Shown here: positions 1 to 64,000 of the stretch, piece after piece | Layout of the letters: each line of letters opens with the position of its first letter | Position numbering within the stretch: the stretch's first letter is position 1 | Notes under the pieces: model-generated | Told to the model about the DNA's origin: nothing | Seen by the model: the letters and a program-made list of their open reading frames with translations, nothing else | The model's database searches: none | Position numbers and translations under genes: made by a program | Assembly: GCA_913056455.1 (NCBI GenBank) | Contig: CAJXMJ010000001.1 | Coordinates: 682,001 to 746,000, forward strand | Length of the DNA: 64,000 nt | Direction: 5' to 3' | Source of the DNA: an uncultured Fodinibius sp. | GTDB lineage: Bacteria > Bacteroidota > Rhodothermia > Balneolales > Balneolaceae

Positions 1-804
1 GAATCCTATGTAAATCGAGCGAATGATGTTCTCGGTTTTGATCTGAAACAGATCATGTTTGAAGGTCCTGAGGAAAAACTTAAACAAACAGAATTTACTC
101 AGCCTGCCATCTTTTTACATTCTATAGCATTGTATAATACACTGGATGCAACCCCTGATATGGTAGCAGGACACAGCTTAGGTGAATTTTCAGCACTTGT
201 TGCCTGTAGAGCAGTTTCTTTTGAAGATGCTCTGAAAATTGTACGTCGGCGCGGTGAGCTGATGCAAGAGGCTGGTGAAAATAATCCTGGTACCATGGCG
301 GCGGTAATAGGAATGGGCGATGAAGTTGTTGAACAAATTTGTGAGCAAGTAACAAAGGAAGTAGGAAAAGAAGTGATTGCGGCAAATTACAATTGCCCGG
401 GACAATTGGTAATTTCAGGGGATGAAGAAGCGATTGATAAAGCGGTAGCATTATTGAAAGAGGAGGGCTGCCGATTAGCAAAGAAGCTTCCTGTGAGTGG
501 AGCATTTCACTCTTCGCTGATGCAACCGGCCTATGATGGACTTAAGGAAAGTTTGGAAACGCTGGAGATCTCTAAACCGGATTGTCCAATATACAGCAAT
601 TATACTGCGGAGCCGACAACAGATCCCGAAGAAATACGATCGAATGTTTTGAATCAGTTACTGAATCCCGTACGCTGGACACAAACGCTCCAGAACATGC
701 ATGAGAATGGTGCTGACTCCTTTGTCGAAGTAGGACCCGGCAAGGTGTTGCAGGGTCTTGTGAAGCGAACCCTGGACGATGTGGAAATAAATGGTTATCA
801 ATAA
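1..804 (+). CDS. fabD: Malonyl-CoA:ACP transacylase, 5'-truncated by window edge
   Basis: Transfers the malonyl group from malonyl-CoA to acyl carrier protein, the entry step of type II fatty-acid synthesis in the cytoplasm. The reading frame is open from base 1, so the true start is outside the window; the ATG at 55 is internal. Visible motifs are the nucleophile elbow GHSLGEFSAL, the oxyanion/arginine region, the late histidine in SGAFHSSLM, and the C-terminal VGPGKVLQGL typical of the family. It is followed after 15 bp by fabG and then acpP and fabF, the classical fab order, so assignment is secure. Nothing unusual is seen in the part present. Confidence 0.95.
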   Translation, partial: ESYVNRANDVLGFDLKQIMFEGPEEKLKQTEFTQPAIFLHSIALYNTLDATPDMVAGHSLGEFSALVACRAVSFEDALKIVRRRGELMQEAGENNPGTMAAVIGMGDEVVEQICEQVTKEVGKEVIAANYNCPGQLVISGDEEAIDKAVALLKEEGCRLAKKLPVSGAFHSSLMQPAYDGLKESLETLEISKPDCPIYSNYTAEPTTDPEEIRSNVLNQLLNPVRWTQTLQNMHENGADSFVEVGPGKVLQGLVKRTLDDVEINGYQ

Positions 805-819
805 AATTATTACTTAAAG

Positions 820-1569
820 ATGAGTTTATCACTTAAAGGAAAGACAGCATTAGTAACAGGTGGGAGCCGCGGAATTGGTCGATCTATTGCGTTGACATTG
901 GCAGATTTTGGAGCTGATGTAGCAATTACTTTTGCCAGCTCTGTTGATGCGGCAAATGAAGTAAAAAAAGAAATTGAAGCCAAAGGCTGTAAGGCAAAAG
1001 CTATTCAGGCTGATGCTGTTAAACTTGAAAAGGCTGAAGAAGTAATTTCAGAACTAACAGATGACTGGGAAAAGTTGGATATTCTGGTCAATAATGCAGG
1101 TATCACTCGTGATAATCTGATTCTTCGAATGAGTGAAGAACAGTGGGATCAGGTAATTGATACCAACCTAAAAAGTATTTTTAATTACAGCAAAGCCGCT
1201 GCTAAGCCGATGATGCGCAATCGTGGCGGTTCTATCATTAATATTAGTTCCATCGTAGGACTTTCCGGTAATGCGGGGCAAAGTAATTACGCTGCTTCAA
1301 AAGCAGGAATTATTGGTTTTACAAAATCGTATGCGAAAGAATTTGCTTCCAGAAATATTCGGGCAAATGTTGTAGCCCCCGGATATATTACTACGGAAAT
1401 GACTGATGAACTGGATGAAGATATTCTTGAAGCAATCAAAGAAGAAACACCTATGGCACGTGCCGGTGATGCTGAGGAGGTCGCGAATGCAGTATTATTT
1501 TTAGCTTCAGACCTCAGTTCTTACATTACCGGGGAAACTGTTAAAGTTGATGGTGGAATGGGCATGTAA
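820..1569 (+). CDS. fabG: 3-oxoacyl-ACP reductase
   Basis: NADPH-dependent reduction of 3-oxoacyl-ACP in fatty-acid elongation. At 249 aa it has the normal length for a classical short-chain dehydrogenase. The N-terminal nucleotide-binding motif TGGSRGIGRS (about residues 14-23), the NNAG motif, the catalytic serine in INISSIVG and the YAASK catalytic pair are all present, and the C-terminus VDGGMGM is typical of FabG. It starts 15 bp after fabD with an ATG. A hairpin lies downstream before acpP. Confidence 0.96.
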   Translation: MSLSLKGKTALVTGGSRGIGRSIALTLADFGADVAITFASSVDAANEVKKEIEAKGCKAKAIQADAVKLEKAEEVISELTDDWEKLDILVNNAGITRDNLILRMSEEQWDQVIDTNLKSIFNYSKAAAKPMMRNRGGSIINISSIVGLSGNAGQSNYAASKAGIIGFTKSYAKEFASRNIRANVVAPGYITTEMTDELDEDILEAIKEETPMARAGDAEEVANAVLFLASDLSSYITGETVKVDGGMGM

Positions 1570-1599
1570 CCCATTTTTTGTTAATCAAAATTATAGCTG

Positions 1600-1625
1600 A
1601 ATACACTTTTTACATAAAGTGTATT
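1600..1625 (+). terminator. Perfect 10-bp hairpin between fabG and acpP
   Basis: AATACACTTT (1600-1609) and AAAGTGTATT (1616-1625) are exact reverse complements around a 6-nt loop, and an A/T-rich stretch follows. It could act as a partial terminator or mRNA-processing hairpin that sets acpP expression apart from fabG. The stem is A/T-rich and the U-run is weak, so full termination is doubtful. Confidence 0.45.
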
Positions 1626-1715
1626 TTATAAATTTAAATTGTATTTTCAGCCCATGCTTAACGAAAGTGGGCAGTTTTCATTAAAATTAACCCGAACATA
1701 AGTTAAATTACCGTT

Positions 1716-1955
1716 ATGTCTCAAGACGTTGAATCAAAAGTAAAATCAATTATCGTTGATAAATTAGGTGTCGATGAATCAGAAGTTACGCACGAAGCGA
1801 ACTTCACTAACGATTTAGGTGCTGATTCATTGGATACTGTTGAACTCATTATGGAGTTCGAAAAAGAATTTGATATCAGTATTCCTGATGAAGATGCAGA
1901 AAACATTGCTACAGTAGGTAATGCTGTAGAATATCTTCAGGAGAAAGTAAGCTAA
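1716..1955 (+). CDS. acpP: Acyl carrier protein
   Basis: Carries growing acyl chains on a 4'-phosphopantetheine arm. The protein is 79 aa, strongly acidic, and has the attachment motif [10 protein letters not shown] with the modified serine at about residue 39. It lies between fabG and fabF as in most bacteria. The 146-bp gap from fabG contains a hairpin and probably gives acpP separate control, consistent with the high ACP levels usually needed. Start is the ATG at 1716. Confidence 0.97.
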
Positions 1956-1981
1956 CATTCTCAAGCGCTAAATTTTTTAGC

Positions 1982-3226
1982 ATGTCTAATCGCAGAGTTG
2001 TTATTACCGGAATCGGTGCCCTTACCCCTGTAGGTAAGACGGCACCAGATTTCTGGAATGGGTTAATATCGGGTAAGAGTGGAGCTCAACCTATTGAGCA
2101 CTTTGACACTTCTGACTTTCCGACCAAATTTGCCGCACAAATAGAAGACTACGATGAACTGGATTACTTCGAACGCAAAGAAGCGCGTCGCTTGGATAAA
2201 GTTTGCCAGTATGCGTTGATTGCAGCCGATGAAGCAATTCAGGATACTGGTCTCGATTTGGATAAAATTAATAAAGATGATGTGGCCGTAATTGTTGGAA
2301 CGGGAATAGGAGGCATGAATACCTTCTATGAGCAGTCCATTTCATTTCATGAACATGGGCCCCGGGGAGTATCTCCATTTTTTATTCCGAAGTTAATACC
2401 CGATATGGTAGCGGGACAAATCTCTATTAAATATGGATTTAAAGGTCCTAATTTTTGTGCTGTATCAGCATGTGCTACCGGTTCTCACAATATTGCTCTG
2501 GCTTACGATTCTATTAAAAACGGGCAAAGTGACATGGCTGTATCTGGTGGTTCTGAAGCCCCTGTATCACGTATTGGTGTAGCGGGCTTTAACTCCATGA
2601 AAGCGATGTCCACCCGTAATGATGATCCGGATTCTGCCTCTCGACCTTTCGATAAGAATCGAGATGGTTTTGTATTGGGAGAAGGATCAGGGATTCTATT
2701 TCTGGAGGAGTATGAACATGCAAAAGAGCGTGGTGCACAAATATACGGAGAAATTGTTGGGTATGGCTTTTCTGCTGATGCTCACCATATTACCGCTCCT
2801 GATCCCGATGGTGAAGGAGTAATTTTAGCTCTTAATAGAGCACTTGACTCTGCAGGCATTTCGACTGAAGATGTTGATCATATAAATATGCATGGTACGT
2901 CTACGCCGCTTGGTGATATTGCGGAGACAAACTCTATTAAAAAGGTATTCGGTGATCATGCGTATGAAATTAATCACAATTCTACGAAGTCGATGACAGG
3001 GCATGCCCTTGGTGCTGCCGGTGCAATTGAAGCGTTAGCCACCTTGCTTTCGACTTATCACGGAATGATTCCGCCAACTATTAATTTCGAAACACCCGAT
3101 CCCGAGTGTGATCTTAATTATACTTTCAATGAGGCAGAAGTACGAGACGTGCAATATGCTTTAAATAATGCATTTGGCTTTGGCGGCCATAATACTACAC
3201 TCGTATTTAAAAAGTTTGAAGAATAG
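1982..3226 (+). CDS. fabF: 3-oxoacyl-ACP synthase II
   Basis: Condenses acyl-ACP with malonyl-ACP. The 414-aa protein shows the full KAS II signature: active-site cysteine in SACATGSHN, the first catalytic histidine in HGTSTPLGD and the second in SMTGHALGAAGA. It begins 26 bp after acpP and ends 6 bp before rnc, so the three are probably co-transcribed. Length and motifs are regular for FabF. Confidence 0.96.
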   Translation: MSNRRVVITGIGALTPVGKTAPDFWNGLISGKSGAQPIEHFDTSDFPTKFAAQIEDYDELDYFERKEARRLDKVCQYALIAADEAIQDTGLDLDKINKDDVAVIVGTGIGGMNTFYEQSISFHEHGPRGVSPFFIPKLIPDMVAGQISIKYGFKGPNFCAVSACATGSHNIALAYDSIKNGQSDMAVSGGSEAPVSRIGVAGFNSMKAMSTRNDDPDSASRPFDKNRDGFVLGEGSGILFLEEYEHAKERGAQIYGEIVGYGFSADAHHITAPDPDGEGVILALNRALDSAGISTEDVDHINMHGTSTPLGDIAETNSIKKVFGDHAYEINHNSTKSMTGHALGAAGAIEALATLLSTYHGMIPPTINFETPDPECDLNYTFNEAEVRDVQYALNNAFGFGGHNTTLVFKKFEE

Positions 3227-3232
3227 TCATTA

Positions 3233-3979
3233 ATGTTTGACAAACTCAGGTCATATTTTCAAACAGAAGAAGATTTACCGCCTGAGCAGGAAGAACGGAT
3301 AGATAAGCTTGAAGGGATTATCGGCACTTCTATTGATAATCCCTTTATTTATATCCGTGCATTGCGTCATCGGTCTACATTAGCGGACGAAAATTTTTCA
3401 TCCATTGACTCATATGAACGACTCGAATTTTTGGGTGATGCCGTTCTTGATTTGATCGTTACAGAAATCATTTTTGATCTCTTTCCCAATAAAAACGAGG
3501 GTTTTCTAACAAAATTACGAGCTAAGCTTGTGAAAGGGAACACCCTGGCAATGTATGCTGAAAAGCTGGAACTTAATAATCTAATGTTATTGGGAGAAAG
3601 GGTGCGTGGACAAGGCATTGAAGAGTCTAAAAGTGTTTTATCCGATCTTTTTGAAGCACTTGTTGGTGCATTGTATCTTGATCGTGGATATGAGCCTGCC
3701 TCAAAATTTGTGCGGAATGTTATTGAGCAATACGTCGATTTTGATCAAATCGTAAATACGCTGGATAACTACAAGAGTTTGCTGCTTGAGTTTGCCCAAG
3801 CTGAGCAAATGAAAATTCCTACCTATACTGTTATCTCGGAAGAAGGACCGGGACACAATAAGACTTTCGGTGTGGAAGTTTACGTTGATGAAAAACCTAT
3901 GGCTCAGGGTAAAGGCAAAAGTAAAAAAGAAGCGGAACAGCAGGCTGCTCGTAAAGCTTTGAAGATGCTTCAGCAGTAG
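3233..3979 (+). CDS. rnc: Ribonuclease III
   Basis: Endonuclease for double-stranded RNA, used in rRNA and mRNA processing. The signature ERLEFLGDAVLDL with metal-binding acidic residues is at about residues 62-74, and a second acidic patch (SDLFEALVGALYLD) follows. A double-stranded RNA-binding domain occupies roughly residues 175-247, ending in KSKKEAEQQAARKAL. The gene follows fabF by 6 bp, a common arrangement. No obvious terminator follows before the next gene. Confidence 0.95.
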   Translation: MFDKLRSYFQTEEDLPPEQEERIDKLEGIIGTSIDNPFIYIRALRHRSTLADENFSSIDSYERLEFLGDAVLDLIVTEIIFDLFPNKNEGFLTKLRAKLVKGNTLAMYAEKLELNNLMLLGERVRGQGIEESKSVLSDLFEALVGALYLDRGYEPASKFVRNVIEQYVDFDQIVNTLDNYKSLLLEFAQAEQMKIPTYTVISEEGPGHNKTFGVEVYVDEKPMAQGKGKSKKEAEQQAARKALKMLQQ

Positions 3980-4274
3980 GCCAGTTTAACTTTTCTGATT
4001 TTATTTACAGAAACGGGATAATTACTATCTTGATAGGCGCTCCACTATTTTGGGATAATAAAATCACACACTAATTACGCAATAAATAGAGGATTCCCCC
4101 ACAAAAGTATTAGGAAAATTTAACTGGGATTGGGAGAAAATAATAATAGATTTTTAATTACCTAATTAAAAATAGGGTTAGGTTATTAAAGTATTCAAGT
4201 TGGCTGTTTCAGTTAAAATATAAATAAACTGGATTTGAATTAAATAATGTAGTTAAAGAGAGGGGTAATGTATT
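3980..4274. other. Intergenic region upstream of the sigma-54 activator gene
   Basis: About 295 bp of A/T-rich DNA. I see no sigma-54 promoter. A TTACGCA sequence at 4075-4081 equals one half of the dyad found ahead of the glycan operons (as in the 37761 site), which might hint at autoregulation, but a single 7-mer is weak evidence. Confidence 0.4.
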
Positions 4275-5315
4275 ATGGAGGAGAATTCGTTAAGTGATAA
4301 TAGTATGAGTAAGAGTAATAAGAAGGGGACTAAGAAACCCGTTTTTATTACACAAAATCCTATCATGAAAGAGTTATTGGCTAAGGTAATGCTTGTAGCC
4401 AAGACCAAGGCAACTCTGCTAATAACAGGAGAAAATGGCACCGGCAAGGAAGTGTTAGCACAATTAGTTCACTATCACAGTAATAGAAGTCAGAATCAAT
4501 TAGTTGCTATAAACTGTGGGGCTATCCCATCAGAGCTTGTTGAAAGTGAGTTGTTTGGCCATGAGAAAGGAGCATTTACAGGGGCACATGCCAGAAAAGA
4601 AGGATGTTTCGAAATGGCACATAAAAGCACACTCTTTTTAGATGAAATTGGAGAAATGCCAAAGTCGGTACAGGTAAAGTTGTTACGTGCTGTTGAGTTG
4701 GGGGCTTTTAGACGTGTTGGCGGCAAAGAAGAAGTTGAAGTTGATATTAGTTTAATTTCGGCAACGAATAAAGTTCTATTTGACCAAGTGCAATCCGGAA
4801 GTTTCAGGGAAGATCTTTTTTATCGATTGAATGTTATTGAATTATACGTGCCACCACTCAGACATCGCAAAGAAGATATTCCGTTGTTAGTAGAATTTTA
4901 CAAAAATCATTTTGTAGAAGCCTATGGCATAGAAGGTATTGTGTTTTCTGATGAAATTATGGAAATGTTTTTATCGTACGATTGGCCTGGCAATGTACGC
5001 GAGTTAAAAAATATTGTTGAGCGTAGCGTGGTACTTTCTGACGGTGGAGAAATTACACCTGATGTTATCCCGTCACGTATCAACCGTGGAGAAAAAATTT
5101 ATCCAGTACAAGGCAATTCTAATGATAAGTTTATTCAAATTTCTATTGGAACCAGTATAGAAGAAATTGAACGAAGAGTCATTAATCAAACACTTTACTC
5201 TGTAGACAATAATAAAACGGAGGCAGCGAAAATTTTGGGGTTCACAAGAAAAACGCTGCACAACAAATTAACAAAGTATGAGGCCGAAAAAGGAGAACAG
5301 AACGGGACTTCTTGA
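4275..5315 (+). CDS. Sigma-54 enhancer-binding protein without sensor domain
   Basis: AAA+ transcription activator that remodels sigma-54 RNA polymerase, with a C-terminal Fis-type DNA-binding helix-turn-helix. All catalytic parts are intact: Walker A GENGTGKE, sigma-54-contact loop GAFTGA, Walker B LFLDEIGEM, arginine fingers in FREDLFYRLN, sensor II in WPGNVREL, and the recognition region KTEAAKILGFTRKTLHNKL. Only about 25 residues precede the ATPase domain, so there is no receiver, GAF or PAS domain; control must come from another protein or from its expression level. A degenerate paralogue is convergent to it. Ten sigma-54 promoters with a shared upstream dyad in this window make it the best candidate regulator of the glycan locus. 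That link is inference. Confidence 0.9.
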   Translation: MEENSLSDNSMSKSNKKGTKKPVFITQNPIMKELLAKVMLVAKTKATLLITGENGTGKEVLAQLVHYHSNRSQNQLVAINCGAIPSELVESELFGHEKGAFTGAHARKEGCFEMAHKSTLFLDEIGEMPKSVQVKLLRAVELGAFRRVGGKEEVEVDISLISATNKVLFDQVQSGSFREDLFYRLNVIELYVPPLRHRKEDIPLLVEFYKNHFVEAYGIEGIVFSDEIMEMFLSYDWPGNVRELKNIVERSVVLSDGGEITPDVIPSRINRGEKIYPVQGNSNDKFIQISIGTSIEEIERRVINQTLYSVDNNKTEAAKILGFTRKTLHNKLTKYEAEKGEQNGTS

Positions 5316-5345
5316 TCTATCTAATAAATAAAGATTAACACAAAG

Positions 5346-5367
5346 CTCCATTTTGTATTTTATGGAG
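5346..5367. terminator. Short hairpin between convergent regulator genes
   Basis: CTCCAT (5346-5351) and ATGGAG (5362-5367) can pair around a T-rich loop, in the gap between the two convergent regulator genes. Six base pairs only, so it is a weak candidate for a shared terminator. Confidence 0.25.
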
Positions 5368-5401
5368 TTCATGCACCCTACCAAAAAGAAAGCAACAGGC
5401 A

Positions 5402-6256
5402 TTACAAATCTTTATTATTACTTATCTTATAGGGAAGATTCCAGTTCATGGTAAAAGGCAGGTGCTCTGATTTTATCGTTTGGCCGAATGATAGTATAGC
5501 CCCCTGCAAAATAGCATTATTAAGTTGGCGAATATTACCGGGCCAGCTATAATTGATGCAATTATATAGTGCCTGAGGCGATATCGTTAATTTTCGATAG
5601 TTGGTGTTTTGCTCTTTTAATTCATTTAAAAAGTTATTTATTAAGATAGGTATATCTTCTTTACGTTCCCGAAGAGGAGGTAGCATGATGACTACAGGAT
5701 CTAACTGAACAAGCAGTGATTCCCATATCGATGAATTGATCAGGTTATGATATGATTCCTGATTAAAAGAAAGAACAAGTCTGGGACTTAATGATTTATC
5801 AAATCGATATAGTTGGTTAATCCCTTTCTTTATAGATGCGACAATATTGAGCTTATACTTTTGATCTAATTCTGAGAATTGATCCAGATATAAGGTTCCT
5901 CCTTTTGTTAGTTCTAAGGCTTCATACTTTAATGTAAGTTGGTTTTCCTCAAAGTTGAGATGTCCCCAAAAGATGTCTTGATATACATTTTCATTGACAT
6001 CTACACAATAGAATGAGTAAAAAGGTTTGTTAGAGCGGTTACTATGTTGATGAATTATTTGTGCAATTTTTTTCTTACCGGAACCGATTTCTCCAACGAT
6101 GAATACATTTGAATCCAGCTTAGCTAATTGTAGCACCTTGTGATAAATATCTTGCATAAGAGCGCTGTCAAATGACTTTTCTATTTCTTTTAGAAGTGTA
6201 TCCTTGGTTTCTATAGTACTTTTTGAGTCAATCATGGTATAAAAATATAGATGCAT
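5402..6256 (-). CDS. Degenerate sigma-54 activator paralogue (pseudo-ATPase, no HTH)
   Basis: The protein aligns over its whole length to a sigma-54 AAA+ domain: Walker A GEIGSGKKK, PPLRERKEDIPILI, and WPGNIRQLNN are plain. Yet every functional element that normally couples ATP hydrolysis to sigma-54 is altered. The GAFTGA loop is replaced by unrelated residues (around GHLNFEENQL), Walker B reads LYLDQF with glutamine instead of the catalytic glutamate, and the arginine-finger segment FREDLFYRLN is replaced by IWESLLVQLD. The C-terminal Fis helix-turn-helix is absent (284 aa in total). The open frame is intact, so it is not a plain pseudogene. It may join or inhibit hexamers of the active EBP encoded next door; this role is inferred. 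A second possible start is the ATG at 6235. Confidence 0.75.
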   Translation of the reverse strand: MHLYFYTMIDSKSTIETKDTLLKEIEKSFDSALMQDIYHKVLQLAKLDSNVFIVGEIGSGKKKIAQIIHQHSNRSNKPFYSFYCVDVNENVYQDIFWGHLNFEENQLTLKYEALELTKGGTLYLDQFSELDQKYKLNIVASIKKGINQLYRFDKSLSPRLVLSFNQESYHNLINSSIWESLLVQLDPVVIMLPPLRERKEDIPILINNFLNELKEQNTNYRKLTISPQALYNCINYSWPGNIRQLNNAILQGAILSFGQTIKSEHLPFTMNWNLPYKISNNKDL

Positions 6257-6796
6257 ATATTACAACTCACGTATAAAGACCTTTTGATGAATCCTACATT
6301 CAAAATTCTGATGAGTTAATCTTTTGCATTATGTTTGAGTCCTTCTCTTTTACTTAGGTACAACAAATGTGCCAATCTCTACTATGCTGTAAGAGAGCAT
6401 GTAGTTCTTAATTACTGTGGGTGAGTAGAGTCATTGTTAGAGTACTTGATGGACTTACTTGGGTATTAATTTCATAGAACCTTTCAAAATAAGTGTAATA
6501 TAGATTCACAATTTTATTGCCTGGCTAATCTTAAGATACCCCTCCTTTTATAATAGGTCTGTATTAGTATTTAAGCAGAAAAGGGAATAATTCGTAGCCC
6601 TTTTCTTTAAAACAGGGGGTATGGAACTTTTAAATATGATTATAACGGGTCATTCCAGTTTAGATGCAGTCCCTTTTATAATTTGGCGCGTTTGTTGCTT
6701 ACCAAATAGACAAGCAGTTTTAAAAGTTGGTGCAGTTGTTCCTTCAATAGGAGAAGGAACGTACGCTATCTAATATAGATCTTAAGAAGGTAATCA
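6257..6796. promoter_or_regulatory. 540-bp intergenic region with regulatory sites
   Basis: Lies between the divergent degenerate regulator and the glycosyltransferase gene. It contains the sigma-54 promoter at 6684-6699. Possible degenerate activator sites are TGAGTAG (6422-6428) and TGGGTATTAATTTCATA (6460-6476), but these match the dyad poorly. No open frame of interest is seen. Confidence 0.4.
6684..6699 (+). promoter_or_regulatory. Sigma-54 promoter ahead of glycosyltransferase 6797
   Basis: TGGCGCGTTTGTTGCT: the -24 GG and -12 GC are exactly 10 nt apart, and the -12 element TTGC is a consensus match. Predicted transcript start near 6709, giving a leader of about 90 nt. Confidence 0.75.
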
Positions 6797-8047
6797 ATGA
6801 TTTTTGTCGAGGTACTTAATTATTCCTTCGTATTTATGACAGGGGGACTTATCAGTTATTATTTACTTATTAGCCTATCAGCTTTAAAGAGAGATGATAA
6901 TATTGATTATACAGCCGGTAAAATTCGGAAATTTGCAGTTATCGTATTTTCTCATGAGAAGAAACAGCTTTTATCAAGCTTGTTATATAGTGTATCTGGG
7001 TTAGTTTATCTTAAAAATAAGTATGATGTAATAGTCATCGCTGATAGTTATGCTAATGATATTGTTCAGACTGCAGAAAAAATGGGAGCAAAAGTTATGG
7101 TTCCTCCAATTGGTACACGGAAAAGGCACAAAAAGAACATTTTGCCTTGGGCATTTGAAAGTATTTTACAAGAAAATAAATCTTATGACGCCTTTGTTTT
7201 ATTTGATTCTGACGGACTGGTATCTGGTAACTACTTGGAGGTTATGAACTATTACCTGGAGCAGGGAAATGAGGTTGTACAGTGTAGCTATAGCAATTTG
7301 TATAGCCCTAAAAACTGGGTTGATAAAATTTCTGAGGTGAATTTTATAATTGACCGGGTTGTGTATCCAAGAGGACGAAAAGTACTGGGTTTTGGAACAG
7401 CTTTACAGAGTAATGGCATATGTTTTTCTACTGCTTTATTACGTGAAATACCCTGGAAAATAGATAAGCAGTCAAATATTACTGAGTATGGATTAGATTT
7501 AAAATTAGATGGAATTGATATTGCGTTTGCTTCAAGCGCAGTTGTTTTCACCAAAATCTCTACAACATATAGTGGTAAAGGTGAAAACAATTATTTCTCT
7601 AATCCCAATGCAGGTCACTTTCATTTGATAAGAAAATATATATCCCGATTTCTACGTGGAAGGGTAAATAGAAACTCTGTTAAGTATATTGATTTGTTAT
7701 TTGGATTAATTATTCCTCAATTTTCCAACCTTGTGCTCTTTGTTATATCTATGGCGATTATAGATGGCATGTTATGGGGGGTAGGATGGATATCATTATC
7801 AGCATTATTACTTTGGATATTACTGATTGGTATTGTGTTGATAAATGTTTCAGTAGCATTAATAGTTGCGGGGGGGAAGCAGAAATTTCTAAAACAGATC
7901 ATGATGTATATACCGGTCAATATTTATATAAAAGTAAAGAGATTTTTTCAGCGGAATGGCAAAAATGAGAAATCAATTGTAGCGCCTGATGATGGGAATG
8001 ATAAATATGTTACAGTTTCGGACGATAACCAGCCGGTGCAACAATAG
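6797..8047 (+). CDS. Membrane-bound family 2 glycosyltransferase
   Basis: Likely a processive or single-addition GT-A glycosyltransferase at the inner membrane. One hydrophobic segment is near the N-terminus and two or three lie in the region of residues 300-375. The GT domain shows VIVIADS, the DxD-type metal motif FDSDG near residue 137, and TEYGLD as the TED-like acceptor/base motif. The hydrophilic tail after residue 385 is rich in Asp, Lys and Asn. It stands alone behind a sigma-54 promoter, convergent to dnaB, away from the main locus but probably in the same regulon. The substrate cannot be told from sequence. Confidence 0.8.
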   Translation: MIFVEVLNYSFVFMTGGLISYYLLISLSALKRDDNIDYTAGKIRKFAVIVFSHEKKQLLSSLLYSVSGLVYLKNKYDVIVIADSYANDIVQTAEKMGAKVMVPPIGTRKRHKKNILPWAFESILQENKSYDAFVLFDSDGLVSGNYLEVMNYYLEQGNEVVQCSYSNLYSPKNWVDKISEVNFIIDRVVYPRGRKVLGFGTALQSNGICFSTALLREIPWKIDKQSNITEYGLDLKLDGIDIAFASSAVVFTKISTTYSGKGENNYFSNPNAGHFHLIRKYISRFLRGRVNRNSVKYIDLLFGLIIPQFSNLVLFVISMAIIDGMLWGVGWISLSALLLWILLIGIVLINVSVALIVAGGKQKFLKQIMMYIPVNIYIKVKRFFQRNGKNEKSIVAPDDGNDKYVTVSDDNQPVQQ

Positions 8048-8216
8048 TATAAAGTCCTATATGATACAGCAATTCATTAAGAAAATATGGCCTGAGTCAA
8101 TATTAGAGACATAATAATGAAAAATATTGCAAGGAAATGTAATTGAAGCCAAAAGGCTCCATCAAGAGAGATGCACTAGCGCAGAATAGAGAAGAAAGAC
8201 AGAAGTAAAATAGTTA

Positions 8217-9728
8217 TTAAAATGGAGCGTCGTCACCGCCGGGACTATGTCCTGTTGGGGGCGGTCCTCCATTACTTGACTGACCACTATTGTCAGAAGT
8301 GTTGTTTGGCTCTCCATACGGACCCGTATCTGCTGTAGTGAGGTTTTCGAAACGGGCATAGTCTTCTACGAAGTAGAGAGGTATACTGCCGGTGGGTCCG
8401 TTACGCTGTTTCCCAATAATAATTTCAGCAAGGCCGGTAGTTGATTGTCCCTCGGGCGTTGTTTTAATGCCATAATACTCCGGACGATAAATAAAGCTTA
8501 CAACATCAGCATCCTGTTCAATAGATCCAGACTCACGAAGGTCACTAAGTTGTGGACGTTTATCCCCACCGCGTTGCTCAACAGCACGACTAAGCTGCGA
8601 CAGTGCTACAACCGGCACATCTAACTCTTTGGCTAATGCTTTAAGTCCTCGTGATATGGATGCAATCTCCTGCTCTCGGGTACCGTGATCTCCACTGGCC
8701 GTCATTAACTGCAGATAATCTACAATAATAAGACCAATATCATGCTCGCTTTTGAGTCGTCGCGCCTTAGTGCGCAATTCCATAATACTTAGGCCGGGGG
8801 TATCGTCTACAAAAATGTTGGCTGTAAATAGTCGCCCGGCCGCATCAATAAGACGCTTAAAATCTTCATCTTCTAATTGTCCCGATCGGGCACTTTGAGC
8901 ATTAATGCGTCCTTCCATGGTAAGCAGACGCTGAACCAGTGACTGATTTGACATCTCTAAACTAAAAATAGCAACTTTTGTTCGCAGCTTCTCATTTTGA
9001 TGCAAAGCCGCGTTGCGTGCTGTCGTCAAAACATAGGCTGTTTTACCCATTGAGGGGCGGGCAGCAATAATAATCAGATCACCGTCTTGCCAACCGGCCG
9101 TTAATTTATCTACATCAGTGCCCGTGGGCACTCCCGTAATACCGGAGGATTTGCCACGTATATCTTCCAGATAAGAAAGGGTATCCTTCAAAACATCGCC
9201 AATAGGCTGTGCTTGTGCTCGCTGTTTAGAATTAGCCAAATCAAAAATACGCTGCTCGGCATAATCCAATACGTCTATCGTATCAGAGGAACTGTCATAA
9301 GCTTGTTTGATAATATCGGTGCAACCTAGGATTAAATTACGCTTGGTTGCTTTTTCGGCGATAATTTGAGCATGGTAATCCACATTAGCTGCTGAGCTGA
9401 CCGATCGGGTGAGTTCAGATAAATAGCCCGGTCCGCCACAGGTATCAAGTAATCCCTTATCGCGCAATTCATTTTCAACGGTAAGGAGATCAAGCGGATT
9501 ATCTCGTTCATAGAGATCGTGTAATACCTCAAAAATATGCTGATGTGCAGGCTTATAAAAATCATTCGGAGAGAGCATTTGCAGAGCAATAGTAGCCGCC
9601 TCATGTTCAATTAACATGGAGCCAAGAACGGCTTCTTCAACTTCTACTGCCTGCGGAGGGACCCGTCCTTCTTGGTCCAATATTTTAGAATCAGATTTAT
9701 TATAGTTTGAGCCTTTGTTTGACGCCAT
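8217..9728 (-). CDS. dnaB: Replicative DNA helicase
   Basis: Hexameric helicase of the replication fork. The N-terminal primase-interacting domain (VPPQAVEVEEAVLGSML) is followed by the RecA-like domain with Walker A ARPSMGKTA, Walker B-type LIIVDYLQLM, and the DLRESGSIEQDAD motif. At 503 aa it is a normal length with no intein. The tail is a Gly/Pro/Ser-rich low-complexity segment ending in DDAPF, reminiscent of the acidic tips by which proteins bind SSB, though this is only a resemblance. It is convergent to the glycosyltransferase gene at 6797. Confidence 0.96.
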   Translation of the reverse strand: MASNKGSNYNKSDSKILDQEGRVPPQAVEVEEAVLGSMLIEHEAATIALQMLSPNDFYKPAHQHIFEVLHDLYERDNPLDLLTVENELRDKGLLDTCGGPGYLSELTRSVSSAANVDYHAQIIAEKATKRNLILGCTDIIKQAYDSSSDTIDVLDYAEQRIFDLANSKQRAQAQPIGDVLKDTLSYLEDIRGKSSGITGVPTGTDVDKLTAGWQDGDLIIIAARPSMGKTAYVLTTARNAALHQNEKLRTKVAIFSLEMSNQSLVQRLLTMEGRINAQSARSGQLEDEDFKRLIDAAGRLFTANIFVDDTPGLSIMELRTKARRLKSEHDIGLIIVDYLQLMTASGDHGTREQEIASISRGLKALAKELDVPVVALSQLSRAVEQRGGDKRPQLSDLRESGSIEQDADVVSFIYRPEYYGIKTTPEGQSTTGLAEIIIGKQRNGPTGSIPLYFVEDYARFENLTTADTGPYGEPNNTSDNSGQSSNGGPPPTGHSPGGDDAPF

Positions 9729-9873
9729 CCGAGAATTAACCTGAAATTATAGCAAAAATTACTGTGATCTGAATGAAATGAACAATCCCAATTACTTTAT
9801 GTTCACGCATTCACAAGTATAATAAAAGCGATACTCTTACCGAAGTGAAAGAGCCCATAAATTTCCAAAAATT

Positions 9874-10731
9874 TTAAGGTTGACCGCCGAGCTCATTGTA
9901 TCGTTTACGGAGTAGCTGAACATCTTCCCATGTGGGATGTTTCCATTTAGGATGTCGGAGCAGAGCAGCTGGGTGATAAGTTGCTAACAGTTCATATTCG
10001 CCCCGGAAATCATGAAATTGGCCTCTCATTTTTGTTAGTGAAAGGTTTTTATCTAAAAGTGTTTGTGCTGCCACTTTGCCAACTGCTAAAATCAATTTCG
10101 GTTCAATTAAATCAATTTGTCGCAGTAAAAAGGGGAGGCTTCTTTCGCGCTCTTCCGGTTTTGGGTTCCGGTTATTTGGTGGACGATGTTTGAGAATATT
10201 AGCAATATAAACATCTTGCCGCTTGAAATTAATGGCATCCAAAATTTTGTTCAGCAGCTGTCCGGCTTTTCCCACAAACGGCTCTCCCTGTTTATCCTCT
10301 TCGGCTCCTGGTGCTTCGCCAATAATCATTAAGTCCGCATTGGGATTGCCCACTCCAAATACCAATTGTGTTCCTTCTAAATCGGTACGGAGTACCTCTG
10401 CTTTCTGACACAATTCCTTCAATTCATCAAGAGAATTACATTTATTAATGTAGTAATACACATCATTGGACTCATCCTTGTTGAATAACCCCTCCTGTGG
10501 AGTAAATCCTTCATCTTGTTGAACATTTCCACTGGATGATGTTTCCTGCAGGGATGGTTCGGTTACAGCATTATTATCGGTAGAGGTCGATTGAGAAGTA
10601 GGTGCTTTCTCATGGATGGATTCTTCATTCTCATCATCCACTGAAAAATCCCCGTACAATTCGCGTTCTTTTTTAATAAAATTGATCGCATCGTCAATAA
10701 CCTTACGGGGATCTCGATTGGAATCAGCCAT
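9874..10731 (-). CDS. Uracil-DNA glycosylase, family 4 type, lacking Fe-S cysteines
   Basis: Removes uracil from DNA. The catalytic-domain motifs are clear: [20 protein letters not shown], the PPNNRNP strand, and the late HPAALLRHP motif. About 110 extra N-terminal residues are acidic and Ser/Thr-rich. Family-4 enzymes usually hold a 4Fe-4S cluster by four cysteines (a CxxC ahead of the R-T segment, a Cys in KCRPP and one in the following helix). Here these positions are occupied by other residues (KHRPP, and serine in the helix), so the cluster is probably absent. It starts 9 bp downstream of mtaB and is likely co-transcribed. Confidence 0.85.
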
Positions 10732-10740
10732 ACTATTTAT

Positions 10741-12075
10741 TTATCCGACAAGTTCAGCAATCACTTCTTGTTCCTGTTTTGCTCGCGGGGTCAACTCTCC
10801 GATCAAGTAACCTTCTTTTGATCGCGCTCCGAGCCTTACCGGTAAGATTCTATTTTCGTATTGGGGATTATAAGGTACTCCAACACGGATATAATTATCT
10901 GTCCACCCCAGCATGGCCCCATTGTGGTTCGCTCCTTCAAATAACACCGGCCGAACCTCATCTTTAAAAGAAGTGTCAAAATTGAAGCGCTTTTTCTTGG
11001 AGAGTCGACGCATCTTATGCGTTCGTTCCTTGCGTACGCTGTTTTGTACCTGTGGCTCAATATTTAAGGCATGCGTATTGGGACGTTCAGAATAGGTGAA
11101 TACATGTAGATAGGAGACAGGGAGGCTGTCTATGAAATCATAGGATTCTTGAAAGAGTTCATCAGTTTCTCCGGGATGTCCCGTAATTACATCTACGCCA
11201 ATAGCTGCGTCAGGCATTAACTTTTTAATAAGCTTAACTCGTTCCCGATAGAGATCAGACTGATAACGCCGCCGCATAAATCCTAACATTTTATCGCTCC
11301 CGCTTTGCAGGGGCATATGAAAATGCGGTTGTACTTTATCGGACTCTGCTGTAAAGTGGATAATCTCTTTGTGCATCAAATTCGGTTCCACTGATGAAAA
11401 ACGGATTCGCTCCAGCCCCTCAACAGTATCCAGTTCTTGCAAAAGCATAAAAAAGTTCTCATCGGTCCCACGACCAAAGTCACCAGCGTTAACGCCAGTG
11501 ACTACTACTTCTTTAAATCCTTCATCAACCAATAGTTTAGCGTTTTCAACAACAGCATGAATCTTTGGACTGCGACTTTCGCCACGTGCCATAGGGATCG
11601 TACAAAACGAGCAGTTATAGCTACAGCCGTCCTGAACTTTTAGGAATGCCCGGGTTCGGTCATCGGCTGAAAAAGCATTATGGAAATCTACAGCTTCATT
11701 TACATCCGAATTATAAACAATAGGTTCGGATCGTTTTTCAAAATCATCAAATAGTTCGAGCAGCTTGAATTTGTTTTTTGCTCCGAGTACAGCATCAACT
11801 CCATCGATTTCGGCAATCTCCTCGGGTTCAAGCTGAGCATAACACCCGATTACAGCGACAAAAGCCTCGGGATTTCTGCGAAGGGCCCGTCGCACTGTAT
11901 TGCGGCAGGTGCTATTGGCACTTTGGGTCACCGAACAAGTGTTTACTACATAAATATCTGCCTCTTTATCAAAATCGGTGATATCATACCCCTCTTGCTC
12001 AAAGTCACGCTGAATAGCCATTGTTTCGGAGTAATTCAGCTTACAGCCAAGAGTTTTAAATGCAACTGTTTTCAT
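10741..12075 (-). CDS. mtaB: tRNA t6A37 methylthiotransferase MtaB
   Basis: Radical-SAM enzyme that converts t6A37 to ms2t6A in tRNA. The N-terminal methylthiotransferase domain shows TLGCKLNYSET, VNTCSVT and GCYAQ, which supply three cluster cysteines. The radical-SAM motif CSYNCSFCTIP lies near residue 149. A C-terminal TRAM-like region ends the 444-aa protein. KLNYSET in the first motif fits MtaB rather than MiaB. It heads a two-gene unit with the glycosylase. Confidence 0.93.
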   Translation of the reverse strand: MKTVAFKTLGCKLNYSETMAIQRDFEQEGYDITDFDKEADIYVVNTCSVTQSANSTCRNTVRRALRRNPEAFVAVIGCYAQLEPEEIAEIDGVDAVLGAKNKFKLLELFDDFEKRSEPIVYNSDVNEAVDFHNAFSADDRTRAFLKVQDGCSYNCSFCTIPMARGESRSPKIHAVVENAKLLVDEGFKEVVVTGVNAGDFGRGTDENFFMLLQELDTVEGLERIRFSSVEPNLMHKEIIHFTAESDKVQPHFHMPLQSGSDKMLGFMRRRYQSDLYRERVKLIKKLMPDAAIGVDVITGHPGETDELFQESYDFIDSLPVSYLHVFTYSERPNTHALNIEPQVQNSVRKERTHKMRRLSKKKRFNFDTSFKDEVRPVLFEGANHNGAMLGWTDNYIRVGVPYNPQYENRILPVRLGARSKEGYLIGELTPRAKQEQEVIAELVG

Positions 12076-12193
12076 GTATTTGCAGATAGTAGAATTTCGG
12101 TTCGCTCTTTAAACCAAATAAAATACGAAATGACTGTAAAAATATCGACGCCGATAATATAAATAACGTATCCCATTTTGAGTGTCAGAAGAC

Positions 12194-12240
12194 TGTAAAA
12201 TTATTGCTCATCATGCCATTCGGTATATAATTATTACTCG
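12194..12240. promoter_or_regulatory. Two tandem activator-site candidates
   Basis: TGTAAAATTATTGCTCA (12194-12210) and TATATAATTATTACTCG (12224-12240) each carry a good right half of the dyad TGAGTAAnnnTTACTCA and a poor left half. They are exactly 30 bp apart, about three helical turns, and lie 75-105 bp upstream of the sigma-54 promoter at 12315. Confidence 0.5.
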
Positions 12241-12314
12241 TACATACTTTCTTCAATCTTCGAATTGGGCACGTACGTTCCAGTTAGATAGTTAAGGACT
12301 GCTTTAGTAAAGAG

Positions 12315-12330
12315 TGGTACAGTTGTTGTA
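12315..12330 (+). promoter_or_regulatory. Sigma-54 promoter of the fcl-gmd operon
   Basis: TGGTACAGTTGTTGTA: GG and GT exactly 10 nt apart, with a TTGT -12 element. Predicted start near 12340, about 33 nt before the fcl ATG. Confidence 0.75.
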
Positions 12331-12372
12331 CCAAGCTGCATACTGATGGTTTATTTATAGAAAAAACAGGGT

Positions 12373-13320
12373 ATGAGAGACAACAAAATATATATAGCAG
12401 GTCATCTGGGCATGGTTGGGGCAGAAACGCTGCAATTATTTCAAAGTAAAGGTTATTCAAACATAGTCACTAAACCCAGTGATGAGCTGGATCTTCGCAA
12501 TCAGAAAGCAGTAACAGAGTTTATGGACAGAGAGCAGCCAGAAGTTGTTGTATTGGCTGCTGCCAGGGTAGGAGGCATATTAGCAAATGATCAAAACCCG
12601 TATCAATTTTTATATGATAATCTGACCATTCAGAGCAATGTAATAAATGCTGCTCATGAAAATGAGGTAGAGCACCTTGTTTTCCTTGGCAGTTCGTGTA
12701 TATATCCTAAACATGCCCCTCAACCAATTAAAGAAGAATATTTGCTCACAGGTTCTTTAGAGCCGACGAATCAATGGTATGCCATTGCTAAAATTGCGGG
12801 GATAAAACTATGTGAAGCCTTAAATCGTCAGTATGGGCGTAACTATGTTTCATTGATGCCAACGAATTTATATGGACCCGGTGATAATTTTGACCTTAAA
12901 ACTTCCCATGTAGTACCTGCTATGATCCGAAAATTTCACGAAGCAGCTGAAAATGGTCAGCTCCCTGTTGCTTTATGGGGAACCGGACAACCCAAAAGAG
13001 AATTTCTCCATGTTCGGGATCTGGCAAAAGCTATTCTTTTTACAGTAGAAAATAGGCTTAAGGGGGATATCTACAATGTGGGAACGGGTAAGGATATCTC
13101 AATCAAAGAGCTGGCTAATTTAATACAAAAGATCACTGGCCATCATGGAGAAATTACTTGGAATACCTCCAAGCCTGATGGAACTCCGAGAAAACTATTA
13201 GATGTCTCAAAACTGCATTCGCATGGATGGAGGCACAACATAGAATTGCAGGATGGACTTACAAAAACGTATCAGTGGTACTTGCAGAATATAAAGGAGT
13301 TGAAGGAAGTAAAGTTATAA
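12373..13320 (+). CDS. fcl: GDP-L-fucose synthase
   Basis: Epimerises and reduces GDP-4-keto-6-deoxymannose to GDP-L-fucose. The extended SDR of 315 aa shows the nucleotide-binding motif IYIAGHLGMVG, the LGSSCIYPK segment with the catalytic serine and cysteine, YAIAKIAG with the Tyr-Lys pair, and NLYGPGDNFD typical of this enzyme. It is the first gene after a sigma-54 promoter and is followed by gmd, which makes its substrate. GDP-mannose synthesis genes are not in the window. Confidence 0.94.
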   Translation: MRDNKIYIAGHLGMVGAETLQLFQSKGYSNIVTKPSDELDLRNQKAVTEFMDREQPEVVVLAAARVGGILANDQNPYQFLYDNLTIQSNVINAAHENEVEHLVFLGSSCIYPKHAPQPIKEEYLLTGSLEPTNQWYAIAKIAGIKLCEALNRQYGRNYVSLMPTNLYGPGDNFDLKTSHVVPAMIRKFHEAAENGQLPVALWGTGQPKREFLHVRDLAKAILFTVENRLKGDIYNVGTGKDISIKELANLIQKITGHHGEITWNTSKPDGTPRKLLDVSKLHSHGWRHNIELQDGLTKTYQWYLQNIKELKEVKL

Positions 13321-13341
13321 TGTGAAATAAGTTTTTAAAAA

Positions 13342-14454
13342 ATGAGGGACGATTTGAAAAAAAAGAGAAAAGTGGCATTGATTACGGGTGTAACGGGGCA
13401 GGATGGCTCATATTTAGCAGAATTTCTATTAGAAAAGGGATATGAGGTTCACGGAATTAAACGTCGATCCAGCTCATTCAATACCGGACGTATTGATCAT
13501 ATTTATCAAGATCCTCATGTCGATGAGCTCCCATTTTATCTACACTATGGTGATTTAACTGACTCTACAAATTTGATTCGTATCATACAGGATACCCAGC
13601 CGGATGAAATTTATAATCTGGGTGCGCAGAGTCATGTCCAAGTTTCTTTTGAAGCTCCCGAATATACCGCCAATAGTGATGCACTGGGAACACTTCGTAT
13701 ACTTGAAGCCATTCGGATATTGGGTCTGACCGATAAGACCAAATTTTACCAAGCTTCCACAAGTGAACTGTATGGAAAAGTGCAGGAAGTACCGCAGCGA
13801 GAGACTACACCTTTTTATCCGCGCTCACCATATGGCGTTGCCAAGCTTTATGCTTATTGGATCACTGTAAACTATCGTGAAGCTTATGGAATGTATGCTG
13901 TAAACGGCATTCTTTTTAATCATGAGTCACCGGTTCGGGGTGAAACCTTCGTAACTCGAAAAATTACCCGGGCTGCTGTTCGCATTGCCGCTGGATTACA
14001 GGAGAAAACATATCTCGGAAATTTGGATGCCAAAAGGGATTGGGGGCATGCCAAGGATTATATTGAGGGAATGTACCTGATGCTTCAACAGGACGATCCC
14101 GAAGATCTTGTATTGGCTACGGGGGTTACTCATACTGTTAGAGAACTTTGTGAGCTTGCATTTTTTCATGCCGGTGTTAACCTCACATGGATTGGAGAAG
14201 GAGTAGAGGAAAAGGGAGTTGATGCTGAGACGGGCGATATAGTTGTAGAAATTGATCCCCGTTATTTTCGTCCAACAGAAGTAGATCTGCTTATTGGTGA
14301 TGCCTCAAAAGCTCGCCAAAAGTTGGAGTGGGCGCCTAAGTATACTTTTGAAGGACTTATTGAAGAAATGGTCCGTGAAGACAAAGAAAAAATTAATCTG
14401 ATAATAAATAATAAAGATGAAGATTATTCCAAGCTTTCCAACTACATCCAGTAA
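13342..14454 (+). CDS. gmd: GDP-mannose 4,6-dehydratase
   Basis: Makes GDP-4-keto-6-deoxymannose, the precursor of GDP-fucose. The Rossmann motif [16 protein letters not shown], the [12 protein letters not shown] segment, the catalytic region [11 protein letters not shown] with [10 protein letters not shown], and [16 protein letters not shown] are all diagnostic. The protein is 370 aa, a normal length. Its 3' end overlaps the next gene by 38 bp, so translation of the two is probably coupled. Confidence 0.96.
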
Positions 14455-15820
14455 TAATACGGGCATTGTAAAGCCAAGGCCTCTTATTAAATTACGCGAA
14501 GATTTTATCAGTCGAATCCAAAATCGTACAGCCAAGGTAGGTATTATTGGTCTTGGTTATGTGGGGCTTCCGCTAATGTGGACCTTTCATGAAGAGGGAT
14601 TTCCTGTTGTTGGTTTTGATGTTGATAAGGATAAAATAAAAAATATTGAAAGTGGGAAGCCTTATATAAAGCATCTCGGGTATAAGATGATGGAAAAGTT
14701 GGCTGTATCTGATCGATGTTCAGCCACTCTAAACTTTGCCGGCCTACGAGAAATGGATGCAATTATCATGTGTGTACCGACTCCGCTGAATACCTATCGT
14801 GAGCCAGATATGAAGTATGTGGAGCAAACGACACGAACGATTGCAAAGTATATTCAAAAAGGGCAGTTAATTATCTTAGAATCGACTTCTTATCCCGGAA
14901 CGACCGATGAGCTTATAATTCCAATATTAGAGAAAGATTCGGGAATGAAGTCAGGAAAAGATTTCTTTGTAGCCTACAGTCCGGAGCGCGAAGATCCGGG
15001 CAATCCGAATTTCAATACTTCTAAAATACCAAAAGTAGTCGGTGCTGATGGTACTGATGCTCTTACGGTTGCCAAAGCATTGTACGATTCCGTTATCGTA
15101 GAGACTGTACCGGTTTCTGATAATAAAACGGCTGAGGCAGTTAAACTCACCGAAAATATATTTCGATCGGTAAATATTGCGCTGGTCAACGAGCTGAAGG
15201 TCGTATTTCAGGAAATGGGTATCGATATCCATGAGGTATTGGATGCTGCAGCAACGAAGCCTTTTGGTTTTATGAAGTTTACACCCGGTCCGGGATTAGG
15301 TGGGCATTGTATTCCTATTGATCCGTTTTATTTAACGTGGAAAGCAAGGGAGTACGAGCAAAATACGCGTTTTATAGAGTTAGCAGGTGAAATTAATACC
15401 AGCATGCCACGATATGTTGTGGAACGTACAATTAAGGCACTAAATGCCCATTATAAGGCTGTTAATGGTAGTAACGTGTTGATTGTTGGGCTTGCCTATA
15501 AGCCGGATGTGGATGACTTGAGAGAGTCGCCCACTTTTAAGTTAATGGATCTTCTAAAAAATTACGGGGCAAACATCTCTTATTATGATCACTACATTCC
15601 AGAGATTTGGGAAACGAGAGAGCATAAGGAATGGGCGGGGTTAAAAACGGTTACATGGAATAAAGAGACTATATCAAACTTTGATGCAGTAATTATTTCA
15701 ACCAATCATTCCGATATAAATTATCAAGAACTGGCAGATTGGAATGATGTTATTATTGATACTCGTAATGCAATGAAAAACGTTCGACCGAGAACCAGTT
15801 CCCAAATTTGGAAAGCTTAG
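14417..15820 (+). CDS. UDP-N-acetylhexosamine 6-dehydrogenase (WbpA/WecC type)
   Basis: NAD-dependent oxidation of a UDP-HexNAc to the uronic acid. The nucleotide-binding motif [13 protein letters not shown] begins near residue 41, the central helix holds the conserved [17 protein letters not shown], and the catalytic cysteine is in [16 protein letters not shown]. The fold order (NAD domain, dimer helix, UDP domain) is complete. Compared with family members there are about 15 extra N-terminal residues, and no strong ribosome-binding site precedes the ATG, so the start is uncertain. The neighbouring epimerase makes UDP-ManNAc, so the substrate may be UDP-ManNAc or UDP-GlcNAc; sequence by eye cannot separate these. 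Confidence 0.85.
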
Positions 15821-15852
15821 AAGGGAAGGGATACTAAGTCAAGGATTATAGT

Positions 15853-16950
15853 ATGAAAAAGTTATTAGTGATAGTGGGTACGCGACCTAACTTTATTAAG
15901 GTTACGCAGTTTAGGAGGGTAGCCGAACAAGAATTTTCGGGATTCTTTGATATAAAAATTGTGCATACGGGCCAGCACTATGATGAGAAGATGGCCGATA
16001 TATTTTTCAAACAGTTTGAGTTAACCCCAGACTATTTTTTAGAAATCCCTCCTTCATCCCCAAATACGCAGATGGCTGAAGTAATGAAGCGTTTAGAGCC
16101 AGTGGTACAAGAGATACGCCCAGATATGATTTTAGTAACTGGAGATGTAAATTCAACATTGGCTGCCTCGGTTACTGCTAATAAAATGGGTATTCCATTA
16201 GCTCATATTGAGAGCGGATTGCGCAGTGGCGACCGAACAATGCCGGAAGAGGTTAACCGAATTTTGACGGATGAAATTTCGGATTATCTATTTATCACCG
16301 AGGAGAGTGGAATGGAAAATCTTAATGGGAATGGGAAGACCAAAGACCAGCTCTTTTTAGTAGGCAATACCATGATTGATACGATGGTGGCTTTTGATGA
16401 TAAGATTAACAAATCACCTGTTTTAGATAAACTTGGGCTTGAAAGGGGCCAGTTTGTTCTTATGACTATGCATAGGCCGGCAACGGTAGACAATCAACCT
16501 GAATTGCTTAAGCTTATTAATTTGATTGAGGAAATAACTCAGTCCGAAAAATTGGTTTTTCCTATACATCCCCGAACCGTCAATAATCTAAAGTCGTTTG
16601 ACTTATATGGTCGGTTGGCTGGAAATAAAAACGTGGTTTTGACCGAGCCAATGGATTACTTTGCTTTTCAAAAACTCATTGCCAGCTGCAAGTTTATTCT
16701 TACTGACAGTGGTGGTATCCAGGAGGAATCCACATTCCGCCGTGTTCCATGCTTGACCCTGCGGCCAAATACTGAACGTCCATCAACCATCCAGGTTGGA
16801 ACCAATACTCTGGTCCCTTTTGATCTGGATGAAATAAGGAGACTTATCTGTTCAATAAAAGAGGGGCGATATAAAAAGGGATCCATTCCGGATAAATGGG
16901 ATGGAAAGGCAACCTATCGGATTCTCAAAACTATTCAAGAGCAGCTTTAA
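15853..16950 (+). CDS. wecB: UDP-N-acetylglucosamine 2-epimerase (non-hydrolysing)
   Basis: Interconverts UDP-GlcNAc and UDP-ManNAc. The start is GTRPNFIK (canonical GTRPE is here GTRPN), followed by TGQHYDEKM, the catalytic region VTGDVNSTLAASVTANKMGIP, HIESGLRSGDRTMPEEVNR and the UDP-binding DSGGIQEES. The 365-aa length is standard. It is the last gene of the unit starting at 12373 and pairs naturally with the dehydrogenase before it to give ManNAc uronic acid. Confidence 0.92.
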   Translation: MKKLLVIVGTRPNFIKVTQFRRVAEQEFSGFFDIKIVHTGQHYDEKMADIFFKQFELTPDYFLEIPPSSPNTQMAEVMKRLEPVVQEIRPDMILVTGDVNSTLAASVTANKMGIPLAHIESGLRSGDRTMPEEVNRILTDEISDYLFITEESGMENLNGNGKTKDQLFLVGNTMIDTMVAFDDKINKSPVLDKLGLERGQFVLMTMHRPATVDNQPELLKLINLIEEITQSEKLVFPIHPRTVNNLKSFDLYGRLAGNKNVVLTEPMDYFAFQKLIASCKFILTDSGGIQEESTFRRVPCLTLRPNTERPSTIQVGTNTLVPFDLDEIRRLICSIKEGRYKKGSIPDKWDGKATYRILKTIQEQL

Positions 16951-17048
16951 TTCTACCCATGAATTTCTTTGTCCAGTAAGAGGACAGAAATCAAGTATCC
17001 TGCCCTACATTAAATATGACTGATAAAACTGCCGACTTAATATGCTTT

Positions 17049-17088
17049 AGGGTAATATTTACAATATCGATTGAGTAAAATTTCATCT
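17049..17088. promoter_or_regulatory. Two activator-site candidates
   Basis: AGGGTAATATTTACAAT (17049-17065) and TGAGTAAAATTTCATCT (17072-17088). The second has a perfect left half of the TGAGTAAnnnTTACTCA dyad; the first keeps both core halves GTAA and TTAC. They end 84 bp before the sigma-54 promoter. Confidence 0.5.
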
Positions 17089-17172
17089 TGAATTTTGAAG
17101 AAATACATAGTTAGATATCTACTCTTGGTTATTATTTGTTCTTGACCGTGATTTCTGACCCCTATGAACAGT

Positions 17173-17188
17173 TGGCACGCTTATTGAC
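17173..17188 (+). promoter_or_regulatory. Sigma-54 promoter of the SDR gene 17305
   Basis: TGGCACGCTTATTGAC. TGGCACG is a full -24 consensus; GG and GA are 10 nt apart. Predicted start near 17198, leaving a leader of about 105 nt. Confidence 0.75.
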
Positions 17189-17304
17189 TCTCTATCAATA
17201 AAGATTGGTCTCAGAAAGTGAGAGAAATTATAACCATCAATTATGTGCTGTTTCGTCTTTAATTACGTTGAGATGTTGCTGCATATCATATTTCAGATAT
17301 CATC

Positions 17305-18333
17305 ATGAATATATTAGTAACGGGTACAGATGGGTATATAGGTTCAGTTTTAGGTCCATATTTATTAGAAAGAGGTCATAATGTGACCGGACTTGATACC
17401 GGATTTTATAGAGCAGGATGGTTGTATAACAATGGAGAGACGGTTTATCCATCCTACATAAACAAAGATCTTCGCGAAATTACGCTGGAAGACTTGGAGG
17501 GGTTTGATGCCGTAGCACATCTTGCGGAATTATCCAATGATCCTTTGGGACAGTTGAATCCTGAAATTACATACAAAATTAATCATGAGGGAAGTATTCG
17601 CTTGGCTACCCTTTGTAAAAAAGCCGGGATACAGCGATTTGTTTATACCTCATCCTGTAGTGTTTATGGAGAAGGGGATGACAGCTATAAAACAGAAGAG
17701 TCTGAAGTTAATCCCCAAACGGCTTATGCGGAATGTAAAACAAGGGTCGAACGAGATGTGTCGAAGCTGGCCGGTGAACAGTTTTCTCCCACCTTTTTAA
17801 GAAATGCCACTGCTTACGGTGCTTCTCCCAGGATGCGATTTGATATTGTACTTAACAATCTTGCAGGACTTGCCTGGACAACCGGTATCATTGAAATGAT
17901 TAGCGATGGCATGCCGTGGCGCCCATTGGTTCACGTTAAAGATATCTGCAAAGCGATTGCCTGTTCGTTAGAAGCTCCGACTGAAAAAATCCATAATCAA
18001 GTATTTAACGTGGGGAATACCGATGAGAATTTCAGGGTAAGAGAGATTGCAGAAATTGTAGGCAAGGCATTTCCAGGTTGTAAAACAACGTTCGGTGATA
18101 GTGGCGGTGATAATCGTAGCTATCGTGTGTCCTTTGATAAGATAAATAGTCAGTTACCCGGCTTTTCATGTGAATATACTGCTGTAAATGGGGCAGAAGA
18201 ATTATACAAACTATTCAAGAGGATTGATTTAGATCCTGAGGTTTTTAATGCAAAACCATATACAAGGCTGAAGCAATTAAAGTTTTTATTGGGTACAAAC
18301 CAGCTTGATAAAGAATTGTATTGGGCTAAATAG
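17305..18333 (+). CDS. NAD-dependent sugar epimerase/dehydratase (extended SDR)
   Basis: Nucleotide-sugar-modifying enzyme. The Rossmann motif VTGTDGYIGSVLGPYL is at the N-terminus, the serine motif YTSSCSVYGEG is near residue 115, and a catalytic YAECKTRVE provides the Tyr-x3-Lys pair. LRNATAYGASPRMRFDIVLNNL and WRPLVHVKDI are typical of epimerases/dehydratases found beside C-methyltransferase and glucose-1-phosphate cytidylyltransferase genes in surface-sugar loci. The next unit indeed starts with a C-methyltransferase-like gene. It is a single-gene unit with its own sigma-54 promoter. The exact reaction is unknown. Confidence 0.8.
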   Translation: MNILVTGTDGYIGSVLGPYLLERGHNVTGLDTGFYRAGWLYNNGETVYPSYINKDLREITLEDLEGFDAVAHLAELSNDPLGQLNPEITYKINHEGSIRLATLCKKAGIQRFVYTSSCSVYGEGDDSYKTEESEVNPQTAYAECKTRVERDVSKLAGEQFSPTFLRNATAYGASPRMRFDIVLNNLAGLAWTTGIIEMISDGMPWRPLVHVKDICKAIACSLEAPTEKIHNQVFNVGNTDENFRVREIAEIVGKAFPGCKTTFGDSGGDNRSYRVSFDKINSQLPGFSCEYTAVNGAEELYKLFKRIDLDPEVFNAKPYTRLKQLKFLLGTNQLDKELYWAK

Positions 18334-18345
18334 AGAACATTGAGC

Positions 18346-18381
18346 CGAGTAATATTTTCATTATCCATTAAAAATTACTCG
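18346..18381. promoter_or_regulatory. Pair of activator half-sites
   Basis: CGAGTAATATTTTCATT (18346-18362) has a perfect left half and CCATTAAAAATTACTCG (18365-18381) a perfect right half of the shared dyad. They end 108 bp upstream of the sigma-54 promoter at 18490. Confidence 0.55.
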
Positions 18382-18489
18382 ATCGTAATGTTGGCATAAG
18401 ATAATAAATAAGGAATAATTTATGGATTTGAGAACCATAGATGGCTACGCAGAAGATAAAATTATGAGTATTGCCCATTGTATTACAAT

Positions 18490-18505
18490 TGGCATACCAA
18501 TTGTA
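18490..18505 (+). promoter_or_regulatory. Sigma-54 promoter of the 18571-27733 unit
   Basis: TGGCATACCAATTGTA: GG and GT 10 nt apart, TTGT at -12. Predicted start near 18515, about 55 nt before the first ATG. Confidence 0.75.
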
Positions 18506-18570
18506 TAATAAATGGTGTTGGGGATCAGGAAAGCAAAGAATAAGCATTAACAGTATCAGGTTAAGGGGTT

Positions 18571-19887
18571 ATGGAAACTGATATACAAAACAAGAGTGGT
18601 AACGATATGAGCGAACGAAAATGTCTTAATTGTGGGAATAGGCTGGAGTATATATTTGCCGATTTGGGAACCTCTCCGCTTTGTAATGAGATTGTAAAGC
18701 CAGATCAGGTAAATGAAGGACAAATGAATTATCCCCTCCAGACCTATGTATGTGATCAATGTTTTTTAGTACAGGTTGGCAAATGTGTAAGTCCTGAAAA
18801 GATATATGAGGACTATAGCTATTTTTCATCCTATTCTGACTCTTGGCTTCGTCATGCTAAACAATATGTTGATTATATGGCGGACCGGTATGAAATAAAT
18901 AGAGAAAGTTTTGTAGTGGAAATAGCAAGCAATGACGGATACTTGCTTCAGTATTTCAATCAAAAAAAAGTGCCATTGTTGGGTATCGAACCTTCTGATA
19001 CTGTTGCCCGGGCAGCATTAGAAAAGGGTATTCCCACAGAGATGGAATTTTTTGGTGCGGATTCGGCTGAAAGACTTCAAAAGAAGTATAAGTCTGCCGA
19101 TCTAATCCTTGGAAATAATGTGTTGGCTCATGTTCCCCGCATCAATGACTTTATTGAAGGTCTTGATATTATGTTGGATGAAAACGGGATTATGACGTTT
19201 GAATTCCCACATTTGATGCAGCTTGTCGAAAACAATCAGTTTGATACGATTTATCATGAGCACTTTTTCTATTACTCGCTGCACAGTGTTCAATCCTTAT
19301 TTAAAAAGCATGGGTTTGCCATTTTTGATGTGCAACAATTGGGGACCCATGGAGGATCTATACGAATTTTTGTTGCGCGATCTGCTAATCAAAAATATCA
19401 GGTATCAGAGAACGTCCGTCAACTGTTACGACAGGAAGAACGGAAAGGATACCTGAGTGTAGATTTTTATCAGTCATTCGGAAAATATGTAGAGCAGACT
19501 AAAAGAGATATTTTGCGGTTACTTTTGAATCTGAAGAATAATGGGAGGTCGATTGTGGGCTATGGAGCTCCCGGAAAAGGAAATACGCTTTTGAATTACT
19601 GTGGGATTGGCACTGATTTTATCGACTATACGGTGGACCGAAATCCCCACAAACAAGGGCATTATTTGCCGGGATCATTGATTCCTATTTTAGCCCCAGA
19701 CAAGATCAGGGACACTAAACCCGACTATATTTTTATTCTTCCTTGGAACCTAAAGGATGAAATTATAAATCAACTTGAATATGTGAATGAGTGGGGAGGC
19801 AAATTTATTGTCCCCATTCCACAACCAATGATTATAAATTCAAGACCTATAGAAGTAGAGCTGCCGGTTCTAACAAGTGGATTATAA
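18571..19887 (+). CDS. NDP-sugar C-methyltransferase-like protein
   Basis: Three-part SAM methyltransferase of the type that C-methylates keto sugars. An N-terminal zinc-binding region shows CLNCGN and later CDQCFLVQVG, the SAM-binding core has VVEIASNDGYLLQYF, and a large C-terminal domain follows (VGYGAPGKGNTLLNYC, PWNLKDEI). The 438-aa length matches the family. The start at 18571 has AAGGGG very close to the ATG; MSERK at 18607 is a second possibility. It leads a long unit of sugar genes. The SDR at 17305 and the cytidylyltransferase at 52709 may serve the same branched sugar, but that is a guess. Confidence 0.82.
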   Translation: METDIQNKSGNDMSERKCLNCGNRLEYIFADLGTSPLCNEIVKPDQVNEGQMNYPLQTYVCDQCFLVQVGKCVSPEKIYEDYSYFSSYSDSWLRHAKQYVDYMADRYEINRESFVVEIASNDGYLLQYFNQKKVPLLGIEPSDTVARAALEKGIPTEMEFFGADSAERLQKKYKSADLILGNNVLAHVPRINDFIEGLDIMLDENGIMTFEFPHLMQLVENNQFDTIYHEHFFYYSLHSVQSLFKKHGFAIFDVQQLGTHGGSIRIFVARSANQKYQVSENVRQLLRQEERKGYLSVDFYQSFGKYVEQTKRDILRLLLNLKNNGRSIVGYGAPGKGNTLLNYCGIGTDFIDYTVDRNPHKQGHYLPGSLIPILAPDKIRDTKPDYIFILPWNLKDEIINQLEYVNEWGGKFIVPIPQPMIINSRPIEVELPVLTSGL

Positions 19888-19896
19888 GGAGATATC

Positions 19897-20940
19897 ATGG
19901 ATCGTAGAGAAATAACGACAACTGTAAAAGCTGGCAGGAAACATAAGGAGGTTGATCAAAAAAAGGAGGTAGATGTTAAGCCATTTGTATCCGTTGTAAC
20001 GCCCGTCTACAATGGTGGCAAGTTTTTGAGAGAGTGCATCGAAAGTGTATTGGCACAGGATTACGAGAATTGGGAGTACGTATTGGTTAATAATCACAGT
20101 ACGGATAATAGCCTGGAGATAATGAGGGAGTATGCTTCTCGTGATGATCGCATTCATATTCATAATAACAAGGAGTTTCTACCGCAGATGCAAAATTTGA
20201 ATCATACTTTTCGTCAGATTTCACCCAAAAGTAAATATTGTAAGGTGATTCATGCAGATGATTGGATGTTTCCAGAATGTATCTCCAAGATGGTAGAGGT
20301 TGCCGAAAAATATCCAAGTGTTGGTATTGTCAGTTCTTATCGTTTGTCTGATAGAAAGGTAGGATTAAGTGGTTTGCCTTATCCCAGTAATTTTAATTGT
20401 GGCAAAGAGATTGCCAGAGATCATCTTTTGAACGGGAGTTTTTATTTTGGATGTCCTTCAACTTTGTTACTTCGTTCTGATCTGATACGAAGCCGAGAAA
20501 AGGTATACATAGAGTCGCATCAGGGGACAGATACTGGGGCCTGCCTTGATATTTTAAAGGAATCAAATTTTGGGTTTGTCCACCAAGTATTGACGTATAT
20601 GCGTGTCCACGAAAAGAGCGTTTCAAATACAGATTGCGTAGAAAACTATACCTGGATACATGCGAAGCTGTACAATAATTTGTATCACGCCCCGCATTTT
20701 TTGAGTGAAAAGGAACTACAAAAAGTATCTGAATACGATATTAACCGATACTACATTATAATGTCGAGATCGTTATTTGGTAAAAGTCCGCTTAGTGAGT
20801 TCAAACGCGTAAGACAAGTTTTGGATGATGTGGGAATAGAATTTCGTTACGGACTATTCGTAAAGAATTTTATCAGAGAGGTATTTTTACAGTTAGCAAG
20901 AGCTTTTGGTGTAGAACTTAATAAGGTTTCCAACAATTGA
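19897..20940 (+). CDS. Family 2 glycosyltransferase
   Basis: GT-A fold transferase for glycan assembly at the cytoplasmic face. After about 30 charged, poorly conserved residues the domain begins with VSVVTPVYNGGKFLRECIESVLAQ; the NNHSTDNS nucleotide-binding motif and HADDW as DxD-like motif follow. A soluble C-terminal extension of about 100 residues has no clear motif. It starts 9 bp after the methyltransferase, so the two are co-transcribed. The donor sugar is unknown. Confidence 0.85.
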   Translation: MDRREITTTVKAGRKHKEVDQKKEVDVKPFVSVVTPVYNGGKFLRECIESVLAQDYENWEYVLVNNHSTDNSLEIMREYASRDDRIHIHNNKEFLPQMQNLNHTFRQISPKSKYCKVIHADDWMFPECISKMVEVAEKYPSVGIVSSYRLSDRKVGLSGLPYPSNFNCGKEIARDHLLNGSFYFGCPSTLLLRSDLIRSREKVYIESHQGTDTGACLDILKESNFGFVHQVLTYMRVHEKSVSNTDCVENYTWIHAKLYNNLYHAPHFLSEKELQKVSEYDINRYYIIMSRSLFGKSPLSEFKRVRQVLDDVGIEFRYGLFVKNFIREVFLQLARAFGVELNKVSNN

Positions 20941-21101
20941 AATTTTCTATCATTCTGCCCATAGTAGCGATTGATCTAGGCTGATGTAATGTTTAATTGT
21001 GATTGGAAGCTCAAATTCAGGAAGCGATTAATATGAGATAATTTGGTTGCAATGAAAAGTATAGTTGGTAACAATTGTAAACAACAATAGAATGAGGTTA
21101 T

Positions 21102-23153
21102 ATGTGCGGTATATCTGGCTTTGTTAGCAATGGCCGAAATAGTTTAGACAACATAAAATCTATGACTGATATTATTTCACATAGGGGGCCTGATGATGAA
21201 GGTTTTGTATTTTTTTCTGATTACGACTCGTCCGCTTTTTGTGTAGGTGGTGATGATACGCTTGATGAAGTATACAGTTCTAATTTAATATCAAGCCCGG
21301 TCAAACACTTTTCATCTGTTGAAGGTATGAATGCAGTAGTTGCTTTGGGGCACAGAAGATTGTCTATTTTAGACTTATCCTCTTATGGTCACCAGCCAAT
21401 GAGTTTAAGTGAGGGAGACTTATGGATTACCTATAATGGTGAGGTTTATAATTATATTGAACTTCGGGCAGAACTTGTGGAACGTGGATATCAGTTCATA
21501 TCGGATACTGATACTGAAGTTATACTAGCTGCCTACAAAGAATGGGGTCCCGATTGTTTGCATCGGTTTAATGGAATGTGGGCGTTGGCTATTTATGATA
21601 AAAGAAAAGGCGAAATATTTTTAGCCAGAGATCGGTTTGGTATCAAGCCTTTGTACTATTGGTTTGATTCCAAAAATAATTTTTATTTCGGTAGTGAGAT
21701 AAAGCAGTTCACTGTTTGTAATACCTGGCAAGCCAAAATAAATAGTCAGAGAGCTTATGATTATCTTATTTACAGTCTAACAGATCACACCGACGAGACC
21801 ATGTTCGAAGGGGTATATCACATACCCCCGGGGCATTATTATAAAGCAAGTATAAAGAGCCTATTTCTAGATCCCGAAGGAAAGATTAACCCTGTTAGAT
21901 GGTATGATTTATCATGGAATCCTTCAAGCCTTACTTTTGATGAAGCAGGTGCCGAATTCGAAGAATATTTTAAAGATGCAGTTCAATTGCATTTAAGGTC
22001 CGATGTGCCTGTTGGTTCTGCTCTTTCGGGAGGGCTTGATTCCTCAGCAATCGTATGTGAGATAAATAATATTCTTAAATCTGAAGAGATGAGTGAGAAT
22101 CAAAAAACGTTTTCTTCTTGTTCAGATATAGAGAAATACAGTGAAAAAAAATGGATGGATATTGTCGTAAAACACACTAACGTTGATGCCTATTTTACAT
22201 ATCCAGAAACTAAAAATCTTTTTGATCTGACTTCAAATATTCTTTGGCATCAGGATGAACCGTACCAATCCCAGAGTGCATATTTAGGATATAATGTATT
22301 CCAATTAGCAAATGAGAAAGGCATTAAGGTATTACTGAATGGGCAGGGAGCCGACGAATACTTAGGGGGGTATGAACAATTTAATAATGCCATCTATTAT
22401 CGACTTTTTAGCAGGTTAAGGTGGAACGCTTTACTTAATGAAATCAGAAACTCAAATAACGGGAGTCTAAGTAGTACGTTGCGAGCCATTGCTTATCTGC
22501 TCATTCCAAAAAAAATTAGACATCAGATTGCTAAAAATTATAGTACGGTATCAGATATTAAGGGTGTTATTGATATAAAAAGATTAGGTGCTCAGAATGT
22601 TCATCCCCATTCAACGTTATCTAATAATTTATCAAGTGTTCCAGAGATTACAAAGTTCAACTTACTACATAGTCCGCTTGGTAAATATTTAAGGTGGGAA
22701 GATCGAAATTCAATGGCTCATTCTATTGAGGCAAGAGTTCCATTTCTCGACCACAGATTAGTTGAATTTACTTTTAATCTTCCGGCAGAATATTTGTTTA
22801 CGAAGGGGATAACGAAACGAGTGATGCGAAAAGGCTTAAAAGACATATTGCCATCTAAGATAGCAAATCGAAGAGATAAAAAGGGATTTATTACCCCAGA
22901 GGAGTACTGGGTGAAAAAACAATGTCCAGAACTTTTTCGCTTAAAATTAGAAGAGTCAATATCCCACACTGGTGGAATCATAAAGAAAAATGCACTTCAA
23001 TATTTTGATGATATAGTATACGGGCACAGGCCTTTTGACTACACTTACTTGAGGCTCATTCTATTTGCGGAATGGGTGAAAGTATTTAATGTAGATATTG
23101 GACTTTCTACAACTATTGAAAGACAAGATCATGATTTAGTTGAAAGTTATTAA
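21102..23153 (+). CDS. Asparagine synthase-type amidotransferase
   Basis: Glutamine-dependent amidotransferase: the N-terminal Ntn domain begins MCGISGF with the nucleophile Cys2, and the synthetase domain has the PP-loop SGGLDSSA near residue 310 and GQGADEYLGGY. The protein is 683 aa. Genes of this family in glycan loci often amidate a sugar uronic acid instead of aspartate. The presence of a UDP-HexNAc dehydrogenase in this locus fits that use, but ordinary asparagine synthesis cannot be excluded. It lies 161 bp after the previous gene; I found no sigma-54 promoter in the gap, so read-through is assumed. Confidence 0.82.
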   Translation: MCGISGFVSNGRNSLDNIKSMTDIISHRGPDDEGFVFFSDYDSSAFCVGGDDTLDEVYSSNLISSPVKHFSSVEGMNAVVALGHRRLSILDLSSYGHQPMSLSEGDLWITYNGEVYNYIELRAELVERGYQFISDTDTEVILAAYKEWGPDCLHRFNGMWALAIYDKRKGEIFLARDRFGIKPLYYWFDSKNNFYFGSEIKQFTVCNTWQAKINSQRAYDYLIYSLTDHTDETMFEGVYHIPPGHYYKASIKSLFLDPEGKINPVRWYDLSWNPSSLTFDEAGAEFEEYFKDAVQLHLRSDVPVGSALSGGLDSSAIVCEINNILKSEEMSENQKTFSSCSDIEKYSEKKWMDIVVKHTNVDAYFTYPETKNLFDLTSNILWHQDEPYQSQSAYLGYNVFQLANEKGIKVLLNGQGADEYLGGYEQFNNAIYYRLFSRLRWNALLNEIRNSNNGSLSSTLRAIAYLLIPKKIRHQIAKNYSTVSDIKGVIDIKRLGAQNVHPHSTLSNNLSSVPEITKFNLLHSPLGKYLRWEDRNSMAHSIEARVPFLDHRLVEFTFNLPAEYLFTKGITKRVMRKGLKDILPSKIANRRDKKGFITPEEYWVKKQCPELFRLKLEESISHTGGIIKKNALQYFDDIVYGHRPFDYTYLRLILFAEWVKVFNVDIGLSTTIERQDHDLVESY

Positions 23154-23185
23154 AGAGATATTGATAGGGTTTACAAAATCTGTAT

Positions 23186-24346
23186 ATGGAAAGTGATAAG
23201 AAAAATATTCTCATAGTATCCCGCTCATTTTATCCGATGAATTCACCACGTTCGTTTCGGACTACCGAATTGGTAAAGGAGTTTGCCCGACAGGGACATG
23301 ACGTGACATTGCTGACAGTAAAGGATGATGAGTACCACATACCCTTTGAAGAAGAATATGGGGTTACAATTAAAGACTTGGGGCAACCAAAGATGCCCAA
23401 AATAATTTTAAATGGGAGGAATAATATATCACACTTGATAAAACGAGTTTTTCGGAGAGGACTATATCAACTATTTGAGTACCCGGACATTGAATTAATG
23501 TACCAAGTTAAAAAAGCATTAAGGCATGAGTCCGGTTATAATTTACTGATATCGATAGCGGTCCCTCATCCCATTCATTGGGGCGTGTCTTGGGCATGGA
23601 GAGAGGATCATCCTATCGCAAAGATTTGGGTGGCTGACTGTGGTGATCCCTATATGGGTTCCACTTTAGATTCATTTAATAAGATGCCTTATTTCAAATT
23701 CTTTGAGAAAAGTTTTTGCCGCAAAGCAGATTTTATAACCGTACCTATAGAAGAAGCAAAAGAAGGATATTATCGTGAATTCAGAGATAAAATAAAGGTA
23801 ATTCCCCAAGGATTTAACTTTGAAGAGGTAGATGTTAGTACCTCAAAATATGTTAAAAATAAAGTACCCACATTTGCCTATGCAGGAGGTTTTATTCCGG
23901 GAGGAAGAGATCCACGCCCATTTCTGGAGTATTTAACGACGCTAACGCTGGAATACAAATTCATCATATTTACGAAGAATTCAGACTTGATTAAACCTTA
24001 TTTAAAAAAGGCAGATGGAAAAATTGAGGTGCGTGATTACATTCCAAGGGACGAACTGTTACAGTTTTTAGCAACGATGGATTTTTTAGTGAATTTTAAA
24101 AATGAATCATCTTTGATGATGCCTAGCAAGCTCATCGATTACCACCTAACCGGTCGCCCAGTGTTGAGTATAAGGAGCAAGAGTACAGACATTCCTGGGG
24201 AGACTGTAATCCAATTTTTGAATGGGGACTATACTAATCAACACAGGTTACCTAATATAGATAGACATAAAATTAAAAATGTTTGCCAGAATTTTCTTGA
24301 ACTTTGCAAAGTTGAACATCTGGTTTTAACCAATGAAAGACTCTAA
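23186..24346 (+). CDS. GT-B type glycosyltransferase
   Basis: Divergent family-4-like glycosyltransferase. The N-terminal half starts ILIVSRSFYPMNSPRSFRTTELVKEF, a common opening of GT4 enzymes working on surface glycans. The C-terminal half has FAYAGGFIPGGRDP and a weak nucleotide-sugar region (MMPSKLIDYHLTGRPVLSI). The usual E-x7-E motif is not obvious. The gene overlaps the following polymerase-like gene by 14 bp. Confidence 0.75.
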   Translation: MESDKKNILIVSRSFYPMNSPRSFRTTELVKEFARQGHDVTLLTVKDDEYHIPFEEEYGVTIKDLGQPKMPKIILNGRNNISHLIKRVFRRGLYQLFEYPDIELMYQVKKALRHESGYNLLISIAVPHPIHWGVSWAWREDHPIAKIWVADCGDPYMGSTLDSFNKMPYFKFFEKSFCRKADFITVPIEEAKEGYYREFRDKIKVIPQGFNFEEVDVSTSKYVKNKVPTFAYAGGFIPGGRDPRPFLEYLTTLTLEYKFIIFTKNSDLIKPYLKKADGKIEVRDYIPRDELLQFLATMDFLVNFKNESSLMMPSKLIDYHLTGRPVLSIRSKSTDIPGETVIQFLNGDYTNQHRLPNIDRHKIKNVCQNFLELCKVEHLVLTNERL

Positions 24347-25583
24347 CCCATTTTATTCTGTATTACTTTTTTTTGTCTGGCCACTGCTTGCTCTGGTTTC
24401 GGCGTTCCGAAATTATCGGCAGTCATGGGCGAAAAATATATTATGGGCTTTTATTGCTTTTTATGGTTTTACATTTGCTATTGGAGCTGAAAATAAGGGA
24501 ACAGATATTGTAAGGTATATCGAAGACTACCAACAGATGCACAACACTGAGTTAACGGTTTCATCAGCAAAAAAAGAATTGACAAAAAGTGGAGATATAG
24601 ATGTTATTAAAACTGTTATTTCAATTGTATTGTCACGATTTACCGATAATCAATCAATATTAACGTTAGTTTACGGTATTATTTTTGGCTTTTTCTTTTC
24701 GCGTAATATGTGGTTTGTTCTGGAGCATTTGGAAGGGCGTATCAAACCAATTACAATACTACTATTCTTAACCTTTTTTCTGATTATTCCCATTTGGAAT
24801 ATGAATGGATTTCGGTTTTGGACCGCTGCTCATGTTTTTATATACGGATTACTTCCTTTTTTATTTAAGGATGAAAAAGGGAAAGTGGTAATAGCTGCAG
24901 CAGCCGTGTTGATACATTTTGCATTTTTAGTCCCGGTCGGAATTTTGGCAGTATATATTGTAGCAGGGAATAGGCTAACAATTTACTTTGCATTTTTCTT
25001 GGCTACTTTTTTTATATCTGAAATTGATCTTACAGCGTTTAATAATATAGTCGAAACTTACGCTCCTGAAAGTTTGCAAGAGCGAACTGCCGGATATAGG
25101 GGAGAAAAATATGTGGAGAATTTCAGAGATGGCGCAAACGTAAATAATGTAGCATGGTACGTAGAGTGGAATGGACGATTATTGAAATGGGCTGTGATGG
25201 GATTATTAGTACTGCTCTTTGTTAAATCTAAGGCATTGTTAAAAAAGCATAGAGGGTGGTTAAGCTTATACTCTTTTACGCTGTTGTTTTATGGGATGGC
25301 AAATCTGTTAAGTTCATTACCCTCAGGAGGGCGATATATTGCTGTAGCAAATATGATTGCAATAGGTCTATTTGTGCTATATCTCCAAAACAATGAGCAC
25401 AATGTTCTTATGAAAAGAATTACTTTAGCTACGGCCCCGGCTTTACTTCTTTTTATAGTCGTTTCAATTAGAATGGGGTTGTACTCTACCAGTGCGGCAT
25501 CTGTCCTTGGAAATCCTGTTATCGCGATTTTTTTTAACGGAGAACATCTATCGCTTAACGATGTGATGCGACTTATCTTATAA
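24333..25583 (+). CDS. EpsG-like polysaccharide polymerase
   Basis: Integral membrane protein of 416 aa with about ten hydrophobic segments. The loop after the second segment reads GTDIVRYIEDYQQMH, resembling the conserved D-x-x-R/Y-x-x-x-Y motif of EpsG/Wzy polymerases, and NGFRFWTAAHVFIYG resembles the NxxRxxxA motif of that family. It most likely joins repeat units on undecaprenyl diphosphate in the periplasm. It is the only polymerase-like gene in the window. Confidence 0.75.
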   Translation: MKDSNPFYSVLLFFVWPLLALVSAFRNYRQSWAKNILWAFIAFYGFTFAIGAENKGTDIVRYIEDYQQMHNTELTVSSAKKELTKSGDIDVIKTVISIVLSRFTDNQSILTLVYGIIFGFFFSRNMWFVLEHLEGRIKPITILLFLTFFLIIPIWNMNGFRFWTAAHVFIYGLLPFLFKDEKGKVVIAAAAVLIHFAFLVPVGILAVYIVAGNRLTIYFAFFLATFFISEIDLTAFNNIVETYAPESLQERTAGYRGEKYVENFRDGANVNNVAWYVEWNGRLLKWAVMGLLVLLFVKSKALLKKHRGWLSLYSFTLLFYGMANLLSSLPSGGRYIAVANMIAIGLFVLYLQNNEHNVLMKRITLATAPALLLFIVVSIRMGLYSTSAASVLGNPVIAIFFNGEHLSLNDVMRLIL

Positions 25584-25593
25584 TAATCTGACT

Positions 25594-26736
25594 ATGCTTA
25601 AGAATTTAAAAAATATTGCAAGAAGAAATTTGATTAATATTCCCGGATGGAGAACTAATCGAAAGATTGTAGTATTTGAATCGGATGACTGGGGAAGTAT
25701 TAGGATGCCTTCGAAAAAAGTATTTAATAAGCTTTTGTCAGGAGGTATTCGAGTTGACAAATCAATATATGATACGTTTGATACGCTCGAACAAGAAAAA
25801 GATTTAGAATTATTATTTAACACATTAATTGAATTCAGAGATATTTATGGCAAGCCTCCAGTTTTTACATTCAATACAGTTTTAGGAAATCCTGCTTTTG
25901 AAAAAATTAAATATGAGAATTTCAATAATTATTACTACGAAGATTTTTTCACATCATATAGCAAATATTCTGGAAGTAACCTTAAAGATTTATGGTTTAA
26001 TGCGATAGATGAAAAATTAATTCATCCACAATTTCATGCAAGAGAACATTTGAATGTTTCTTTATGGATGGAAGCTCTGCAAAACAACCATAAGCAAACT
26101 AAAATTGCTTTTGATCATGGTTTTTTCGGGTTGAAAACTGAAATCCCGTCTACAAGGCAAAATAATTATTTGGCTGCATATTGGCCTAAGGATGAGGATG
26201 ATTTCAAGCAGAAAATGGGAATTTTAGAAGATGGTTTGGAGCTATTTGAGCAAATATTTGGGTTTGAATCAATTTCATTTATTGCCTGTAATTATATATA
26301 TCCGATAAAAATGGAAGGTAAACTATCAAATTTTGGAATACGGTTTATACAAAATCAATACCGACATTTATCACCAGCATATTCATCTCACAAAGGTGAA
26401 ATAAAGAGTCACTTTACAGGTCAGAAAAATATTTTTAATCAATACCACCTTGTAAGAAATTGTTTTTTTGAACCTACTATAGAAAGAAATAGTGATGTCG
26501 TTAATCAATGTATGATGCAAGTTGAGGCAGCTTTTAGGTGGAGGAAGCCGGCTATTATATCTACTCATCGTATCAATTATGTGGGTGGTTTAGAGATGGA
26601 AAACAGAGTTTATGGAATTAGGAAACTAGAAGATCTTTTAACTCAAATTTTAAAACGTTGGCCCGAAGTTGAGTTTCTATCAACTGAAGCTTTGTCAACT
26701 ATATTGGAAAAAGAAAATGAAAATAGCTATTCATAA
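25594..26736 (+). CDS. Polysaccharide deacetylase-like protein, copy 1
   Basis: Probable metal-dependent deacetylase related to the NodB/CE4 fold. The opening VVFESDDWGS supplies an Asp pair (D31, D32), PQFHAREHLN gives H148-x3-H152, and IISTHRINY gives a late histidine; together these resemble CE4 motifs 1, 2 and 5. There is no signal peptide, so it would act in the cytoplasm on a nucleotide sugar or lipid-linked precursor. A paralogue at 36625 shares GWRTN-KIVVF, H-x-REH-N and the AAFRW-x-x-PAIIS segment. The last 20 bp overlap the ATP-grasp gene that follows. The deacetylase role is inferred from motif pattern only. Confidence 0.65.
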   Translation: MLKNLKNIARRNLINIPGWRTNRKIVVFESDDWGSIRMPSKKVFNKLLSGGIRVDKSIYDTFDTLEQEKDLELLFNTLIEFRDIYGKPPVFTFNTVLGNPAFEKIKYENFNNYYYEDFFTSYSKYSGSNLKDLWFNAIDEKLIHPQFHAREHLNVSLWMEALQNNHKQTKIAFDHGFFGLKTEIPSTRQNNYLAAYWPKDEDDFKQKMGILEDGLELFEQIFGFESISFIACNYIYPIKMEGKLSNFGIRFIQNQYRHLSPAYSSHKGEIKSHFTGQKNIFNQYHLVRNCFFEPTIERNSDVVNQCMMQVEAAFRWRKPAIISTHRINYVGGLEMENRVYGIRKLEDLLTQILKRWPEVEFLSTEALSTILEKENENSYS

Positions 26737-27733
26737 AAAAGAAGGCGATTTCAGTTCCAAATGGATTTCTTATTGCCAGAAGAATAAAATCGATTACAAG
26801 ATTGTAAATTGCTACAAGAATAGTATCGTAGATCAATTAGTTGATTGTGATGCACTAATGTGGCATTTTAGCCATTCTAACCCCAAAGATGTTCTATTTG
26901 CTAAGCAGTTACTTTTTTCTTTACAGTCAGCAGGAAAAAAAGTATTTCCCAATTTCCATACTTCTTGGCATTTTGATGATAAAGTAGGACAAAAGTATCT
27001 ATTAGAAGCAATTGGGGCACCTTTAGTTCCCTCCTATGTATTTTATAATAAGAAAAAAGCATTAGAATGGATTGAAGCGACAACTTTCCCAAAAGTATTT
27101 AAGTTGAGGAAGGGAGCCGGATCAGCCCATGTAAAACTGATAAGCAATAGATCAAGAGCAAAAAAGATAGTTTCAAAAGCATTTTCCAGTGGATTTAGCC
27201 AATATGATAAATTTACGAATTTAAAAGATCGATGGTATAAATTTAATAGTGGGAAAGCTGATTTCTGGGAAGTTGTTAAAGGAATAATGCGAATTTTTAA
27301 AACCACAAATTTTGCAAAAGTAGCAGGAAATGAAATTGGATACGTTTATTTTCAGGACTACTTACCCAACAACGATTGTGATTTCAGAATAGTAGTAATA
27401 AATGATAAAGCTTTTGCCATCAAAAGAGAGGTAAGGGAAGGTGATTTTCGTGCATCAGGAAGTGGGATAAAGGATTTTGATAGAAATTCATTTAATGATG
27501 AAATCATAAGTATTGCATTCGAGGTAGCTGATAGGTTAAAAATGCAAAGTGTAGCTTTTGATTTTTTGTATGATGGGATGACACCTAAAATAGTGGAAAT
27601 AAGTTATGGATTTATGACTCATATATATCCTGGTTTTTGGGATAAAAACTTAAATTGGCATGAAGGATCTTATGATGTTGCTGAACTTATGGTTGAGACA
27701 ATTCTTCCAAAACAGTTGAAACATGAGCATTGA
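26717..27733 (+). CDS. ATP-grasp ligase-like protein
   Basis: RimK-like ATP-grasp protein of 338 aa. ATP-binding lysines are in FPKVFKLRKGAG, a second strand is GYVYFQDYLPNNDCDFRIVVI, and the metal-binding segment is VAFDFLYDGMTPKIVEIS. The usual Glu-x-Asn of that segment reads EIS, so one metal ligand may be changed. An ATG at 26669 is in frame, but the start at 26717 gives the usual MKIAIHKK beginning after a purine-rich leader. Ligases of this type join a carboxylate to an amine. Being coupled to a deacetylase-like gene, it may acylate the freed amino group of a sugar; this is inference. Confidence 0.7.
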   Translation: MKIAIHKKEGDFSSKWISYCQKNKIDYKIVNCYKNSIVDQLVDCDALMWHFSHSNPKDVLFAKQLLFSLQSAGKKVFPNFHTSWHFDDKVGQKYLLEAIGAPLVPSYVFYNKKKALEWIEATTFPKVFKLRKGAGSAHVKLISNRSRAKKIVSKAFSSGFSQYDKFTNLKDRWYKFNSGKADFWEVVKGIMRIFKTTNFAKVAGNEIGYVYFQDYLPNNDCDFRIVVINDKAFAIKREVREGDFRASGSGIKDFDRNSFNDEIISIAFEVADRLKMQSVAFDFLYDGMTPKIVEISYGFMTHIYPGFWDKNLNWHEGSYDVAELMVETILPKQLKHEH

Positions 27734-27807
27734 TCTTTTGGGATTTCTAAATATAATTGTGATGTCAAATATGAGATTGATGTAACAATTTTCTACCATT
27801 TTTGAGT

Positions 27808-29088
27808 ATGAATATATTTGTTGGATTTGTACTTATTTCATTGTCAATTTGTAATGTTCAAAATCCTGATGGAAGTGTCTCAGGAGACCGATCGGCGCTG
27901 ATGGCCTTGTATGAGGCGACGAGCGGTGCGGGCTGGTATAACAACGGTGGTTGGGGTGATGGAAACCCGGATAACTCTTGGCATGGGGTTGAAGTCAACG
28001 CCGACGGCCGTGTGGTGCGGCTGGACCTACAGGATAACGGGCTATCTGGCCAGCTGCCGGCCTCTATTGGGGACCTGACGGCCCTCGAATATTTGAATGT
28101 GAAACAGAATGCCCTACAGGGAACAATCCCTTCGTCGGTCGGAAACCTCTCACAGCTGCGCTATTTGTTGCTTTCCGGCGTTGCCGAAGAACCACCCACC
28201 AATCCCCAGTATAATATTCATCAGGGCAAATCTGATAATAGTGGAAACACCTTTACAGGGACGATTCCCGTTGAAATTGGGAACCTCTCGCAGCTGGAAT
28301 ATATCGAGCTGTCGGGCTCGGAGGTTAGTGGCACGATTCCTGATGAAATCGGCAATGCCACCAATCTTAAGTTTATTGCCTTCAGTTGGAATAAGAACTT
28401 GACCGGGGGCATCCCTTCGACAATCGGGAACCTGCAGAATTTAATTTGGTTTTATGCCCGATCCAGTAACTTGGATGGGACACTACCTGCAGAGCTCGGA
28501 AGTGTGACGAGCCTACGGACCTTTCATGTGGGTGTTAATGATGAGTGGGGCGGGGAAGGATTGCACGGGGAACTTCCTGATTTGAGCAGGCTTACGATGT
28601 TGCGGAATTTAACTTTGGATCATAATAATTTTTCGGGGCCGTGGCCAGACTACTGGAATAACGGAAGCTTCGACAATTTTATCTCCCTGCGAGCCTCATG
28701 GAATAACTTTTCCATTGACCAGCTGCATGGATTTGAAAACCTGACATCGCTGATGGCCTTTTCACTGACCGGGAATACGATCAGCGGAACCCTGCCGCAG
28801 TCAATTACGGCCTTGCGGAATGCGAAGATCATTGGGTTGGGATGGACCGGCATCTCGGGAGAGCTGCCCCAGTCCGGCTGGGAGTTCCATCAGCTGCGGT
28901 TGGTTTATCTAAACAATAATAACCTAACGGGTCATATCCCGGGGTCATTTTTTGAGGCTGCGGATAATCCGTATTTGAAATGGTTATACTTGCAAAACAA
29001 TGAGTTTACCAGTATTGACCGGGAAGCGATGAATAACGTTTCCAGCCCGAAACTCCAAACGATCGATGTCAGTGGGAATAACTTTTAA
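27808..29088 (+). CDS. Secreted LRR protein, duplicate of the repeat domain at 30763
   Basis: A short hydrophobic N-terminus (about 17 residues, MNIFVGFVLISLSICNVQ) is joined directly to a plant-type leucine-rich repeat domain with repeats of the form LSGQLPASIGDLTALEYL. The LRR part is the same, residue for residue, as that of the lipoprotein at 29463, and the coding DNA looks identical over 1,228 bp. The DNA is clearly richer in G+C than its neighbours. The ATG at 27808 is chosen; a TTG two codons earlier is possible. No sigma-54 promoter precedes it. It may be a surface or secreted protein, or a by-product of duplication placed behind a chance signal sequence. Confidence 0.65.
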   Translation: MNIFVGFVLISLSICNVQNPDGSVSGDRSALMALYEATSGAGWYNNGGWGDGNPDNSWHGVEVNADGRVVRLDLQDNGLSGQLPASIGDLTALEYLNVKQNALQGTIPSSVGNLSQLRYLLLSGVAEEPPTNPQYNIHQGKSDNSGNTFTGTIPVEIGNLSQLEYIELSGSEVSGTIPDEIGNATNLKFIAFSWNKNLTGGIPSTIGNLQNLIWFYARSSNLDGTLPAELGSVTSLRTFHVGVNDEWGGEGLHGELPDLSRLTMLRNLTLDHNNFSGPWPDYWNNGSFDNFISLRASWNNFSIDQLHGFENLTSLMAFSLTGNTISGTLPQSITALRNAKIIGLGWTGISGELPQSGWEFHQLRLVYLNNNNLTGHIPGSFFEAADNPYLKWLYLQNNEFTSIDREAMNNVSSPKLQTIDVSGNNF

Positions 29089-29090
29089 AT
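27863..29090. repeat. 1,228-bp direct repeat, copy A (LRR domain)
   Basis: Starts at ATCCTGATGG and ends at ACTTTTAAAT, just past the stop codon. Corresponds to copy B at 30763-31990, offset exactly 2,900 bp with no indels. Every line I compared was identical, and the out-of-frame translations agree too. Confidence 0.9.
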
Positions 29091-29462
29091 GAGAAATATT
29101 CTATACCCCCTCTCTTTTTAAAGATTCGATAGGATGTTAACCTTGAATCTGTACTCGCACATTATGCGATGTTTGCGAACTTTTTTATCCCTTTCCTATT
29201 AAAAAAGTATTCTCTTCTATGATTATTGACTTATATCTATTGCCGTAAATGTATGGCGGGCAATCGAGTAAAAATCCAATATATGTTTATTAGAAAATTT
29301 TAATAATAGTGGAACAATCTCTGTAGATTAGGGGTAGAAAGTCATGTAATAATTACAGCTAAATTACTGTAATTGTTAATTTTAAATAATAAAATATCAT
29401 AAGCTGGTAAGGTTACCCCAATTGCCGGCTGCTTATCTAAACCCCAAATCACTCATAGTATT
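29089..29462. other. 374-bp gap between the two LRR genes
   Basis: A/T-rich. A palindromic GTAATAATTAC core (29346-29356) resembles the activator dyad but the flanks do not match and no sigma-54 promoter with correct 10-nt spacing follows. No terminator hairpin was seen after the first LRR gene. Confidence 0.35.
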
Positions 29463-31988
29463 ATGAGATCTAAATTATTGTACCCCATAGCAGCTATTCT
29501 GTTGCTTATTGCATTTGTGCAGTGTGATAATGCAGTAACAAGTTCCAACACTTCAGAACAGGAAGAAGAGCTCCCTATACCAGAGCTGGTATCTCCTACG
29601 AATAACTCTACGAACCAATCAATTCAGGTAGAGTTAAACTGGAAAAGAATAAAAGGAGCGAAAGATTATAAAATCCAACTATCTAAATATGAAAGCTTTG
29701 AATCTACTTTAGTGGATAGCGTGGTTGAAGGTAGCTCATATGAGACCCCAGAACTTGAAACGGAGACTACATACTTTTGGCGTGTAAAACCGTTTAAAAG
29801 AAATTATGAAGGTCCTTGGTCAGAAACTTGGAATTTTAAGACCTCAGGCGGAGAATCAAATACTGTTAGCGTTGGATTAATTTCTCCTGAGGATGATCAA
29901 CAACTTGATACGGTGAGTCCTACATTTGAGTGGGAGACAGTATCTGATGCTGTGGAATATCATTACCAGTTGTCGAACGATCAAAATTTTTCTGAGGTAG
30001 TCAAAGATTCAGTAGTAGAATCATCCCCGCTCATTGTTTCACAATTAACACATAATGAGAAATACTTCTGGCGGGTAAGTCCCATTTTAGATAATGCTAC
30101 AGGGGTTTGGTCAGATACTCTTACTTTTTCTACACCAGAGAATACCACCAATGATGCTGGTAATTTATCTGTTCCTGATCCGATTTCACCTGATGATGGA
30201 GCTAGTGAGATACCATTAGAGCCTACTTTTGAGTGGAAGTCAGTTGAAGGAGCAGACTATTATATTTTACATAGTAGCAGGCGGGATCCTTCAGAAATGG
30301 TTATCGAAACAAAGGTTAATAAGACGACATTCACCCCTAGTAATGATTTGGACACTGGTACAATGTACGACTGGAGAGTACGAGCAGTAAGTGGCGATAC
30401 GAAAGGAGAGTGGTCCGAGATTCTAAATTTTCAGACTACCTCAGATGGGTCTGATGATTCAGGTGGTACAACGGAAGTATCTCTTATTTCTCCGTCTGAT
30501 GGTGCATCCAATCAATCCACAGTTACCACACTTGACTGGGAACCCATTTCTGGCATTAATAGCTATCGTGTACAATTAGCAACGAGTAGTGGTTTCTCTT
30601 CGCCTATATTAGACCAGTCAGTTTCAACCACGTCCTATGAAACCTCCGAATTACAATATAATCAACAATACTACTGGAGAGTCCAATCGGAAAATGATGG
30701 CGATTTACAAAACTGGTCATCTATACGAAGTTTTACGACCGAGACAGAAACATCAGATAACGATCCTGATGGAAGTGTCTCAGGAGACCGATCGGCGCTG
30801 ATGGCCTTGTATGAGGCGACGAGCGGTGCGGGCTGGTATAACAACGGTGGTTGGGGTGATGGAAACCCGGATAACTCTTGGCATGGGGTTGAAGTCAACG
30901 CCGACGGCCGTGTGGTGCGGCTGGACCTACAGGATAACGGGCTATCTGGCCAGCTGCCGGCCTCTATTGGGGACCTGACGGCCCTCGAATATTTGAATGT
31001 GAAACAGAATGCCCTACAGGGAACAATCCCTTCGTCGGTCGGAAACCTCTCACAGCTGCGCTATTTGTTGCTTTCCGGCGTTGCCGAAGAACCACCCACC
31101 AATCCCCAGTATAATATTCATCAGGGCAAATCTGATAATAGTGGAAACACCTTTACAGGGACGATTCCCGTTGAAATTGGGAACCTCTCGCAGCTGGAAT
31201 ATATCGAGCTGTCGGGCTCGGAGGTTAGTGGCACGATTCCTGATGAAATCGGCAATGCCACCAATCTTAAGTTTATTGCCTTCAGTTGGAATAAGAACTT
31301 GACCGGGGGCATCCCTTCGACAATCGGGAACCTGCAGAATTTAATTTGGTTTTATGCCCGATCCAGTAACTTGGATGGGACACTACCTGCAGAGCTCGGA
31401 AGTGTGACGAGCCTACGGACCTTTCATGTGGGTGTTAATGATGAGTGGGGCGGGGAAGGATTGCACGGGGAACTTCCTGATTTGAGCAGGCTTACGATGT
31501 TGCGGAATTTAACTTTGGATCATAATAATTTTTCGGGGCCGTGGCCAGACTACTGGAATAACGGAAGCTTCGACAATTTTATCTCCCTGCGAGCCTCATG
31601 GAATAACTTTTCCATTGACCAGCTGCATGGATTTGAAAACCTGACATCGCTGATGGCCTTTTCACTGACCGGGAATACGATCAGCGGAACCCTGCCGCAG
31701 TCAATTACGGCCTTGCGGAATGCGAAGATCATTGGGTTGGGATGGACCGGCATCTCGGGAGAGCTGCCCCAGTCCGGCTGGGAGTTCCATCAGCTGCGGT
31801 TGGTTTATCTAAACAATAATAACCTAACGGGTCATATCCCGGGGTCATTTTTTGAGGCTGCGGATAATCCGTATTTGAAATGGTTATACTTGCAAAACAA
31901 TGAGTTTACCAGTATTGACCGGGAAGCGATGAATAACGTTTCCAGCCCGAAACTCCAAACGATCGATGTCAGTGGGAATAACTTTTAA
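29463..31988 (+). CDS. Lipoprotein with four FN3-like repeats and an LRR domain
   Basis: Probable surface lipoprotein of 841 aa. The N-terminus is a lipoprotein signal with the acceptor cysteine at residue 21 (IAFVQC). Four repeats of about 90-100 residues follow (roughly 38-126, 135-224, 233-327, 336-428), each with a SPxDxxxx beginning, a central tryptophan and a YxWRV strand, as in fibronectin type III domains. From residue 434 on it is a plant-type LRR domain of 408 residues, shared exactly with the gene at 27808. The domains suggest binding to glycan or protein at the cell surface. It is closed by a strong terminator and has no sigma-54 promoter. Confidence 0.8.
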   Translation: MRSKLLYPIAAILLLIAFVQCDNAVTSSNTSEQEEELPIPELVSPTNNSTNQSIQVELNWKRIKGAKDYKIQLSKYESFESTLVDSVVEGSSYETPELETETTYFWRVKPFKRNYEGPWSETWNFKTSGGESNTVSVGLISPEDDQQLDTVSPTFEWETVSDAVEYHYQLSNDQNFSEVVKDSVVESSPLIVSQLTHNEKYFWRVSPILDNATGVWSDTLTFSTPENTTNDAGNLSVPDPISPDDGASEIPLEPTFEWKSVEGADYYILHSSRRDPSEMVIETKVNKTTFTPSNDLDTGTMYDWRVRAVSGDTKGEWSEILNFQTTSDGSDDSGGTTEVSLISPSDGASNQSTVTTLDWEPISGINSYRVQLATSSGFSSPILDQSVSTTSYETSELQYNQQYYWRVQSENDGDLQNWSSIRSFTTETETSDNDPDGSVSGDRSALMALYEATSGAGWYNNGGWGDGNPDNSWHGVEVNADGRVVRLDLQDNGLSGQLPASIGDLTALEYLNVKQNALQGTIPSSVGNLSQLRYLLLSGVAEEPPTNPQYNIHQGKSDNSGNTFTGTIPVEIGNLSQLEYIELSGSEVSGTIPDEIGNATNLKFIAFSWNKNLTGGIPSTIGNLQNLIWFYARSSNLDGTLPAELGSVTSLRTFHVGVNDEWGGEGLHGELPDLSRLTMLRNLTLDHNNFSGPWPDYWNNGSFDNFISLRASWNNFSIDQLHGFENLTSLMAFSLTGNTISGTLPQSITALRNAKIIGLGWTGISGELPQSGWEFHQLRLVYLNNNNLTGHIPGSFFEAADNPYLKWLYLQNNEFTSIDREAMNNVSSPKLQTIDVSGNNF

Positions 31989-31990
31989 AT
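30763..31990. repeat. 1,228-bp direct repeat, copy B (LRR domain)
   Basis: Second copy of the LRR cassette, same orientation, exactly 2,900 bp after copy A. The left boundary falls within a linker codon (Asp-Pro-Asp-Gly), the right boundary just after the stop codon. Confidence 0.9.
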
Positions 31991-32032
31991 AAGCAGGTTT
32001 TAACTTTTTACAGCACTTACCGTTAGTCATTT

Positions 32033-32073
32033 AAAGGCCGGTATTGTCATGTGACAATACCGGCCTTTCTTTT
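32033..32073. terminator. Strong rho-independent terminator
   Basis: AAAGGCCGGTATTGTCA (32033-32049) pairs perfectly with TGACAATACCGGCCTTT (32052-32068); a T-rich tail CTTTTGT follows. The A-run in front makes it likely to work in both directions. It separates the LRR lipoprotein gene from the next glycan unit. Confidence 0.9.
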
Positions 32074-32200
32074 GTCAAAATTAAAAGAAAAGGGCTTAGT
32101 TACCTTAAGGTAAATTAGGGTAAATACCTTTATTTACAGAGTAGACTAATTACAATAACAATGAAAAATGAATATCCAAAGATTAAGTATGCTCAATAAA

Positions 32201-32217
32201 TGAGTAAGAATTACTCA
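32201..32217. promoter_or_regulatory. Activator dyad, near-perfect
   Basis: TGAGTAAGAATTACTCA: both 7-bp halves are exact inverted copies around GAA. It ends 135 bp upstream of the sigma-54 promoter at 32353. Confidence 0.7.
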
Positions 32218-32352
32218 TCATCAAGGATAAATTATTTCCCTCCTCATTTTAGTTGAATTTAAATGCCCGGAATAAAGTGATAAGTGTATTTAAATGTATC
32301 TTTTAAAGTCAGTTCAGTAGAATATTTGTTTAAATTTAATTTATAGAAAAAA

Positions 32353-32368
32353 TGGCACAGGTATTGTA
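32353..32368 (+). promoter_or_regulatory. Sigma-54 promoter of the 32443-37767 unit
   Basis: TGGCACAGGTATTGTA: TGGCAC is the full -24 consensus; GG and GT are 10 nt apart. Predicted start near 32378, about 65 nt before the ATG. Confidence 0.8.
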
Positions 32369-32442
32369 ATACTATAGTTGAAAGGTAAAATGAAACTTTT
32401 CAATTATGGTAAAAAAATGTCTAATCCTTATACCTGAAAAAG

Positions 32443-33120
32443 ATGATAAAAAAAGAAATAGTAATAATTGGGTTATTAGGTTTGGTGTTAATTTCAAATA
32501 CTTCTTGTAAAGGAGACTTAACCAGCAATGATCCGGATCTTATCGAATCTCTGGAACCAGTCGAAGAGGTGTTTGTTATTGAAGGAGCTGAAAGTGCTAC
32601 TATTAAAGTAAATATAAATCGAGATCAAGAGGCTTATTTTAGCTTGCAGTTTAGTGATATTAAGTCAAATGCTGTCATAGAAAACGGCTTATTAATAGGA
32701 TGGTGTATTGATGCCTTCAAACCTATAAATAGCAACAACGGAACTTATTCCAATATTAAACTCTACTCTACACATTTAGTTGAAAAGTGGAAACCTCTTA
32801 ATTATTTACTCAATATCGGAGAAGCGTTGAGACAAGCTGACCCTGAAATAAGCTGGCTTGAAATACAACTGGCCATTTGGTCGCTCCGTTCAAATCCAAA
32901 GTTTGTGTTGGATGAAGTTAATATTGCTGATCTTCCTGGGCAGTTCAGAAGAAATGAAAATCAGCCAACATACAACGAGGCTAAGGTTAGGGAAATACTG
33001 AATGTTGTAGATGATGAATATAAAACATTCGATTTTACAGAACAGGGAGTAAAATTCGCTGTAATTGCTGAATTACCTGAAGACTTACAAACATTGATTA
33101 CAGTGGTTAAAGTTAAATGA
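32443..33120 (+). CDS. Lipoprotein of unknown function
   Basis: A lipoprotein signal with lipobox ISNTSC (Cys22) is followed by about 200 residues that I do not recognise as a known family. A segment GWCIDAFKPI...GTYSNIKLYS resembles cysteine-containing domains in some secreted bacterial proteins, but the match is too loose to name. It is the first gene after a dyad plus sigma-54 promoter and lies 1 bp before a glycosyltransferase gene, so it is certainly part of the glycan regulon by position. It may be an envelope partner of polymer assembly or export. Confidence 0.6.
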   Translation: MIKKEIVIIGLLGLVLISNTSCKGDLTSNDPDLIESLEPVEEVFVIEGAESATIKVNINRDQEAYFSLQFSDIKSNAVIENGLLIGWCIDAFKPINSNNGTYSNIKLYSTHLVEKWKPLNYLLNIGEALRQADPEISWLEIQLAIWSLRSNPKFVLDEVNIADLPGQFRRNENQPTYNEAKVREILNVVDDEYKTFDFTEQGVKFAVIAELPEDLQTLITVVKVK

Positions 33121-33121
33121 T

Positions 33122-34204
33122 ATGAAGACTATTTGCCTTGTAATTCATTCACTGGGGATCGGGGGAATGGAACGGGTAATGGCTCAGCTTGCAAATAATT
33201 TTGCTAACAGACCTGATGTTCGTGTTCATCTGGTTTTGATTGGGAAAAAACGAGAAGTTAAGTACCAATTATCAAGTTTGGTTAGTGTTCACAGTCCGAA
33301 GTTTACGTTTAAAAGCTACCGACGAAAGATAGATACATTAAGAACGATTAAATTTCTGAGATTCAAAGTAAAGGAAATTAAACCTGATGTAGTTCTGAGT
33401 TTGGGAGAGATATGGAATAATTTTGTCTTAATTGCTCTTTATGGGTTAAAAACACCTGTTTTTATATCTGATAGATGCCAGCCGAATAAATCGTTGGGTA
33501 AAATTCATAACTGGCTTAGAAAAATGCTATATCCCCAAGCGGCTGGAGTAATAGCTCAAACCAGGGAGGCAATGCAGATATATGAGCAACAGAATCTTAG
33601 TGAAAATTTTAAAGTTATAGGTAACCCAATCTATGAAATTCCATCAAATGGTAAACATGAAAAAGAAAATATTATTCTCACGGTTGGACGATTAATTAAA
33701 TCGAAACACCACGACCGATTGATTAAAATATTCAAACACTTGTCTCCTGAAGGATGGAAGTTAGTTATTGTAGGAGGCAATGCCTTAAATCAAGATGGAT
33801 TTGAAAGGTTAAAACGAATAATTCTTGAAAATAGATTGGAGGATAAAGTTAATCTCGCAGGTTCTGTTTTGGATATTGCGACTTACTATAATCAAAGCAA
33901 AATATTTGCATTTACTTCCAGTTCTGAAGGATTTCCAAATGTAATAGGTGAAGCAATGTCGGCGGGATTGCCAGTGGTTTCTTATGATTGTGAATTCGGC
34001 CCTTCTGATATGATTGAAGATGAGCGTAATGGCTTTTTAATACCATTATTTGATGATGAACTATTTGCTGAAAAATTAGGGCAGTTGATTAATAATGAAA
34101 ACAAAAGAATTGAGATGGGAGCTCAAGGCAAAATGTTGGCCAAAAAGTTTTCATCTAATGAAATTGCAGAACATTATTACTCTTTTTTAACTAATAGCTT
34201 ATGA
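33122..34204 (+). CDS. Family 4 glycosyltransferase
   Basis: GT-B fold. The N-terminus has the glycine-rich SLGIGGMERVMAQLA, the second domain opens with ILTVGRLIKSKHHDRLI, and the nucleotide-sugar site includes SSEGFPNVIGEAMSAGLPVVSYD with the E-x7-E pattern. The 360-aa length is typical. Its stop overlaps the ATG of the next glycosyltransferase (ATGA), so expression is coupled. Donor and acceptor are unknown. Confidence 0.88.
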   Translation: MKTICLVIHSLGIGGMERVMAQLANNFANRPDVRVHLVLIGKKREVKYQLSSLVSVHSPKFTFKSYRRKIDTLRTIKFLRFKVKEIKPDVVLSLGEIWNNFVLIALYGLKTPVFISDRCQPNKSLGKIHNWLRKMLYPQAAGVIAQTREAMQIYEQQNLSENFKVIGNPIYEIPSNGKHEKENIILTVGRLIKSKHHDRLIKIFKHLSPEGWKLVIVGGNALNQDGFERLKRIILENRLEDKVNLAGSVLDIATYYNQSKIFAFTSSSEGFPNVIGEAMSAGLPVVSYDCEFGPSDMIEDERNGFLIPLFDDELFAEKLGQLINNENKRIEMGAQGKMLAKKFSSNEIAEHYYSFLTNSL

Positions 34205-35436
34205 AAGTCCTGCAAATAAATACAACTGCCAATACAGGGAGTACCGGAAGAATTGCTGAAGAAATTGGGCTTATGTTTCAGAAGCAGGGACACGAGAGTT
34301 TTATAGCTTGCAAAAGTGTTGGGCCAAGTGGGAGTACTTCTCAAATTATTCGGATTGGGAATAAATTTGATGAATATATGCACGGTATTAAGTCACGTGG
34401 ACTAGATCGTCATGGCTTTGGATCAAAATGTGCCACTGAAAATCTGGTAAATGAAATTGATCGTATAGATCCTGATATCATCGGACTCCACAATGTGCAT
34501 GGGTATTATCTAAACGTTGAAATACTGTTCAAGTATTTGAAGGCTGTAAAGAAACCAATTGTCTGGACTTTACACGATTGTTGGCCCTTTACCGGACATT
34601 GCAGTCATTTTGAATATGTTTCGTGTGATAAATGGAAAACGGAATGTGGAAAATGCCCTCTATACAACAGATATCCAGCAAGTTGGTTAGTGGATAATTC
34701 TAAGAAGAATTTTCAACAAAAAAAGAAGCTATTTAACGGGATAAATAATTTAACATTAGTAACGCCCAGTCAGTGGTTAAAGAATCAAGTAAGTGAATCA
34801 TTTTTATCTGATTATCAGGTAGAGGTCATCCACAATGGAATTGATTTGGATTGTTTTCAACCTATTGAAAAAAATGAGTTAATATCTACTTATGGATTAA
34901 GTGAGAAGAAAGTAGTATTGGGTGTTGCAAGTGTCTGGGACCGAATAAAGGGTTTGGGGTATTTTATTGATTTAAGCAAGCGACTTGATGATAGTTTTCA
35001 AATTATATTGATAGGGTTACCTGAGAAAAAAATTAAAGAACTCCCAGCGAATATGGTTGGTCTTCAGCGTACTGAAAATGTTGAAATGTTAGCAGCTTTT
35101 TATAGTGCTGCTAATGTGTTTGTAAATACTACCTTGGTAGATAACTTCCCTACTACTAATCTTGAAGCATTAGCTTGTGGTACACCTGTGATCACTTTTG
35201 ATACAGGCGGCAGTCCAGAATCTATTGATGATGAAACGGGTACGGTGGTTCCAAAAGGTGATGTTGATGCATTATATAAAGCTGTGTTAAATATGACGAG
35301 CAAGGAGAAGAGTAGGTACAGCGAAAAGTGTAGAGCTCGTGCTTTACAGTATTACAATAAAGAAGATCGGTTTAAGGATCATCAGAATATTTACGAAAGT
35401 GCTTTGCAAACACCATACATAGTCAGAGGCAAGTAA
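34201..35436 (+). CDS. Family 4 glycosyltransferase
   Basis: GT-B fold, 411 aa. The opening MKVLQINTTANTGSTGRIAEEIG and the HNVHGYYLN and WTLHDCWPFTGHCSHF segments are characteristic of WcaC-like transferases, including the cysteine-rich stretch CDKWKTECGKCP. The donor-binding loop is TTNLEALACGTPVITFDTGGSPE. It overlaps the previous gene by 4 bp and ends 5 bp before the next. Confidence 0.88.
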   Translation: MKVLQINTTANTGSTGRIAEEIGLMFQKQGHESFIACKSVGPSGSTSQIIRIGNKFDEYMHGIKSRGLDRHGFGSKCATENLVNEIDRIDPDIIGLHNVHGYYLNVEILFKYLKAVKKPIVWTLHDCWPFTGHCSHFEYVSCDKWKTECGKCPLYNRYPASWLVDNSKKNFQQKKKLFNGINNLTLVTPSQWLKNQVSESFLSDYQVEVIHNGIDLDCFQPIEKNELISTYGLSEKKVVLGVASVWDRIKGLGYFIDLSKRLDDSFQIILIGLPEKKIKELPANMVGLQRTENVEMLAAFYSAANVFVNTTLVDNFPTTNLEALACGTPVITFDTGGSPESIDDETGTVVPKGDVDALYKAVLNMTSKEKSRYSEKCRARALQYYNKEDRFKDHQNIYESALQTPYIVRGK

Positions 35437-35441
35437 AAGGG

Positions 35442-36644
35442 ATGGAATCTCAAAAAATTGTAGTAGTAAACCAAGCTGTAAACTATCTGACGATTGGACT
35501 ATGCAATGCTTTTGCAAAAAAGTTCAGTCAGGTTGACCTGATAACAGGAAGTATACATGAGCAGGGAGAACCCCTTGATGAGGCTGTTAGCGTAAGCCAT
35601 ATCGGGCACTGGATTGAAAGACCTATGTGGAAAAAGTCGGTTTCTTATTTGTGGGCTTGTGTACAAATTTATTGGTTGCTGTTGACTCGATATCATAAGC
35701 ATGATGTTTTTTTTGTCTCCTTGCCACCCATGGCTTATCTACTGTCGCTATTTCTGCCCAATAGATGTAGCATGCTCATTTGGGATGTTTACCCTGATGT
35801 CTTTAAAATTACTGGGATGAAGGAATCACATTTAGTGTACCGTATTTGGAGCTGGTTAAACAATAAAACTTTTAAAAAAGCTCATCGACTCTATACTATC
35901 GGAGATAAGATGGCTGATTTACTATCAAAATATGTTGACCGAAAACAGATTCTGGTGACACCTATTTGGTCGATATTTCAACAGAACCAGAAGATCAAAA
36001 AATCGATTAATCCTTTTGTAAAAAAACATCAGTTGCATCGGAAATTTGTGGTACAATATTCAGGCAATATAGGACTTACACACAATGTCGAAATCTTGGT
36101 TAAATTGGCTGAGATGATGAAAGGTCACGAAGATATTTTGTTTCAAATTATTGGCCGAGGGCCGCGCGTTCCATATTTGCAAGCTGTTGTAGTTGAAAAA
36201 GGGTTACCAAACTGTCAATTCTTGCCGTTTCAATCTGATGAAATGTTTCCGTATTCATTGTCAGCTGCAGATATTGGAGTAGTCATTTTGGATAATGTCA
36301 TATCAAAAGGTAGTGTCCCAAGTAAATCTTACAATTTAATGAGTTACGGTATACCCTCACTTTATATCGCTTCTTATGATTCTGAGCTCTATAATTATAG
36401 TCAAAAATATAAGCATGCCAAGTGTGTGAATTATTCAGATTTAAACGAAGCAGTAGCATTTATCCTTGAGCTAAAAAATAACAGCGAACTTAGAGAGCAA
36501 TTTGCTCAAAATGCTCTTGATGCCTCGAAGAACTATCGCCGGAGCAATGCAGATTTTATAACAAAATTATATTGTGATAAAATACATCAAGGACAATCAA
36601 GTAATAAATTAGTGGCAACAGAAGATGTCTCTGAATACGCTTAA
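35442..36644 (+). CDS. GT-B glycosyltransferase
   Basis: Probable family-4-like transferase of 400 aa. One hydrophobic stretch is near residues 68-83 and another near 92-108, compatible with membrane association. The second domain has VVQYSGNIGLTHNVEILVKLAEMM and the donor loop ISKGSVPSKSYNLMSYGIPSLYI. Good ribosome-binding sequence AAAGGG precedes the ATG. The last 20 bp overlap the deacetylase-like gene. Confidence 0.8.
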   Translation: MESQKIVVVNQAVNYLTIGLCNAFAKKFSQVDLITGSIHEQGEPLDEAVSVSHIGHWIERPMWKKSVSYLWACVQIYWLLLTRYHKHDVFFVSLPPMAYLLSLFLPNRCSMLIWDVYPDVFKITGMKESHLVYRIWSWLNNKTFKKAHRLYTIGDKMADLLSKYVDRKQILVTPIWSIFQQNQKIKKSINPFVKKHQLHRKFVVQYSGNIGLTHNVEILVKLAEMMKGHEDILFQIIGRGPRVPYLQAVVVEKGLPNCQFLPFQSDEMFPYSLSAADIGVVILDNVISKGSVPSKSYNLMSYGIPSLYIASYDSELYNYSQKYKHAKCVNYSDLNEAVAFILELKNNSELREQFAQNALDASKNYRRSNADFITKLYCDKIHQGQSSNKLVATEDVSEYA

Positions 36645-37767
36645 AAATACTTTAACCCTCAACGCCAAAAATCTTATTGGTTGGCGTACTAATAAAAAGA
36701 TTGTGGTCTTTTCCGTTGATGATTATGGTAATGTCCGGCTTGATTCCAAGGCTGCACGTGCTCGAATGGATCGACAGGGAGTATCTGTGTACAATCGTTT
36801 TGATGCATTGGATACCCTCGAGACAAAACAAGACCTTGAAGCTCTCTATGAGGTTCTAACTACAGTAAGAGACCAAAACGATCGTTTTCCTGTTTTTACT
36901 ACCTTTGCAGTTCCTTGCAATATTAATTTTGAAAAAGTAGAGCAGAGTGGGTTTAGTCGTTATGCCTATGAATCACTGCCGCAGACGTTTGAAAAATTAT
37001 CTGTTCGGCATCCTCAAGCATATCGTGGGACATGGGAATTGCTGAAAGAAGGAATTGCTGAAGGCTTGATGGTACCACAATTTCATGGACGAGAGCATGT
37101 AAATTTGAAAGTCTTTAACGAAAAATTGGAGGCAGGGGATGATCAACTTTTAAATTGCCTGCAGAACCGATCTTTTACCAGTATATCTGATAGTGGCTAT
37201 CAAACTATTTCACCCATGGCCGCTTTCGATTTTTGGAAGTTTGATGAAAATGAAGAATTACAATCAATTATAGTAGATGGCTTAGATCAATTTGAAAAAG
37301 TATTTGGATATCGTGCCGAACACTTTACTCCACCTGTGTTTAATGTTCATCCGATATTGTATAAAACACTGAATAGATGTGGTATCCGTTTTGTTGATAC
37401 GGCTCTAGTTTCTCATCAGCATCAAGGAAAAGGAAAATTTAAATACGAATACAACTATACAGGAAAAACAAAAGAACAACTTTGCCTAATGGTTAGAAAT
37501 GTTGTTTTCGAACCTACCGATAATCGGGGCGTTGATTGGATATCATATGCTATGGAACAGATTGAGGCAGCCTTTCGATGGAATCGTCCAGCGATTATTA
37601 GTTCACATCGAGTAAACTTTTGTGGACATATTGATGAGAAAAATAGAGAGAAGGGACTTGATGCATTAGGAAAATTGTTAATGAAAATAACTGAGCGATG
37701 GCCGGAAGTGGAATTTATGTCAGCTAATGAAGTTGGGGAACTAATTCGTCCTCCACAGGATGCGTAA
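36625..37767 (+). CDS. Polysaccharide deacetylase-like protein, copy 2
   Basis: Paralogue of the gene at 25594 with the same length (380 aa). It has VVFSVDDYGN (D32, D33), PQFHGREHVN (H154, H158) and IISSHRVNF, matching the metal and catalytic positions expected of a NodB/CE4-like deacetylase. No signal peptide is seen, so the substrate is probably a cytoplasmic sugar intermediate. An ATP-grasp gene follows, as it does for copy 1, but here a sigma-54 promoter sits between the two. The 3' end overlaps an activator dyad. The function is inferred from motifs and context. Confidence 0.65.
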   Translation: MSLNTLKNTLTLNAKNLIGWRTNKKIVVFSVDDYGNVRLDSKAARARMDRQGVSVYNRFDALDTLETKQDLEALYEVLTTVRDQNDRFPVFTTFAVPCNINFEKVEQSGFSRYAYESLPQTFEKLSVRHPQAYRGTWELLKEGIAEGLMVPQFHGREHVNLKVFNEKLEAGDDQLLNCLQNRSFTSISDSGYQTISPMAAFDFWKFDENEELQSIIVDGLDQFEKVFGYRAEHFTPPVFNVHPILYKTLNRCGIRFVDTALVSHQHQGKGKFKYEYNYTGKTKEQLCLMVRNVVFEPTDNRGVDWISYAMEQIEAAFRWNRPAIISSHRVNFCGHIDEKNREKGLDALGKLLMKITERWPEVEFMSANEVGELIRPPQDA

Positions 37768-37777
37768 TTTTTACGCA
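37761..37777. promoter_or_regulatory. Activator dyad overlapping a stop codon
   Basis: TGCGTAATTTTTACGCA, a perfect 7-3-7 palindrome. It differs from TGAGTAAnnnTTACTCA by a symmetrical A to C change. It overlaps the stop codon of the deacetylase-like gene and ends 110 bp before the sigma-54 promoter at 37888. Confidence 0.65.
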
Positions 37778-37887
37778 ATATGGTCAAACTATATACTCAA
37801 TTTTTTCGGGGCTTATTTTTGATTAAAAAATAGGGCTCAGTAACTCCTGCTTATCTATTATTTTTCTATAGAAGTCAGTTATTTGAT

Positions 37888-37903
37888 TGGCACACCTTTT
37901 GTA
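37888..37903 (+). promoter_or_regulatory. Sigma-54 promoter of the 37979-40279 unit
   Basis: TGGCACACCTTTTGTA: full -24 consensus TGGCAC, GG and GT 10 nt apart. Predicted start near 37913, about 65 nt leader. Confidence 0.8.
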
Positions 37904-37978
37904 GCCTTAATGGTAATATAGATGGGGTAACGCCCAGTGGCAAAATACTGATAGGAAAACTGGTTTTCTTCTAAGGAA

Positions 37979-39001
37979 ATGATTCGGATAGGAATGAAAT
38001 TAAAGAGAGCTATATATTTGGGATATTACATTAAACAACTTGAAAGGGAAAAGTTTAGCCGATTTCTAAACCATGTCAGGTTGGTCACCGGCACTTCGAA
38101 GATGGCTATTATGTTTGATGTGATAACATCAGTCTTCACTTATAATATTTCGGTATTGGAGTATTTTCAGTTTCAGTTTTATAAACTATCAAAAAAAGAA
38201 CGGGAAACTTGGGCTGGTACTGGCCATATGTATGAATACCAGTTACGTATGAATCCGATAAAAAGTCGCCATATCTTAGAGAACAAAGCGCTTTTCTATA
38301 AATATTATGGTGATTTTTTTATTCACAATGTTGCTGTTCTTGAAGATCTTAAAACAAAGCCCAAAGCATCGTCAGCAATTCTTTCAAATCCATCCGGCAA
38401 ATTAGTTTTTAAATCTGTTGATGGTAACTGTGGTACCGAGGTAGAAATACGGGATTGTCGAGATTTTGATAGCAAAAGTATGATTTCATATATGGAAAAG
38501 TCGAACTATGGACTTGTTGAAGATTTCATAGTTCAGCATCCAGTGTTAAATCAATTGTCATCTTCTGCTGTAAATACAATTCGTATATTCACACAACTGG
38601 ATAGTAATGGGAGCGTAGATATTCTGGGATGCCGTCTCCGTATTTCGATCGAGTCACCGGTTGATAATATGGCCGCAGGAAATATTGCTGCACCTATAGA
38701 CGAGCAAACAGGTTGCCTAAGTGGACCGGGAGTTTACAGCGATATTACAAAGGAAGAGGAGCAGTTTCATCCCATCACCGATGTTAAAATTATCGGATTC
38801 CAGATCCCATTTTGGAGGGAAACGCTTGAGATGGTGAAGGAGGCTGCTCTTTTACATCCTCAAAATGGGTCGATCGGATGGGATGTAGTAATTACCAAAG
38901 AGGGGCCAGGATTAATTGAGGGAAATCATGACTGGTGTAAACTGCTTTGGCAACTTCCGGTTAAAAGAGGATTAAAGTTGATGTTAAAAGATTATGATTA
39001 G
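37979..39001 (+). CDS. Sugar-transfer associated ATP-grasp protein
   Basis: ATP-grasp enzyme of the kind found next to sugar transferases in capsule loci. KLVFKSVDGNCGTEVEI carries the ATP-binding lysine, LVEDFIVQHPVLNQLSSSAVNTIRIFTQ is the characteristic middle strand, and GWDVVITKEGPGLIEGNHDW is the metal-binding end with Glu-x-Asn intact. The protein is 340 aa. A start at 37994 (MKLKRAI) is also possible. It overlaps the priming transferase gene by 8 bp. It probably forms an amide between a carboxylate and a sugar amine, but the substrates are unknown. Confidence 0.8.
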   Translation: MIRIGMKLKRAIYLGYYIKQLEREKFSRFLNHVRLVTGTSKMAIMFDVITSVFTYNISVLEYFQFQFYKLSKKERETWAGTGHMYEYQLRMNPIKSRHILENKALFYKYYGDFFIHNVAVLEDLKTKPKASSAILSNPSGKLVFKSVDGNCGTEVEIRDCRDFDSKSMISYMEKSNYGLVEDFIVQHPVLNQLSSSAVNTIRIFTQLDSNGSVDILGCRLRISIESPVDNMAAGNIAAPIDEQTGCLSGPGVYSDITKEEEQFHPITDVKIIGFQIPFWRETLEMVKEAALLHPQNGSIGWDVVITKEGPGLIEGNHDWCKLLWQLPVKRGLKLMLKDYD

Positions 39002-39614
39002 AGTGATGGTATATAAACGTTATTTAAAACGGGCAATGGATATTATTGCGGCTATGATAATATTTGTGCTAATACTACCAATATTTTTACTGATCTCAGT
39101 TCTGTTATTTTTTCAGAATAGGGGAAAGGTCTTTTTTTATCAAGAGCGAGTAGGTTATAAAGAAAGGATAATTAAGATTATTAAGTTTAAAACAATGACG
39201 GATGAAAAAAGTGCTAATGGGGATTTATTGCCGGATGTAGAACGTATTACCCGATTGGGAGAATGGATTCGTAACTTATCACTGGATGAACTACCTCAGC
39301 TTTTCAATGTATTAAAAGGAGATATGAGTTTGATTGGACCTCGTCCGCTGTTGCCGAAGTATTTGCCTCTTTATTCTGAACGCCAGCATCGTCGGCATGA
39401 GGTTAAACCCGGAATAACTGGTTGGGCCCAGGTAAATGGACGAAATTCCATTAGCTGGACACAAAAATTTGAACATGATCTTTATTACGTAGAGAACCAG
39501 TCTTTAGGGCTTGATCTCAGAATATTGGGCATGACTTTTATAAAAGTATTGTGTAAAGAAGGAATAAATCAGTCCGAAATACGGCCGATGCAACCATTTG
39601 ACGGGACAAACTAA
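38994..39614 (+). CDS. Undecaprenyl-phosphate sugar phosphotransferase (PglC type)
   Basis: Small initiating transferase that loads the first sugar phosphate onto undecaprenyl phosphate. One membrane segment (IIAAMIIFVLILPIFLLISVLLF) is followed by the catalytic region FKTMTDEKSANGDLLPD, the Leu-Asp-Glu-Leu-Pro-Gln segment, IGPRPLLPKYLPLY and VKPGITGWAQVNGRN. At about 200 aa it is the monotopic short form, as PglC. The true start may be the ATG at 39006. The neighbouring acetyltransferase, and the aminotransferase and dehydratase further on, suggest UDP-diacetylbacillosamine as donor. Confidence 0.9.
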   Translation: MIRVMVYKRYLKRAMDIIAAMIIFVLILPIFLLISVLLFFQNRGKVFFYQERVGYKERIIKIIKFKTMTDEKSANGDLLPDVERITRLGEWIRNLSLDELPQLFNVLKGDMSLIGPRPLLPKYLPLYSERQHRRHEVKPGITGWAQVNGRNSISWTQKFEHDLYYVENQSLGLDLRILGMTFIKVLCKEGINQSEIRPMQPFDGTN

Positions 39615-40279
39615 TGAAAAAAAAACTTTTTATTATTGGAGCTGGTAGTGTAGGCGGTCATATTGCTTATAACATTACTGAATATTCTGATGAATTTGTT
39701 ATTGCGGGATTTTTTGATGATGACCTTCAAAAAGTTGGTACTTCTCAATTTGGGGTTAAAATACTCGGTACAGTAGATGAGGTGCTTAAACTTAAAGATG
39801 CCCATATTGTTATTGGTATTTCTTTTCCAAAAATAAAGCAAAAAATTATCAAGCTTTTATCTTCTAATTCAACGCTGAAATTTCCAACACTGGTCCATTC
39901 AAGAGCTTGGATATCAAATGGGGTATCACTGGGTAAGGGATCCATTATTTATCCCGGTACTGCAATTAATTACGGATCAAACATTGATGATTTTGTATGT
40001 ATCAATATGAACTGCTCTTTAGGGCATCATACCAAGGTTGGACGTTATGTAAGTTTGGCTCCGGGAGTAAACACAGGAGGGTATACTACAGTGGAAGATG
40101 GGGTGGAGATAGGAATTGGTACCTCAACACTACAAAAAGTGTGCATTGGAAGGGAAAGTATTATCGGAGGTCAGACAATGGTTATCGAGGATATCACAGC
40201 AGGGGCTACAGCAGTGGGTGTGCCAGCAAAAACTATATCGACCTCTTTAGCAGCAGTCTTTAATAATTCTGAAAAATAA
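39614..40279 (+). CDS. Sugar N-acetyltransferase (PglD/NeuD type)
   Basis: Acetyl-CoA-dependent acetyltransferase with an N-terminal Rossmann-like sugar-binding region (LFIIGAGSVGGHIAYNI) and a C-terminal left-handed beta helix of hexapeptide repeats. The catalytic histidine is expected in NCSLGHHTKVG and the end is AVGVPAKTI. The 221-aa length matches PglD. It starts at the last base of the PglC-like gene. With the aminotransferase at 44193 and dehydratase at 45707 it would complete UDP-N,N'-diacetylbacillosamine or a related 4-amino sugar. Confidence 0.85.
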   Translation: MKKKLFIIGAGSVGGHIAYNITEYSDEFVIAGFFDDDLQKVGTSQFGVKILGTVDEVLKLKDAHIVIGISFPKIKQKIIKLLSSNSTLKFPTLVHSRAWISNGVSLGKGSIIYPGTAINYGSNIDDFVCINMNCSLGHHTKVGRYVSLAPGVNTGGYTTVEDGVEIGIGTSTLQKVCIGRESIIGGQTMVIEDITAGATAVGVPAKTISTSLAAVFNNSEK

Positions 40280-40440
40280 CATCCAGTTTACAATTTGTTT
40301 TCAACCAAGACGGGTTCATATCAAACAAGAAAAGGGAATTGTTTTCATCACCATAAAATTAATCCCAGATAAGAGAATTAATGATATTACAGTGGTTATT
40401 TCTGAATATATCATCCAGGGTATATCAGAGAATATTAAAG

Positions 40441-41352
40441 CTACAACCGTAAATTTTGTAAATAGTTGTTGACTTGTTCAGCTGCTTTCTTGTGCCCCTC
40501 ACAACTCCAGTGACTGTCATTTTCAAGTTGCCATTTTTCGTAGTTTTCCGCTTCGAGTCTCCATACTTCGAAGCCCTTATTTTGAGTCATATCTACGACC
40601 TTTTGGTTAGCATCAGGACTAAAAACAAGGATGATATTATCGGTTTGGTAATATTTTATTACAAAATCCAAAAGTTCTTGTATCGCAGTATAATTAATAT
40701 TTTCAGATTTAGTATTCCTGTTATTAGTCGATACATTTTTATTGATATTTTGTATTAAAAAATTACGATATAGGTAATAGGCCAACTTAAAATTATAGAG
40801 TACGTTTTTTAGTTTACTTGAGGTGAGTTTTGCAAATCTTATCTCGTTACTTTCCAGGGAAACCTGGACAGTCAAAGGGTTATTTTTTAGTTCCATAATG
40901 CTTTCAATGAAGTCACCATGATGAACATAAAATAGATGTTTGACTGGGTTTAACTCGTTCAAAGAGCGCTTCATCTCTAAAAATTCGATAAACGATGCTC
41001 CATCTCTTGAGTTGGGATAGAAATTGAAGTTCGAATTTAAGCTGGACAGAAAGTTAGCTTGGTGACATTTTGGGGGATTCATCACATTTGATATATAAGA
41101 ATCACCAATAACAGTTATCATAGTATCTAACGATTGTGGTTCATATCCATAGTTCCCGTATTTGTTGATTACCCATTGATGATCTCCATTGATATAGTTA
41201 CCCGATTGGTTGGGTTCATATCTAATGAGCTTATTTTCATCTTTGTACATCTTTGGAACGTCAATACTTAGTTGAAATATTCTAACAATGCCTTCCCCCA
41301 GTAATATGCCAATAGTTACAAAGAAAATAATTTGGATTAAAAATTTTGACAT
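40441..41352 (-). CDS. SGNH/AlgJ-like acyltransferase partner
   Basis: Single-pass membrane or secreted protein with an SGNH-type fold. The N-terminus MSKFLIQIIFFVTIGILLGEG is a signal anchor. VIGDSYISN supplies the nucleophile serine, and NDSHWSCEGHKKAAEQV near the C-terminus has the Asp-x-His-type motif seen in AlgJ/AlgX and DltD-like proteins. It begins 10 bp after the MBOAT gene, and the two very likely pass acetyl groups across the membrane onto the polymer. An ATG at 41403 would give 17 extra residues inside the MBOAT gene; 41352 is preferred. Confidence 0.72.
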   Translation of the reverse strand: MSKFLIQIIFFVTIGILLGEGIVRIFQLSIDVPKMYKDENKLIRYEPNQSGNYINGDHQWVINKYGNYGYEPQSLDTMITVIGDSYISNVMNPPKCHQANFLSSLNSNFNFYPNSRDGASFIEFLEMKRSLNELNPVKHLFYVHHGDFIESIMELKNNPLTVQVSLESNEIRFAKLTSSKLKNVLYNFKLAYYLYRNFLIQNINKNVSTNNRNTKSENINYTAIQELLDFVIKYYQTDNIILVFSPDANQKVVDMTQNKGFEVWRLEAENYEKWQLENDSHWSCEGHKKAAEQVNNYLQNLRL

Positions 41353-41362
41353 GATGATGTTG

Positions 41363-42799
41363 TTAAAATTGGAAGTATATAAATTGCTGCTCTGTACCTG
41401 CAAAAGAGATAATTGCTAATATGATAGCATAATACATTGCCCACCGCACGGGTTTGGGTTGTGATATAGTAATCTGGTCGATAGCATATTCGCCCTTTCT
41501 GCCAAACCATTCTATGATCATGAAAATGAGTACCAAGTAAATGACTTGAAGGGGAAGTACTTCAGGTATGGTGAAAAAAGAGACTGAAAATATTCCATCT
41601 AGATAGCTTAAAGCATGGCTGATGTTTTCTGCTCGAAAAAATACCCAGGCTAAAACGGTGAGGCTAAATGTCATTAACATAAAGCCACATTCTTGTATTG
41701 TTGGTAAATATTTGTTTTTGGCTACGACTTCTAAATGATTACGATTTGATTGTGTTAATAGTAGTGGTAAAAAATATAGTGCATTGAGGCCCCCCCAGGC
41801 AATGAAGGTCCAATTTGCTCCGTGCCAAAATCCGCTGATTACAAAAATGATAAAAACATTTCTGACACTTTTTGCGGTACCACCTCGGCTACCACCTAAA
41901 GGGATATATAGATAATCACGGAACCATGTAGATAGTGATATGTGCCAGCGTCTCCAGAATTCAGCGATATCTCTGGAAAAATACGGGAATGCAAAGTTTT
42001 GCATAAGGCGAAAGCCAAAAAGTCTGGCTGTTCCTATAGCAATGTTTGAGTAGCCTGCAAAATCTCCGTAAATCTGAAATGTAAAAAAGAGTGCACCCAA
42101 TAATAGGGTACTTCCTGCGTATTCAGCGGAATTATTGAATATCATGTTGGCATAAACAGCGCAATTATCGGCAATAACTACTTTCATGAAAAGTCCCCAT
42201 AAAATTTGTTGCAACCCCTTAACACTGTCGACATATTTGAATTGTCGGTTTGCTAAAAATTGTGGAAGTAGGTTTTGAGCTCTTTCAATGGGACCTGCAA
42301 CAAGTTGAGGGAAGAAACTAACATAGGCTGCAAAAGCAATAAGGTCTTTAGTAGGTTTCATCTTTCTTTTATATACATCAATTGTATAGCTCAATGTTTG
42401 GAAGGTATAAAAGCTAATACCTACGGGAAGCACTATACTTAATGTACCTGCTGTTATTTCTGTGCCAAGGAAAGAAAAAGCTGTTATAAAGTTTTCTAAA
42501 AAAAAGTTATAGTACTTGAATATCCCCAGAAGTCCTAAGTTAACAATGAGACTACTCCACAAGAGCATTTTTCGAGAAACGGTGTTATGGGTAGTGAATA
42601 AGCTTCTACCAATAGAGTAATCAATCAAAGTACTAATGATGATAAGAGCTAAAAATCGCCAGTCCCACCAGCCATAAAATGTATAGCTGGCTATAATAAC
42701 GAGAAAGTTTTGAAGAGTTTTATTTTTATTAACCAGAAACCAATAACAGACAAATACGATAGGCAGAAATATTGCAAAGTCAATTGAATTAAATAGCAT
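41363..42799 (-). CDS. MBOAT O-acyltransferase (AlgI type)
   Basis: Multi-pass membrane acyltransferase of 478 aa. Diagnostic segments are VLPVGISFYTFQTLSYTID, FPQLVAGPIERAQNLLPQF, RRWHISLSTWFRDYLYIPLGG and GFWHGANWTFIAWGG with the catalytic histidine. It takes an acyl group, usually acetyl, from the cytoplasm for O-acylation of exported polysaccharide, together with the SGNH gene that follows. The unit runs opposite to the main locus and no sigma-54 promoter precedes it. Confidence 0.93.
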   Translation of the reverse strand: MLFNSIDFAIFLPIVFVCYWFLVNKNKTLQNFLVIIASYTFYGWWDWRFLALIIISTLIDYSIGRSLFTTHNTVSRKMLLWSSLIVNLGLLGIFKYYNFFLENFITAFSFLGTEITAGTLSIVLPVGISFYTFQTLSYTIDVYKRKMKPTKDLIAFAAYVSFFPQLVAGPIERAQNLLPQFLANRQFKYVDSVKGLQQILWGLFMKVVIADNCAVYANMIFNNSAEYAGSTLLLGALFFTFQIYGDFAGYSNIAIGTARLFGFRLMQNFAFPYFSRDIAEFWRRWHISLSTWFRDYLYIPLGGSRGGTAKSVRNVFIIFVISGFWHGANWTFIAWGGLNALYFLPLLLTQSNRNHLEVVAKNKYLPTIQECGFMLMTFSLTVLAWVFFRAENISHALSYLDGIFSVSFFTIPEVLPLQVIYLVLIFMIIEWFGRKGEYAIDQITISQPKPVRWAMYYAIILAIISFAGTEQQFIYFQF

Positions 42800-42870
42800 G
42801 TCGTAAATATGTTATGTGAATATCGCAACTAAGATTAGGTGATCCATTGTTTTGTTGATATAAGGTTTGT

Positions 42871-43611
42871 CTATAGCAGGAAATAAACCGAAAAAGTAAT
42901 CGCCATATTTTGATGCTTGAAGAATGGTTTTTGAGGGTCGTCAGCTGAATCAATTATGGAAAATAAGACTCGGGCTTCAAATCCCAGCTTACGATAATAG
43001 CCGTGTTCGAACCCTAAACCGAGAATAGCCCCACCATCGTATTCAGAATATTGTGGCCGTACATCATTAGAGAAGTCTCCCTCAAATGCGATGCCAATAG
43101 GAGCCCCGGTGTTTATCCCCTTAAACTGGGCATCCAACAAATATGCCCCATAGATTCCTCCACTTAGATGAAAGGTCGTTCTTGCTCTTTCCCGACCATA
43201 TATTGTCTGTTCTTTAGGAATGGTAGTGAGCTGTAATAAGAGAGGAAATTGAATATAGGTTAATGCTGTTCTACTATCCGTTTGAAACTCCGTACCGCGA
43301 AGCGTGAAGGTATCATTATAGTTGGCGCCGAGCAGAATTAATGATGGTTCGGCTTGTAAACGTAATATCCGAGAAATATTGGTTCGAGTAATGAAACCAA
43401 CATTGAATCCGATGGCAGGATCAGGTTTTAGCCGCAGCCTGATATCATCTTCGATATACCAAAATTTGTGGACGTGAGAGCTTACGGACATCCCCCCCGT
43501 TAGGCCCCAATCAATAGACTGAGCTTTTGATGTATTGAAAAAACTGGATGCAATTAAAAACGTCAGAATTGCAAGAATAGGTAAAGTTCGAACGGTACGC
43601 ATTGTCTTCAC
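42871..43611 (-). CDS. Outer-membrane beta-barrel protein, PorT-like family
   Basis: A signal peptide ends at about SKAQ (residues 28-31), followed by alternating strands typical of an 8-stranded outer-membrane barrel: SIDWGLTGGMSVSSH at the start and MAITFSVYFLL with a terminal hydrophobic residue at the end. The 246-aa length fits the family of outer-membrane barrels common in Bacteroidota. I see no enzymatic motifs. It lies upstream of the MBOAT gene on the same strand but with a 71-bp gap. Confidence 0.7.
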   Translation of the reverse strand: MKTMRTVRTLPILAILTFLIASSFFNTSKAQSIDWGLTGGMSVSSHVHKFWYIEDDIRLRLKPDPAIGFNVGFITRTNISRILRLQAEPSLILLGANYNDTFTLRGTEFQTDSRTALTYIQFPLLLQLTTIPKEQTIYGRERARTTFHLSGGIYGAYLLDAQFKGINTGAPIGIAFEGDFSNDVRPQYSEYDGGAILGLGFEHGYYRKLGFEARVLFSIIDSADDPQKPFFKHQNMAITFSVYFLL

Positions 43612-43974
43612 GAAGTTAAAAAACTGTTCTCTTTGTAGTTAGTATTAATGACAACCCAATTTTAGCTTATATAAAGAGATTTTCTCTTGGTTCTTTTTAA
43701 ATGATCAGTCAATAAGGATCTATTGTTGATAAGCCCCCCTCATCTGCTATTTGTTTACATGTTTGATTATGCAAGAATAGGTCCAAAACTATTTTAGCTA
43801 TCAGGATTTGTTATCCGGTTTCTGAGATTACTGTTGTATGGAAATCCTCTCGAGATGGATGGTTAGCATATATTTAGAAAGGAATGCCAACTGAGATGGG
43901 AAGCAATATTATGCTGTGGTTACCTGAATAAAAAGGAAAGATAAGTAAAGTACTATTTTTGATTGATCAACATA

Positions 43975-43991
43975 CAAGTAATTTTTACTCA
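43975..43991. promoter_or_regulatory. Activator dyad
   Basis: CAAGTAATTTTTACTCA: right half exact, left half with two changes. It ends 120 bp before the sigma-54 promoter at 44112. Confidence 0.6.
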
Positions 43992-44111
43992 GATGTCTGT
44001 ACAAAAGTAACACAACAGACTCCCATATTATTTATTAGGAAAACAACCTGTCGATGCTTAGAGACGCAGTTATGTCTAATTGGAAAAGTTCATGAAGATA
44101 GTATATCGGGT

Positions 44112-44127
44112 TGGCATAACTATTGTA
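44112..44127 (+). promoter_or_regulatory. Sigma-54 promoter of the aminotransferase gene
   Basis: TGGCATAACTATTGTA; GG and GT 10 nt apart. The same 16 bases occur at 45647 and 59903. Predicted start near 44137, 56 nt before the ATG. Confidence 0.85.
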
Positions 44128-44192
44128 ACACTGTAACTCACAAAGAAACAGTTTGGTTATTTACAGAGACAATAGTTTGAAAGGTTTAATCT

Positions 44193-45431
44193 ATGAGAAA
44201 TATTAATTCCCGTATTTATCTTTCTTCTCCACATATGGGAGGTGATGAGTTGGATTATATCCATGATGCGTTTGCCAAAAACTGGATTGCTCCGCTGGGG
44301 GCCAATGTAGATGGATTTGAAAAAGATTTACAAGATTACTCAGGAAGGGAACATGCTGCCGTTGTAATATCAGGGACGGCTGCTCTTCACTTGGCACTGA
44401 TTTTATGTGGCGTAGAGTCGGGTGACGAGGTGATTTGCCAGTCAATGACGTTTGCAGCTTCAGCTAACCCAATTTTATACCAGGGTGCGAAGCCGGTTTT
44501 TGTGGATTCTGAGGCTAAAACGTGGAATATAGATCCTGCATTATTAGAAGAAGCGATTGTTGATCGGATTCAGAAGAAAGGGAAGCCCAAGGCAATTATT
44601 GTGGTGCACTTATATGGAATGCCGGCAAAAATGGAGGCCATTTTAAGAATATCAAATAAATATGATATTCCTGTTATAGAAGATGCAGCTGAGGCTTTGG
44701 GGTCATCAATTAACGGGCAAAGATGTGGTACTTTTGGACTGTTTTCAGTGTTATCATTTAACGGCAATAAAATTATTACAACATCGGGCGGTGGAGCCTT
44801 GTTGAGCAATCGCAAAGATCTTATTGACAAGTCCCGCTTTTTAGCTACACAGGCTCGTGATGATGCCCCGCATTATCAACATTCTGAGCTGGGGTTTAAT
44901 TACCGGATGAGTAATATTTCGGCCGGGATTGGGCGTGGTCAGATGAAGGTTTTGCAAGAGAGGATTTCTGCTCGTAGGAGGAATCATGATTTTTATTTTG
45001 AAGAGCTTGGGGAAACGTGGTTGAACCTCTTGGGTTCTACGATTAAAGATGAGAAAAGATTTCAAGTTTCAAGTTTTAATCCAAAGCAAGAGTCCCCAAC
45101 TGGTATTTATTTTTTGAAAGAACCAAAGGGATGTGTAAGCAACCGATGGTTGACGACCATTCTCGTAAATCCCGCTGAAACCAATGGGGTAACCAGAGAT
45201 GATATTTGTCAAGCATTGGGAAAGAAAAATATTGAATCGCGTCCGCTTTGGAAGCCCATGCATTTACAACCTCTTTATAAGGATTTTCCCTATTATGGAC
45301 GAGGGGTTTCGGATATGTTATTTAACTATGGACTTTGTCTTCCATCGGGAAGTAACCTTAAGGATGATGAAAGAGAAAAAATATCTGGGGCAATAAAAGA
45401 AGCATTAAAGAGAAAACAAGTTCTAACATAG
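44193..45431 (+). CDS. PLP sugar aminotransferase (PglE/DegT type)
   Basis: Makes a 4-amino sugar from a UDP-4-keto-6-deoxy-HexNAc. The opening IYLSSPHMGGDELDYIHDAF, SGTAALHLAL, the phosphate-binding VIEDAAEALGSS and the PLP-lysine motif SFNGNKIITT are typical of PglE relatives. It is 412 aa, slightly longer than usual because of an insert around residues 270-305. GAAAGG lies 8 nt before the ATG. It is a one-gene unit with its own sigma-54 promoter directly ahead of the dehydratase gene. Confidence 0.9.
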   Translation: MRNINSRIYLSSPHMGGDELDYIHDAFAKNWIAPLGANVDGFEKDLQDYSGREHAAVVISGTAALHLALILCGVESGDEVICQSMTFAASANPILYQGAKPVFVDSEAKTWNIDPALLEEAIVDRIQKKGKPKAIIVVHLYGMPAKMEAILRISNKYDIPVIEDAAEALGSSINGQRCGTFGLFSVLSFNGNKIITTSGGGALLSNRKDLIDKSRFLATQARDDAPHYQHSELGFNYRMSNISAGIGRGQMKVLQERISARRRNHDFYFEELGETWLNLLGSTIKDEKRFQVSSFNPKQESPTGIYFLKEPKGCVSNRWLTTILVNPAETNGVTRDDICQALGKKNIESRPLWKPMHLQPLYKDFPYYGRGVSDMLFNYGLCLPSGSNLKDDEREKISGAIKEALKRKQVLT

Positions 45432-45472
45432 TTTGTTAGGTAATTTAATGTTTGGCAGACAGGTGATTAAGC

Positions 45473-45489
45473 CGCGTAAGAATTACCCG
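45473..45489. promoter_or_regulatory. Activator dyad
   Basis: CGCGTAAGAATTACCCG: inverted halves CGCGTAA and TTACCCG (one mismatch in symmetry). It ends 157 bp before the sigma-54 promoter at 45647. Confidence 0.6.
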
Positions 45490-45646
45490 ATTTTAGATAA
45501 AAATAACACGTTTTACGTATCCAAATATTTCCACCAACTATTTAACCCTCCCATTCGGAGATTATAAATGCTGAATAAGTAATTCAAAGCTTTATTGTCT
45601 GGTTCTCAACAAAAATAGTATAGAGTTTAAGCTGCCAGTTACGAGT

Positions 45647-45662
45647 TGGCATAACTATTGTA
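45647..45662 (+). promoter_or_regulatory. Sigma-54 promoter of the pglF-like/export unit
   Basis: TGGCATAACTATTGTA, identical to those at 44112 and 59903. The predicted start near 45672 leaves only 14 nt before the ATG at 45686, which supports the later ATG at 45707. Confidence 0.85.
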
Positions 45663-45706
45663 ACAGCTATTATCAAAGATACATCATGAGTAAAAAAGGG
45701 GAATGT

Positions 45707-47629
45707 ATGCGTACTGAACTATATGAAAACAAGCCAAAGTATAAGAACAAATATACAAGAGGGATTTTTTTACTGTTTGGAGATGCATTTTCACTATTGC
45801 TTTCAGCAGTTTTAGTGTATGGTCTTCTTATGCCGCTTATCTCGGAATATAAGTCATTTCCGGTAGAACATACGTTAATCACTATAGGATCGGTATTGGC
45901 TGGGTTAATGATTTTTCGAATGTATATGGTCAACTGGCGGTATACGAGCTTAAATGATCTGGGAAGAATTATTTTAGGTATTACTCTGGGAGGAGGACTC
46001 TCTTTTGGTTTATCTCATTCTTTAATTGGGATGGAGAGCTACGAAGCCATGTTTATGACCTTGGCACTCAGTAACAGTGTTTTGACAATAAGTGGTTTTA
46101 GGATTAGTAAACGAATGTATTTGGGACTGATAAAATCCCAAAACAAAGAAAATAGACACGCCATTATTTTCGGTGGTGAAAGTGAGGGGGAGCAGATACT
46201 TCGTGATATCCTTACTAATGACAACTGGAATCTAACAGTTCACGGTATTTTTGATGATCGGGTTATGCCAGGGCTCTTATTACATGGTGTTCGGGTAATG
46301 GGTGGGAAGGATGAAATGATTGAATATATAAAGACTTGTCCCGTAGATCAGTTGATTGTAGCTTTTCCACAGTATCCCAAAAAGGATCTCAAAGAAATAA
46401 TTGATAAGGTCAAGACGATACGGCCCAATGTGGATATCAAAGTTTTACCGTCATTCCACTCATTGACTGATAACCCTGTAGGGTTTGAGCATGTCCGAGA
46501 GATTAGTATTGAGGATGTTTTGGGCCGTGAACCGGTAACGATTGACTTTCAATCTATAAAAGACAGTATTACCGATAAGACTGTCTTGGTAACTGGGGGA
46601 GGAGGATCTATCGGGAGTGAATTAGTACGACAGTGTGCCAACCTGAAACCAGCAACGCTTATTGCCCTAGATATTGATGAAACAGAGCTTTTCCATATCG
46701 AAAATGAATTCAAAAACACGGATATCCACGTTATTCCCTGTGTAGCCAGTATCACAGATAGCAAAAAAATTGATAAAGTACTTGAACGGTATCAGCCTGA
46801 GGTGATTTTTCATGCCGCCGCATATAAGCACGTACCCATGATGGAGAGTTTCCCGGGAGAGGCAATCAAAGTGAATATCGGTGGAACACGACTATTAGCT
46901 TCACTGGCGTGTAAACATGAGGTCGACAAGTTTATAATGGTATCTACGGATAAGGCTGTAAATCCTGCCAACGTTATGGGAGCAACCAAAAGGGTTGCAG
47001 AAGAAATATGTATGGCATATAACGGGACATGTATCACGAAGTTTATTTCGGTTCGATTTGGAAACGTATTGGGTTCACGGGGTTCAGTCGTTCCATTATT
47101 TATCAAGCAAATAAAAGATGGAGGGCCGGTTACTATAACCGATCCAGAGATGATGCGATACTTTATGACAATCCCCGAAGCAGTACTGTTGGTGATGCAG
47201 GCCGGATCGTTGGGAAAAGGGGGAGAAGTATTTGTATTGGATATGGGAGAACCGGTTAAAATACTGGATATGGCCAAAGAACTTATTCGTTTGCACGGAC
47301 TTGAGCCCTACCGGGATATACCAATAACAATTACGGGTTTAAGGCCCGGAGAAAAACTGTTCGAAGAATTATTAAATGCAGAAGAGGGGGTAATTGAAAC
47401 GGAGCACGAGGAAATTTTCAAGGCGATCTGTAGTAGAAAGTTGTCATCATCAATGCTTGAAAAAAGAATTGATCAATTATTTAACCTGCTCGAAACAGAT
47501 AATAAAGATGCCGTGCGTACACTCTTGAAATCCATAGTACCCACGTATATTTATTCAGAATCCGAGAAGGTTAAAGTTAATGGAATTAAGAAAAGAACTA
47601 ACGTAGATGATCCATTAATAGCAGGATAA
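45707..47629 (+). CDS. UDP-HexNAc 4,6-dehydratase, membrane form (PglF/CapD type)
   Basis: Membrane-anchored dehydratase of about 640 aa, with four hydrophobic segments at the N-terminus, a first nucleotide-binding-like domain (AIIFGGESEGEQIL) and the catalytic SDR domain (VTGGGGSIGSELVRQC near residue 294, AAYKHVPMME, STDKAVNPANVMGATKR with Met in place of the usual Tyr, as in this family). Start: the in-frame ATG at 45686 lacks a ribosome-binding site and lies too close to the promoter, whereas AGGGGA sits 5 nt before the ATG at 45707. It supplies the 4-keto sugar for the aminotransferase upstream. Confidence 0.9.
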   Translation: MRTELYENKPKYKNKYTRGIFLLFGDAFSLLLSAVLVYGLLMPLISEYKSFPVEHTLITIGSVLAGLMIFRMYMVNWRYTSLNDLGRIILGITLGGGLSFGLSHSLIGMESYEAMFMTLALSNSVLTISGFRISKRMYLGLIKSQNKENRHAIIFGGESEGEQILRDILTNDNWNLTVHGIFDDRVMPGLLLHGVRVMGGKDEMIEYIKTCPVDQLIVAFPQYPKKDLKEIIDKVKTIRPNVDIKVLPSFHSLTDNPVGFEHVREISIEDVLGREPVTIDFQSIKDSITDKTVLVTGGGGSIGSELVRQCANLKPATLIALDIDETELFHIENEFKNTDIHVIPCVASITDSKKIDKVLERYQPEVIFHAAAYKHVPMMESFPGEAIKVNIGGTRLLASLACKHEVDKFIMVSTDKAVNPANVMGATKRVAEEICMAYNGTCITKFISVRFGNVLGSRGSVVPLFIKQIKDGGPVTITDPEMMRYFMTIPEAVLLVMQAGSLGKGGEVFVLDMGEPVKILDMAKELIRLHGLEPYRDIPITITGLRPGEKLFEELLNAEEGVIETEHEEIFKAICSRKLSSSMLEKRIDQLFNLLETDNKDAVRTLLKSIVPTYIYSESEKVKVNGIKKRTNVDDPLIAG

Positions 47630-47684
47630 TTAAAAGCACTAAAAATCACCATGGTATCAAATATAGCAAAAGTAGGTTACTGCG

Positions 47685-50018
47685 ATGTCCGATTCAATTC
47701 AAAAGTATAATAGTAAAGAGTTATCCCGGTTCGAATATATCCCTCATTTTACCCCATCAAATGCGGAAAGCAATGGTCTGGATCCCAAGAAAATTATAGC
47801 TATTCTCTTGCGATATAAGTGGCTGGTATTGTTGTTTCTGATTGCCGGTGGGGTGGGCGCTTGGTTTTATGCTGATCATATTGAACCGGTCTATGAGAGT
47901 AGGGGACTGTTGATGATTAGTTCCAATGGGGATCTGAAAAATGAAGAACTTTCTCAAATTATTTCGCAAGCAACAGGGTATGGTACCAGCTCAACGCTCG
48001 AAAATGAACTCCAGGTTTTGCGGTCACGAACTTTTTCTGAACAAATTGCCCAAAAGTTGTTTGAAGAAACACCCAAAAATATTTCTGAACTACCAATTTT
48101 TTGGGCACAGTATGAAAACGGTGAAAGTTATAGAGTTGGGGAGGTAGCAGTAGCCTCAAGAATAAAAAATAAACTTAGCTTTTTTCTTCCTGAAGAAAAT
48201 TCGGACGTAGTAGCTCTAACTTTTAAGAGCACTTCGCCTCAAGAGGCGGCAATGATCATAAATCTTGCTATGCAGATCTATGTCGAAAATTCGACCAGGC
48301 AAAACAGACAGGCAGCAACATCTACCGCTCAGTTTTTGGAAAAGGAGAAAGCCGAAGTCAAGCAGAAATTGGATAAATCGGAAAGAATGCTTCGGGAGTT
48401 CATGGATGCAACCGGCATTGTTCGAGTTAATGAACAGACAACGGGCATGGTTAAGCAACAAGCTGATGTAGAACTGGATTTACAGCGTTCAAGGTTGGAG
48501 TTACAAACAATAGAACAAACTATTGCTAATTATGAAGACCAGCTTGAACGAATAAAACCGGGACTTGCAGATCAATTCACTGAGGCAATAGGTCCTAAAA
48601 TTCGTAACTCCCAAGAAGATTTGGCGCGTTATGAGCGAGAGCGTACGATGATTATTACTAAAAACCCTGGAGTCTTGGAAAGAACACCCCCTCCGGCTCG
48701 GTTACAGTATCTTGATGAACAAATTGCCCGTTTAAAAATTGAAATTCAGGAACTCTCGGATCAACTTTTTACCGAAGATGATGAATACATGGGGATGGAT
48801 AGTGAAGATCGGGCACAGATTGTATCAGATCTACAAACGCGATTGGTGGAATTACACATAGAGCAGAATCAACTTGCTTCAAAAATTGATGGGCTTGCTC
48901 AATTTAAAGATGAAATGAATGCCGATATAAATTCTTTGCCTGAAGGAATTGTGGAACTGGCAAAACTACAGCGTGACGTACGAATTAACGAGGAGCTTTA
49001 TATCAACATCTCGCGTCAATATGCTGACATGTCGGTATGGAAGCAGTCACAGTTTGGTTTTGGTCGCGTTATTGATCCCGGTCAGGTTCCAAACGTACCA
49101 GTGAGTCCCAATAAAAAAATATTACTATTGCTAGGTATTATGTTAGGGGGGCTCGCTTCTGCTGGGTTTATTTTTATTAATGAGTTCCGGGATAATACCG
49201 TAAATGATGTTGGGGAGCTCAAAACAATGTTTTTGCCATCAATTACAGTGGTTCCCAGTTTTGAGAAGGTCTCAAGAAGAAATAGAAAAGATTTTTCAGT
49301 GGGAGAAGGTAAAATGCCGGCTGAGTTGGTGTTACTACAGGATCGGTTGAGTCTTTCATCTGAAGCCATCAGACGTCTTAAGAATAACATCATTTACCAA
49401 TATGGTGAACGACCTCCGAAAACGATTTCAGTAACGAGCGCCGAAAAGGGAGATGGAAAATCAACTATCGTGGCTAATCTTGGAATTGCTTTTGCCGAGG
49501 ATGGATACAAAACACTCATCATTGGTGCTGATTTCCGGCGACCCAAGCTGGGTAAGTATCTGGGAATTTCTACAAAAAAAGGGTTGTCGGACTACTTGGA
49601 TGGGAAGCTTTCGTTTGACGATTTGATTCGGAATACCGATCAAGGGAATCTGAAGATTATTGTAGCAGGCGAAAATACACAGACTCCAGAGATATTGGTA
49701 AGCAGTATTTTATTTAAACAGCTGTTGAAGAAGATGGAAGAAGTTTTTGATGTTATCATTTTAGATACACCTCCATTTGGAATAATTAGCGATTCTTCGG
49801 CTATTTTGAGAAATGCAGAAGCAACCGTGGTGGTAGCAAAGTATCGAAAAACAAACCGTGGCATGCTCTACCGAACCTTAGAAGAATTGCAAAATATACA
49901 TGCTAATGTAACAGGATTAGTATTAAATGACTTTGACTACCGAAAAGAAACCAGCAATTACTACGGTGCCGGATATTATCAATCGTTGTATACTAATTAT
50001 GAAAGCTATGTAAAATAA
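47685..50018 (+). CDS. Polysaccharide co-polymerase with BY-kinase domain (Wzc type)
   Basis: Inner-membrane chain-length regulator fused to a tyrosine kinase, 777 aa. The Wzz domain has a first membrane helix at about residues 44-64 and a second at about 485-505, with long periplasmic coiled-coil regions between. The cytoplasmic kinase has Walker A SAEKGDGKST (near 585), Walker A' IIGADFRRPK, and Walker B VIILDTPP. The C-terminus carries a cluster of tyrosines (SNYYGAGYYQSLYTNYESY) for autophosphorylation. It points to a Wzx/Wzy-like, polymerase-dependent assembly route. Confidence 0.92.
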   Translation: MSDSIQKYNSKELSRFEYIPHFTPSNAESNGLDPKKIIAILLRYKWLVLLFLIAGGVGAWFYADHIEPVYESRGLLMISSNGDLKNEELSQIISQATGYGTSSTLENELQVLRSRTFSEQIAQKLFEETPKNISELPIFWAQYENGESYRVGEVAVASRIKNKLSFFLPEENSDVVALTFKSTSPQEAAMIINLAMQIYVENSTRQNRQAATSTAQFLEKEKAEVKQKLDKSERMLREFMDATGIVRVNEQTTGMVKQQADVELDLQRSRLELQTIEQTIANYEDQLERIKPGLADQFTEAIGPKIRNSQEDLARYERERTMIITKNPGVLERTPPPARLQYLDEQIARLKIEIQELSDQLFTEDDEYMGMDSEDRAQIVSDLQTRLVELHIEQNQLASKIDGLAQFKDEMNADINSLPEGIVELAKLQRDVRINEELYINISRQYADMSVWKQSQFGFGRVIDPGQVPNVPVSPNKKILLLLGIMLGGLASAGFIFINEFRDNTVNDVGELKTMFLPSITVVPSFEKVSRRNRKDFSVGEGKMPAELVLLQDRLSLSSEAIRRLKNNIIYQYGERPPKTISVTSAEKGDGKSTIVANLGIAFAEDGYKTLIIGADFRRPKLGKYLGISTKKGLSDYLDGKLSFDDLIRNTDQGNLKIIVAGENTQTPEILVSSILFKQLLKKMEEVFDVIILDTPPFGIISDSSAILRNAEATVVVAKYRKTNRGMLYRTLEELQNIHANVTGLVLNDFDYRKETSNYYGAGYYQSLYTNYESYVK

Positions 50019-50090
50019 ATATCAAAGGTATTGATCAAGCTATAGCAGAAATAAATTTATTAAGTTATAATTAATTGTGTCAGAAATATC

Positions 50091-50615
50091 ATGAAAATAA
50101 AAAGTATTTTTATCCCCGTCCTTTTCTTATTTGGGCTCTTATATCCAGCAGTTTCATTTGCGCAGATGCCTGAAGGTACGGGAGACCGGTATATTCGGGT
50201 AGCAGAGATAGGTGAATTAGCTGATTCTGTGAATGTTTGGGGAGATGTGGGCAGTTCTGGACGATATATTATACCTGAGAGGACGACACTTCCAGAGCTG
50301 ATATCATTTAGTTTTGGATACACGCAGTTGCGCGGTAATGATGCAAATATCGATTGGGCAAAGACCCAGATTGAGGTCAAAGTATCTCGATATAATGAGG
50401 GTAGAAAAAGGGTAGACGTAGCTCTTTTTCGCTATCGGTATCATGATCCTGAGCCGGTAGAGATGTTTGAATTTGATTTGCAGAATAATGATATCGTGAC
50501 TGTACAAGTGAGACGTCGTCCTTCGTTAACAGATTATGTGGGGGTTGTAGCGCCGGTGGTAGGTGTTGTTGCTACTTCATTTCTTCTGATTGAAAATCTC
50601 CGGGGAAATCGGTGA
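50091..50615 (+). CDS. Small SLBB-domain protein with C-terminal membrane helix
   Basis: A signal peptide ends at SFAQ (about residue 25). VNVWGDVGSSGRYIIP followed by TLPELISFSFGY is a soluble-ligand-binding beta-grasp (SLBB) domain, as found in the outer-membrane exporter Wza. A hydrophobic helix (YVGVVAPVVGVVATSFLLIENL) is at the C-terminus. At 174 aa it lacks the polysaccharide export sugar (PES) domain and the length of a full Wza; no other Wza-like gene is in the window. It sits between the co-polymerase and the ABC transporter, so it probably takes part in export. Confidence 0.72.
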   Translation: MKIKSIFIPVLFLFGLLYPAVSFAQMPEGTGDRYIRVAEIGELADSVNVWGDVGSSGRYIIPERTTLPELISFSFGYTQLRGNDANIDWAKTQIEVKVSRYNEGRKRVDVALFRYRYHDPEPVEMFEFDLQNNDIVTVQVRRRPSLTDYVGVVAPVVGVVATSFLLIENLRGNR

Positions 50616-50652
50616 TCATAAAACATAAACTCTTAAGCTGTGGTGGATCAAA

Positions 50653-52449
50653 TTGTCTGTAACCCTTAAAAAGTTGTTCTATATTTTACCGAAGGGCGAT
50701 GCTGTTAAGCTCTTTGTATTATTCGTGCTGATGTTGGTAGCTGCTGCTCTCGAAGTAGCCGGCATTGGAATGATTCCTGCCTTTGTGGCTATCGTAGCAG
50801 ATCCCGATCGTGTGATGTCAGCCGAATGGTTACAACCGCTCATTGGAATGCTCGGCATAGGAAACGCCCAGGATCTACTTATATGGGGATCAGTTGTGTT
50901 GGTGGGGATTTTTATTATTAAAAGTATCTATATCATCACATTCAATTTTTTTGAGGCTCGTTTTATATTTAATCGACGATATACTATTAGCTACCGGTTA
51001 ATGCAATCATATATGCAGGCGCCCTATACTTTCCATCTGCAAAGAAATACGTCTGAATTGTTGCGCAATATCAGCCAAGAGATAAACGTGCTGATTAATA
51101 ATGTGATAACAAACATCTTGATGATGGGCCGTGAAGGGGTGGTTACATTAGCTATCCTCATATTTCTCTTTTCCATGGAGCCCCTTATAACCATGTTGGT
51201 GATTTTATTATCCGGATTTGGAGCAGGGACCTTTATCTTATTGAATAAGAAGAAAATGAAAGAATATGGAGAAGAAGAACAGGAGCGGCGTGCAGAGATG
51301 ATTAAAGCGGTTAATCAAGGATTGGGAGGAATAAAGGAAGCACGGGTTCTGAACAGAGAGAATGAATTTATCGATAAGTTTCGAGTAGAGGCATTTAAAA
51401 GTACCCGTTTAATGGCTTATTTGCGATTTATTCAGCAAATTCCTCGTCCGGTTGTAGAAACAACTGCAGTTCTTGGAATGTTGATGATTGCTGTGCTATT
51501 GGTATGGCAAGATCGTTCGATGGGGGCGATTATTCCTATTCTCACGCTTTTTGCCATGGCGACAGTCCGATTAATGCCGTCGGTCCAGCAGTTGGTAAGC
51601 ATGTATACCCGGTTGCGATATAATATTGTTTCACTTGACCCTGTCTATGATGATCTTAAAGAATTAGCTGCATTTAATACACAATTTAAAAAAGATCGAA
51701 AAAAGAATAATCAGCTGAAGCTAAACAACTGTATTAAAATCACTAATGTAAGCTACCATTATCCTGATAGTGAAGTACAGGCGTTGGAAAATATATCACT
51801 GACCGTTCCAAAAGGGAAAGCAGTAGGTTTTGTAGGTTCGTCAGGTGCTGGAAAAACGACCATTGTAGATCTTATTCTTGGATTACTTGAACCTGATAAG
51901 GGAGAGATTTTGATAGATGGTGTTGATATACAACAAAACCTCTCGGCTTGGCAAAAAAATATGGGGTATATACCTCAGTCTATATACTTAGCTGATGAAA
52001 CCTTGCGTTCAAATATCGCTTTTGGCATCCCGAAAGAAGAAATTGATGATTCAAAGGTGCTAAATGCCGTAAAACTTGCTCAGCTTGGGACATTGATTGA
52101 GCAACTACCGGCTGGTTTGGAAACCATTATCGGTGAGAATGGAACCCGGCTCTCAGGCGGACAACGTCAACGAGTAGGTATAGCACGAGCGTTATATCAC
52201 GCCCCCGACGTATTGGTGATGGACGAGGCCACCTCAGCCTTGGATAATATTACTGAGAAACAGATCACAAATGCCATCGAGTCTTTAAAGGGAGAACGCA
52301 CACTGATTATGATTGCTCACCGACTTTCAACAGTAAAAAATTGTGATATGCTATACTTTATGGAAGAAGGCAAGATTGTAGAACAGGGTACATATGATGA
52401 TTTGGTCCATTCGAATATAAGATTTAGAGAGATGGCACTTGAAGCATAA
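50653..52449 (+). CDS. ABC-type lipid-linked glycan flippase (PglK-like)
   Basis: Half-transporter of 598 aa with an exporter membrane domain (about six helices, residues 18-310) and a C-terminal ATPase: Walker A GSSGAGKTT near 394, signature LSGGQRQRVGIARAL near 499, Walker B VLVMDEATSALD. The start LKKLFYILPKGDAVKLFVLF and the segment MATVRLMPSVQQLVSMYTRLRYN recall Campylobacter PglK, which flips undecaprenyl-linked oligosaccharides. It starts with TTG at 50653; no upstream ATG fits. No Wzx-type flippase is seen in the window, so this may do that job here. Confidence 0.82.
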   Translation: MSVTLKKLFYILPKGDAVKLFVLFVLMLVAAALEVAGIGMIPAFVAIVADPDRVMSAEWLQPLIGMLGIGNAQDLLIWGSVVLVGIFIIKSIYIITFNFFEARFIFNRRYTISYRLMQSYMQAPYTFHLQRNTSELLRNISQEINVLINNVITNILMMGREGVVTLAILIFLFSMEPLITMLVILLSGFGAGTFILLNKKKMKEYGEEEQERRAEMIKAVNQGLGGIKEARVLNRENEFIDKFRVEAFKSTRLMAYLRFIQQIPRPVVETTAVLGMLMIAVLLVWQDRSMGAIIPILTLFAMATVRLMPSVQQLVSMYTRLRYNIVSLDPVYDDLKELAAFNTQFKKDRKKNNQLKLNNCIKITNVSYHYPDSEVQALENISLTVPKGKAVGFVGSSGAGKTTIVDLILGLLEPDKGEILIDGVDIQQNLSAWQKNMGYIPQSIYLADETLRSNIAFGIPKEEIDDSKVLNAVKLAQLGTLIEQLPAGLETIIGENGTRLSGGQRQRVGIARALYHAPDVLVMDEATSALDNITEKQITNAIESLKGERTLIMIAHRLSTVKNCDMLYFMEEGKIVEQGTYDDLVHSNIRFREMALEA

Positions 52450-52494
52450 AATGTAATTACATATACCAGTTTTATTCAGCGAAGTTTAGCCAAA

Positions 52495-52511
52495 GGAGTA
52501 ATATTTACTCA
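52495..52511. promoter_or_regulatory. Activator dyad
   Basis: GGAGTAATATTTACTCA: halves match the TGAGTAAnnnTTACTCA dyad with one change. It ends 103 bp before the sigma-54 promoter at 52615. Confidence 0.65.
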
Positions 52512-52614
52512 ATTGGGATTTGTGAACGTTTAAGTAACTATTTAAAACAGCTTTTTATTGGTTCTAAAGGGGGTTCTATTTTCATAGTATCCAAAAAGTT
52601 AGCAATGGGTGCTC

Positions 52615-52630
52615 TGGCATATTATTTGAA
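52615..52630 (+). promoter_or_regulatory. Sigma-54 promoter of the rfbF/NRPS island
   Basis: TGGCATATTATTTGAA: GG and GA 10 nt apart, -12 element TTGA as at 17173. Predicted start near 52640, about 70 nt before the ATG. Confidence 0.65.
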
Positions 52631-52708
52631 AGGAGAAGTGTAGTGGTGATCTATAAATAGTTTAGTACCACTGGATATCAGAAACATAAATCACAAAGGG
52701 AGTACAGT

Positions 52709-53509
52709 ATGAAAGCAGTGATATTAGCGGGTGGGTTTGGAACACGGTTAAGTGAAGAAACAAGCGTTCGTCCCAAACCTATGGTAGAAATTGGAGGGAA
52801 ACCAATTTTGTGGCATATCATGAAAATATATTCACACTATGGTATTAATGACTTTATCGTTTGTTGTGGATATAAGGGGTATGTAATTAAGGAATACTTT
52901 TCGAATTATTTTCTACACCGATCAGATGTCTCATTTGATTTGAAAAGAAATGAAATGAAAGTCTTACAAAATGGGGTGGAACCATGGAAGGTTACCTTGA
53001 TTGATACCGGAAACGGTACGATGACTGGAGGACGTCTCAAGCGAGTTCGCGAATATGTGGGAAATGAAACGTTTTGCTTAACATATGGAGACGGGGTAAG
53101 TGATATAAATATCACTCACCTGGTAGATTTTCATAAGAGTCATAACAATATAGCAACGGTTACAGCAGTACAGCCTACCGGACGTTTTGGGGCGTTCCGT
53201 TTGGGGTCAGAGGAATACAAGATTAAATCTTTTAGAGAGAAACCTAAACAGGATGATGCTTGGATTAATGGAGGATTTTTTGTCTTAGAACCTTCGGTCT
53301 TCGATTATATATCAGGAAATGAGACTGTATTTGAGCGTGAGCCCATGGAACAACTTGCGAAAAGTGGAGAATTATGTGCTTTTCGTCACGATTCTTTCTG
53401 GGAGTGTATGGATACTCTGCGGGATAAAAATCATCTCGAAGATTTATGGGCTTCTGATGATTGCCCGTGGAATATTTGGGAACGGTCATCGGAGAAAATG
53501 TATGTATAA
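52709..53509 (+). CDS. rfbF: Glucose-1-phosphate cytidylyltransferase
   Basis: Makes CDP-glucose. [39 protein letters not shown] is the nucleotidyl-transferase signature in the form specific to this enzyme (read here in parts: [22 protein letters not shown]). [13 protein letters not shown] and [11 protein letters not shown] also match. The 266-aa length is normal. No CDP-glucose 4,6-dehydratase (rfbG) follows; the next genes are an FAD oxidoreductase and a SAF-domain dehydrogenase, so the fate of CDP-glucose is unusual or the partner lies elsewhere. The stop overlaps the next gene by 8 bp. Confidence 0.93.
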
Positions 53510-54713
53510 TTATATTATTGTTGGAAGTGGAATAATTGGACTTGCAACGGGGTATGCATTAAAAAGGGCAAACCCGCAAGCGACTATTCTTATTCTTGAG
53601 AAAGAGGATCAACCGGCTATTCACCAAACCGGGAGAAATAGTGGGGTTATTCATTCCGGGGTGTATTATCAACCCGGAAGTAAAAAGGCAGAGTTTTGTA
53701 CACGGGGAAGTAACCGAATGATGGAATTCTGTAAGACCCATAATATATCTTTTGAACAATGTGGAAAGGTGATTGTAGCTACGGAAGAATCCGAATTAGC
53801 TTATCTCGATATACTAAATGAAAGAGGTAAAGATAATGGGCTAAAGGTGAAAAAAATAACTAAGAGTGAACTTAAAGAAGTTGAACCATATGTAAGTGGT
53901 ATAGCTGCACTTCACGTACCAGAAGCAGGTATTGTGAGCTACAAAAAGGTGGCAGAGAAACTGGTTGAGCTACTCCAAAAAGAAGGTGTAGAGATAGTAT
54001 TCAACCAGCAGGTGAATTCTATTGAGGCGGGAGATACAAGGTGTACTGTTGAGACGCAGAATCAAACATTTGTAAGTGATTATGTTATCAATTGCAGTGG
54101 CTTGTACAGTGATACTCTGGCAAAAAGTGCCGGGGCTGAATTGGAACATCGCATTATCCCGTTTCGCGGGGAGTATTATGAGTTGGTCGAGGAGAGTCGC
54201 TATTTAGTAAAAAACCTTATTTATCCGGTACCGAATCCGAACTTCCCATTTTTAGGCGTACACTTTACGCGGATGATTGACGGAAGCATTCATGCAGGTC
54301 CAAATGCCGTACTGAGCCTCAAAAAAGAAGGCTATTCGAAGTTCGCTTTTAATGCGATAGAAGCATGGCAATCATTGAGTTACAAAGGTTTTTGGAAGCT
54401 TGTGGGACAGCATTGGCAGGAGGGATTTCGGGAATTATACCGATCGGTTTCAAAAGGACAATTTGTTAAAAGTTTACAAAAGCTAATTCCTGAAGTTCGG
54501 GCCGAAGACTTGGTGCCTTCTGATGCCGGAGTAAGAGCACAGGCATTAAACCCCGATGGGAGCCTGGTGGATGATTTTCTGATAAAATATCATGGAAGAA
54601 CTATTCATGTTTGTAATGCACCATCACCTGCGGCTACCTCATCTCTCGCAATCGGTGATCAGATAGTGGATTATGTGTTGGAGCATAAATCCCGAAAGAT
54701 GGCAGTTGCTTAG
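53502..54713 (+). CDS. lhgO: FAD-dependent L-2-hydroxyglutarate oxidase family protein
   Basis: FAD oxidoreductase of 403 aa. It opens with the FAD-binding motif [17 protein letters not shown], followed by [25 protein letters not shown], a stretch specific to the LhgO family, and ends with the FAD segment [14 protein letters not shown]. The family oxidises L-2-hydroxyglutarate to 2-oxoglutarate at the membrane. In this island its substrate may be another 2-hydroxy acid. The ATG at 53502, overlapping rfbF by 8 bp, is chosen because the FAD motif begins right after it; a longer frame begins at 53319 but lies inside rfbF. Confidence 0.85.
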
Positions 54714-54773
54714 ATTATTGTTGTAAAATTCATAAATGTTAAAGGTTATAATTGGTGAGGGGCTTATTCAATA

Positions 54774-56099
54774 ATGATTATTGTTGACAAAAAACTGGAA
54801 GAACTTGAAGAAAGGGGAACGCCTATCCGAGTTGGGATGATTGGCGCCGGTTTTTTCGCTCAAGGTGTGGCCCTTCAGTTTAATACTGCTTCCAAAGGGA
54901 TGCAATTAGTTGCTATTTCCAACAGAACAGTTTCAAATGCTATTAAAGTGTTTGAAAAAGCTGGAGTTAAAGATGTGGAAAAGATTGAATATCAGAAAAC
55001 GTTGGATGCGGCCATTCGAAAAGGTAAAACGTGCGTGACTGATAATCCTTCTCTGTTATGTGAGTCAAATGAAATTGATGTTATTATTGAAGCCACCGGG
55101 GACATCCAGTTTGGGGCTGAAGTTGTGTTTGCAGCCATTCAGCATAATAAACACGTTGTCGTTAATGCTGAGCTGGATGGTACGGTAGGTCCCATCCTCA
55201 AGAAGTATGCGGATCTAAATGAGGTGATCTTCACTGACATTGATGGAGATCAACCGGGTGTGATTATGAATTTGTACCGATACCTGAAGGGTGTGGGAAT
55301 CGAGCCCGTGTTATGTGGGAATATCAAGGGATTGCATGACCCGTATCGTAATCCCAAAACACAGGAAGAGTTCGCAAAGAAATGGGGACAAAATCCCCCC
55401 ATGGTTACTTCCTTTGCTGATGGAAGTAAAATTTCGTTTGAGCAGGCCGTTGTTGCTAATGCTACCGGCATGCGGGTAGGGAAAAGGGGAATGTATGGTC
55501 CAACGGTGACACCGCAAACTTCCATAGAAGAAGCCATTAAAGCTTATCCGGATGAAGCTTTTACTGTTGAGGGAGGGATCGTGGACTATATTGTTGGGGC
55601 TTCGCCGGGACCGGGAATATTTATTGTTGGTACTTGTGATCATCTGCTGCAACAACACTATTTAAAGCTCTATAAAATGGGAGAGGGACCGTATTACTGT
55701 TTCCATACACCATTTCATTTATGTCATTTTGAAGTTCCAAATACGGTTGCACGAGCAGTATTATTCAATGATGCTACAATCGCCCCAAAAGGTATTCCAA
55801 AAGTAGAAGTCGTTGCCGTCGCAAAAAAAGAATTGAAAGCCGGGGACAAGATTGACGGTATAGGCTATTATATGATTTACGGTATCTGTGAAAATGCTGA
55901 TGTTGTTCAAGCTGAAGAGTTGTTGCCTTTAGGGATTGCAGGGGGATGTATACTTAAAAGTGATATAAAAAAAGACAGTGTGTTGACGTATAAGGATGTA
56001 TTGATACCAGAGGGGAGACTAATAGATAAACTTATAAGAGAACAGAGAGAATATTTTAAGGTAGCTGGAAGTGAAAAGAAAAAGTCAGCGTTAATATAA
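54774..56099 (+). CDS. SAF-domain NAD(P)-dependent dehydrogenase-like protein
   Basis: A homoserine-dehydrogenase-like Rossmann domain (VGMIGAGFFAQGVALQF, then DVIIEATGDIQFGAEVVFAAI and HVVVNAELDGTVG) is joined to a C-terminal SAF domain (about residues 345-420, containing KKELKAGDKIDGIGYYMIYG). The 441-aa length matches proteins of this architecture, whose reactions are mostly uncharacterised; they occur in carbohydrate catabolic and surface-sugar clusters. It may oxidise or reduce a sugar-derived intermediate. It lies between lhgO and the NRPS gene with short spacings. Confidence 0.75.
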   Translation: MIIVDKKLEELEERGTPIRVGMIGAGFFAQGVALQFNTASKGMQLVAISNRTVSNAIKVFEKAGVKDVEKIEYQKTLDAAIRKGKTCVTDNPSLLCESNEIDVIIEATGDIQFGAEVVFAAIQHNKHVVVNAELDGTVGPILKKYADLNEVIFTDIDGDQPGVIMNLYRYLKGVGIEPVLCGNIKGLHDPYRNPKTQEEFAKKWGQNPPMVTSFADGSKISFEQAVVANATGMRVGKRGMYGPTVTPQTSIEEAIKAYPDEAFTVEGGIVDYIVGASPGPGIFIVGTCDHLLQQHYLKLYKMGEGPYYCFHTPFHLCHFEVPNTVARAVLFNDATIAPKGIPKVEVVAVAKKELKAGDKIDGIGYYMIYGICENADVVQAEELLPLGIAGGCILKSDIKKDSVLTYKDVLIPEGRLIDKLIREQREYFKVAGSEKKKSALI

Positions 56100-56118
56100 G
56101 AACAATTGGGAGAGACAG

Positions 56119-58884
56119 ATGAAGACAGAAATAAAGGGTGAACAGGAATCACATAAAAGGGGGATACTTTCGCCTGCTCAATTTGAGACTCTTACAGAGT
56201 GGTTTCATCATGGTTTTATCCACTATAAAAATGCTGATGCGTTGGAGTATGGGCAGTACAAAATGACCTATGATGAACTGGACTGCTTGTCCAACAGGAT
56301 TGCAAATTATCTTGTTGGACAAGGAATAAAATATGGTGATCGTGTCGGAATTTGCCTCAATAGATCTCCGGAGATGGTCGCAGCTATTATTGGAATAATT
56401 AAGTGCGGCGCGGCTTATGTTCCTCTGGATGCAAACTACCCGGTTGAACGGCTGAGTATGATGAGTGAAGATGCTCGGTTAAATCTTCTAATCATACACA
56501 AAGAAAATAGAGATCGATTTTCCGACGAGACGAATGGTATCGTTCAATGGGAAAGTGTTCAGCAAGAGATTCAATTACAATCCGCACTATTTGAGCCTCC
56601 TAAGATAAGTGGAAAAGACATAGCTTATATTATCTTTACCTCCGGATCTACCGGTCGACCCAAAGGGATTGAAATGCCTCACCGGGCATTAACAAACCTT
56701 ATATCATGGCAACTTGAGCGATCGTACTTTAAGTCGGAGGCCAGAGTTTTACAGTATTCAAGTATAAGTTTTGATGTTTCATTTCAAGAGATTGCAACAA
56801 CATTTGCTTCCGGTGGCACTTTGGTATTAGTGAAAGATTCGGATAGGCGAGATCCGAGAATATTATTGGATTTGATAAACAATTATAATATTGAGCGTCT
56901 ATTTATCCCTTTTGTAGCACTACGAAGCTTTGTTGAGGTTGCGAATACAAAAGAAACATATCCTAAATCTCTTGTAGAAATTATTACCGCAGGAGAACAG
57001 TTGCGTGTAGACAGTGGACTCCGATCATTTTTTAAAATATTAGATGCTGCAATACTTGATAATCAGTACGGTCCTTCAGAGACGCATGTAATAACAGCAT
57101 ATTTGCTCGATAGAGATCCTGAAAATTGGCCTGCTCTGCCTCCAATTGGTACGCCAATAAAAAATAATAAAGTCTACATTCTCGATGATCATCTGGAACC
57201 CGTTGCCAAAGGAGAGCACGGTGAACTGTATCTTGCAGGGAAAAACTTGGCTCACGGATATATAGGTCGGGATGAATTGACTAAAAAAGCCTTTATCAAA
57301 AATCCTATTGAGCCATCGGGTTATCCTGTGTTATATAAGACAGGTGACTTGGGCCTTTACAATGAGCAGGGTGATATTGAATTTTTGGGGAGGGTCGATC
57401 ATCAGATAAAGATAAGAGGGTATCGCGTTGAGATAGGAGAAATAGACGCAGTTGGAGCAACGTATCCAAGCATCTCACAATGTATTACGCATACAATTAA
57501 AGATCATGGGAATCGCAATCAGCTTATTACGTATTATCTCCCGAAAGATGAATCTACTATAGATAGAGAAGCTTTTAAAGCCCATCTGGCACAGGTACTA
57601 CCAGAGTATATGGTACCTGCATTTGTTGTTGAGCTAACGGAGATTCCATATACCCCCAGTGGTAAAGTTGATGTAAAAGCATTACCTAAACCGGATATCA
57701 ATATGGGGATTTCTGATGAAGCGGTTGAATATACTACAGAGACAGAAATGCGGCTTGCAGACATATGGAGCAGACTGTTTGGAATAAGTAATATCTCCCG
57801 TACGGCTGATTATTTTGAATTGGGGGGCGATTCACTGAATGCTGTTACTCTTTTCATGGAAATCGAAGAGACATTTGGTACGTCGTTGCCGCTGGCGACT
57901 CTTACCCAGGTTTCAAGTATTAAAGATCTTGCCGAAGTTATTGATCGAGAAGATGATGAAAAAGGGTTGGGTAAATTCAGGTCGTTGCAAGTAATACAGC
58001 TTGGGAATCCTGATAAAGTTCCACTGTTTTTAATTCATGGTGGAGCGGGTAATGTGCTGATGTTTAATGATTTAGCTAAAGGGGTCTCAGCTGAACAACC
58101 AATATATGCTTTTCAATGGCCCGGATGGGATGGAAAAAAAGGAGAAAGGACTATTTTAGGAATGGCAGAATTCTATAAAAAAGAGCTTTTGAAAGCTTTT
58201 CCCCAGGGACCGTATTTGTTGGGGGGACATTGTATTGGGGGAATAATTGCTGTTGAACTGGCAAACTTGCTCAAAGAGGATGGCAGAGAGGTATTAGATC
58301 CCGTATTGGTATCTGACGCCCCGAATCTTCATTCTAAATTTTATTATTCGACGGATCCTGAAGAGTCTGAGCAACAACGCGAAATGTTCAAGACGCTTCG
58401 AGCAAACTTATTTGCTAAAGAAATTCCGAGTAATGGAAATAATTCAAGCACAAAAAAAACAGGGCGTTCGGAAAAGATGTACCCGACATTAGCCAAATTG
58501 TTACCCTTTTATAGTTCGCTGGGGAAGATTTATTCTGCTATCAGATATCAGCTTCGAGCTTTGACGATTCAGATAAAGGTACTAATGTCCATTCCTATTC
58601 CCGTTCAGGACCGGAGGTTTTATAGTGGAAAAGCCCAGCTTGATGCCATCAAAAAACATAATAAGACGACTTATAACGGCGACATAATTTACTTGAAATC
58701 AGAAGTATTAAAGGGTCGTATTCTTAACCTTAAAGGGTGGTGGAACGATATATTTTTTGGTTTTGGGGAGGTTTGTAATGGACATTTTGATGCCTATGTG
58801 ATAGGGGGAGAGCATAATGATGTTCTAAAAAACAAAAATGCTCATGAAATTATTAAGACCAAAATGCTAAACGTCAATGAATAG
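56119..58884 (+). CDS. One-module NRPS (adenylation, carrier, thioesterase)
   Basis: Single-module nonribosomal peptide synthetase without a condensation domain, 921 aa. The A domain has IIFTSGSTGRPKG (near 169), FDVSFQEI (D219), YGPSETH, YKTGDLG, GRVDHQIKIRGYRVEIGEI and PSGKVDVKALP. Specificity positions read by eye are D219, V220, Q223, F262, I289, A291, Q316, V324, I325, close to proline-type codes (DVQFIAHVV). The carrier motif is ELGGDSLNAV with Ser572. The thioesterase has LIHGGAGN and GGHCIGG: the nucleophile position is Cys705, not serine. It starts 19 bp after the SAF gene and overlaps the next gene by 8 bp. It may transfer an amino acid to a sugar or polymer; that is inference. Confidence 0.85.
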   Translation: MKTEIKGEQESHKRGILSPAQFETLTEWFHHGFIHYKNADALEYGQYKMTYDELDCLSNRIANYLVGQGIKYGDRVGICLNRSPEMVAAIIGIIKCGAAYVPLDANYPVERLSMMSEDARLNLLIIHKENRDRFSDETNGIVQWESVQQEIQLQSALFEPPKISGKDIAYIIFTSGSTGRPKGIEMPHRALTNLISWQLERSYFKSEARVLQYSSISFDVSFQEIATTFASGGTLVLVKDSDRRDPRILLDLINNYNIERLFIPFVALRSFVEVANTKETYPKSLVEIITAGEQLRVDSGLRSFFKILDAAILDNQYGPSETHVITAYLLDRDPENWPALPPIGTPIKNNKVYILDDHLEPVAKGEHGELYLAGKNLAHGYIGRDELTKKAFIKNPIEPSGYPVLYKTGDLGLYNEQGDIEFLGRVDHQIKIRGYRVEIGEIDAVGATYPSISQCITHTIKDHGNRNQLITYYLPKDESTIDREAFKAHLAQVLPEYMVPAFVVELTEIPYTPSGKVDVKALPKPDINMGISDEAVEYTTETEMRLADIWSRLFGISNISRTADYFELGGDSLNAVTLFMEIEETFGTSLPLATLTQVSSIKDLAEVIDREDDEKGLGKFRSLQVIQLGNPDKVPLFLIHGGAGNVLMFNDLAKGVSAEQPIYAFQWPGWDGKKGERTILGMAEFYKKELLKAFPQGPYLLGGHCIGGIIAVELANLLKEDGREVLDPVLVSDAPNLHSKFYYSTDPEESEQQREMFKTLRANLFAKEIPSNGNNSSTKKTGRSEKMYPTLAKLLPFYSSLGKIYSAIRYQLRALTIQIKVLMSIPIPVQDRRFYSGKAQLDAIKKHNKTTYNGDIIYLKSEVLKGRILNLKGWWNDIFFGFGEVCNGHFDAYVIGGEHNDVLKNKNAHEIIKTKMLNVNE

Positions 58885-59662
58885 TCGAAAAGAGATTGTT
58901 GGACTTATTCCTGCTGCGGGATTTGCAAATCGAATCTCTTCCCTGTTAACAGGGAGTAAAGAAGTACATCTCATAACACTGGGTAATGGTAGTACGAGAG
59001 TTGCTTCATCATTCCTTATAGAAAGTTTTCAAGAGGCAAAAGCCAATAGATCATATTTAATCTTGAGAAGAGGAAAGTGGGATATCCCGGAATATTATTT
59101 AGATGGCCGGGCGGCTGGTATACCGTTGGCTTATATTGTAAGTGAATCTACGAGAGGTGTACCGTACACATTGGATAAAGCATATCCGTTTGTAAAGGAT
59201 AGTATCATTTTATTAGGATTCCCTGACATTATTTTTGAGCCGCATGATGCATTTACACAACTACTTGATCAGCAACAGGTAACGGGGGCTGATCTTGTAT
59301 TGGGTCTATTTAAAACCGACAAGCCAGAAAAAGCTGATATGGTTGTCTTTGATAAAGATCGATCTCTAAAGGATATCATTATCAAACCCAAGAAGTCTAA
59401 GCAGATCTATACCTGGATTATAGCAGTGTGGACTCCAACGTTTACAGAATTCATGCATGACCATTTAAAAGATAAAGGTACTCTTTTGGATGATACTCAA
59501 CATGAATTACATATTGGAGATATAGTTAGAAGAGCAATTCAAGCCAAAATAAAGACCTCATACGTACAATTTGATTCCGGATCCTTTTTAGATATCGGAA
59601 CACCGGAAGAACTCAAGAAAACAAAAAATCAGGATTGGCTTAGCCCTTTCAATAGAAATTGA
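58877..59662 (+). CDS. Divergent sugar-phosphate nucleotidyltransferase
   Basis: Resembles RmlA-like nucleotidyltransferases over its length, but the signature LAGGxGTRLxP-x-PK is changed to LIPAAGFANRISSLLTGSKE; the lysine is kept. LRRGKWDIPEYYLDGRAAGIPLAYI, RGVPYTLDKAYPFV and LLGFPDIIFEPHDAF mark a separate subfamily that I cannot link to a known reaction. It overlaps the NRPS gene by 8 bp and ends the unit that starts with rfbF. It may activate the acceptor sugar or aminoacylated product. Confidence 0.7.
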   Translation: MNSRKEIVGLIPAAGFANRISSLLTGSKEVHLITLGNGSTRVASSFLIESFQEAKANRSYLILRRGKWDIPEYYLDGRAAGIPLAYIVSESTRGVPYTLDKAYPFVKDSIILLGFPDIIFEPHDAFTQLLDQQQVTGADLVLGLFKTDKPEKADMVVFDKDRSLKDIIIKPKKSKQIYTWIIAVWTPTFTEFMHDHLKDKGTLLDDTQHELHIGDIVRRAIQAKIKTSYVQFDSGSFLDIGTPEELKKTKNQDWLSPFNRN

Positions 59663-59730
59663 GCCGGATCGTACTATCAAATTATAGCTTTCCTGCAAGG
59701 TTGTTTCGGTTATACTTATAAATTTAGTAT

Positions 59731-59747
59731 CGAGTAATAATTACTCG
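59731..59747. promoter_or_regulatory. Activator dyad, perfect palindrome
   Basis: CGAGTAATAATTACTCG; halves of 7 bp are exact inverse copies. It ends 155 bp before the sigma-54 promoter at 59903. Confidence 0.7.
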
Positions 59748-59902
59748 TGAGTTAAAAAATGTGCCAGAGTATTATTCCGCCCTTAGATCCAAGAGAAAAT
59801 AGAAGAAGTACTTTGATCAATAACCTATCCTAAATCAATGTCTTGCGGGTTTATTTCCATCAGTTTGTTTTGCGGAATAAGATTGCGTTCTGGCAAAATA
59901 GT

Positions 59903-59918
59903 TGGCATAACTATTGTA
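59903..59918 (+). promoter_or_regulatory. Sigma-54 promoter of the 60107-64000 unit
   Basis: TGGCATAACTATTGTA, the third identical copy in the window (also 44112 and 45647). Predicted start near 59928. Confidence 0.85.
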
Positions 59919-60106
59919 TAAGTAAGAGTGAATGCTTGTTTAGCAGTCAAAATAATCGGGAGTGATAACAGTAACTACGAATCAAGGGTATAAGTATTAT
60001 TTCGGATCATATGCCTGGAGTATTGTAGCAAAGGTCCTCGTAAAAATGGTATCTGCGTGTCTTAAAAAACCACTTAGTTTGATAAAATGATTTAAAAGGG
60101 ATTGCT

Positions 60107-60814
60107 ATGAAGAAATTATTGATATACGGATGTGGATATCCTTCAATGCCAAGTTTGATAAAATATTGGAATAAAAAAAAGAGTCAAAAATGGGATGTAG
60201 CCGGATATATTGATGATGTAAAATTTGGCAAAGTTGATACATTTTTTGGCTTACCTATCTTAGGTAATGAAAAACTGATACCAAAATTCGTTAAGGAAGG
60301 ATATCACTTTTTTAATAATGTAGCATCTTCGACAGACAACATGAAAATTGTGGCTCAAAAACTGTCGAAGTACAAAGCCAAGATATGCACGTTAGTATTT
60401 CCAGAGCCTCCAAATATTGACTGCGAAACTGTTTATATAGGAGAGGGGTCTTGCATATTTCCGGACGTATTTCTGGGTACGGATGTTCATATTGGTAAGA
60501 ATGTAATTATAAGACAACAATCTAATATTAGTCATGAAACTGTAGTTGGGGACTTGTGCTTTATTGCACCCGGTGTAGGTATTTTGAGTAGGGTATCGAT
60601 TGGAGAGAAAACCTTTATAGGTGCTGGGGCAGTAATTCGAGATAATGTAACAGTTGGTAAAAACTGTGTTATTGGGATGGGCGCAGTGGTTACGAAAGAT
60701 GTACCTGATAATATTACGGTTACAGGCATACCAGCTAAACCTATTAGGTCTAAGACTTATGATAATACGACGTTGAAGAATCCTTCAGAAGAAAAATTCA
60801 TTACTAACAGATAA
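60107..60814 (+). CDS. Sugar O/N-acetyltransferase (NeuD/PglD type)
   Basis: N-terminal sugar-binding Rossmann-like half (LLIYGCGYPSMPSLIKYW, DVAGYIDD) and C-terminal left-handed beta helix with hexapeptide repeats, ending AVVTKDVPDNITVTGIPAKPI. The catalytic histidine is expected in NISHETVVGD. It is 235 aa, first gene of the unit that includes dTDP-amino-sugar genes, so it could N-acetylate dTDP-Fuc4N, a step done by WecD in enterobacteria. Only weakly similar to the acetyltransferase at 39614. Confidence 0.82.
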   Translation: MKKLLIYGCGYPSMPSLIKYWNKKKSQKWDVAGYIDDVKFGKVDTFFGLPILGNEKLIPKFVKEGYHFFNNVASSTDNMKIVAQKLSKYKAKICTLVFPEPPNIDCETVYIGEGSCIFPDVFLGTDVHIGKNVIIRQQSNISHETVVGDLCFIAPGVGILSRVSIGEKTFIGAGAVIRDNVTVGKNCVIGMGAVVTKDVPDNITVTGIPAKPIRSKTYDNTTLKNPSEEKFITNR

Positions 60815-60818
60815 CATT

Positions 60819-61520
60819 GTGACCAAAAAGATTGCAATATTACAATCTAATTATATTCCTTGGAAGGGATATTTTGATATAATCAATCAGGTGGATGAGT
60901 TTGTTCTTTATGATGATGTGCAGTATACAAAAAGAGACTGGCGGAATAGAAATCGAATAAAAACACCTCAGGGTCTAAAATGGCTTACTATTCCGGTATC
61001 AGGTGGACATTCCCATCGAATTAATGAAGTTGAGGTGGCTGATGCAGACTGGTATAAAACCCATTGGCAAACTCTTCGTCACATGTATGGTAAAGCTCCT
61101 AAATTTGATGAATATGCTGGAGCAGTTGAACATCTTTATTCGACGGCAAATATGCCCCTTTTAAGCAATATTAACCATCACTTTTTAACAGGGATAAATA
61201 GGTTATTGGAAATTGATACTCTTATTAGTTGGAGTACAGACTTTAATACCATTGGAAATAGAACAGAGCGCTTAATATCAATCTGTAAGCAGGCAAGCGC
61301 TGATGTATATGTCACAGGTCCTGCAGCTAAAGCCTATCTGGAAGTTGATATGTTTAAAAGCGAAGGAATATTAGTTGAGTGGATGAATTATGATGGATAT
61401 AAAGAGTATCCACAGCTTCATGGTGATTTTAACCATGCGGTAACCATTCTTGACTTATTGTTCAATACGGGGTCGGACGCCATAAATTATCTCAAATCAA
61501 CAGCAAAGGTTGGGATATGA
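60819..61520 (+). CDS. WbqC-like protein
   Basis: Member of the WbqC family, recognised by IAILQSNYIPWKGYFDII, FVLYDDVQYTKRDWRNRNRIKT and LTIPV near the N-terminus and WMNYDGYKEYPQLHGDF later. The biochemical role is not settled; the family is common in O-antigen and amino-sugar clusters and has been proposed to act on amino-sugar nucleotides. It starts with GTG 4 bp after the acetyltransferase and overlaps the next gene by 4 bp. Confidence 0.8.
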   Translation: MTKKIAILQSNYIPWKGYFDIINQVDEFVLYDDVQYTKRDWRNRNRIKTPQGLKWLTIPVSGGHSHRINEVEVADADWYKTHWQTLRHMYGKAPKFDEYAGAVEHLYSTANMPLLSNINHHFLTGINRLLEIDTLISWSTDFNTIGNRTERLISICKQASADVYVTGPAAKAYLEVDMFKSEGILVEWMNYDGYKEYPQLHGDFNHAVTILDLLFNTGSDAINYLKSTAKVGI

Positions 61521-62719
61521 GCGGAGTTAAGATATTACATATTGCCCAGGACGAGAAGTTCATAAATGGAGCGCATTACTTGTTTGAGCAGGCATTTCCG
61601 GGCAAAAATACATTTGTCATTATTAAGCCGCCGGCTGATCCTCCCATTAGATTTTTGAGTAATGCTCTTGTTGCCAGTGCCCGTTTTGAGTTAAGATCAA
61701 AAAGTTCAGTTGCTCGATTGGTGGAAAGCAGTAGTCATTATACAATCACTGTATTGCATGGGATGAACAAGTTCAACATTAACGTTTTTTCAGAGTCACC
61801 CTACAAAAATAACTTCATAGGGATTGTGCATGGTGCTGAAATATATAACAGCGGATTATTGCAAAATGTTCTAATGGGAGAAAAGTCCAAACTGCTTTAT
61901 CAGGATACTACTCAACGGTATACGGTTTACGAACGATTAAAAGACATTTACAGAATTTTTAAATACAGAAATTATCAACCTTTAAATGAAGTAGATCTTA
62001 CTCAAGTACTTTACCAATTAAACATATTTGGGTCGTTACCCGGTATGAATTATGAAGAATATATCGATCGTGAACTTTATAACCCTTTTGTTCAACGGCT
62101 ACCATTTACCTACTATCCGATTGAGCATATCATAAAGGACGATTCATTAAAAATTTCTGGAGATAATATTCTTTTAGGGAATTCAGCTTCTGCTACAAAC
62201 AATCATCTGGAAGCTTTTGATCTGCTTTCAGAGTACCAGCTTGGAGACAGAAAAATTGTAGCTCCTTTGAGTTATGGATGCCCAAGGTATGCTAAGGAGA
62301 TTGAAAGTGAAGGGAGAAAACAGTTTGGCGATCGCTTTATTCCTTTAACCTCATTCTTACCTATTGATGAATATAACCAATGTATGAGTAGTTGCGGAAT
62401 TGTAATAATGAATCATTACCGTCCGCAAGCAGTTGGAAACATCATTGCAGCTCTTTACATGGGGAGCAAAGTGTTTCTTAATGATACAAGTATCTATCAA
62501 TATTTTACTGATCTGGGCTGTCATATTTATTCAATTAAAAAAGACTTAAGAGGCACTAAAAAGGCTTTGACCTTGCTAAGTGATAAAGAAGTAGCTCATA
62601 ACCGGACAATTCTTAAAAACAATTTAGGGACATCTTCTTTAGTGGATGGAATGCGAGAAAGCGTTGATAAAATATTTGATTTAAAAGGAACCAATAGTAA
62701 GAGAGAGGCGATCTTATGA
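61517..62719 (+). CDS. Fuc4NAc transferase-like glycosyltransferase (WecF type)
   Basis: Resembles dTDP-Fuc4NAc:lipid II transferase of enterobacterial common antigen synthesis. The strongest segment is [20 protein letters not shown], the family's GNS-x-x-x-x-NHLEA motif; [18 protein letters not shown] and [19 protein letters not shown] also fit. The N-terminal half is more divergent, including [10 protein letters not shown]. The downstream rmlA and WecE-like aminotransferase genes make the proposed donor dTDP-Fuc4N(Ac). 400 aa, overlapping the genes on both sides by 4 bp. Confidence 0.78.
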
Positions 62720-63687
62720 AACTACAATATGCAGTACAAGAGAGAGCAATGAAAGGTATTATTTTAGCCGGTGGATCAGGGACTCGATTATATCCGGTAA
62801 CAAAAGGAGTATCTAAACAATTGATGCCCATTTATGATAAGCCCATGATTTACTATCCGCTATCAGTGTTGATGCTGGCTGGTATTAAAGACATTCTTAT
62901 TATAACGACACCGGAAGATAAAGCCGGTTTTGATCGACTCTTAGGTGATGGTTACGAATGGGGAATTTCTATCAGTTATGAGGTTCAACCACGTCCAGAA
63001 GGATTAGCACAGGCATTTATCATCGGAGAAGATTTTATCGGTGATGACAATGTATGCCTAATATTGGGAGATAATATCTTTTATGGCCATGGTTTTCGTC
63101 CCCTCTTGGAAAATGCAGTCGATAATTTAGTGGGGGCTCGAATTTTTGGTTATCGTGTTAGCGACCCGTATCGATTTGGTGTAGTTGAGGTAGATAGTTG
63201 TGAACGGGTTCTTAGCATTGAAGAAAAACCAAATCATCCCAAAAGTAATATTGCCGTTACCGGTCTCTATTTTTATGACAATCAAGTTATTGAATTTGCC
63301 AAACAGGTAGAACCATCGGCTCGCGGCGAGCTTGAAATTACATCCATTAACCAAATGTATCTCGATCGAGATGAGTTGAAGGCTGAAATATTAGGGAGAG
63401 GATTTGCATGGTTGGATACAGGAACACATACCGCGATGCAGGAGGCTTCACAATTTGTCGAGATCATAGAAAAACGACAAGGTTTAAAAATATCATGTCC
63501 TGAAGAAATTGCTTGGCGTAGAAAATGGATTGATGATACGCAGTTGCTGGGATTAGCGAGTGATTTGTGCCAAAATGAATATGGTGAGTATTTGAAATCC
63601 CTGCTCATTAATGATGACAGAATAAAATGGGAGCAGCGGACAGAGTATTCTCAAAGCAGTTCTTTGGAGGTCGTACCGACGGGATAA
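62716..63687 (+). CDS. rmlA: Glucose-1-phosphate thymidylyltransferase
   Basis: Makes dTDP-glucose. [46 protein letters not shown] and [11 protein letters not shown] are the classical signature, and [11 protein letters not shown] and [10 protein letters not shown] follow. The ATG at 62716 overlaps the previous gene (ATGA) and adds 11 residues ahead of the usual MKGIILAGG start at 62749; either may be used. The C-terminus is about 15-20 residues longer than usual. The dehydratase rmlB is not in the window and may follow. Confidence 0.94.
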
Positions 63688-63741
63688 TAGGAATAGCAGA
63701 GCTACAGGGAGTTTAATTAAATAACGTGAGGGAGTTCACCA

Positions 63742-64000
63742 ATGATTCCATTTAATAAACCATATTTGACTGGCAAAGAGATGCATTATATGTATCAGGC
63801 AGTATATTCCGGGAAAATATCAGGGAATGGGGTTTACACTCAGAAATGCCAGAAATTTTTTGAACAACGATATGGCATAAAAAAGGCATTACTGACTACT
63901 TCATGTACGGATGCTCTGGAGATGTGTGCGTTACTTATCGATTTGAAGCCCGGAGATGAGGTAATAGTACCATCCTATACCTTTGTATCAACAGCGTTGG
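63742..64000 (+). CDS. wecE: dTDP-4-amino-4,6-dideoxygalactose transaminase, 3'-truncated
   Basis: The frame is open from ATG 63742 to the window end (86 codons). MIPFNKPYLTGKEMHYM, GKISGNGVYTQKCQKF, LLTTSCTDALEMCALL and PGDEVIVPSYTFVSTA match the N-terminal third of WecE/RffA, which converts dTDP-4-keto-6-deoxyglucose to dTDP-Fuc4N with PLP. The PLP lysine lies beyond the window. A GAGGGAG sequence precedes the ATG at about the right distance. It fits the WecF-like transferase and rmlA upstream. Confidence 0.85.
   Translation, partial: MIPFNKPYLTGKEMHYMYQAVYSGKISGNGVYTQKCQKFFEQRYGIKKALLTTSCTDALEMCALLIDLKPGDEVIVPSYTFVSTAL

Follow-up and report, generated by a model that had tools for sequence, protein, structure and literature searches.

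Paired CE4-like deacetylases and ATP-grasp ligases in a polysaccharide locus of an uncultured Fodinibius sp.: a possible route for acids on sugar nitrogens

Background

What is the use, in a polysaccharide locus, of two deacetylase-like genes that are each followed by a gene for an ATP-grasp enzyme? The question is raised by a window of 64,000 nucleotides (the whole stretch of DNA analyzed here; contig CAJXMJ010000001.1, positions 682,001 to 746,000 of the forward strand) from an uncultured Fodinibius sp., the content of which is a polysaccharide locus. The initial annotation had proposed two modules at 25594-27733 and 36625-39001, in each of which an amino group of a sugar may be freed by a deacetylase and then joined to a carboxylic acid or amino acid by a ligase. 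Here we analyzed the fold, active site, distribution and gene neighbourhood of these proteins and compared them with known systems.

Gene content of the locus

Both gene pairs were found in the expected order, each with a CE4-like reading frame of 380 aa. The proteins are called CE4A, ATPgA, CE4B and ATPgB below, and types I and II are the two types of the deacetylase family. The features used in the analysis are as follows.

14417-15820: nucleotide-sugar dehydrogenase (ORF)
21102..23153, + strand: AsnB-type amidotransferase (TIGR01536; in relatives just after type I)
23186..24346, + strand: GT4a glycosyltransferase (beside the polymerase in 39 loci)
24333..25583, + strand: EpsG/Wzy-type polymerase (PF14897, synteny; conserved immediately before type I or type II members)
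25594..26736, + strand: CE4A, type I deacetylase-like protein, 380 aa (ORF, motifs, AlphaFold2 model, CE4-type predicted fold)
26717..27733, + strand: ATPgA, RimK/LysX-like ATP-grasp ligase, 338 aa (PF08443, AlphaFold2 model, co-occurrence)
33122..34204, + strand: GT4b glycosyltransferase (homologue usually after ATPgA)
35442..36644, + strand: GT4d glycosyltransferase (overlaps the start of CE4B)
36625..37767, + strand: CE4B, type II deacetylase-like paralogue, 380 aa (identity to CE4A, clade II in trees, invariant residues)
37979..39001, + strand: ATPgB, sugar-transfer associated ATP-grasp, 340 aa (PF14397, invariant residues)
38994..39614, + strand: initiating sugar-phosphate transferase (PF02397)
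39614..40279, + strand: NeuD/PglD-type sugar N-acetyltransferase (TIGR03570, over the cut-off)

The open frame of ATPgA covers 26669-27733, and from its likely start, the ATG at 26717, the gene overlaps the stop of CE4A by 20 bp. CE4B and ATPgB are separated by 211 bp, and the end of ATPgB overlaps the initiating transferase gene (38994) by 8 bp. No signal peptide or membrane helix was found by hydropathy in any of the four proteins, in agreement with the cytoplasmic placement given earlier to the CE4-like proteins. A UDP-GlcNAc 2-epimerase-like gene is also encoded in the window, and together with the nucleotide-sugar dehydrogenase it makes a uronic acid likely.

Fold and active site of the deacetylase-like proteins

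CE4A and CE4B are paralogues, as had been proposed, with 36% identity over the full length (BLASTP, 211 bits), and the Asp-Asp, HxREH and S-x-HR motifs are present in both. No family match was found for either protein in Pfam and NCBIfam, PF01522 and its relatives included; a profile comparison of the family with two PF01522 proteins gave a probability of 17%, a weak value from a two-row profile, and the PDB sequence search gave no meaningful match to a solved structure. The sole matches in that search were designed helical-repeat proteins, which aligned via a helical stretch and were discarded as solved relatives.

Structure prediction, suggested at the outset as a check on the metal site, was done for CE4A with AlphaFold2 and gave a model with pLDDT 93.7 (with 37 homologues), the predicted fold of which is the CE4 barrel. 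In structure comparison the solved structures nearest to the model were polysaccharide deacetylases and related proteins: the polysaccharide deacetylase 3rxz (VIA-align Z 19.3, rmsd 3.3, 248 aligned), HP0310 (Z 19.2; Foldseek E 2e-7), the heparan sulfate N-deacetylase NDST1 (Z 17.9) and the deformylase ArnD (Z 16.5; Foldseek E 9e-7), and the matches also include GH57 enzymes and PuuE allantoinase.

The residues D31, D32, H148, H152 and H325, together with R288, N289 and R326, are invariant in 158/158 relatives of both types. The H-x3-H spacing and the D-D pair match those known from CE4 enzymes, and the conserved residues correspond to a predicted Asp-His-His metal site with a catalytic Asp and a C-terminal His. 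The idea that one paralogue is a dead pseudoenzyme was excluded because the site residues are invariant in type I and type II alike; the main difference between the types is a loop near motif 3, with Y/W in type I and G in type II (Y234 vs G234). Since sequence profiles miss the family, the CE4 assignment is made from fold and motifs, and on this basis CE4A and CE4B are probably metal-dependent N-deacetylases that form a new family.

The ATP-grasp ligases

The two ATP-grasp proteins are not significantly similar to one another and fall in PF08443 and PF14397, which bears out their earlier placement in different subfamilies. ATPgA belongs to the RimK family PF08443 (30.7 bits, cut-off 21) and lies below the cut-off of TIGR00768, the RimK family of glutamate ligases (54.4 vs 143.4 bits). 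Its AlphaFold2 model (pLDDT 90.5) is closest in predicted fold to LysX (Z 24.4) and RimK (Z 23.8), enzymes which attach amino acids through acyl phosphates, and it carries a Ser at what we take to be the position of the last metal-binding Asn of RimK-type enzymes. ATPgB is a member of PF14397, ATPgrasp_ST (147.1 bits, cut-off 31.4), with K103, K145, D302, E314 and N316 as invariant residues. A homologue of ATPgA is fused to GT4b in one relative (locus L079, 4365-6476), which ties ATPgA to glycan assembly, and the ligase count across loci was corrected for the glycosyltransferases drawn into the profile by this fusion.

Distribution and pairing of the deacetylases

Of the 296 genomes of the phylum that were searched with a profile of CE4A and CE4B, 18 have the family, and 15 of these 18 hold at least two copies. 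A scan of genome contigs turned up 414 relatives, and 77 loci, derived from the best 80 of these 414 contig matches, were kept, with gene calls made as simple ORFs. The carriers among the loci listed are mostly Bacteroidota, Chlorobi and Ignavibacteria with a few Gammaproteobacteria, e.g. Halomonas maura and Arenimonas; in viral contigs no member of the family was found.

In the 37-member tree CE4B is contained in a type II clade with support 99/98; in the 158-member tree the support of this clade is moderate (0.70), and type I is the remainder. After identical sequences had been dropped, one of each type was present in 42 of 46 independent two-copy loci, where about half would be expected (p 2e-9; loci of the 296 genomes and of the contig scan come partly from the same genomes). 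In 28 loci the type II gene immediately precedes that of type I. A distance of kilobases separates them in the window and in many relatives, where type II is close to the initiating transferase and type I close to the polymerase. The hetero-pairing of the paralogues is conserved and does not depend on the type of ligase.

Co-occurrence and gene order

Genome-neighbourhood analysis, likewise suggested as a check, showed that these deacetylases and the RimK-like ligase occur together far more often than expected by chance. Orthologues of ATPgA are present in 16 of the 296 genomes, 14 of these 16 carry the deacetylases, and 14 of the 18 deacetylase genomes have the orthologue (p about 1e-18 by a Fisher test that takes related genomes as independent); counted by genus for deacetylase and ATPgA, the values are 7/9 and 7/9 (p 7e-9), by which kinship is mended only partly. 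No link of this kind is seen for NeuD, a common glycan gene that served as control and was counted when above its cut-off (7/18 deacetylase genomes vs 96/296 overall). Orthologues of ATPgB were found in four genomes, all of them deacetylase carriers.

The same preference is seen in gene order. A RimK-like ligase stands at +1 to +3 of type I in 33/243 places against 5/376 in the background, and the three genes after type I also hold CapA-like PF09587 (27 of 243 vs 0 of 376) and AsnB (23 of 243 vs 0 of 376), while NeuD is not enriched there (1/243 vs 15/376). Among the NCBIfam families the CapA-like partner comes closest to MslH, a lasso-peptide epimerase. Most often the genes follow the order GT4a, EpsG polymerase, (type II), type I, CapA, AsnB, RimK-like ligase, GT4b, GT4d and initiating transferase. 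Where type II is apart from type I it is often near GT4d and the initiating transferase, and a PF14397 ATP-grasp lies directly 3' of type II in 7/31 cases without an adjacent type I.

The link between deacetylase and ligase is strong and not obligatory, because neither ATP-grasp type is present in 21/68 long loci carrying the deacetylases and ATPgA occurs without deacetylases in two genomes (G269 and G273); the ATP-grasp ligase is thus a frequent partner of the deacetylases, not a fixed one. The proposal of deacetylase-then-ligase modules is therefore kept for its fold, site and co-occurrence, and given up where it described two independent, self-contained modules, since the deacetylases pair whatever the ligase, 21 of the 68 long loci hold neither ATP-grasp type and other partners (AsnB, CapA-like proteins, acyltransferases) occur too. 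In a further locus (L034) a canonical PF01522 deacetylase, close to TIGR03006, adjoins a PRK12767-like ATP-grasp just upstream of a CE4B orthologue, which is an independent case of the combination with a third, unrelated ATP-grasp.

Comparison with known systems

According to the initial annotation no described pathway was known for such a pair, and this part has to be corrected. In the Wbp/Vim linking-sugar pathway of Porphyromonas gingivalis and Tannerella forsythia a deacetylate-then-aminoacylate logic has been proposed, backed by mutant and mass-spectrometry data, with VimE as putative CE4 deacetylase, VimA as aminoacyl transferase and WbpS as AsnB-like amidotransferase making a uronamide; a swap of VimA between the species changed serine to glycine (PMC7468200). 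The likeness to the window lies in the proposed freeing of an amine by a CE4-like enzyme, the attachment of an amino acid and the AsnB-like partner. VimA, however, is FemAB/acetyltransferase-like, whereas the gene after each CE4-like gene in the window encodes an ATP-grasp, and the Wbp/Vim system has one deacetylase and a product that links cargo proteins, whereas the window has a paired set. FemAB-linked loci were reached via TIGR03019 in three genomes and then in 198 Bacteroidales genomes: none of 30 FemAB-type Bacteroidales loci has a member of the CE4A/CE4B family within 1.5 kb flanks, and their deacetylases are PF01522-type with no match to the family, VimE not being identified among them.

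The XrtA/PEP-CTERM exopolysaccharide loci (TIGR03006 deacetylase, TIGR03019 FemAB, TIGR03108 amidotransferase) also set a deacetylase gene next to one for a protein that transfers amino acids, together with an AsnB-like gene, but their deacetylase is canonical PF01522/DUF3473 and neither a paralogue pair nor an ATP-grasp is defined for them. The host genome holds a deacetylase/FemAB pair of this kind elsewhere (276.0 vs cut-off 276.2 bits, and 156 vs 260). ATPgA has its fold and PF08443 match in common with the RimK/LysX ligases and differs in having only 17-20% identity to them, in scoring under the TIGR00768 cut-off and in its place in glycan loci. NDST1, which deacetylates and then re-substitutes the nitrogen, and ArnD, which acts on a lipid-linked sugar in bacteria, have a barrel fold like the CE4A model at about 12-13% identity, and the second enzyme differs. 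The Pfam name of PF14397, "sugar-transfer associated ATP-grasp", gives no substrate. In the open literature searched, no link of PF14397 with the CE4A/CE4B family was found, nor any study of this family or of an O-antigen locus that combines an ATP-grasp with CE4. The system in the window differs from Wbp/Vim and XrtA in its family of deacetylases, in the pairing of two paralogues and in having an ATP-grasp as ligase; the general logic is already published.

Proposed mechanism and alternatives

We propose paired N-deacetylation, after which the freed amine is converted to an amide, and give this whole scheme a probability of about 0.45. CE4A and CE4B would act as a cytoplasmic pair on two different amino sugars (or at two stages) of one repeat unit, which would be built on undecaprenyl phosphate, with D32, H148 and H152 as metal ligands, D31 as base and H325 as acid. 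ATPgA, working through an ATP-driven acyl phosphate, would in most cases attach an amino acid or another carboxylate to the amine freed by type I. The amine freed by type II, on a residue close to the initiating sugar, would be acylated by ATPgB, and AsnB probably amidates a uronic acid of the same repeat unit. The deacetylase activity, its substrate, the order of steps and the use of the freed amine by the ligase are what we infer from the fold, the conserved site, the overlapping genes, the co-occurrence and the way in which one amide-forming partner replaces another. Besides PF14397 ATP-grasps, the same place is occupied by an AMP-ligase-like protein with a weak PF00501 match (L032, in the place of ATPgB) and by acyltransferases (L048, after both deacetylases), and we counted this for the scheme, as we did the published deacetylate-then-aminoacylate precedent with an AsnB partner. 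Counted against it were the possible action of the ligase on a uronic acid carboxyl, the Ser of ATPgA in place of the last metal-binding Asn and the failure of sequence profiles to detect the CE4 proteins.

That carboxyl is the subject of the main rival, a possible but rather unlikely reading in which the enzymes have different targets: CE4A and CE4B would leave free amines in the polymer and the carboxyl groups of uronic acids would receive amino acids through the ATP-grasps. O-antigens are known in which uronic acids carry amino acids in amide linkage, the two sugar genes named above make a uronic acid likely here, the ligase is near GT4b (to which it is fused in L079) more often than directly beside the deacetylase, and it occurs without deacetylases in G269 and G273. 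Left unexplained are the gain and loss of ligase and deacetylase together, even within one genus, and the overlap of the CE4A and ATPgA genes. Another arrangement, in which one sugar is the target of both CE4A and CE4B, acting one after the other or as a hetero-oligomer, and the strain's own acyltransferase or ligase then decides the acyl groups, would account for the 28 loci with adjacent genes, for pairing independent of ligase type and for types that differ mostly in one loop; it is improbable in our estimate, as the kilobases between the genes in the window and many relatives fit two different residues better. The barrel might also serve some other hydrolysis, such as deformylation or imide or glycoside cleavage, with no N-deacetylation, as GH57 enzymes, PuuE and ArnD are among the fold matches and sequence families do not place the proteins in CE4, but the invariant D-D and HxxxH with the C-terminal His is the CE4 arrangement, and we consider this very improbable.

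Significance

Beyond paired deacetylation with amide formation in this locus, the two-paralogue family may be a general N-acyl exchange platform of polysaccharide loci in Bacteroidota and some Gammaproteobacteria, where two residues of the repeat unit would lose their acetyl groups and receive amino acids through ATP-grasp ligases, and the attached amino acid would be altered by the CapA-like partner; we hold this wider proposal as doubtful. If true, the finding would explain amino acids and other acids on the sugar nitrogens of exopolysaccharides via ATP-grasp chemistry in many environmental and gut Bacteroidota, would give a function to a sequence family that is nameless in Pfam and NCBIfam, and would provide a genomic marker for amino-acid-bearing glycans. 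The ATP-grasp enzymes of glycan loci have so far been unexplained, and the acceptor predicted for them here is a freed amine. The co-occurring sister enzymes point to a widespread, so far unnamed route by which acids may be placed on surface sugars.

Genes beside the type I deacetylase and near the initiating transferase

The type I deacetylase is accompanied by CapA-like (PF09587) proteins, which were found beside it in the gene-neighbourhood comparison across loci and were counted zero times in the distant background. An example lies within three genes of the deacetylase, as do others of its kind:

L103 (a relative's locus), 11116-12249: CapA-like PF09587 gene

The sole NCBIfam match of the CapA-like protein was the lasso-peptide Trp epimerase MslH (1.5e-26, under the cut-off), hinting that it may act in amino acid epimerisation.

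In L040 (1977-9942), another relative's locus, a type I deacetylase is accompanied by two RimK-like ligases, and next to these genes lie four consecutive PF14397-type ATP-grasp genes, an array that looks suited to attaching several acids or a short peptide.

A FabH-like ketosynthase adjoins a NeuD-type acetyltransferase and a further conserved ORF in L045 (520-3040), close to the initiating transferase; this group was found in L045 and about 18 loci, and it suggests that an amino sugar bears hydroxyacyl groups.

Other features of the host and its relatives

The following genes were recorded in the window:

27802-29088: shorter ORF just 3' of the RimK-like ligase gene ATPgA, duplicating the leucine-rich end of the gene 29463-31988
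29463-31988: long gene (841 aa), whose leucine-rich end is the repeated part
32443-33120: putative lipoprotein (225 aa)

The first two carry the identical copies of a 1,228-bp direct repeat (27863-29090 and 30763-31990), which could mean that the segment was duplicated recently, that it serves antigenic variation or that the assembly is at fault. The putative lipoprotein had no Pfam matches; ORFs of similar size occupy the equivalent position in two related loci (L032 and L033). Elsewhere in the host genome a further deacetylase and FemAB pair, of the XrtA/PEP-CTERM type, was located (L001, 261-2292).

Halomonas maura, a known exopolysaccharide producer, has the polymerase, type I and type II deacetylases and a PF14397 ATP-grasp in a single locus (L064), and it provides a culturable test case.
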